From: Paenibacillus sp. oral taxon 786 str. D14
Lineage (GTDB): Bacteria > Bacillota > Bacilli > Paenibacillales > Paenibacillaceae
Direction of reading: 5' to 3'
NCBI RefSeq assembly: GCF_000159955.1
Contig: NZ_GG695982.1
Location: 26,412 to 54,690, forward strand
DNA: 28,279 bases
The notes under the pieces were generated by a model. It did no database searches. It saw nothing but the letters and a program-made list of their open reading frames with translations, and was not told the origin of the DNA. The position numbers and the translations under genes are program-made. The number at the start of each line of letters is the position of its first letter. The first letter of the stretch is position 1. Shown here piece after piece: positions 1 through 28,279 of this stretch.

Positions 1-126
1 ATTTTCCTGATGTGAAAACAAAGATGACCCTGTTAAGGGGGTGATGAAAGCATAAGAAGAGAACAGCATTTTCCAAACCCAATGTAATCTGAAACGAAAA
101 TGAAGAAAATTCGGGAGGTCAAAAAA

Positions 127-1737
127 ATGAAGAAGAAGCTTTTCATTCTTCTGTCGTTGATGTTGGTGGTCACGACAGTGTTGGCTGCTTGCGGCGGCAA
201 CAATAACGGAGCCGACAACAGTGGAAACAATTCGGACTCCACTACTGAAGAATTCTCATTTCCGTTGAAGGAACCCGTTACAATCAAAATGGTGGCTTGT
301 AAGCATCCGAACAACGGGCCTTATGAAGAAATGGAATTCTTCAAACAACTAGAAGAAAAAACCAATGTTAAAATCGACTGGGACGACATCGATTACTCCG
401 CTTGTGAAGAACAAAGGAACCTGATTTTGGGCACCAATGATTTGCCGGACGCGTTTTATGGCAACCTTATCTTGCCTGCTAACGATGTAATCAAATATGG
501 CGCAGAAGGTGCACTGATTCCGCTTGAAGATTACATTACCGAAGACATCATGCCCAACCTGTATAAGCTTCTGGAAGAGAATCCGACGTACCGGAGCATT
601 TTGACAGCACCAGACGGTCACATTTACTCGCTGCCGAATATCCGGGAACTGATGCTTTGGCTTTCGCCTGACATGATGTTCCTGAATAAAGTTTGGCTGG
701 ACAACTTGGATCTTGAAGTTCCGACGACAACCGAGGAACTGTATGATGTATTGATGGCGTTCAAAACACAAGACCCGAATGGAAACGGCGAACCTGACGA
801 GATTCCGTTCTCATTTGTATACAACCATATCGATTATAATACTCAAGGAATTGGTTCGCTGTTTGGCGCATTTGGCCGAGCTGATTGGAGTAACCATCTG
901 TTTGTTGAAGATGGTAAGGTTGTATTTTCAGCGCAAGAGCCGGAGTACAAAGAAGCGATCAAATATTTCCATAAGTTCTTTGCTGACGGATTGTTCGATA
1001 AAGAAAGCCTAACTCAGGATAATTCCCAGTTGATAGGTAAAGCTGATCGTTTGGGCGGATTTTTCGCTTGGCTGCCCTTCAGTGTTGTTGGTGCAGAGTT
1101 AAACGATAACTATGTGGCTGTTCCCGCTCTTGAGGGACCGAACGGAGACCGCGTCTGGAGAAAAACCATGTGGAACAATATGGGGGTTAATCCGACTGCA
1201 TTTTCCGTGACCAGTGTCAATGAACATCCGGAACTGACCATGCGCTGGATCGACCTTCACTATGATCCGGAAACATCCATCGAAGCCGGATGGGGGCCAA
1301 TCGGTCTGACGCTGGTAGAGAAAGATGGTCAACTTGTTCTGAACGATCCGCCGGAAGGCATGACGATCGACGAGTACGTGTTTAAAACGGCGCCGGTGGA
1401 AGCGCCTTACGCGATCCAGGTAGACACATACGGTGGCAGACTGGCTTTGGCAGAAAAGGATAAAGAAAAAATTGACACGATCAAGGAAAACTATTTGCCG
1501 TATATGACATCCGAGACGATTCCGGGCATGTTGTATTCACCGGAAGAAAACGAGCAAATCAAACTTCTTTCAACGGATATCAATAGTTATGTTATGGAAT
1601 CCAGCGCAAGATGGTTGCTTGAAGGAACGGTCGAGGAAGAATGGGATGAATATCTCAATAACCTGAAGAAAATGGGAATCGATGATCTGCTTGCAGTATA
1701 TCAACAAGCATACGACAGGTTCCTGAGTGCACAATAA
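127..1737 (+). CDS. ABC transporter sugar-binding lipoprotein (LplA/YtcQ type)
   Basis: Extracellular solute-binding protein, 536 aa, expected to be a membrane-tethered lipoprotein that captures oligosaccharides for an ABC importer. The start at 127 is preferred over the in-frame ATG at 100 because a GGGAGGT ribosome site lies at 113-119 and this start gives a classic signal peptide: KKK, a hydrophobic run, then lipobox LAAC with the lipidated Cys at residue 22, followed by a Gly/Asn/Ser-rich linker to about residue 45. The mature part has the pattern of long (about 500-560 aa) LplA/YtcQ-type binding proteins, including a motif near residues 50-60 (TIKMVACKH) and a late WLLEGTVEEEWDEYL segment. 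These usually work with two permeases and a shared ATPase; none is visible, so they may lie upstream. The gene is followed directly by a strong hairpin and the GH2 gene, which suggests it imports the substrate of the downstream enzymes. The exact ligand cannot be read. Confidence 0.9.
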   Translation: MKKKLFILLSLMLVVTTVLAACGGNNNGADNSGNNSDSTTEEFSFPLKEPVTIKMVACKHPNNGPYEEMEFFKQLEEKTNVKIDWDDIDYSACEEQRNLILGTNDLPDAFYGNLILPANDVIKYGAEGALIPLEDYITEDIMPNLYKLLEENPTYRSILTAPDGHIYSLPNIRELMLWLSPDMMFLNKVWLDNLDLEVPTTTEELYDVLMAFKTQDPNGNGEPDEIPFSFVYNHIDYNTQGIGSLFGAFGRADWSNHLFVEDGKVVFSAQEPEYKEAIKYFHKFFADGLFDKESLTQDNSQLIGKADRLGGFFAWLPFSVVGAELNDNYVAVPALEGPNGDRVWRKTMWNNMGVNPTAFSVTSVNEHPELTMRWIDLHYDPETSIEAGWGPIGLTLVEKDGQLVLNDPPEGMTIDEYVFKTAPVEAPYAIQVDTYGGRLALAEKDKEKIDTIKENYLPYMTSETIPGMLYSPEENEQIKLLSTDINSYVMESSARWLLEGTVEEEWDEYLNNLKKMGIDDLLAVYQQAYDRFLSAQ

Positions 1738-1753
1738 TATTACGAGAAACGTG

Positions 1754-1789
1754 CAACGTTTCAGCCTGAGGGCTCAGGCTGAAACGTTG
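1754..1789 (+). terminator. 16-bp perfect hairpin between binding protein and GH2 (attenuator or 3' stabiliser)
   Basis: The arms CAACGTTTCAGCCTGA (1754-1769) and TCAGGCTGAAACGTTG (1774-1789) are perfectly complementary around a 4-base GGGC loop. No T-run follows (the next bases are TGTTATGGGGG), so it is not a textbook intrinsic terminator. Hairpins in this position after binding-protein genes commonly protect the upstream mRNA segment or partly terminate transcription, so the lipoprotein is made in excess of the enzymes. That role is inference. Confidence 0.75.
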
Positions 1790-1809
1790 TGTTATGGGGG
1801 CGAAACGTT

Positions 1810-4173
1810 ATGGCAAGAATGATCCAGGATCTTTGTGGAAAATTATGGCAAATGGAAAAAATGCGTATCGGCCAGGGAGAACAGGAAGGATTTCATGTTT
1901 TGCCAGCTGAACGCCAAGGCACCATGTTCAGCTGGAATTTCGCTTCTGTTCCGGGAGATGTTTACACGGATTTGCAACGGGCAGGTGAGATCGAAGACCC
2001 GTATTTCGGGCGAAACATGCACAAGGCGAAGTGGGTGCAGGAATACGAATGGTGGTATGTTCGCCGGTTCAATGTGGACGAAGGAATGAAAGGAAAACGG
2101 ATTTTCCTGGAATTTGAAGGTGTGGACTACAGTTGCACCGTCTGGCTGAACGGACACCGCTTGGGCAGCCATGAAGGGATGTTTTCTTCATTTCGCTTTG
2201 AAGTAGGACACTTGTTGAATTATGACTACTGGGCAGGAGGCTCCAACCAGGTAGTTGTCAAACTGGATCCGCCTCCAAAGAATTTCCGAAATGTCGGTGG
2301 AAAGAAAGTCAATTTTTCGGGAGATTACTTCACCGGATTGATTCCTTTCGGCATTTGGCGGCCGGTTCGTCTTATCGCAACGGATGACGTAAAGATTGAA
2401 CAGTTCCGGACAGAGTATAAAATCGGAGAGAAAGATGCCGTTGTCCAACTGCAGGTGGAAGTCCACAACATGACGGACGAACCGCAAACTGTCGGGATTC
2501 GGGCGGAATTGGAAGGTTATCAGTTTACAAGTGAACGTTATGGTGCCATGGTCGAGAAAACCGTTAACCCCGGGATTCAGATCGTGGAATTGGATGTAGA
2601 AGTGAAAGATGCGAAGTTGTGGTGGCCGTGGGATCTGGGGAATCCGAATCTGTATACGCTGGATCTTACATTGCACCAGGAAGGAAAAGAAATCGACCGA
2701 ATCCGCGATCGGATCGGGATTCGGGAAATTCGGATGGAGATGAATCCAGGTTTTACACCGGAAGAGTCGGAATATCCTTGGACATTTTTCATCAACGGGA
2801 AACGGCATTTTCTGCGTTCCGCTTGTTGGGGAGGCCAGCCTTCTTTCTTGTATGGCCGGAACAATGACAAAAAATACGATCACCGTTTGCGACTCGTCAG
2901 AGAAGCGAACATCAACAATCTGCGGATATTCGGTTGGCATCCTCCGGAAATTCCGACGTTTTACCGCCTATGTGATGAATTGGGCATTACCGTCTGGACG
3001 AATTTCACCTTTTCAACACAGGCGTTTTCGAATGAACCGTCTTTTGTGGAATCCGTTACGAAGGAATGTGCGGAAATTGTCAAACAACGCCGCAATCATC
3101 CCTCCAATATTTTCTGGATGGGTGGAGAAGAGGTGTTTTTTACCGATGCGCATGTGGAAAGCGGCAATCTGGAGTTGATGGAAGCTGTCGGAAAAGCGGT
3201 GGCCGAGCATACGTCCGTTCCTTATGGTCTGGCATCACCGTTGAGCAATGAATTCGGTCAAAAAATGGGATTCAAACCGAAAGAATCTCAACATGCCAAC
3301 GAACATTATTACGGTGGCGGCAGACAATTGATGGAAGAATACTATCCATCCTTGGATTGTGCCATCATTCCGGAATTGACCGCGGCTTCGGCTCCTTCCA
3401 TTGAAAGCCTGCGAAAATTTATCCCTGAAGATGAGCTTTGGCCGCTAGGGCCGAGTTGGGGTTATCATTGGGCGGATATCGATATTTTACAAGGACTTAA
3501 TATTGAGGTATTTGGCGACAAGCGAATGTCTTCACTTGAAGAATTCGTCGAGTCCACGCAGATCGCGCAAGGGACAATTCTGCAATACGCCCTTGAACTT
3601 TATCGCAGACGCAAACCGAGGATGAGCGGTGTTTCGTTCTGTCACTTTATCACCCACTGGCCGGACATCAAGTGGGGAATCGTGGATTATTATGGCAAAA
3701 AGAAACTTAGTTACGATTATGTGAAACGCAGCTATCAACCGTTGTTGCCAAGCCTGGAATTTTCTCGCAGACGCTGGAAAGCCGGTGAATGGTTTGAAGG
3801 AAATATATGGGTTATCAATGATTATCATCACGCTTATGAAGATGTAAAGATAGAATGGGAAGTGATCGACCATAAAGGACAGATTGTTGAGCGCGGAAGC
3901 GTGACAGCGGATGTTGAACCTGACAGTTCACATCAATATGGAAAGGTCAGATGGTTGATTGACATCGGCGCAACCGGTCATTTTGTCGTTCGCCTTAGCA
4001 TCATTAATCGGGAGAAAGCCGTTTTATCGACGAATAAATATCAATTGTTAATCGGTGATCAGGTGCAAATCAAACAAGTCATACTGGAACATCTTAACGA
4101 AAGCGCGAAACGGCGGGAAGAATACGGACACAGTTACTATCGGTATAACCCGGAATTGTGGGAGTTGGAGTAA
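1810..4173 (+). CDS. Glycoside hydrolase family 2, beta-mannosidase-like, cytoplasmic
   Basis: GH2 enzyme, 787 aa, no signal peptide. The order is an N-terminal sugar-binding jelly roll (about residues 20-190), an immunoglobulin-like domain (about 190-300), a TIM barrel (about 300-600) and a C-terminal beta domain. The layout and the PSIESLRKFIPEDELWP segment resemble beta-mannosidase-type GH2s rather than LacZ. The likely acid/base is Glu441 in WMGGEEV and the likely nucleophile is Glu522 in IIPELTA. Unusually, the residue before the acid/base is Glu440 where clan GH-A enzymes normally have Asn. An upstream in-frame GTG at 1789 falls inside the hairpin; ATG 1810 is chosen because GGGGG ends 9 bases before it. 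It lies between the transporter lipoprotein and the FAH hydrolase, so it should act on imported oligosaccharides. Substrate uncertain: beta-mannoside, or another beta-glycoside with altered recognition at C2. Confidence 0.87.
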   Translation: MARMIQDLCGKLWQMEKMRIGQGEQEGFHVLPAERQGTMFSWNFASVPGDVYTDLQRAGEIEDPYFGRNMHKAKWVQEYEWWYVRRFNVDEGMKGKRIFLEFEGVDYSCTVWLNGHRLGSHEGMFSSFRFEVGHLLNYDYWAGGSNQVVVKLDPPPKNFRNVGGKKVNFSGDYFTGLIPFGIWRPVRLIATDDVKIEQFRTEYKIGEKDAVVQLQVEVHNMTDEPQTVGIRAELEGYQFTSERYGAMVEKTVNPGIQIVELDVEVKDAKLWWPWDLGNPNLYTLDLTLHQEGKEIDRIRDRIGIREIRMEMNPGFTPEESEYPWTFFINGKRHFLRSACWGGQPSFLYGRNNDKKYDHRLRLVREANINNLRIFGWHPPEIPTFYRLCDELGITVWTNFTFSTQAFSNEPSFVESVTKECAEIVKQRRNHPSNIFWMGGEEVFFTDAHVESGNLELMEAVGKAVAEHTSVPYGLASPLSNEFGQKMGFKPKESQHANEHYYGGGRQLMEEYYPSLDCAIIPELTAASAPSIESLRKFIPEDELWPLGPSWGYHWADIDILQGLNIEVFGDKRMSSLEEFVESTQIAQGTILQYALELYRRRKPRMSGVSFCHFITHWPDIKWGIVDYYGKKKLSYDYVKRSYQPLLPSLEFSRRRWKAGEWFEGNIWVINDYHHAYEDVKIEWEVIDHKGQIVERGSVTADVEPDSSHQYGKVRWLIDIGATGHFVVRLSIINREKAVLSTNKYQLLIGDQVQIKQVILEHLNESAKRREEYGHSYYRYNPELWELE

Positions 4174-4192
4174 TCCAGTATTGGAATGTTCG

Positions 4193-4226
4193 TGATGTAA
4201 CGAGAGTTATGATGTAACGGAGGTTA
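4193..4226 (+). repeat. Two-copy 17-bp tandem repeat in the gap before the FAH gene
   Basis: TGATGTAACGAGAGTTA (4193-4209) is followed immediately by TGATGTAACGGAGGTTA (4210-4226), 14 of 17 bases identical. It lies in the 173-bp gap between the GH2 and FAH genes. It could be a regulator half-site pair or a chance duplication. Confidence 0.45.
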
Positions 4227-4341
4227 TTTTGATTCCGGACGGCAGTGTTAGCCGAACGGCATCCCTATTTTCATTGCTCATGGAAATATCCACATCACCG
4301 GCTTGATATCTGTAATTGAAATAAAGAAAACCAGGAGGCAT
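4207..4341 (-). pseudogene. Short antisense reading frame, possible gene relic
   Basis: On the minus strand an ATG at 4341 opens a 44-codon frame ending in TAA at 4207-4209. It contains a protein-like stretch (FNYRYQAGDVDISMSNEN, then RLTLPSGIKITS) with alternating hydrophobic residues typical of a beta domain. No ribosome site was recognised in front of it and it overlaps the ribosome site of the FAH gene on the other strand, so it is more likely a leftover of a carbohydrate-enzyme beta domain than a living gene. I do not recognise the family. A chance open frame is the main alternative. Confidence 0.25.
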
Positions 4342-4346
4342 TCATC

Positions 4347-5177
4347 ATGCGGATTGTGCAATTTCAACATCTGGGCGTCAAAAAATGCGGAATTGTGGAA
4401 GAAAATGGCATCCTGCCCTTGTCTGCTCGTTTAGATCAAATGATCTCAGGTGAAGTTGATCTTGCGAAAGAAAGAGAAAAAAACAAGGGACAATGGATCG
4501 ATGAAAATGAAATCACTTACGAACCGTGTGTTCCTGCTGGCAAAAAAATCATTTGTGTTGGGCTAAATTACAAGAAACATGCAGAGGAAGCGAAAATGCC
4601 GGTTCCAGCGTATCCCGTTCTGTTTAACAAGTATTCAAACGGTTTAAGCGGGCATTTGGCGGAAATCCCGTTACCCGGATGTGCGGAAAAATTTGATTAC
4701 GAAGCGGAACTTGGGGTTGTAATCGGGAAAAAAGCGAAAGATGTCCGTGAAGAAGAGGCGCTGAGTATCGTATTTGGTTATTGCAACGTCAATGATTTGT
4801 CTGCCCGTGATTTGCAAATGCGGACCGGTCAATGGATGCTTGGCAAAGTTTTGGATGGGTTTTGTCCGGTCGGCCCGTATCTGGTTACCGCCGACGAAGT
4901 GGGAGATCCGAATCAGTTGGAAATCAGCCTGAAACTCAATGGAGAAATCAGGCAATCTTCCAATACGAAAGACATGATATTCAGTGTACCTGAACTGATC
5001 AGTTACATATCCCGTTATATGACGTTGGAGCCGGGTGATCTCATCTTGACCGGAACACCTGAAGGCGTGATTGCCGGTTATCCGGAAGAACGACAAGTTT
5101 GGCTCAAACCGAACGACGAGGTAACGGTAGAAATCGAAAAACTGGGGGTTTTGAAGAATGTGATGAAAGGAGAATAG
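4347..5177 (+). CDS. FAH-family hydrolase (2,4-diketo-3-deoxy-sugar-acid / acylpyruvate hydrolase type)
   Basis: Fumarylacetoacetate hydrolase family, 276 aa, the usual length for bacterial acylpyruvase and 2,4-diketo-3-deoxy-L-fuconate or -rhamnonate hydrolases. The metal triad is visible: Glu119 and Glu121 in DYEAELGVVIGKK and Asp150 in NVNDLSARDLQ. The family motifs ICVGLNYKKHAEE, GQWMLGKVLDGFCPVGP and GDLILTGTPEGV are all present. The ribosome site AGGAGG lies 8 bases before ATG 4347, and the stop is 3 bases before the next gene, a zinc dehydrogenase. In L-fucose and L-rhamnose oxidative pathways an enzyme of this family cleaves a 2,4-diketo-3-deoxy acid to pyruvate and lactate. With a galactonate dehydratase in the same gene run, a hexose-derived diketo acid giving pyruvate and glycerate is the natural extrapolation (inference). 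Confidence 0.92.
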   Translation: MRIVQFQHLGVKKCGIVEENGILPLSARLDQMISGEVDLAKEREKNKGQWIDENEITYEPCVPAGKKIICVGLNYKKHAEEAKMPVPAYPVLFNKYSNGLSGHLAEIPLPGCAEKFDYEAELGVVIGKKAKDVREEEALSIVFGYCNVNDLSARDLQMRTGQWMLGKVLDGFCPVGPYLVTADEVGDPNQLEISLKLNGEIRQSSNTKDMIFSVPELISYISRYMTLEPGDLILTGTPEGVIAGYPEERQVWLKPNDEVTVEIEKLGVLKNVMKGE

Positions 5178-5180
5178 AAG

Positions 5181-6227
5181 ATGCAAGCATTGGTAATCCC
5201 GAAACCGCATGAAATCAGATTGGACGACATCAAGCCTCAATCGATGGGACCGTACGATGTCAGGATAAAGTCCAAAGCGGTCGGAATATGCGGAACGGAT
5301 CTGGAAATCCTGGAAGGGAAAGTTTCCGAGGAATACGTGACTTACCCTGTCGTTCCCGGCCATGAATGGAGCGGTGTTGTAGTTGAAACCGGAAGCGAAG
5401 TAAAGGGAATCAAACCGGGTGATCGTGTCGTCGCGGAAGGACTGATGTCTTGCGGAAGCTGTTCCATGTGCAGACAAGGACGAACCAATCTTTGTCAGGA
5501 ATATGACCAACTGGGTTTTACCCGTCCCGGAGGTGGAGCAAGCCTGGTGACGGTACCTGCCCGGCATGTTCATCGCATACCGGATCATCTCTCCTTTGAG
5601 GAAGCGGTGTTGGTGGAACCTGCCGCAACGGTGATGCGCGGTATCATGCGAACGCCCATCGAGCCGGGAATGAAAGTGGCGGTCATCGGACCGGGGACAC
5701 TTGGCTTGTTAACGGTTCTGATGTTAAAGGTGCTCGGGGTTGATGAGATTTGCCTGATCGGACGAAATGGTTTGCAACTGGGTTTGGGGCGTGAACTCGG
5801 TGCTTCTTGTGTATTGAACAGCAAAGAAGATGATATCGACCAATGCGTAATGGATTGGACGAACGGCCAAGGGGTTGATGTCTCTTTTGAAACATCCGGC
5901 AATGAGCAAGCCGTTAAAATGAGCATTGAGATGGTTCGTGCTGGCGGTCACGCTGTGTTGGAAGGTGTGGCCGGTGCCGGCAAACAGTTGGTGTTGGAAA
6001 GTGACGATATCATGTTGAAAGATATCACGGTTCACGGTGTTTTTTCGTATACGATCAGTTCCTGGAGCAAAGTTTTGGATTGGCTTGCAACGGGTAAATT
6101 GAATATTTCTCCGCTCATCACACATCGTTTTTCCATTCGTGATTATGAAAAAGCTTTTCAGTCGCTTAGAAACAAAACGAGACCTACGGTAAAGATTGTG
6201 ATGTTACATGAGGAGGAAACGATGTGA
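5181..6227 (+). CDS. Zinc-dependent MDR dehydrogenase, likely sugar-acid or polyol dehydrogenase
   Basis: Medium-chain dehydrogenase, 348 aa. Catalytic zinc ligands are Cys37 (GICGTD), His61 and Glu62 (PGHEW). Structural zinc ligands are Cys91, Cys94, Cys97 and Cys105 (CGSCSMCRQGRTNLC). The Rossmann motif VAVIGPGTLGLL shows NAD(P) binding. It belongs to the threonine/sorbitol-dehydrogenase-like branch. It starts 3 bases after the FAH gene with GGAG in front and its stop overlaps the start of the kinase gene (GTGA), so translation is probably coupled. Directly following the diketo-acid hydrolase, it is a candidate for oxidising the C4 hydroxyl of a 2-keto-3-deoxy sugar acid to make the FAH substrate. 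That step in fucose pathways is usually done by an SDR enzyme, so this is inference; a sugar or alditol dehydrogenase is the alternative. Confidence 0.9.
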   Translation: MQALVIPKPHEIRLDDIKPQSMGPYDVRIKSKAVGICGTDLEILEGKVSEEYVTYPVVPGHEWSGVVVETGSEVKGIKPGDRVVAEGLMSCGSCSMCRQGRTNLCQEYDQLGFTRPGGGASLVTVPARHVHRIPDHLSFEEAVLVEPAATVMRGIMRTPIEPGMKVAVIGPGTLGLLTVLMLKVLGVDEICLIGRNGLQLGLGRELGASCVLNSKEDDIDQCVMDWTNGQGVDVSFETSGNEQAVKMSIEMVRAGGHAVLEGVAGAGKQLVLESDDIMLKDITVHGVFSYTISSWSKVLDWLATGKLNISPLITHRFSIRDYEKAFQSLRNKTRPTVKIVMLHEEETM

Positions 6228-7201
6228 ACGTCCTTCAAACAGTTGACGATGTCAGGAGGTTTTTGAAAGAACACAGATGGGTCGACAGGGCGGAAACCTG
6301 TGAAATTTACGAATTGAGTGGAGGCGTTTCCAGCAGGGTTTGGAAAATTGTTACGGAAACCGGGCGCCTGGTACTGAAGCAGGCGCTTCCAAAATTGAAA
6401 GTAAAGGATGCGTGGTTTTCAGATGTAAAACGTATCGAACGAGAGCAACTGGCCATGTCTGCGGTCGGTCAAATTCTCGAGTCTAAACAGGTACCGAAGA
6501 TCATTCAGAGAGATCAGGAAAACCATGCTTATCTGATGACATGCGCACCCGAAGGTTCGGTTCCCTGGAAAGCACAATTGCTCGAAGGAAAGCTGGATCG
6601 AAAGACGGCAGCAGCGGTCGGCACGATGTTGCGACAAATGCATGAAAAAAGCCGTACCATTTCAACATCCATCGTGGATGAACTAAAAGATCTGACGTAT
6701 TTGAACGAATTGCGGATCGTTCCGTTTCACCACTCGATTGCCGCAAAGTATCCGGAATTAGGTGATGCAATTGAGCGTTTGGAACATGAGTTGATAACTG
6801 AAAAAAAATGCTTTGTTCACGGTGACTTTTCACCTAAAAACATTCTTGTCGCCAAAGATAGCCAATTGATTTTGTTGGATTTTGAAGTTGGACACTGGGG
6901 GAATCCGGTCTTTGACCTTGCATTTTGTACCGGGCACCTTTTGTTGAAAGCTTTTGTGTCAGATCAGAAAGACGAGATGTTACATTTAATCAAAGCTTTT
7001 CTCGATGCTTACGGAGAATGGCCGAACAGTTTCATGAGACATCTCGGCTTCATGTTGCTGGCCAGAATTGACGGTCAATCTCGGGTTGAATATGTAAAAG
7101 AACCCGATCTGAAAAATCAAATTCGGCGGATCGGGAAGCAGTGGGTATCGGATCAAAGTGAAATTCATCCATTTGAGACTATGGCGAATGCTTTGAGGTG
7201 A
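6224..7201 (+). CDS. APH-fold small-molecule kinase, candidate glycerate or sugar-acid kinase
   Basis: Aminoglycoside phosphotransferase/choline-kinase fold, 325 aa. The catalytic loop HGDFSPKN gives catalytic Asp201 and Asn206, and LLDFEVG gives the metal-binding Asp219. The GTG start at 6224 overlaps the previous stop by 4 bases and has GGAGG upstream. It ends 10 bases before the enolase paralog, so the two are probably made together. APH-family members often phosphorylate small hydroxylated molecules (choline, homoserine, methylthioribose). In a catabolic run with no antibiotic context and directly before an enolase, phosphorylation of glycerate to 2-phosphoglycerate, or of an analogous 2-hydroxy acid, is the most economical role. 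The kinase fold is certain from the motifs; the substrate is inference. Confidence 0.88.
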   Translation: MNVLQTVDDVRRFLKEHRWVDRAETCEIYELSGGVSSRVWKIVTETGRLVLKQALPKLKVKDAWFSDVKRIEREQLAMSAVGQILESKQVPKIIQRDQENHAYLMTCAPEGSVPWKAQLLEGKLDRKTAAAVGTMLRQMHEKSRTISTSIVDELKDLTYLNELRIVPFHHSIAAKYPELGDAIERLEHELITEKKCFVHGDFSPKNILVAKDSQLILLDFEVGHWGNPVFDLAFCTGHLLLKAFVSDQKDEMLHLIKAFLDAYGEWPNSFMRHLGFMLLARIDGQSRVEYVKEPDLKNQIRRIGKQWVSDQSEIHPFETMANALR

Positions 7202-7211
7202 AAAGAATCGA

Positions 7212-8519
7212 ATGGGCAAAATTAAACAGGTCGTCGGAAGAGAGATTCTCGATTCCCGTGGATATCCAACCATTGAAGTGGATATCACATTGGAAAGTGG
7301 TCATAAAGGCCGCATGATGGTTCCTTCCGGTGCATCCACCGGGAAATTTGAAGCATGGGAGCTTCGTGACCAGGATCCGTCCCGATTTCGCGGGAAAGGG
7401 GTCAGCAAAGCGGTTGCGCATGTGAATCATGAAATCGCAAAAGCGGTCACGGGGCTTGACGCCGCAGACCATGAACGGATTGATCGCACTTTGATCGAAT
7501 TGGACGGAACGAAAAACAAATCCAGACTTGGCGCTAACGCGATCCTCGGCGTTTCTTTTGCAGCGGCACACGCAGAAGCGTCGGAGCGAGGTCTGCCGCT
7601 CTATCAATATCTGGCGGATCGCTTTGGCGACTTGAATGCACAACCTTCGCTGCCACTGCCAATGGTCAATATCATCAGCGGCGGATTGCATGCTGGAAAA
7701 AATATTGACATACAAGATTTTTTAATTATGCCAGTAGGCGCAAAGAGCTATCCGGAAGCTTTACAGATGATTTCGGATGTGTATTTCAAAACGCAGGAAA
7801 TTCTTGCTGCCAAAGGTTATCAATCACGCCTGTTGGCTGATGAAGGAGGGTTTGGACCGCATTTGACCTCCAATGAAGAAGCGTTGGATATTCTTTGCGA
7901 GTCGGTGCAGAGCGCAGGATACAAACGGAAAGATGAAGTAGCTTTTGCCCTGGATGTGGCTTCTTCCCATTTTTATGACGAGTCATCCGGAACATATCGG
8001 TTAGGTGCGGACAAACAGGAACTGACTTCGGAGCAAATGATCGAAAAATTGGAAAATTGGGTGGAGAAATATCCGATTCTCTCCATTGAAGACGGTCTGG
8101 CAGAGGAAGACTGGGCAGGATGGACACGGCTGACCGAACGTCTCGGCGACAAAGTGCAACTCGTGGGAGACGATTTGTTCACCACCAATCCGCAGCGAAT
8201 TCAAAAAGGGATTGCGTTAAAAGCAGGAAATGCCGTTTTGGTGAAAATGAATCAGATCGGTTCGCTGACGGAAACGGTGACGGCAGTGAAGCTGGCTAAA
8301 GAAGCCGGTCTTCTGACGGTGATTTCGGCCCGGTCGGGGGAAACGGAAGATTGTACGCTGGCTGACCTTGCAGTCGGATTAAATGGCGGCCAAATTAAAA
8401 TCGGTTCGATTGCCGGTTCGTCGCGTACAGCGAAATACAACCAATTATGGAGAATCCATCACGAATTGAATGGTCGTTTCACCGGGAAACGGGCGTTTCA
8501 CGGGAGGTTTCATCAATGA
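7212..8519 (+). CDS. Enolase paralog with altered active site
   Basis: True enolase-family protein, 435 aa, full length. Conserved: the flexible SGASTG loop, His160 (GGLHAG), Glu211 (ADEGGF), metal-ligand motifs ALDVASS, SIEDGL and VGDDLF, Lys345 (VKMNQIG), the RSGETED loop and Lys396 (GQIKIG). Changed: the normal IQEF Glu (yeast Glu168) is Asp169, and the normal SHRSGETED His (yeast His373) is Ala373; GDEGG is ADEGG and IKTG is IKIG. Such changes next to the substrate, with the catalytic lysine and metal sites kept, suggest a working enzyme on a modified substrate rather than the housekeeping glycolytic enolase. It sits 10 bases after a kinase and its stop overlaps the start of dgoD (ATGA). 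Housekeeping enolase normally lies with gapA-pgk-tpi-gpm, none of which is here. Dehydration of a 2-phospho-3-hydroxy acid is expected. Confidence 0.93.
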   Translation: MGKIKQVVGREILDSRGYPTIEVDITLESGHKGRMMVPSGASTGKFEAWELRDQDPSRFRGKGVSKAVAHVNHEIAKAVTGLDAADHERIDRTLIELDGTKNKSRLGANAILGVSFAAAHAEASERGLPLYQYLADRFGDLNAQPSLPLPMVNIISGGLHAGKNIDIQDFLIMPVGAKSYPEALQMISDVYFKTQEILAAKGYQSRLLADEGGFGPHLTSNEEALDILCESVQSAGYKRKDEVAFALDVASSHFYDESSGTYRLGADKQELTSEQMIEKLENWVEKYPILSIEDGLAEEDWAGWTRLTERLGDKVQLVGDDLFTTNPQRIQKGIALKAGNAVLVKMNQIGSLTETVTAVKLAKEAGLLTVISARSGETEDCTLADLAVGLNGGQIKIGSIAGSSRTAKYNQLWRIHHELNGRFTGKRAFHGRFHQ

Positions 8520-9670
8520 AAATCACAGATATGGAACTTTTTTTAATCGAACCGAGATGGCTTTTCCTGAAAATCAGTACAGATGAAGGAATCGCGGGTT
8601 GGGGTGAACCTGTTCTGGAAGGAAGAGCCGCGACCACAAAAGCGGCTGTTGAAGAACTGAAAAGTTATTTGATCGGAAAAAATCCGTTGAAGATCGAGGA
8701 TCACTTTCAGGTTTTGTACCGGGGCGGCTTTTATCGCGGAGGGCCTGTATTGATGAGTGCTTTGTCGGGAATTGAACAAGCCCTGTGGGATATTAAAGGG
8801 AAATATTTCAAAGCACCAGTCTATGAATTGCTTGGCGGTGCGGTTCGAGACAAGGTGAAAGTTTACGGTTGGATCGGCGGAGATCGTCCGAGCGAAGCGG
8901 ATCTTTCGTCGCAGGCGAAAAAACAGATTCAATCCGGTTATCAAGCTGTCAAAATGAATGCGACAGAGCAACTGAATTATATCGATTCATATAAAAAGAT
9001 TGACCAGGTATTAAAACGTGTACAAACCGTACGGGAAGCAGTCGGTCCCGACATTTGCATTGCGCTTGACTTTCATGGTCGCGTCCACAAAACGATGGCG
9101 AAAATCCTGGTGAAAGAATTGGAACCGTTCAGGTTGATGTTTATTGAGGAACCCGTATTGCCGGAACATCAAGAGGCGTTAAGAGAAATTGCCAGAATGA
9201 CGACGATCCCGATCGCTACCGGTGAGCGAATGTATACGCGGTGGGGGTTCAAAGAACTGTTGCAGCAAGGATATGTTGATATTATTCAACCGGATTTGTC
9301 CCACGCTGGCGGCATATTCGAAACGAGGAAGATTTCCGCGATGGCGGAAGCGTATGACATCGCGGTTGCGCCGCATTGCCCGTTAGGCCCGATCGCGCTC
9401 GCTTCATGTTTTCAACATAACATCTGCACACCAAACTTTGTCATTCAGGAACAAAGTTTGGGCATCCACTACAATGCAGGTGTGGATCTGTTGGATTACT
9501 TGAAAAATCCTGAAGTATTTTCATATCAAACGGGTTTTGTCGAGCTGCCGACAGCGCCTGGATTGGGAATTGAAGTGAATGAGGAAAAAGTGAGAGAAGC
9601 AGCGAAAAAAGGGCACGATTGGCATGCTCCGATATGGCGACATGAAGACGGCTCTTATGCAGAGTGGTAA
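8516..9670 (+). CDS. dgoD: D-galactonate dehydratase family enzyme (enolase superfamily)
   Basis: Mandelate-racemase subgroup of the enolase superfamily, 384 aa. It converts D-galactonate to 2-keto-3-deoxygalactonate in the De Ley-Doudoroff route. Metal ligands are Asp185 (ALDFHGR), Glu211 (FIEEP) and Glu237 (TGERMY). The bases are His187 and the His of APHCPLGP, in the same spacing as E. coli DgoD (183, 209, 235, 185 and 285, a uniform +2 offset). The motifs LYRGGFYRGGPVLMSA, VYGWIGGDRP, KMNAT and WRHEDGSYAEW are DgoD hallmarks. The start is ATG 8516, with GGGAGG 9 bases upstream and a 4-base overlap with the enolase paralog, not the upstream in-frame ATG at 8447 inside that gene. A related activity, such as 3,6-anhydrogalactonate cycloisomerase, is possible in principle but the motif match to DgoD is better. 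Confidence 0.92.
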   Translation: MKITDMELFLIEPRWLFLKISTDEGIAGWGEPVLEGRAATTKAAVEELKSYLIGKNPLKIEDHFQVLYRGGFYRGGPVLMSALSGIEQALWDIKGKYFKAPVYELLGGAVRDKVKVYGWIGGDRPSEADLSSQAKKQIQSGYQAVKMNATEQLNYIDSYKKIDQVLKRVQTVREAVGPDICIALDFHGRVHKTMAKILVKELEPFRLMFIEEPVLPEHQEALREIARMTTIPIATGERMYTRWGFKELLQQGYVDIIQPDLSHAGGIFETRKISAMAEAYDIAVAPHCPLGPIALASCFQHNICTPNFVIQEQSLGIHYNAGVDLLDYLKNPEVFSYQTGFVELPTAPGLGIEVNEEKVREAAKKGHDWHAPIWRHEDGSYAEW

Positions 9671-9727
9671 TGGACGAAAGCTTCATTGCTACGCTAGCCT
9701 TTTGTTTGCAACAAGGGGGATAGACGA

Positions 9728-10771
9728 ATGTTCATGGTCAAGGAAACGATGTGTGCATTGGTTTATGAAGGCCCACGAGAGTTGAACATGCGGCAAGTTC
9801 CTGTGCCAAGGCCAGAAAAAGGTGAAGTATTGGTTCGTGTTCAAAAAGTGGGCATTTGCGGTTCCGAATTGAGCGGTTACCTGGGACAAAATTCCCTGCG
9901 AAAACCGCCGCTTGTGATGGGGCATGAATTTGCGGGCAGGATCGCCGAGATTGGTGAGGGTGTCACTGCATTTCAAGTTGGCGATCGTGTGACCGCCAAT
10001 CCGTTGGTATCGTGCGGAAAGTGTCTGGATTGCCAGTCCGGATACGCCAATCTTTGCGAGAAACGAGTATTGATCGGAGCGGGAATGCCGGGGGCGTTTG
10101 CGGAATATGTGCGGGTGCCATCTGGTAACGTACTGCCGCTTGAGGAAAACGTGCCGATGGATGACGGCGCATTAACTGAACCATTCGCTTGCGCGGTTCG
10201 AATCGCGGCTCTGGCGGAATTGAAACCGTATGATTCGTTATTGATCATTGGAGCAGGGCCGATCGGTTTGCTGACGTTGCGGGTCGCGCAGCTCTATGGC
10301 GTGAATCGTGTTGTCGTAATGGATCTGAATGAAGACCGTTTGTCCATCGTGAAGGCCATGGGAGGGATACCGGCAGCTAACGCGGAACAACTGAAGAAAC
10401 AAATACCGGTTCGCGGCTTCAGTAAATCCGTGGATGCGGTCGGGCTGGAAGTGACCCGTCAGCAATGTGTCGAATACACGCGACCGGGAGGAACAGTCGT
10501 TTTTTCCGGACTTCATCATGCCGACAGTCAATTACCCATCAATTCCTTTATACGGAACGAATTGACGTTTCGCGGGTCGTTCGGATACACGCCTGCAGAT
10601 TTCCACTTCGCATTAAAATGGATTTCAGAGAAAGGTCTTCAACTCGATCAGTGGATGCAAAGGGTACCACTTGAAGAAGGTAAAGCTTGTTTTGAAAAAT
10701 TGTTGTCCGATCCCGGGCCTGTAGCCAAATTTATACTGGAAGTTGAGCCTGAATCAACATTTGGCGAGTGA
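9728..10771 (+). CDS. Zinc-dependent MDR dehydrogenase, candidate aldose or polyol dehydrogenase
   Basis: Second medium-chain dehydrogenase, 347 aa, distinct from the one at 5181-6227. Catalytic zinc ligands are Cys44 (GICGSE), His66 and Glu67 (GHEF). Structural zinc cysteines are 96, 99, 102 and 110 (CGKCLDCQSGYANLC). The Rossmann motif is LLIIGAGPIGLL. The sequence style (GSELSGYLG, PLVMGHEFAG) is that of galactitol-1-phosphate or L-threonine dehydrogenase-like proteins. The start at 9728 has GGGGG about 8 bases upstream. It lies between dgoD and the beta-galactosidase-type GH2, so oxidation of released galactose (or another hexose) towards the aldonate used by DgoD is a sensible role. That is inference; no lactonase gene is visible. 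Confidence 0.88.
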   Translation: MFMVKETMCALVYEGPRELNMRQVPVPRPEKGEVLVRVQKVGICGSELSGYLGQNSLRKPPLVMGHEFAGRIAEIGEGVTAFQVGDRVTANPLVSCGKCLDCQSGYANLCEKRVLIGAGMPGAFAEYVRVPSGNVLPLEENVPMDDGALTEPFACAVRIAALAELKPYDSLLIIGAGPIGLLTLRVAQLYGVNRVVVMDLNEDRLSIVKAMGGIPAANAEQLKKQIPVRGFSKSVDAVGLEVTRQQCVEYTRPGGTVVFSGLHHADSQLPINSFIRNELTFRGSFGYTPADFHFALKWISEKGLQLDQWMQRVPLEEGKACFEKLLSDPGPVAKFILEVEPESTFGE

Positions 10772-10786
10772 AAGAGGAGGATCAAG

Positions 10787-13273
10787 ATGCGCGGCATACC
10801 ATTTAATATCGGTTGGAAATTTTTTTTGGGCGAGCCGGAAGCGCCCCATTTGACCACGACGAACGATGCGGATTGGAGAACCGTTTCCCTTCCGCACGAC
10901 TGGAGTGTGGAACTGTCTTTTGATCAAGAGAAAGGAGAAGCTTGTACAGGATATTTGCCGGGGGGAATCGCCTGGTACCGCAAACATTTTGTAACCGACG
11001 AGAACATGGCGGGTAAGAAAATCTACCTTCATTTTGACGGTATTTACAATCGAGCCAGTGTCTATTGCAATGGGAAATTACTCCGGTTCCATCCTTACGG
11101 CTATTCTCCGTTTGTTGTTGACATCACGGATTTTTTGAACCCGGTTCATGAGGATAATGTCATTGCGGTTAAAGTGGATCATTCCCGATATGCGGACAGC
11201 CGCTGGTACACAGGATCCGGTATTTATCGGAAAGTGTCTATGCATATTTTACCAAAACTCCACATTCCGGTTTGGGGAACGTTCTATTCAACGCCGGTTG
11301 TCCGTGACGATCATGCGATAGTCAAAGGACAGATCACGGTCACCAACGCTTCGGATCAAGATCAGAACTTCGATTTGATTGGAAAGATCTTTGATCCACA
11401 CGGCAATCAAGTTGCATCGCAATCCATCACATACCGCATTGGCTCGAATGAACATGATGAGATCTGCATGGAATTTACCGTTCCATATCCCAAACGGTGG
11501 GATATCCACCAACCCAACATGTATCGTGCGGAAGTTGACATTATCGTTGGTGGTGAAGTGATTCAACGCGAGAAAACTTCCTTTGGTATAAGAGACTTTT
11601 ATTTTGATAAAGATAAAGGGTTCTTTCTCAACGGCCGGCGCACGTTGATTAAAGGGGTTTGCCTGCATCATGACGCGGGTTTGGTCGGTGCAGCGGTGCC
11701 TGGAGATGTCTGGCGAAGAAGGTTGGAATTGTTGAAGGACATGGGCTGCAATGCAATTCGAACCGCGCACAATCCGGTGTCGGAAGACTTTCTGGATTTG
11801 TGTGACGAAATGGGTTTTTTGGTTCAGGAAGAATTTTTTGACGAATGGGATAATCCAAAAGACAAGCGGAAAAACGGAGAAGAAAAATTTGTGGACTATA
11901 TTACGAGGGGACATGCCGAATTTTTCCGCGAATATGCGAAGGAAGATTTGCAAAATACGGTTCGAAGAGACCGGAATCATCCATGTATTATCCAATGGAG
12001 CATTGGTAACGAAATTGAGTGGACGTATCCCAAATACAACGAGGCAACCGGGTATTTCGGCATGAACGCCAGCGGTAACTATTTCTGGACCTTGCCGCCT
12101 AACAGCAAAGAGCAAATCCGGGAAAATATCCGAAAAATTCCCGAAGATGCGTACGATATCGGCAAAACCGCCAAAAAACTCGCGGATTGGACCAGGGAAC
12201 TGGATACGACAAGGCCGGTTACCGCCAATTGCATTCTGCCAAGTGCCAGTTACGAATCCGGCTACATCGATGCATTGGATATGGTAGGTTACAGTTACAG
12301 AAGAGTCATTTATGATTATGGGCATGAACATTACCCCGATAAACCGATCATGGGGACAGAAAATGTCGGACAATGGCATGAATGGAAGGCGGTTCTGGAA
12401 AGAGAATTTGTTGCCGGCACCTTTATTTGGACAGGGATTGACCATTTGGGCGAAGCTTCGGTTCAGAAACCGTGGCCGCGCAAAAGTTCCAATGTTGGAT
12501 TGATTGACCTGGCTGGCTTTCCCAAACCGGCATTCCATATGTTCAAGAGCTTATGGAGCGATGAACCTCACATTCATATGGTTACGCAGCAACTGGAAAA
12601 ATCGCTGTATGAACTGCGTGACGGGGATTTGCAGGAAAAAGAAGAGGGGGCTTGGCAACGAAGGCTTTGGTTCTGGCACGATGTGAATCATCACTGGAAT
12701 TATCGCGCGGGAGAGCAGATTGTTGTCGAAGTTTATTCGAATTGTGATGAAGTTTCTTTGTACTTGAATGATTCTCTGGTCGGGACTCGTTATCTTCATG
12801 AATTTGAAGACCGGATCTATAAATGGCTCGTACCTTTTCAGCCAGGGGAATTGAAGGCCGTCGGGAAGAAAGACGGTAAAACGGTTCAAACAGCGATATA
12901 TACAGTCGGTTCAATTCATGGCATTGCGCTGCAAACGGATAAAGATAGCGTCAAGGCGGATCTGGACAGCGTCGTACATGTGACGGCTCAATTTGTAGAC
13001 GAACAAGGTTTTGCGATCACCAATCAGGAAGAGCGAATCGATTTTGAAGTAGACGGGCCCTGCCGAATTCTCGGCGTTGACAACGGAAGTCCCGACAGTG
13101 TGGAAGATTATCAAAAAAATCATGTCACCACCCATCTTGGAAGATGTTTGATGATTCTACAAGGAACAGCACCTGGAACGATCACCATTCGAGCCCGAAA
13201 CATCCGAACCAATGTGGTGTCCAACGAATGTCAAGTTAAAGTGATTCCGTCATCAGTGGATTTATGTCCCTGA
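10787..13273 (+). CDS. Glycoside hydrolase family 2 beta-galactosidase, cytoplasmic
   Basis: GH2 enzyme, 828 aa, no signal peptide. Domains: N-terminal jelly roll (about 1-175, with the SLPHDWSVE and PGGIAWYRK signatures), immunoglobulin-like domain (about 180-280), TIM barrel (about 285-590), then two beta domains resembling the DUF4982 and invasin/Ig-like modules of many GH2 beta-galactosidases (about 625-820; [16 protein letters not shown] and [13 protein letters not shown]). The acid/base is Glu409 in SIGNEIEW and the nucleophile Glu525 in IMGTENVG, both in normal context. GAGGAGG lies 7 bases before the ATG. Last gene of the first run; it ends 27 bases before the convergent AraC gene with no clear terminator between. 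It probably releases beta-linked galactose from imported oligosaccharides; related GH2s include agarolytic beta-galactosidases. Beta-glucuronidase is less likely given the context. Confidence 0.9.
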
Positions 13274-13300
13274 CCGGACATTTCAAACTTGAATCATATT

Positions 13301-14158
13301 TCATTTTTGGGATGGGGTATTGCGCTGCGATACAAGCGTGATGCCCTTTTTATATTTGATATACAAGTTTCGTCTGTATTCTTTGGGGGAGACGCCGGTC
13401 ACTTGTTTGAAGACACGGCTGAAATAATACGGGTTTGGATAGCCGAGCGATTCACTGATTTTCGAAATATTCAGTGTGTCAAGTAGCATCAGTTCCGTCG
13501 CTTTTTGTATTTTTAACTCGTTAAAGTAGCGATTGATGCTTGTTCCCGTGACGGATTTGAACATTCGTCCGATATAGCTGTAATTCATGTTCAGAGACTC
13601 CTCGATGAATTGGCTGGAGAACGGACTTTCCAGGTGCTCATAAAGCAAGTTTTTCACCTGATCGGTGATAGTTTTGGCTTTCTTGTCCGATCGGTTATTC
13701 ACTTGTTGAACCAACAGTTGATACAAAATATAGTACAAATATCCATTCAGACGTTCCTTTTTGAACGGTTCCGAAGAATTGAAAAGGTGCAACATGGTAT
13801 TTAAAGTTGTGGTCAGGTGCGCAGGTGACGAAACGGTTATTTGTTTCGGCAAAGCGTACTGCTCAACACCTTTTTTGAATTGAAACGGCTTAAACGAAAC
13901 CCAAAACCATTTTGTTCCGGGTTCAATTTCGGTTTTTCCCCAATGCCTGCACCGATGTTTGAGAAAGAAAACTTGATTGCTGGCTATAGCGTAGTCGATG
14001 CCTTCTTCACACAACGTGACGACCCCATTGACAACGTATAGCATTTTATCGATATCCAGGGTTCGATCCACGTGATACCAGGGATTTTTGGTTTCAAACA
14101 GTCCGATGGAAGTCAAATTGGTCAGTTCATTCAAATTGATCACCACTTGATTGATCAT
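13301..14158 (-). CDS. AraC-family transcriptional regulator with cupin-like sensor domain
   Basis: Two-domain AraC/XylS regulator, 285 aa. The N-terminal half (about 1-150) is a cupin-like ligand-binding domain (motifs MLYVVNGVVTLCEEG and WGKTEIEPGTKWFWV). The C-terminal 100 residues carry two helix-turn-helix units: SSQFIEESLNMNYSYIGRMF, then ISKISESLGYPNPYYFSRVF followed by the signature GVSPKEYRR. Two in-frame starts exist: ATG 14167 follows GGAGT by almost nothing, while ATG 14158 lies about 10 bases after it, so 14158 is chosen. It is divergent from the FAD oxidoreductase with overlapping promoter-like boxes and convergent with the GH2 beta-galactosidase gene. It probably senses a sugar or sugar acid and activates the neighbouring genes; which of the runs it controls cannot be told. 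Confidence 0.92.
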   Translation of the reverse strand: MINQVVINLNELTNLTSIGLFETKNPWYHVDRTLDIDKMLYVVNGVVTLCEEGIDYAIASNQVFFLKHRCRHWGKTEIEPGTKWFWVSFKPFQFKKGVEQYALPKQITVSSPAHLTTTLNTMLHLFNSSEPFKKERLNGYLYYILYQLLVQQVNNRSDKKAKTITDQVKNLLYEHLESPFSSQFIEESLNMNYSYIGRMFKSVTGTSINRYFNELKIQKATELMLLDTLNISKISESLGYPNPYYFSRVFKQVTGVSPKEYRRNLYIKYKKGITLVSQRNTPSQK

Positions 14159-14223
14159 AAAACGCATACTCCTTCCAATTATACTTCCTCGAAATATTGA
14201 AATAGTCGAAAAAAGATATTATT

Positions 14224-14253
14224 TTGCATCATCGTGCATTTTATCTCATTATA
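14224..14253. promoter_or_regulatory. Overlapping divergent promoter-like boxes between araC-type and FAD oxidoreductase genes
   Basis: On the minus strand a perfect TATAAT occurs at 14253-14248, suitably placed for the AraC gene. On the plus strand TTGCAT (14224-14229), a 17-base spacer and CATTAT (14247-14252) could serve the FAD oxidoreductase gene. The two -10 boxes overlap, so the genes would compete for polymerase and could be co-regulated by the AraC protein binding here. Boxes were identified by eye. Confidence 0.4.
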
Positions 14254-14304
14254 GCAGCGATATATGATATAGAAAAAAGATAATCTGTGAAGAGGTGAGC
14301 GAAT

Positions 14305-16551
14305 ATGGAGTTTAAAAGAATCAAGGTGAACAACGATTTGACCGTCGTCGGGGGAGGAATGCCGGGAATTTGTGCGGCGATTCAGGCTGCACGACTGGGG
14401 CTAAAAGTGGCACTAATCAATAACCGAGGCTATTTGGGGGGGAATGCCAGCCCGGAATGTAGAGTGAATATAGCGGGAGCAGATGGTGCGCAAGAATTTA
14501 ACTTTTATGCGCGTGAATCGGGCATTATGGAAGAACTGAGGTTGGAAAACCTGTATCGAAATCCGCAAGGTAACCCTTATCTTTGGGAAACTGTGCTTTT
14601 GGATTTTGTGATGCGGGAGGAAAATATTTCACTGTATTTGAACACCAATGTGGACGAAGTTGTAACCGATAATCAAGGTCATATCCGGTATGTGTCGGGT
14701 TCGCAAATCGGGTCAGAACAACGTTTTGAATTTTACAGTCCATATTTTCTGGATGATACGGGAGATGGAACCGTCGGATATTTGGCGGGCGCAGAATACC
14801 GTGTCGGTCGTGAAGGAAAATCGGAGTTTGGCGAACGAATCGCACCCGATGAGCCTGACGATCACGTATTGTTAAGCACGCTGGCTTGGTACTCGAAAGA
14901 TACGGGACGAAAGTCTCCGTTTGTCCTACCCGAATTTGCCAAAAATCTGGATGTGGAAAAAGCGCTGGAATATCGAGAAATACCGGAGCGAATGCCTGGC
15001 AACACCCGTTATGAAGGATACCGGATGCAGTGGTTCTATGAGGTCGGATACGGGAAAGATCAAATTCGTCAAAGCGAAGAAATCATGCAAAACCACAGAG
15101 AACTCGTATACGGAATATGGAATCATATTAAAAACAGCGGTAAATATGATTCGGAGACCTACGATCTGGAATACGTCAGCAGTGTTCCGGGAAAAAGGGA
15201 ATCCAGGCGTTTGATGGGAGACTATATTTTGACCGAAACGGATATTGTGGAACAAAAAGACTTTGATGACGCTATCGGTTACGGAGGCTGGTCCATTGAC
15301 CTGCATGCTTTGGAAGGATTTTTCTCCAAAGATATGACGACCCGGCATTTTGTTCTTCATGGGGTGTATCCGATTCCATACCGTTGTTGCTACTCCAGGA
15401 ACGTCAATAATTTGTTTGTGGCGAGCCGTTGTATGTCTGCATCCCATGTAGCTTTCGGTTCCACACGGGTTATGGCCACGCTTGCGGTTTTGGGACAGTC
15501 GTGCGGAGCAGCCGCGTATCTGTGCAAGAAATATCAGGTGAATCCGAGACAAATTTATGAAAACCATCTGTATGAACTTCAACAATTGTTGCTTAGAAAC
15601 GATCAATTTGTAATCGGAAAGAAAAACGAAGATGAACATGATTTGTGCCGGAAAGCTTCGGTTTCTGCCAGCTCCGTACAACGGTTTGCTTTAGAAACGA
15701 TGGATTACAGCATATCGCTGGATGGGACTTTCGGTTTTATCGTACCGGTAAAGGAGTCGTTGTCCCAGATTGATCTTCAGCTGCAAAGTGACACGGACAC
15801 GGAAATCCAATATTCCGTTTATACAACAAAAAAGAGGCAAAATTATGGCCCGCAAGTTAAATTGTTTGAAGGTTCAGTCCATGTACCTAAAAGCAAAACG
15901 TTCGATTGGATTTCCTTGCCGATTCATTGCAGCACAGACACCGGAAAAGTGTTCATATGGATTCATAAAAATCCTGACGTTCGGATGGGTATGTGCAACG
16001 ATGAAATCAACGGGCTGTTTTTCCTTGAGCAACAACCGTTAAACCGACGCACAACGTTTTGTGATATCGACACATTGGAAGTTAAAAAAGAAATGTGGAG
16101 GATCACCAACGGTTTACCGTGTTTTCGTACGACGCCGGAACAATCCATTTATGGTCCGGAAAATCTGAACAACGGATACAACCGGAATTATGGACTGCCA
16201 AATTTGTGGCTTTCGGAACCATCAAGCGAAAACGAGTCAATCACCATTCAATTTGAAGACGTGAAGTCGATTAGCCAATTACATTTGGTGTTTGATTCCA
16301 ACTTAAATTATTTGTATGATAATCTCGAAATATACCATAATTTTAATGTATTCCCTACATTAGTAAATGATTACACCGTTTATTTCAAGTGTGAAAGCGA
16401 ATGGGAACCCCTGATTTCAATTCAGGACAACCACCAGCGTGTCAACCGGTTAACGTTTGATCCGATTGAAACCTCCGAAATTCGGATTGTGTTCCAAAAT
16501 ACAAACGGAGCCAAACGTTATGGGGTTTACGAGATTCGGGCCTACAGTTGA
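14305..16551 (+). CDS. FAD-dependent oxidoreductase (PF12831-like) with C-terminal beta-sandwich
   Basis: Large cytoplasmic flavoprotein, 748 aa. The N-terminus has the dinucleotide-binding motif VVGGGMPG (Gly16-x-Gly18-x-x-Gly21), followed by GYLGGNASPECR, typical of the FAD_oxidored family found in carbohydrate-utilisation loci. A second family motif, NNLFVASRCMSASHVAFGSTRVM, near residues 370-395 closes the FAD site. Residues from about 455 on form a non-FAD beta-rich region that looks like a discoidin/beta-sandwich module (ISQLHLVFDSNL and SEIRIVFQNTNGA). No signal peptide. GAGGTGAG lies just before ATG 14305. The members' substrates are mostly unknown; oxidation of a sugar or glycoside hydroxyl, or dehydrogenation of an acid, is possible. 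The paired AraC gene suggests an inducible, separately transcribed catabolic step. Function not named beyond the family. Confidence 0.85.
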   Translation: MEFKRIKVNNDLTVVGGGMPGICAAIQAARLGLKVALINNRGYLGGNASPECRVNIAGADGAQEFNFYARESGIMEELRLENLYRNPQGNPYLWETVLLDFVMREENISLYLNTNVDEVVTDNQGHIRYVSGSQIGSEQRFEFYSPYFLDDTGDGTVGYLAGAEYRVGREGKSEFGERIAPDEPDDHVLLSTLAWYSKDTGRKSPFVLPEFAKNLDVEKALEYREIPERMPGNTRYEGYRMQWFYEVGYGKDQIRQSEEIMQNHRELVYGIWNHIKNSGKYDSETYDLEYVSSVPGKRESRRLMGDYILTETDIVEQKDFDDAIGYGGWSIDLHALEGFFSKDMTTRHFVLHGVYPIPYRCCYSRNVNNLFVASRCMSASHVAFGSTRVMATLAVLGQSCGAAAYLCKKYQVNPRQIYENHLYELQQLLLRNDQFVIGKKNEDEHDLCRKASVSASSVQRFALETMDYSISLDGTFGFIVPVKESLSQIDLQLQSDTDTEIQYSVYTTKKRQNYGPQVKLFEGSVHVPKSKTFDWISLPIHCSTDTGKVFIWIHKNPDVRMGMCNDEINGLFFLEQQPLNRRTTFCDIDTLEVKKEMWRITNGLPCFRTTPEQSIYGPENLNNGYNRNYGLPNLWLSEPSSENESITIQFEDVKSISQLHLVFDSNLNYLYDNLEIYHNFNVFPTLVNDYTVYFKCESEWEPLISIQDNHQRVNRLTFDPIETSEIRIVFQNTNGAKRYGVYEIRAYS

Positions 16552-16621
16552 TGTAATTGGTTTGCACCGAGCTTACATGGAAAACTTTAATAAGAGTGAT
16601 TCACGCTTTCGGAAAGGTGGT

Positions 16622-16789
16622 TCGTGTATCACCATGATACGGATCATCCAGGATTTAAGCGGACGATAATCTAATGAACATACGCTGCTGATAGGCGATC
16701 AAAACGAAATCAAGAATCGGATTCTAGCGCATTATGAAGAAAGTGAACAACGCAAGGAAGTCCCATGGGAGAACACTGAATCAGATTGA
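16622..16789 (+). pseudogene. Decayed C-terminus of a GH2 gene
   Basis: The frame from 16670 to the TGA at 16787-16789 reads SNEHTLLIGDQNEIKNRIL then AHYEESEQRKE. This closely matches the C-terminus of the GH2 protein at 1810-4173 (LLIGDQVQIKQVILEHLNES, near residues 745-765), with more than half of about 27 residues identical. In the same frame an in-frame TAA (16667-16669) precedes it, and before that a short similar stretch (MIRIIQD, compare VRLSIIN) is seen from about 16622. No start codon or catalytic domain remains. It is therefore a broken remnant of a second beta-mannosidase-like GH2 gene, left by deletion or recombination between the FAD oxidoreductase and the CoA-transferase operon. 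Confidence 0.75.
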
Positions 16790-16815
16790 ATTTGACAGTC
16801 ATCAAAAGGTGCATG

Positions 16816-16851
16816 TGTTGGCGCAGCCTGGCTGGATCGGCTGCGTCAACA
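16816..16851 (+). terminator. Hairpin downstream of the FAD oxidoreductase and GH2 relic
   Basis: The arms TGTTGGCGCAGCC (16816-16828) and GGCTGCGTCAACA (16839-16851) pair over 13 positions with one G-T wobble and a 10-base loop. There is no following T-run. It sits after the GH2 relic and before the promoter at 16980, where the ancestral GH2 transcript would have ended, so it may be the old terminator still serving the FAD oxidoreductase. Confidence 0.55.
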
Positions 16852-16979
16852 TGTGACCGACACGTCAAGTGACTCCTTCGGTCGCAAATTCCCCACAATT
16901 CGCATCTCCCGTCTTACGCATTTGCGCATATATTTCCTCAGTCAACCCAAACAATAATGAAACAATATTTCGAAAAAGA

Positions 16980-17008
16980 TTTACAAAAGAATATTTATAT
17001 AATATAAT
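16980..17008 (+). promoter_or_regulatory. Sigma-A promoter of the CoA-transferase operon
   Basis: TTTACA (16980-16985), a 17-base AT-rich spacer, and a perfect TATAAT (17003-17008). It lies in a strongly AT-rich stretch about 118 bases before the first CoA-transferase gene, the only good promoter in the 574-bp gap. It would give a leader RNA of roughly 110 bases. Confidence 0.75.
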
Positions 17009-17083
17009 CATATAAAAACGGAACAAAAATCGTGAGAATAGTCATCCATCCAAAATATCGCGGGTCTTTTCTTGATGTAAGAA

Positions 17084-17114
17084 CGCTGCTCTGTAACGGG
17101 AAGACAGCGAGGTG
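17084..17114 (+). promoter_or_regulatory. Leader hairpin touching the ribosome site of the first CoA-transferase gene
   Basis: CGCTG (17084-17088), a bulged C and TCT (17090-17092) can pair with AGA (17102-17104) and CAGCG (17105-17109). The 3' arm ends at the first base of the ribosome site GAGGTG (17109-17114). A small stem here could modulate access to the ribosome site; it is short and could be chance. Confidence 0.3.
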
Positions 17115-17125
17115 AAGCATGGTGC

Positions 17126-18277
17126 ATGGGCCTTTCGAAAAGGGAATTTAAGAAGCCGTTGGAAGGTCTGGTTGTTTTGGAATTCAGCGAACATTTGGCC
17201 GGACAGATTGCCGGATTGCGGTTGGCCGATTTGGGCGCAAGAGTGATCAAGGTCGAATGCTCGAATACACAAAGGCGGAAAACAGAGTTTTTTTCTACAT
17301 ATAACCGCAATAAAGAAAGCTACGCATTTGAGTTGAACGATCATGGCCAACGGTCATTGGAACGATTGCTGGAGAAAGCTGATGTATTGATCGTGAGTCT
17401 TACCGGGAATGGTTTGCAGGAATGGCAGCCGGAAGTTGAGCGTGCATTTGGATGTCAACCTGGAATCATTTATGGGCGAATCACTGGATACGGACAGGAT
17501 GAATGGAATGCGACGGATGAATCTCAAATTACTGAACGATTGGATGACGATCTATTTATACAATCGTTTGCAGGGATTCCATGGTTAAACGGTGATCGTG
17601 ATGATCCACCCATTCCGTTTCCTCTTTCCGTCGTGGAGAAGTTGACTGCTGTCAATCTCGTTCAAGGCATTTTGGCTGCGCTGGTTCGTCGTGCCACCTG
17701 TTCAGGAAAAGGTATGCAAGTGGAAGTCAGTCTGTTGGAGTCGGCGATTGATTTGCAATTTGAACTGATCACCACATTTTTGAATGATGGAAGAAAATTG
17801 CCCGAACGAAGCCGAGTCAGCAACGCTCATGTATATCTTGCGGCACCGTATGGGATTTACGAGACCAAGGCAGGATACTTGGCTCTCGCGATGGGGTCGG
17901 TCATACAGTTGGCGAAATTGTTGAATTGCGACACCCTGTTGCCATATGCCGACCCGGAAAGCTGGTTTACACAACGGGATGAAATCAAACGACATTTGTC
18001 CGTTCATCTGAAACAAAAGACAGCGTCCGAATGGGTTTCGTTGTTGGAAAAAGGCGGCTATTGGTGCATGCAAGTGCAAACAGTGAATGATTTGTTGGAT
18101 CATGACGCCTTTCATGTTTTGAACATGGTGCATCCCGTAGAGGATTCATACGGTCAAATGAACAAGGCGTTTCGTTGTCCGATCCGAATTGACGGAAACC
18201 TTTTGGTCTCGCCGAAAGGGCCCCCGTCTTTGGGAGAGGATACTACTATAATAGAGCATTCGCTTTGTCAAAGTTGA
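17126..18277 (+). CDS. Class III CoA-transferase homolog, degenerate, probably non-catalytic subunit
   Basis: CaiB/BaiF (PF02515) family, 383 aa. It keeps the N-terminal framework (VVLEFSEHLAGQIAGLRLADLGARVIKVE) and NRNKESYA, but key motifs are gone. The catalytic Asp (Asp169 of formyl-CoA transferase, in GDSNSG) is Glu171 here (VVEKLTA), while its two paralogs keep Asp. The NFRPG motif is replaced by SLTGNG, and PGQDLLVQ by LDDDLFIQ. The C-terminal half is close to the paralog at 20704 (NAHVYLAAPYGIYETK, compare NAHAYLGAPYGIYQTK), so it arose by duplication. First gene after the promoter at 16980; GAGGTG lies 11 bases before ATG 17126. Some class III enzymes are hetero-oligomers (for example benzylsuccinate CoA-transferase BbsEF), so a structural partner role is plausible. 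Confidence 0.87.
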   Translation: MGLSKREFKKPLEGLVVLEFSEHLAGQIAGLRLADLGARVIKVECSNTQRRKTEFFSTYNRNKESYAFELNDHGQRSLERLLEKADVLIVSLTGNGLQEWQPEVERAFGCQPGIIYGRITGYGQDEWNATDESQITERLDDDLFIQSFAGIPWLNGDRDDPPIPFPLSVVEKLTAVNLVQGILAALVRRATCSGKGMQVEVSLLESAIDLQFELITTFLNDGRKLPERSRVSNAHVYLAAPYGIYETKAGYLALAMGSVIQLAKLLNCDTLLPYADPESWFTQRDEIKRHLSVHLKQKTASEWVSLLEKGGYWCMQVQTVNDLLDHDAFHVLNMVHPVEDSYGQMNKAFRCPIRIDGNLLVSPKGPPSLGEDTTIIEHSLCQS

Positions 18278-18344
18278 TGGTGTATGACTCCGTTCATTAA
18301 CAGTTTTCGTTTCTCCGGTTGTTCGATTCGCCAAGGAGGATTCC

Positions 18345-19475
18345 ATGAGTCATTGGCCTTTGCAAGGAATCGTGGTGGTGGATTTCAGCCAGTTTTTGTC
18401 CGGTCCATATGCCAGTCTGCGTCTTGCCGATTTGGGGGCGCGGGTTATTAAAGTAGAACGGCCCAACGGAGGAGATATCTGTCGATATTTGTATACATCT
18501 AATCTTGAAATGGACGGAGACAGTTCCTTGTTTCATGCAATTAATCGGAACAAGGAAAGTTATGCAGCAGATTTGAAAAATGAGGATGATCGAAAAAAAA
18601 TAAGAGCTTTGCTAAAGAAAGCCGATGTTGTCATCCAGAATTTTCGTCCAGGTGTAATTGAACGTCTTGGTTTTGGATATGAACAAGTGCGCGCCTTAAA
18701 TCCGCGTATTGTCTATGGATCAATTAGTGGTTATGGGAAAGAGGGGCCGCTGGCTTCAAAGCCCGGGCAAGATTTACTTGTGCAATCTTTCGTAGGGTTT
18801 CCCTGGCTGGTAAATGATATATTTCCCAAACCGGTTCCCTACGGTTTGCCCATAGCAGATTTGATTACAGGGGCCTATTTGGCTCAAGGCATTTTGGCGG
18901 CACTGGTGCGACGGTCCGTAAGTGGGGAAGGGGCATTGGTTGAAGTCAGCATGTTGGAGTCCATGCTGGATTTGATGCAAGAAATGATGCTTGATAAACT
19001 CCAATCGTCGTCATTACCGATAGACAGCGAACGAAAAGGAAACAGGTCTGCACGAATGCCTGCAGGTATTTATATGACGAAAGATGGTTTTATAGCACTC
19101 GGGTCGATTTCCGTTTCCTGTTTGGTTGACGTATTGAAACGTATGGGAGAACTCCAAGAAGGACAAAAGGAAGATTTCGATGAGATTGTAAAATTGTTGA
19201 GTCAAAAGTGTTCTTCCCATTGGATAAGGAATTTTCGTCAATATGGCGTTTTTTGTGAACGTTTACTTGATTGGCGGGAATTACTGCAGCATGAAAAGTT
19301 CAAAGCATTGGATATGACGATGGACATTTCTTTGTTCAATCATACGAAGATGACGATGCTGGCTTGTCCGTTGCGACTGGACGGACATCGACCGTATTCC
19401 GTAAAAAGAGCACCAAAGTTGGGAGAACACAACCGTTCTATTGACCTTTGTCTGGCCGGAGAGGATCTTTCATAG
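18345..19475 (+). CDS. Class III (CaiB/BaiF) CoA-transferase, catalytic residues intact
   Basis: 376 aa, normal length for the family. Intact motifs: VVVDFSQFLSGPYASLRLADLGARVIKVERPNGGD, carried across residues 9-43, NRNKESYAADLK, IQNFRPGVIERLG, YGSISGYG and PGQDLLVQS. The catalytic residue is Asp172 in IADLITGAYLAQGILAAL, exactly spaced like Asp169 of formyl-CoA transferase. Its AAGGAGGA ribosome site is 4 bases before the ATG. It would move CoA from an acyl-CoA donor to a free carboxylic acid, activating an acid for the enoyl-CoA hydratase in the same operon. It is the most divergent of the three paralogs in the C-terminal half. Donor and acceptor acids cannot be read from the sequence. Confidence 0.9.
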   Translation: MSHWPLQGIVVVDFSQFLSGPYASLRLADLGARVIKVERPNGGDICRYLYTSNLEMDGDSSLFHAINRNKESYAADLKNEDDRKKIRALLKKADVVIQNFRPGVIERLGFGYEQVRALNPRIVYGSISGYGKEGPLASKPGQDLLVQSFVGFPWLVNDIFPKPVPYGLPIADLITGAYLAQGILAALVRRSVSGEGALVEVSMLESMLDLMQEMMLDKLQSSSLPIDSERKGNRSARMPAGIYMTKDGFIALGSISVSCLVDVLKRMGELQEGQKEDFDEIVKLLSQKCSSHWIRNFRQYGVFCERLLDWRELLQHEKFKALDMTMDISLFNHTKMTMLACPLRLDGHRPYSVKRAPKLGEHNRSIDLCLAGEDLS

Positions 19476-19524
19476 AACAATTATCTTTTTAAACAAAATA
19501 TAAAAATGAATGTGGTGTTGAAAA

Positions 19525-20676
19525 ATGCAATTCAATGGAATGACCTGGTCACATGAAAGAGGATTGAATCCGTTGGTCGCAGCTTCACGCGTTTTTCAGG
19601 AGAGAGAACCGGGGGTACAGATCCGATGGGATGCGCGCTCATTATCCGATTTTGAACTTTATCCACTCGAGTTGCTGGTCGATCAATACGATTTCCTTAT
19701 GATTGATCATCCGCATATCGGCACCGCTGTGGCGAAAGGGCTGTTGCTTCCACTCGATGAACTGATTGAAGAGGAATTTTTACTTGATCAAGCTCGGCAT
19801 TCCACCGGATTAAGTTACGCCAGTTATACATTTAACGGGAAACAATGGGCGCTTCCCGTAGATGCTGCTGCACAATTTAGTGCATATCGCAAAGACTTGA
19901 TCGATTCCAACAAAATGTTCGTTCCGAGTAACTGGAATGAAGTGCTCGAATTGGCGAAGCAAATGCCTGCCGGCCTGACCATTGGAATGCCCTTGGTGCC
20001 GGTACATGCTTATTCTTCATTTTTCACACTCTGTGCGCAAATCGCTGGACGAGCTTATTGGAGTGAGGCGTTGGATCTTCCTATCGAAATTGGCGAACAA
20101 GCGTTATCAATCATGAAGGGGCTGATGCCCTTCCTTCACCCTGCATCGGTTGATTGTGATCCGATCGGCATGCTTGACCTGATGGGAACGAAGAATGAAA
20201 TTGTCTATATACCGCTTATATATGGTTATGTCAATTACGCAAAAGAAAAGTTTCGGTCACATGTGATCACGTTCGACAATATACCTTCGGATTCCGGCAT
20301 CCCTTCTGGAAGCATGATCGGAGGTGTCGGCCTCGCCATTTCTTCCAGGTGCCGTTACAAGGAACTGGCAGCGGATTTTGTCAAAATGGTGGCTTCGCCA
20401 TCGTTTCAACGAACGACCTATTTTATGAATGAGGGACAACCGGGTCATAAGACGGCATGGTTGGACAGCGAAGTGAACCGATTGTGCGGAAATTTTTTTA
20501 AAAACACGCTGGATACCATGATGCACGGTTCGTTGCGTCCCCGCTTTGATGGATACATCCTGTTTCAGGAGCAGGCCGGGCATCTGATCCGAGAAGTTTT
20601 AATAAACCGATCATTTGACGGAAAGACGGTGATCCGAAAGTTGAATGAAATGCATCGGGTAGCAAGAGCCGGTTGA
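19525..20676 (+). CDS. Solute-binding-protein-like protein without signal peptide (cytoplasmic)
   Basis: 383 aa, resembling family 1 extracellular sugar-binding proteins: ERGLNPLVAASRVFQER at the start, YDFLMIDHPHIGTAVAKGLL, NGKQWALPVDAAAQFSAYRKD (across residues 108-128), VPSNWNEVLELAKQM, then a GSMIGGVGLAISSRCRYKELAADFV segment near residues 264-288. The N-terminus (MQFNGMTWSHERG) has no hydrophobic segment or lipobox, and an in-frame TGA at 19519-19521, one codon before the ATG, rules out an upstream signal peptide. At least four cysteines in the body also fit a cytoplasmic location. It sits between two CoA-transferases with no permease genes near, so it is not an ordinary transporter subunit. 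It may bind the operon's acid or CoA ester, act as an enzyme or a sensor. Function unknown. Confidence 0.85.
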   Translation: MQFNGMTWSHERGLNPLVAASRVFQEREPGVQIRWDARSLSDFELYPLELLVDQYDFLMIDHPHIGTAVAKGLLLPLDELIEEEFLLDQARHSTGLSYASYTFNGKQWALPVDAAAQFSAYRKDLIDSNKMFVPSNWNEVLELAKQMPAGLTIGMPLVPVHAYSSFFTLCAQIAGRAYWSEALDLPIEIGEQALSIMKGLMPFLHPASVDCDPIGMLDLMGTKNEIVYIPLIYGYVNYAKEKFRSHVITFDNIPSDSGIPSGSMIGGVGLAISSRCRYKELAADFVKMVASPSFQRTTYFMNEGQPGHKTAWLDSEVNRLCGNFFKNTLDTMMHGSLRPRFDGYILFQEQAGHLIREVLINRSFDGKTVIRKLNEMHRVARAG

Positions 20677-20703
20677 TATTCGTATGCGAGGGGGGGGAGA
20701 ACA

Positions 20704-21858
20704 TTGAACTTGTTGGATGGAATTGTCGTTCTTGATTTCAGTCAATATTTGGCGGGACCGGTGTCAGCACTTCGTCTCGCTGATTTGGGCGCCCGCGTCA
20801 TTAAAATCGAGCGGCCGGGAAAAGGAGATGGAAGCCGACGGTTGACGTTATCCAATCTGCGGGTTGACGGGGAAAGCACCGTATTTCAGTGTATGAATCG
20901 CAACAAAGAGAGTTATGCGGCGGATTTGAAAAACCCGGACGATTTAGAAAAAGTTCGAAGATTGGTACAAAGGGCAGATGTCATGATTGAAAATTTTCGG
21001 CCGGGTACGATGGAAAAATTGGGGCTTGATTATGATTCAGTGAAGCAGCTAAATCCGGGAATCATCTATGGCAGCATTACGGGTTACGGAGCGGATGGCC
21101 CTTGGAAAAATAAACCGGGGCAGGATTTGCTCGTTCAAGCGATGTCCGGGCTTGCATGGTTAAACGGAAACCGGGATCAGCCACCACTTCCGTTCGGTTT
21201 GGCGGTTATTGATTTGCATACCAGTTCCATGTTTGTCCAAGCCATACTGGCACTGTTGTATCAACGGAATACCACCAGAAAAGGGGGATATGTGGAAATC
21301 AGCTTGATGGAAGCGGCGCTGGACTTTCAATTTGAGGTTCTGAGTGCCTATTTGAACAGTGAAACACCCCAATTGCCTGCCAGAAGTGAAGTGCACAACG
21401 CCCACGCTTATTTGGGAGCGCCTTATGGTATCTACCAAACCAAAGACGGACATCTGGCCTTGGCAATGGGATCGATTGTGGAACTGGGAAATCTGTTGCA
21501 ATGTGATGAATTGTCAGCATTTTCAGATGAAAAATCGTGGTTTGAACGAAGGGATGAAATCAAACGAATCCTGGTTCGTCATTTGAAAACCAAAACCACT
21601 CGCGAATGGCTGGATATGCTTGAACCGGCGGATTATTGGTGTGCGGAGGTGATGGATTGGGATCAGGCATTGAATCATGAAGGGATAAAAACGCTGGACA
21701 TGTTTCAGGAGGTGATGCGTTCCAGCGGCGCGATCTTCAAAACCACGCGTTATCCTGTAAGGATAAACGGACAAGTATTGAAACATGCCAAAGGAGCCCC
21801 CAACGTGGGGGAAGATACGGAACAAATTAATCGTTCGTTTCAAATTGGCAATTCCTGA
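20704..21858 (+). CDS. Class III (CaiB/BaiF) CoA-transferase, catalytic residues intact, TTG start
   Basis: 384 aa. Intact family motifs: VVLDFSQYLAGPVSALRLADLG, carried across residues 8-29, IKIERPGKGDGSRR, NRNKESYAADLKN, IENFRPGTMEKLGL, YGSITGYGADGPW and PGQDLLVQAMSG. The catalytic residue is Asp170 in VIDLHTSSMF. The start is TTG 20704, supported by the G-rich ribosome site (GAGGGGGGGAG) just upstream and by alignment of the N-terminus with the paralog at 18345. It is the closest relative of the degenerate paralog at 17126, sharing WFxxRDEIKR and DYWC/GYWC-type stretches in the C-terminal half, so these two may form a heteromer. It should transfer CoA to a carboxylic acid; the substrate is unknown. 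Confidence 0.9.
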   Translation: MNLLDGIVVLDFSQYLAGPVSALRLADLGARVIKIERPGKGDGSRRLTLSNLRVDGESTVFQCMNRNKESYAADLKNPDDLEKVRRLVQRADVMIENFRPGTMEKLGLDYDSVKQLNPGIIYGSITGYGADGPWKNKPGQDLLVQAMSGLAWLNGNRDQPPLPFGLAVIDLHTSSMFVQAILALLYQRNTTRKGGYVEISLMEAALDFQFEVLSAYLNSETPQLPARSEVHNAHAYLGAPYGIYQTKDGHLALAMGSIVELGNLLQCDELSAFSDEKSWFERRDEIKRILVRHLKTKTTREWLDMLEPADYWCAEVMDWDQALNHEGIKTLDMFQEVMRSSGAIFKTTRYPVRINGQVLKHAKGAPNVGEDTEQINRSFQIGNS

Positions 21859-21903
21859 ATCGGCACATTGATCATCGATAAACCTTGAAATGGAGAATAA
21901 ACG

Positions 21904-22668
21904 GTGAAAACAAAAGCAATTCATTTTGAAGTATCGAACCGTATCGCCACAATTACACTTTGCCGTCCTGAAAAGTTAAATACCGTAACGCGCGCCATGG
22001 GGGAGGAATTGACCAGACTCGGTCAAGAGATCAACTGTTCCCCCGATATCAGAGTAGTTGTACTGACCGGTGAAGGAAGCAAAAGTTTTTCGGCAGGCAG
22101 CGATATGAAAGTGCTGGATGATTATGGTACACCTTGGGAATTGCGCAATCGGGAAGATTACTGTATGGCTATCCGTAACATTCGCAAACCGGTCATCGCC
22201 ATGATCAATGGTTATGCTATCGGCGGCGGTCTGGAGCTTGCCCTTCATGCGGATATTCGGATCGCCTCGGATCATGCTGCTTTCGGTGCCGGCGAGATTA
22301 AATGGGGGTGGATAAGCGGCAGCGGATGTACCCAATTGTTGCCCCGTTTTGTCGGCGCAGGGAAAGCGGCTGAAATGATCTTGACAGGCAGGGTTTTAAC
22401 AGCGGAAGAAGCGTTCCGATACGGATTGGTGGAGCGGGTTGTATCGCCTGACAAGTTGAAGGAAACCGTTTACGAAATGGCAGAAACGATTGCCGGTTAC
22501 AGCCCGATTGCTGTAGAAAGCGCGAAACTTGCCTTGAGAGCTGCCATGAATATGCCATTAGATGCAGGGCTGCAATACGAAAACAGTTTATTTTCGTTTT
22601 GCTTCACAACAGAGGACAGCAAGGAAGGCAAACAAGCGTTTACAAAAAAAACGAAAGCCGGTTTTTAA
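21904..22668 (+). CDS. Enoyl-CoA hydratase/isomerase family protein
   Basis: Crotonase-fold enzyme, 254 aa. The oxyanion-hole segments are FSAGSDMKVL and AIGGGLELAL. Both catalytic glutamates of classical hydratases are present with exact spacing: Glu111 (GGLELA) and Glu131 (GAGEIKWGW), equivalent to Glu144 and Glu164 of the rat enzyme. It continues with LTGRVLTAEEAFRYGLVERVV. GTG start at 21904 with GGAG 9 bases upstream. In this operon it probably hydrates or dehydrates the CoA ester formed by the CoA-transferases, as CaiD does with CaiB in carnitine metabolism; that parallel is about architecture, not substrate. Other crotonase reactions (isomerisation, decarboxylation) cannot be excluded, but two Glu residues favour hydration/dehydration. 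Confidence 0.92.
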   Translation: MKTKAIHFEVSNRIATITLCRPEKLNTVTRAMGEELTRLGQEINCSPDIRVVVLTGEGSKSFSAGSDMKVLDDYGTPWELRNREDYCMAIRNIRKPVIAMINGYAIGGGLELALHADIRIASDHAAFGAGEIKWGWISGSGCTQLLPRFVGAGKAAEMILTGRVLTAEEAFRYGLVERVVSPDKLKETVYEMAETIAGYSPIAVESAKLALRAAMNMPLDAGLQYENSLFSFCFTTEDSKEGKQAFTKKTKAGF

Positions 22669-22708
22669 GGGCAAGTAAAATGAAGACATGAAAAAGGGGC
22701 AACCAGAA

Positions 22709-24220
22709 ATGATGAAATTCCATAAAGACGGGATGGATCACTATCATTTGTACATTGATGGTAAATGGGTGGAATCGAAATCAGGAAAGTGGATTGAAGT
22801 ACAGAATCCAGCCAATGAACAAGTGATCGCCAAGGTGACGGATGCGGACAAGGATGATGTTCAAGCTGCGTTGCAATCGGCACAACGGGCTCAACAAGCT
22901 TGGCAAGCGATGCCGTCTGTACAAAGAGCGGAATATATTATGAAGCTGGTGGAAGCGCTGCGGCAAAAAAGGGACTATTTCGCCAGGTTGCTTGTCATGG
23001 AGCAAGGTAAAACGTATGGAGAAGCCCTTGGTGAAGTTGATGATACGATGGCTTATTTCACATTTGCAGCGGAATCGGCCAATAAATACAAGGGCGATCT
23101 CTTGCAACCGACTCATGAAGACGAACTGGTTATGGTACAGAAAGTGCCTTACGGCGTCACGGTCGGTCTATGCGCCTGGAATTATCCTCTGGCTTTGGTC
23201 GGACGCAAACTGGGGCCGGCGCTTGTCACAGGTAATACGATGATTATAAAACCACATGAACTTACGCCGATTGCATCACTGGAATTTTTCCAGCTTATTC
23301 ACGAAGTCGGTTTTCCGCCAGGCGTTGCCAATATCGTGACAGGCAGCGGTACTGAGGTTGGCCAGATGCTGGTTACCAGTCCTATAACGAAACTGGTTAG
23401 CGTGACGGGAAGCGTGCGAGCCGGTCAAGCGATCTACAAATCGGCAGCGGATAACATCACCGCTCTATCCCTTGAACTTGGGGGTAAAGCGCCATTTATC
23501 GTCCTTGAAGACGCGGATGTCGATTTTGCCGTTGAAGCTGCGGTAAATGCAAGGTTTACAAATTGCGGCCAGGTTTGTATATGCAACGAGATGGTTCTTG
23601 TTCACGATAAAGTCGCTGATGAATTTACAGAAAAACTCGTAAACAGGGTGAAAAAGCTTAAAGTGGGCGATCCATTCGATCCTGAAGTGAATATGGGGCC
23701 CAAGGCCAGCCCTGGCGATCTGGATAAAATCGACCGCATTGTCCAGGAATCGGTGGCAAAGGGCGCGAAGGTTGCAATTGGAGGAAAGCGGCCGACCGGT
23801 GGCATTTTCGATAAAGGATACTGGTATGAGCCGACTGTATTGGTTGATGTGAAACCGGATATGGCAGCCGCCCGGCAAGAGATATTTGGACCGGTGTTGC
23901 CAATTGTCAGAATTTCCAGTTTTGAAGAGGCGATTGAAATCGTTAATGCCAGTCCCTACGGATTATCCGCATATCTGTTTACAGAAGACTACAACAAAAT
24001 GATCCATGCGACGAACGTTTTGCAGGTTGGCACGGTGTTTCTGAACCAGAACATGACCGGTTGCATCAACGCCTATCATGGTGGACACAAACTGAGCGGA
24101 ATCGGCGGAGAAGACGGGGAATACGGCATCGAAGGTTATTTGCAAAAACGGACGATATATATGCGGTATAAACGATTCAACCAGACAAACGGAAACAGCC
24201 AAGTGGACGAGAAACGATAA
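22709..24220 (+). CDS. AldA-like aldehyde dehydrogenase (lactaldehyde/glycolaldehyde or sugar aldehyde)
   Basis: NAD(P)-dependent aldehyde dehydrogenase, 503 aa from the chosen start. The nucleophile is Cys290 (NCGQVCICNE) and the general base Glu256 (LELGGKAP); the cofactor motif is VTGSVRAGQ. Several stretches match E. coli AldA specifically: GVTVGLCAWNYPLALVGRKL, LVTGNTMIIKPHELTP and the end HGGHKLSGIGGEDGEYGIEG. An upstream ATG at 22688 is possible, but AAGGGG at 22692-22697 fits ATG 22709 or 22712 better. Last gene of the CoA operon, 40 bases after the hydratase, followed by a palindrome. It could oxidise lactaldehyde, an aldehyde formed from the CoA pathway, or a free sugar aldehyde. 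3,6-anhydro-L-galactose dehydrogenases of agar degraders are aldehyde dehydrogenases, so that activity should be considered. Confidence 0.9.
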   Translation: MMKFHKDGMDHYHLYIDGKWVESKSGKWIEVQNPANEQVIAKVTDADKDDVQAALQSAQRAQQAWQAMPSVQRAEYIMKLVEALRQKRDYFARLLVMEQGKTYGEALGEVDDTMAYFTFAAESANKYKGDLLQPTHEDELVMVQKVPYGVTVGLCAWNYPLALVGRKLGPALVTGNTMIIKPHELTPIASLEFFQLIHEVGFPPGVANIVTGSGTEVGQMLVTSPITKLVSVTGSVRAGQAIYKSAADNITALSLELGGKAPFIVLEDADVDFAVEAAVNARFTNCGQVCICNEMVLVHDKVADEFTEKLVNRVKKLKVGDPFDPEVNMGPKASPGDLDKIDRIVQESVAKGAKVAIGGKRPTGGIFDKGYWYEPTVLVDVKPDMAAARQEIFGPVLPIVRISSFEEAIEIVNASPYGLSAYLFTEDYNKMIHATNVLQVGTVFLNQNMTGCINAYHGGHKLSGIGGEDGEYGIEGYLQKRTIYMRYKRFNQTNGNSQVDEKR

Positions 24221-24235
24221 AGTCGTCAGACGCAG

Positions 24236-24283
24236 ATGCCCGAATCGGCAAGACTCACTTTTGTCGCAGCATGATTCGGGCAT
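24236..24283. terminator. 11-bp inverted repeat with long loop after the CoA operon
   Basis: ATGCCCGAATC (24236-24246) and GATTCGGGCAT (24273-24283) are perfectly complementary, with a 26-base loop. It begins 16 bases after the aldehyde dehydrogenase stop. No T-run follows, so it is either an unusual terminator or an operator-like palindrome in front of the giant glycosidase gene. A smaller palindrome, TGACC-GGAA-GGTCA (24295-24308), lies just after it. Nothing else recognisable was seen in the 194-bp gap. Confidence 0.5.
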
Positions 24284-24414
24284 TACCAAAGCGTTGACCG
24301 GAAGGTCACTTTTGCAGTTGCAAGCTTGATCCGACATCCTCTGCAATATTCAACAAGTGATTATCAAGGCAGCGACAAAATCGATGCATGAAAAATGAAG
24401 GAAGGGAGATTGTT

Positions 24415-27400
24415 ATGGCAATATTGAAGAAATCAAGAAAATTCATGCATATTTTGCTGGCAGCAGCCTTGGTGGTGATGGCTGTTGTCATTCCGCCAGA
24501 CAATCGGGTATTTGCAGACGTGAATGATGATAACTTGCCAGAGCCTATCAGGATTGACAAAGCGGATTTCGATACGATTCCAGATGTGGCCCATTATTAC
24601 AAAGAAAAATACGGAGAAGATGCGGTCAGCTATTATGAAAGCGTTAACGGTGAAAGAAGAATCCAACGCATCAATTTCTTTCAATATCCAGAAGGTGACT
24701 ATTTGGAGGTAAATGGAGAAGTCATCCTTGATATTCCGGCCAGAGACGTCAGGATATGGAGACTGTTTGGCGACGTCCGGTTTGAGGGATCGGCATCAAG
24801 GGAGATGGAACTTTATATTATCGATCCCAATGGAGTGGAAACCCAGTGGACCATTTTCAAAAACGGCGGCTGGACTGATGGTAAAACGGGCCTGTATACG
24901 AACTATACCAAAATGGGGTTCCAGGAATCCAACTCGTCGGAGAGCATTCTTTACCCTTGGCTGGTTAAAGATGAAACCGGTGACATCATTTATGAAGGTT
25001 ATAAGATGCGAATCGTTGGCAATGGATCACTTCGAAGCATTTATCACTGGGAAGAAGAAGGGGTTCCTCTCGAATTTGATGTTTCCGCCTGGACGGTGCT
25101 GGGAGGAGATAAACCCGTATTGCCTGTAACGGTTGCCGTATATGCTGATATCAATTTGAGTATGAACGGCGTGAACAAATTGCCGGAAGAAGTGTTCAAG
25201 CGCTATCACGTTAACAGCGGCCCCATAGGTGTAGAGCAAAACAGCGGTGCGGTCACGCTTCTGGATGAAGCTTATCATAAAGTAACGAAAGATTGGGGCT
25301 TCATCCCGGGACGGGGAGCGTTTCATTTCAGTTTGCTGAACAATTATGCCGGCTTGAAGGAAGACCCGAACAACCTTGGGTATTCGGATTTCTCGGAAGT
25401 TTATGAAGTCTACGCGAAAAATCCGGATGCCATCAAAAAATTCGACAGTTTGTATCCGACAGTCGGCAAGGATTATGTCCTCACACTGGATGGTTGGCCG
25501 CGATGGACCTGGGAAGATCCGGAATCCAACGGATCTGAACATTTTGGAACACCTGCTTACGAACATTTTGATGCCGCCGCAGACGCTGCAGCCAAAACCA
25601 TTAAGAGCATTGATACCCGATTTGACGGAAGAGGGCCGAAGTATGTCGAAGTGAAAAACGAATCGACCATTCCGCAAGAATGGTGGTTTTTCGTGACCGA
25701 ACCGGACAAGGCATGGGATTATTTGGCGGAGTTTCATAACAAAGCGGCTAACGCTATCAAGAGCGAGAACCCGGACGTTTTGGTGGGCGGCCCCAGCAGC
25801 GCATTCATGTATTTGGAAAAAAACGACTTCCAGGAAGCCAGAGAACAACTGGAATTTATGGATAAGACGAAAGATACACTGGATTGGTATTCCCATCATT
25901 TTTATGAGAATTCACGGCTGATCATTCATGACCGCGAAAACAACCCTGACGGGTTTTTGAGCGGTAGGTTGGAAGCTGTTCTGGATTTGTTGAACGCCCA
26001 CATGGTGAATACGGACAACGTAAAACCAATTTATATCACCGAAGAAGGCACATATAATACAGCTGGAACAGACATTGATTACTTCCAGAAGCTTGTGGCC
26101 TTTAATGGTTATATGTTGCGATTCATGGATTATTCCGATTCCATTGGCATGTTGGTTCCATATTTGTATCCGGTTATTAACTGGAAACCGAATGCGAATA
26201 ACACGTTCTATCGCTACACCGATTCCACTTTGACCGGATTGCAGGAAGAGATGACTCCGCTTGAAGCGTATGTAGATATGTGGAAAGATTATCGGGGCGC
26301 GTTTTTGCTGACACAAGACGATAATGACCGCGTATTTGCCAACGCCGTTCGTTACAATGACACCGTGTATGTAGCAGTGCACAATTTGAACGCTCAACGG
26401 GTCAATCTTGACTTGAACGTATACACTGGCGATGCGGAAATTGCGAGTGTAAAAAGGAAACATTTCTTCCTCGAGAAAGGTGTGCTGACGTACGAGGAAG
26501 AAACGGTCAACGACCTTGATAACGTCTATATGAGAGTACAAGAGATGAGCGTATTCGAAATTAAGCTGGACCGCTCGCCCGAGTTTAAGCAAACATGGGA
26601 ACGGAAGTTTTTTTACGCTCCTCAGGAATTGCAACCTACCAGCAAGAATGAGGCAATTCAATTTACCATAGCTACGCAAACAAATCAGTTGAAGCGTTCC
26701 ACCTTGCGAATTGGTTTCGGGAAGAGCGGAAGCGGTTTTTCCGGGGATATGACGGTGGAAGTCAACCCGGGTACCGAAAGCGAGCAACGTTTTTATCTGG
26801 ATCTGGAATGGACCAATAAACCCGGAGACCTTCTGACCTTCGCCGAGTTTGAACTGGATCCGGACAACGTTTTATCCCAGAATACGATTGATATTGCGAT
26901 CCCTGAAGACGGCGGATACATTACAAGTGTCCAATTGATCAACTATTACGAAAAAGAAGCGCCGATTGGTGCGGATACCTCGTCATTAGTACAACCGATT
27001 GCGGATGCAAAGGCGAAACTGAATTCAATTGCTGTTTCGGAAACGGGAAGTGAACTTGAACCGGGTACAGAATGGGTTCAGCCGTATATTCATGACACGC
27101 TCAGTATTGAAGTTACCAAGGCGGAAATTGTGAAAAATGACCAACTTGCCACACAAGAAGAAATCACGCGTGCCGTAAACAATCTCGAATTTGTCATGCA
27201 GATTTTTGAAGAAAACACGAACATCAGAGGGTCATCAACCGGCATCAAAGGAGCCAAAATCTCCTTTGAAGACGAAGAAGAAGCCGACTATACGTATGAT
27301 TCTAATCTCATCAACGTAACGATTGGCCCGGAAGGCGCCACAGACGGGGGCAAGGCACTCAAGGCAGAGTTTACGGAATTTATAACTTATGGATGGGATT

Positions 27401-28279
27401 CGAGCGGAGATTATTCAGCAACCATCGACTTTACCGCGTCGGAAGAAGGTTGGAATCTGGACAGCGGACCGATTTCCTTCGATGTAACGAACCTGGAAAA
27501 TGCTGCAACCCAGCTGCGCGTAGATGTCGAGGACGCATACGGCAACAAGGGGATGTACTATTTCACTATTTCGCCAAATGAAACACGGTCGATTGAAATT
27601 TCAGAATTTGGCCCAACGGATGCCAGCTGGTTGACAGACGGTTATTCGGCCAGATCGAAGGCCATCGACACGACGAATTTGAAAAAACTGCGATTTTACG
27701 TGTTTGTACCTGAACAAGCGCCGTTGAACAAAGCAACTCTTGCCTTTGACAACATTGTAATCGGAGTGGTTTCAAACGATTCAGATAACGGGAATCAATC
27801 CGATAACAATAACACTGCGCCAATAACACCTCCTGTATCCGATGCAAACAACCTGGATATTTTAATCAACGGGAAGAAAATACCAAATATTTTCCGGGTT
27901 GAATTTGAAAAAGTGGGAGACCAAACGACAACAACGGTGACGGTCAAGAAACAATTGTTTGATAGCATCTTAAATGAAATGGATGAAAATGCTTTAATCA
28001 CTATACCGATTACGACCGAATCTGATGCTGTGTTCGTACATTTGGACGGCGAAATATTGGACGGATTCAATCAAAAGAACAGTACGATTGAAGTGGTGAG
28101 CGGCCGGTATTCCTATAAGCTTCCAGCCAAACAACTTGTAACAGACGAAGGTAGTTCTCCGGAAAAGGTCGAGTTTGTGATAAAGATTAACAAAGCGGAT
28201 GTTGAAACAGAAAAGACATTAGAAAATCTGTCCAAACAAAACGGGTTCTTAATCGTTGCACCACCGGTCAACTTCGAAG
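24415..28279 (+). CDS. Giant secreted surface glycosidase, GH86-like (agarase/porphyranase) tentative, 3' truncated by window
   Basis: Open to the window edge, 1288 codons seen with no stop. GAAGGGAG precedes ATG 24415. A signal peptide (KKSRK, hydrophobic core, VFA-DVN cleavage near residue 35) sends it out. After an N-terminal beta domain (about 40-215) comes a TIM barrel opening at NGVNKLPEEVFKRYHV. The probable acid/base is Glu416 (YVEVKNES) and nucleophile Glu543 (YITEEGTYN), a clan GH-A arrangement; HHFYEN also fits. The overall style recalls GH86 beta-agarases/porphyranases, but GH39, GH50 or a new family is possible. Then beta domains to about 855, a helical FIVAR-like segment (about 860-935), a jelly-roll module (about 938-1118), an Asn/Asp-rich linker and, from about 1145, a domain (ILINGKKI, TTTTVTVKKQ, ITIPITTESDAVFVHLDGE) like those preceding SLH anchors in Paenibacillus surface enzymes. 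Polymer depolymerisation at the cell wall is the expected job. Confidence 0.78.
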   Translation, partial: MAILKKSRKFMHILLAAALVVMAVVIPPDNRVFADVNDDNLPEPIRIDKADFDTIPDVAHYYKEKYGEDAVSYYESVNGERRIQRINFFQYPEGDYLEVNGEVILDIPARDVRIWRLFGDVRFEGSASREMELYIIDPNGVETQWTIFKNGGWTDGKTGLYTNYTKMGFQESNSSESILYPWLVKDETGDIIYEGYKMRIVGNGSLRSIYHWEEEGVPLEFDVSAWTVLGGDKPVLPVTVAVYADINLSMNGVNKLPEEVFKRYHVNSGPIGVEQNSGAVTLLDEAYHKVTKDWGFIPGRGAFHFSLLNNYAGLKEDPNNLGYSDFSEVYEVYAKNPDAIKKFDSLYPTVGKDYVLTLDGWPRWTWEDPESNGSEHFGTPAYEHFDAAADAAAKTIKSIDTRFDGRGPKYVEVKNESTIPQEWWFFVTEPDKAWDYLAEFHNKAANAIKSENPDVLVGGPSSAFMYLEKNDFQEAREQLEFMDKTKDTLDWYSHHFYENSRLIIHDRENNPDGFLSGRLEAVLDLLNAHMVNTDNVKPIYITEEGTYNTAGTDIDYFQKLVAFNGYMLRFMDYSDSIGMLVPYLYPVINWKPNANNTFYRYTDSTLTGLQEEMTPLEAYVDMWKDYRGAFLLTQDDNDRVFANAVRYNDTVYVAVHNLNAQRVNLDLNVYTGDAEIASVKRKHFFLEKGVLTYEEETVNDLDNVYMRVQEMSVFEIKLDRSPEFKQTWERKFFYAPQELQPTSKNEAIQFTIATQTNQLKRSTLRIGFGKSGSGFSGDMTVEVNPGTESEQRFYLDLEWTNKPGDLLTFAEFELDPDNVLSQNTIDIAIPEDGGYITSVQLINYYEKEAPIGADTSSLVQPIADAKAKLNSIAVSETGSELEPGTEWVQPYIHDTLSIEVTKAEIVKNDQLATQEEITRAVNNLEFVMQIFEENTNIRGSSTGIKGAKISFEDEEEADYTYDSNLINVTIGPEGATDGGKALKAEFTEFITYGWDSSGDYSATIDFTASEEGWNLDSGPISFDVTNLENAATQLRVDVEDAYGNKGMYYFTISPNETRSIEISEFGPTDASWLTDGYSARSKAIDTTNLKKLRFYVFVPEQAPLNKATLAFDNIVIGVVSNDSDNGNQSDNNNTAPITPPVSDANNLDILINGKKIPNIFRVEFEKVGDQTTTTVTVKKQLFDSILNEMDENALITIPITTESDAVFVHLDGEILDGFNQKNSTIEVVSGRYSYKLPAKQLVTDEGSSPEKVEFVIKINKADVETEKTLENLSKQNGFLIVAPPVNFE

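Follow-up and report, generated by a model that had tools for sequence, protein, structure and literature searches.

In Paenibacillus sp. oral taxon 786, we found an APH-fold kinase encoded next to an unusual enolase. The two form a tightly linked pair that occurs in many bacterial phyla and has apparently not been described before. The kinase very likely makes the substrate of this enolase. In the window (the whole stretch of 28,279 nucleotides), the pair lies within a gene run that probably breaks down a galactose-derived sugar acid to pyruvate and glycerate. Conversion of glycerate to phosphoenolpyruvate (PEP) is the best reading of the pair's own reaction, glycerate being assigned solely from context.

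The run (4347..9670) and the genes around it lie on the forward strand. In order, it encodes a FAH-superfamily protein (predicted 2,4-diketo-3-deoxy-hexonate hydrolase, 4347..5177), a zinc-dependent MDR dehydrogenase (predicted 2-keto-3-deoxy-galactonate 4-dehydrogenase, 5181..6227), an APH/MTR-kinase-fold kinase (predicted glycerate 2-kinase, 6224..7201), an enolase paralogue of the D/A group described below (7212..8519), and a DgoD-type galactonate dehydratase (8516..9670). Intergenic gaps were −4 to 10 bases, which bears out the tightly coupled order claimed in a first-pass annotation. Upstream are a probable solute-binding lipoprotein of an ABC transporter for sugars (100..1737; an ORF without a Pfam match, judged by eye) and a GH2 glycosidase with mannosidase-like domains (1789..4173; PF22666, PF00703, and PF17786). 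Downstream are a second zinc-dependent dehydrogenase (9728..10771; PF08240/PF00107), inferred to be possibly an aldose 1-dehydrogenase converting galactose to galactonate, and a GalA/GalB-like GH2 beta-galactosidase (10787..13273; 575.8 bits on NF041462, below the cut-off of 900). A large protein that resembles glycosidases and carries a porphyranase beta-sandwich domain (24388..28279; PF18206, 35.7 bits) is open at the window end.

The first-pass annotation had proposed a search for conserved clusters of this type, and the same gene order was found in Cohnella phaseoli and P. soyae. A Microbacterium locus (L057) brings together DgoD (560.7 bits) and FAH with an SDR and the pair, and here the same components were assembled separately. 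The second zinc-dependent dehydrogenase was conserved beside DgoD in two loci, L006 and L015. In L015, a gene resembling a sulfatase by eye followed the cluster.

The closest solved relative of the window hydrolase (PF01557, 255.7 bits) was 8gsr, an L-2,4-diketo-3-deoxyrhamnonate hydrolase (E 4.1e-60; residues 5-270 of 276 aligned). Judged by sequence, the protein thus groups with 2,4-diketo-3-deoxy-aldonate hydrolases, in agreement with its earlier assignment to the diketo-acid type. Its top-scoring model was NF053535 (2,4-didehydro-3-deoxy-L-rhamnonate hydrolase), at 240.9 bits against an equivalog cut-off of 500, and we counted this shortfall on the L-rhamnonate enzyme against the proposed route. 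The motifs of FAH-type C–C hydrolases were present, namely Glu119/Glu121/Asp150, which we take to be the metal site, and the His78/Glu81 dyad. The role of such a His-x-x-Glu dyad in FAH enzymes is treated in the available portion of PMC6336799.

The zinc dehydrogenase at 5181..6227 (PF08240/PF00107) was nearest to models of threonine/inosose-type dehydrogenases, every one below cut-off, and its solved relatives were threonine, sorbitol, and other alcohol dehydrogenases; its predicted role comes from its position. DgoD scored 662.1 bits on NF010624 (equivalog cut-off 311), which upholds its placement in the D-galactonate dehydratase family. Asp185, His187, Glu211, Glu237, and His287, presumably its catalytic residues, were invariant in an alignment of five rows including E. 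coli DgoD.

On balance, we think it rather likely that the run encodes an oxidative, non-phosphorylating hexonate route that ends in pyruvate and PEP, with the kinase and the D/A enolase performing the final steps. We infer all of the substrates, C4 as the oxidation position, and glycerate as the shared intermediate. The most likely starting compound would be D-galactonate, made from galactan-derived D-galactose. DgoD would dehydrate it to 2-keto-3-deoxy-galactonate, the zinc dehydrogenase would oxidize this at C4, and the FAH hydrolase would cleave the 2,4-diketo acid to pyruvate and glycerate. The kinase would then phosphorylate glycerate at O2, and its partner enolase would remove water from the phosphorylated glycerate to give PEP. 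Neither a phosphorylated hexonate nor an aldolase would then be needed for the carbon to reach pyruvate and PEP. The overall reading given in the first-pass annotation stands for the hydrolase, DgoD, and the kinase–enolase coupling, but P. soyae has kept DgoK and an aldolase.

Related logic is known from FAH 'Route III', described for pentonates among the non-phosphorylative pentose and deoxyhexose pathways of Herbaspirillum, in which D-KDP yields glycolate and L-KDF yields lactate (available portion of PMC6336799). It shares with the window a sugar-acid dehydratase, a dehydrogenase, and an FAH hydrolase that lead to pyruvate plus a hydroxy acid. Unlike the window, its D-arabinonate dehydratase belongs to the UxaA/GarD superfamily, and the same portion of that paper mentions neither a kinase nor an enolase. 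A known pathway for a galactose-derived hexonate, like the proposed route, ends in a C3 acid and glycerate; it differs in using an L-series sugar, and the available part of its description mentions neither the fate of glycerate nor a kinase–enolase unit. The main text of a 2024 review of KDGal catabolism contains neither 'diketo' nor 'glycerate' (PMC11219438).

The kinase carried HGDFSPKN near residues 198-206 and DFE near residues 219-221, and both its fold and a PF01636 score above cut-off placed it in the APH/MTR-kinase fold. It differed from 5-methylthioribose kinase (16-17% identity; 57.8 bits on NCBIfam MTRK, cut-off 275). All Pfam matches at E 0.001 were APH-like, and the class I and II glycerate kinase domains PF02595 and PF05161 were absent. 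No glycerate kinase appeared among 50 rows of a structure comparison, which excludes nothing. A scan with the single kinase sequence gave no matches, but an alignment-based scan did find relatives. Among 3,354 candidates, 1,699 were related at E 0.001; those named among 120 listed were called aminoglycoside phosphotransferase, phosphotransferase, or 5-methylthioribose kinase. Glycerate kinases of classes I, II, and III are known (available portion of PMC2063504). As described there, they share with the reaction predicted here the ATP-dependent phosphorylation of glycerate, in our case at the 2-position. The window kinase belongs to a different, APH/MTR-kinase-like family and is tied to its own enolase, and would form a fourth class if it has this activity.

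We analyzed the loci of the best 80 of 573 relatives from the alignment-based scan. An adjacent enolase followed the kinase in 60 of them. Among 61 acidobacterial genomes, 11 had the kinase and the same 11 had the D/A enolase, with neither found in the other 50. The kinase occurred in four of 295 Paenibacillaceae genomes, accompanied by a D/A enolase above threshold in three and by a broken enolase beside it in the fourth. In one genome, kinase and D/A enolase shared a single stop-free frame of 775 codons. The linkage, the co-occurrence, and the fused frame make it very likely that the kinase supplies the substrate of the D/A enolase, and strongly support this part of what the first-pass annotation had claimed for the two genes.

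All 20 genomes whose kinase lacked an adjacent enolase were examined. G012 had a D/A enolase elsewhere. Among the other 19, 16 had a D/A enolase (one being a contig break with a kinase remnant alongside), one had an Asp-type enolase ending before position 373, and two, G437 (kinase near the contig end) and G445, had only enolases of the housekeeping E/H type. A different role for Chloroflexi kinases lying beside LLM and SDR genes was considered and dropped, since an Asp-type enolase was present elsewhere in 17 of these 19 genomes. Among the rows examined, the tree places the pair in bacteria of nine phyla and in two archaeal MAGs.

The pair is a portable two-enzyme unit that also occurs beside other sugar-acid genes and reaches far wider than the window pathway. 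An FAH gene was found in 10 of the 60 pair loci (753 kb searched), all in Paenibacillaceae, Pseudomonadota, and Actinomycetota, versus none of the 20 loci without a neighboring enolase (257 kb), a weak contrast. The window's other pathway genes had no match in most pair loci, which we counted against the proposed route. In a Pelosinus MAG (L069), the pair stood with the reductase GarR (526.3 bits, cut-off 397) and with a HpaI/GarL-like aldolase and a D-2-hydroxyacid dehydrogenase, both below their models' cut-offs. We counted this context in favor of glycerate. No neighbor naming the pair's substrate outright was found around the 80 loci, where several scanned neighbor proteins had no Pfam match. 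After the kinase and the enolase, the commonest family was SDR, at 14 loci. As no third family exceeded 14 of the 80, the product of the pair should enter central metabolism directly.

The window enolase scored 582.9 bits on TIGR01060 (equivalog cut-off 300). Like housekeeping enolases, it matched the family over its full length and kept Glu211, Lys345, Arg374, Ser375, and Lys396 (yeast numbers). These, together with yeast Glu168 and His373, are presumably the catalytic or active-site positions; the variants K345A, E168Q, and E211Q were reportedly the subject of one study. In place of Glu168 and His373 (E/H), it has Asp169 and Ala373. These two changes, E168 to D and H373 to A, were fixed without exception in the 55 pair enolases compared (54 of the 60 pair loci plus the window), whereas all 22 second enolases of host genomes were E/H. 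At 80% conservation, only five columns separated the two sets, each lying no more than four residues along the sequence from a catalytic position. The D/A enolases also occupied their own side of the enolase tree. A second enolase is not in itself a D/A enolase, as eight second enolases from Bacteroidota were E/H in a comparison of enolases only.

An E/H enolase was present in 22 of 25 host genomes, as was a class I or II glycerate kinase, the Pelosinus genome (L069) having two class I copies. If the pair produced D-2-phosphoglycerate, the E/H enolase would suffice in those 22 hosts, and a near-obligate D/A partner with altered residues would be unexplained. The near-obligate pairing, the altered pocket, and the ordinary glycerate kinases of the hosts suggest a substrate that a normal enolase cannot use, for example L-2-phosphoglycerate. 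Tentatively, and with somewhat less than even confidence, we propose that D/A enolases are a distinct enzyme acting on such a 2-phospho acid, most simply L-2-phosphoglycerate, that their partners make up a fourth class of glycerate kinase, with the APH fold, and that the two form an overlooked entry to PEP.

If so, both proteins are misassigned in genome models, and the proposal gives a testable role to the kinase family and to a second enolase group that scores as plain enolase. Were L-glycerate the substrate, a textbook enzyme would have a naturally evolved sister with new stereospecificity. If the whole route holds, galactan degraders have a path from galactonate to pyruvate and PEP without KDGal kinase or aldolase. 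Among the matches listed, the titles and abstracts of the open-access literature yielded no description of a glycerate kinase with an APH fold or of an enolase paired with a kinase, which is weak evidence of novelty; L-2-phosphoglycerate with enolase gave no match in that literature.

That the pair actually serves L-glycerate, the kinase making L-2-phosphoglycerate and the D/A enolase converting it to PEP, is a minority possibility. The window hexonate would then have an L-configured C5, as in agar or porphyran L-galactose, L-idonate, or L-altronate. The scarcity of kinases without a D/A enolase, the confinement of the five differing columns to the surroundings of catalytic positions, and the ordinary glycerate kinases favor L-glycerate, as do the porphyranase-type domain in the window and the sulfatase-like gene (by eye) in L015. 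However, the stereochemistry of DgoD and GarR leads to D-glycerate, and both contexts therefore point to that enantiomer. In addition, three hosts, all MAGs (G021, G023, and G025), had only a D/A enolase; if their assemblies are complete, this enzyme must serve glycolysis with D-2-phosphoglycerate.

A larger 2-phospho-3-hydroxy acid such as a tetronate is an unlikely substrate of the pair; in that case a wider D/A pocket would give room at C3, and the place of the pair in this operon would be incidental to the FAH product. In its favor, we assume from yeast enolase work that both fixed changes sit close to the part of the pocket that faces the C3 hydroxyl, and many pair loci show none of the window's other pathway genes. 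However, the phosphoenol formed from such an acid would require an additional enzyme, whereas around the pair no other gene family shows wide conservation; a C3 acid is also what the FAH and DgoD contexts lead one to expect.

The first-pass annotation had also claimed that the run bypasses KDPGal kinase and aldolase. The window DgoD is 57% identical to that of E. coli dgoK-dgoA-dgoD, the DeLey–Doudoroff branch, but FAH, kinase, and enolase genes replace DgoK and DgoA: neither KDGal kinase nor KDPGal aldolase adjoined DgoD or turned up in a Pfam scan of 15 window proteins and an inspection of the other ORFs by eye. This part of the claim held, whereas P. soyae, which has the same cluster, encodes DgoK and a KDPGal-type aldolase ~71 kb from it on that contig, and its single DgoD match lay inside the cluster. 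That DgoD simply feeds an ordinary DeLey–Doudoroff kinase and aldolase encoded elsewhere, with the FAH, kinase, and enolase genes unrelated, is nevertheless very improbable, as a DgoK-family search found no such gene in Cohnella phaseoli, Cohnella nanjingensis, or Microbacterium AK031 and three genomes show the genes tightly spaced and in an unchanged order. In Cohnella phaseoli, however, aldolases of the KDPG type are present, as is a further DgoD-like gene with 67% identity to the window DgoD.

The genes for an FAH hydrolase, a zinc dehydrogenase (MDR), an APH-fold kinase, an enolase and DgoD lie in this order on the forward strand (4347-9670), separated by 3, −4, 10 and −4 bases, which confirms the tightly coupled run described in the first-pass annotation. 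On the same strand, DgoD is followed by a second MDR (gap of 57 bases) and a GH2 enzyme (gap of 15 bases), and upstream of the run lie genes for a further GH2 enzyme and a putative solute-binding lipoprotein. The kinase shares 98% identity with a protein named from Paenibacillus cisolokensis. The large protein encoded at 24388-28279 (+; open at the window end) has a porphyranase beta-sandwich domain that suggests agar or porphyran as carbon source, and the setting of the run looks like galactan use. Searching genomes for a conserved cluster recovered the same six-gene order in Cohnella phaseoli and Paenibacillus soyae. In Microbacterium (locus L057), the same parts are assembled separately, as DgoD, FAH, SDR, kinase and enolase genes. 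At two further Cohnella loci (L011 and L014), the kinase is accompanied by genes for an SDR and for another enolase-superfamily dehydratase, and by a DUF4432-family gene; L011 additionally has an FAH gene (58%) and a paired enolase, and no FAH gene was found at L014.

The run had been proposed to convert a hexonate to pyruvate and glycerate, and the glycerate via 2-phosphoglycerate to PEP. This predicted pathway is plausible and has more support than the initial reading could draw on. An L-2,4-diketo-3-deoxyrhamnonate hydrolase aligned with the window hydrolase over almost its full length (E 4.1e-60), and His78/Glu81 and Glu119/Glu121/Asp150 are retained. DgoD scored 662 bits (family cut-off 311) and shares 57% identity with its namesake in the E. 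coli type strain. The first MDR is the predicted C4-oxidising enzyme, assigned by gene position only. The chemistry, however, has forerunners: published work (PMC6336799) and an L-fucose review (PMC13406643) describe how an FAH hydrolase, together with a dehydratase and a dehydrogenase, yields pyruvate plus a hydroxy acid. By analogy, a 6-hydroxy hexonate would give glycerate as the hydroxy acid.

We then considered the usual DeLey-Doudoroff route through KDGal kinase (DgoK) and KDPGal aldolase. Of four genomes searched, that of P. soyae had a DgoK-family gene, which lies next to an aldolase gene at about 71 kb from the cluster; the searches found none in the genomes of C. phaseoli, C. nanjingensis and Microbacterium AK031. 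KDPG-type aldolases were present in all four. At E 1e-60, P. soyae gave a single DgoD-like match, C. phaseoli four and Microbacterium three. Because the kinase search covered the DgoK family only, the usual route may operate in any of the four.

The part deserving attention is the near-obligate pairing of the kinase with an enolase carrying Asp169 and Ala373 (D/A) in place of the Glu168 and His373 (E/H) of housekeeping enolases (yeast numbering). A kinase alignment of 40 rows, used as a profile, gave 573 relatives among 593 matched stretches; in 60 of the best 80 relatives, an enolase followed the kinase on the same strand, no more than 1.5 kb away. For the 20 non-adjacent loci, a D/A enolase had earlier been found elsewhere in one genome (G012). 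The other 19 genomes yielded a D/A enolase in 16 (one being a contig break with a kinase remnant alongside), an Asp-type enolase truncated ahead of position 373 in one, and only E/H enolases in two. Of 295 Paenibacillaceae, four had the kinase (E 1e-40) and three of these a D/A enolase over threshold (E 1e-148). The fourth, Cohnella silvisoli (L014; G004 C41:281354-282435), has a broken enolase copy beside a kinase that reads through; the copy, in several pieces with one internal stop, was left out of the classes. Microbacterium AK031 carries a second kinase-D/A enolase pair (L133; G010 C13) besides that in its DgoD-FAH locus. In Dehalococcoidia and other Chloroflexota (L018, L020, L038, L040), the kinase forms a conserved cluster together with LLM-type and SDR genes (named by eye); a D/A enolase occurs elsewhere in the first three genomes, and none was found on searching that of L040.

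Asp and Ala were present in 55/55 pair enolases (the window and 54 of the 60 adjacent loci, the other six having enolase pieces too short or broken), and Glu and His in 22/22 second enolases, one per host genome. Five columns (156, 169, 171, 209 and 373) separated the sets at 80% conservation. With these removed, a quick tree search without bootstrap still placed the 55 and the 22 on opposite sides of one branch (SH-aLRT 99). The 55 came from Bacillota, Bacteroidota, Rhodothermota, Acidobacteriota, Planctomycetota, Chloroflexota, Armatimonadota, Pseudomonadota, Actinomycetota and two archaeal MAGs; many are MAGs, so single phylum placements may be wrong. A second enolase is not always of the D/A kind: those of some Bacteroidota (L244-L251) are E/H, 46-48% identical to the queries.

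To avoid kinase-based choice, enolases were also drawn from an acidobacterial class and a Bacteroidota order, each represented by 61 genomes. Among the best 60 loci with flanks, 8 of 10 D/A enolases had the kinase alongside (two in centre genomes themselves chosen by kinase), compared with none of 50 E/H enolases. Each of the 72 enolase places listed for the acidobacterial genomes at E 1e-100 could be classified (11 D/A, 61 E/H, none mixed); no enolase was found at this threshold in 3 of the 61 genomes. The kinase profile (E 1e-30) matched 11 of the 61, the same 11 that hold a D/A enolase, an overlap with a probability of ~2e-12 under independence, shared descent ignored. Kinase and enolase adjoin or are fused in nine and lie apart in G328, also counted in the non-adjacent test, and G337. 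In G352, a single stop-free frame of 775 codons matches both the kinase (264 bits) and enolase (634 bits) profiles, and may have an internal start just ahead of the enolase part.

Enolase chemistry requires a 2-phospho-3-hydroxy acid, which the partner kinase would most obviously supply. Among the loci compared, no third gene was widely conserved with the pair; the product should therefore be usable at once, that is, PEP, and the substrate hence glycerate. Context supports glycerate, both in the FAH/DgoD clusters and at a Pelosinus pair locus (L069), where GarR (526 bits; cut-off 397) is accompanied by a D-2-hydroxyacid dehydrogenase and an HpaI/GarL-like aldolase, although two class I glycerate kinases are encoded in the same genome. 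FAH genes occurred at 10/60 pair loci versus 0/20 others among the best 80, a weak contrast.

The DgoD and GarR contexts imply D-glycerate. A kinase forming D-2-phosphoglycerate should, however, often occur without a private enolase, and this one almost never does. That near-constancy and the two changed, fixed active-site positions argue for a substrate handled poorly by ordinary enolase, the simplest alternative still giving PEP being L-2-phosphoglycerate. Among 25 pair hosts, 22 have an E/H enolase and 22 a known glycerate kinase (class I in 14, class II in 8 others). Against the L-isomer, three hosts (G021, G023 and G025), all MAGs, showed only the D/A enolase. Sequence does not discriminate between the isomers; for this operon we favour D-glycerate because of DgoD.

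Elsewhere in the window, three CaiB-type CoA transferases (one Pfam-confirmed, the others identified by eye), interrupted by a solute-binding protein, are followed by an enoyl-CoA hydratase and an aldehyde dehydrogenase (17126-24220, +); in P. soyae (L015), relatives of the latter two likewise lie upstream of the six-gene cluster. An FAD-dependent oxidoreductase (14305-16551, +) with a weak, below-cut-off F5/8-type C-terminal match adjoins a divergent gene resembling an AraC-type regulator (13301-14167, −).
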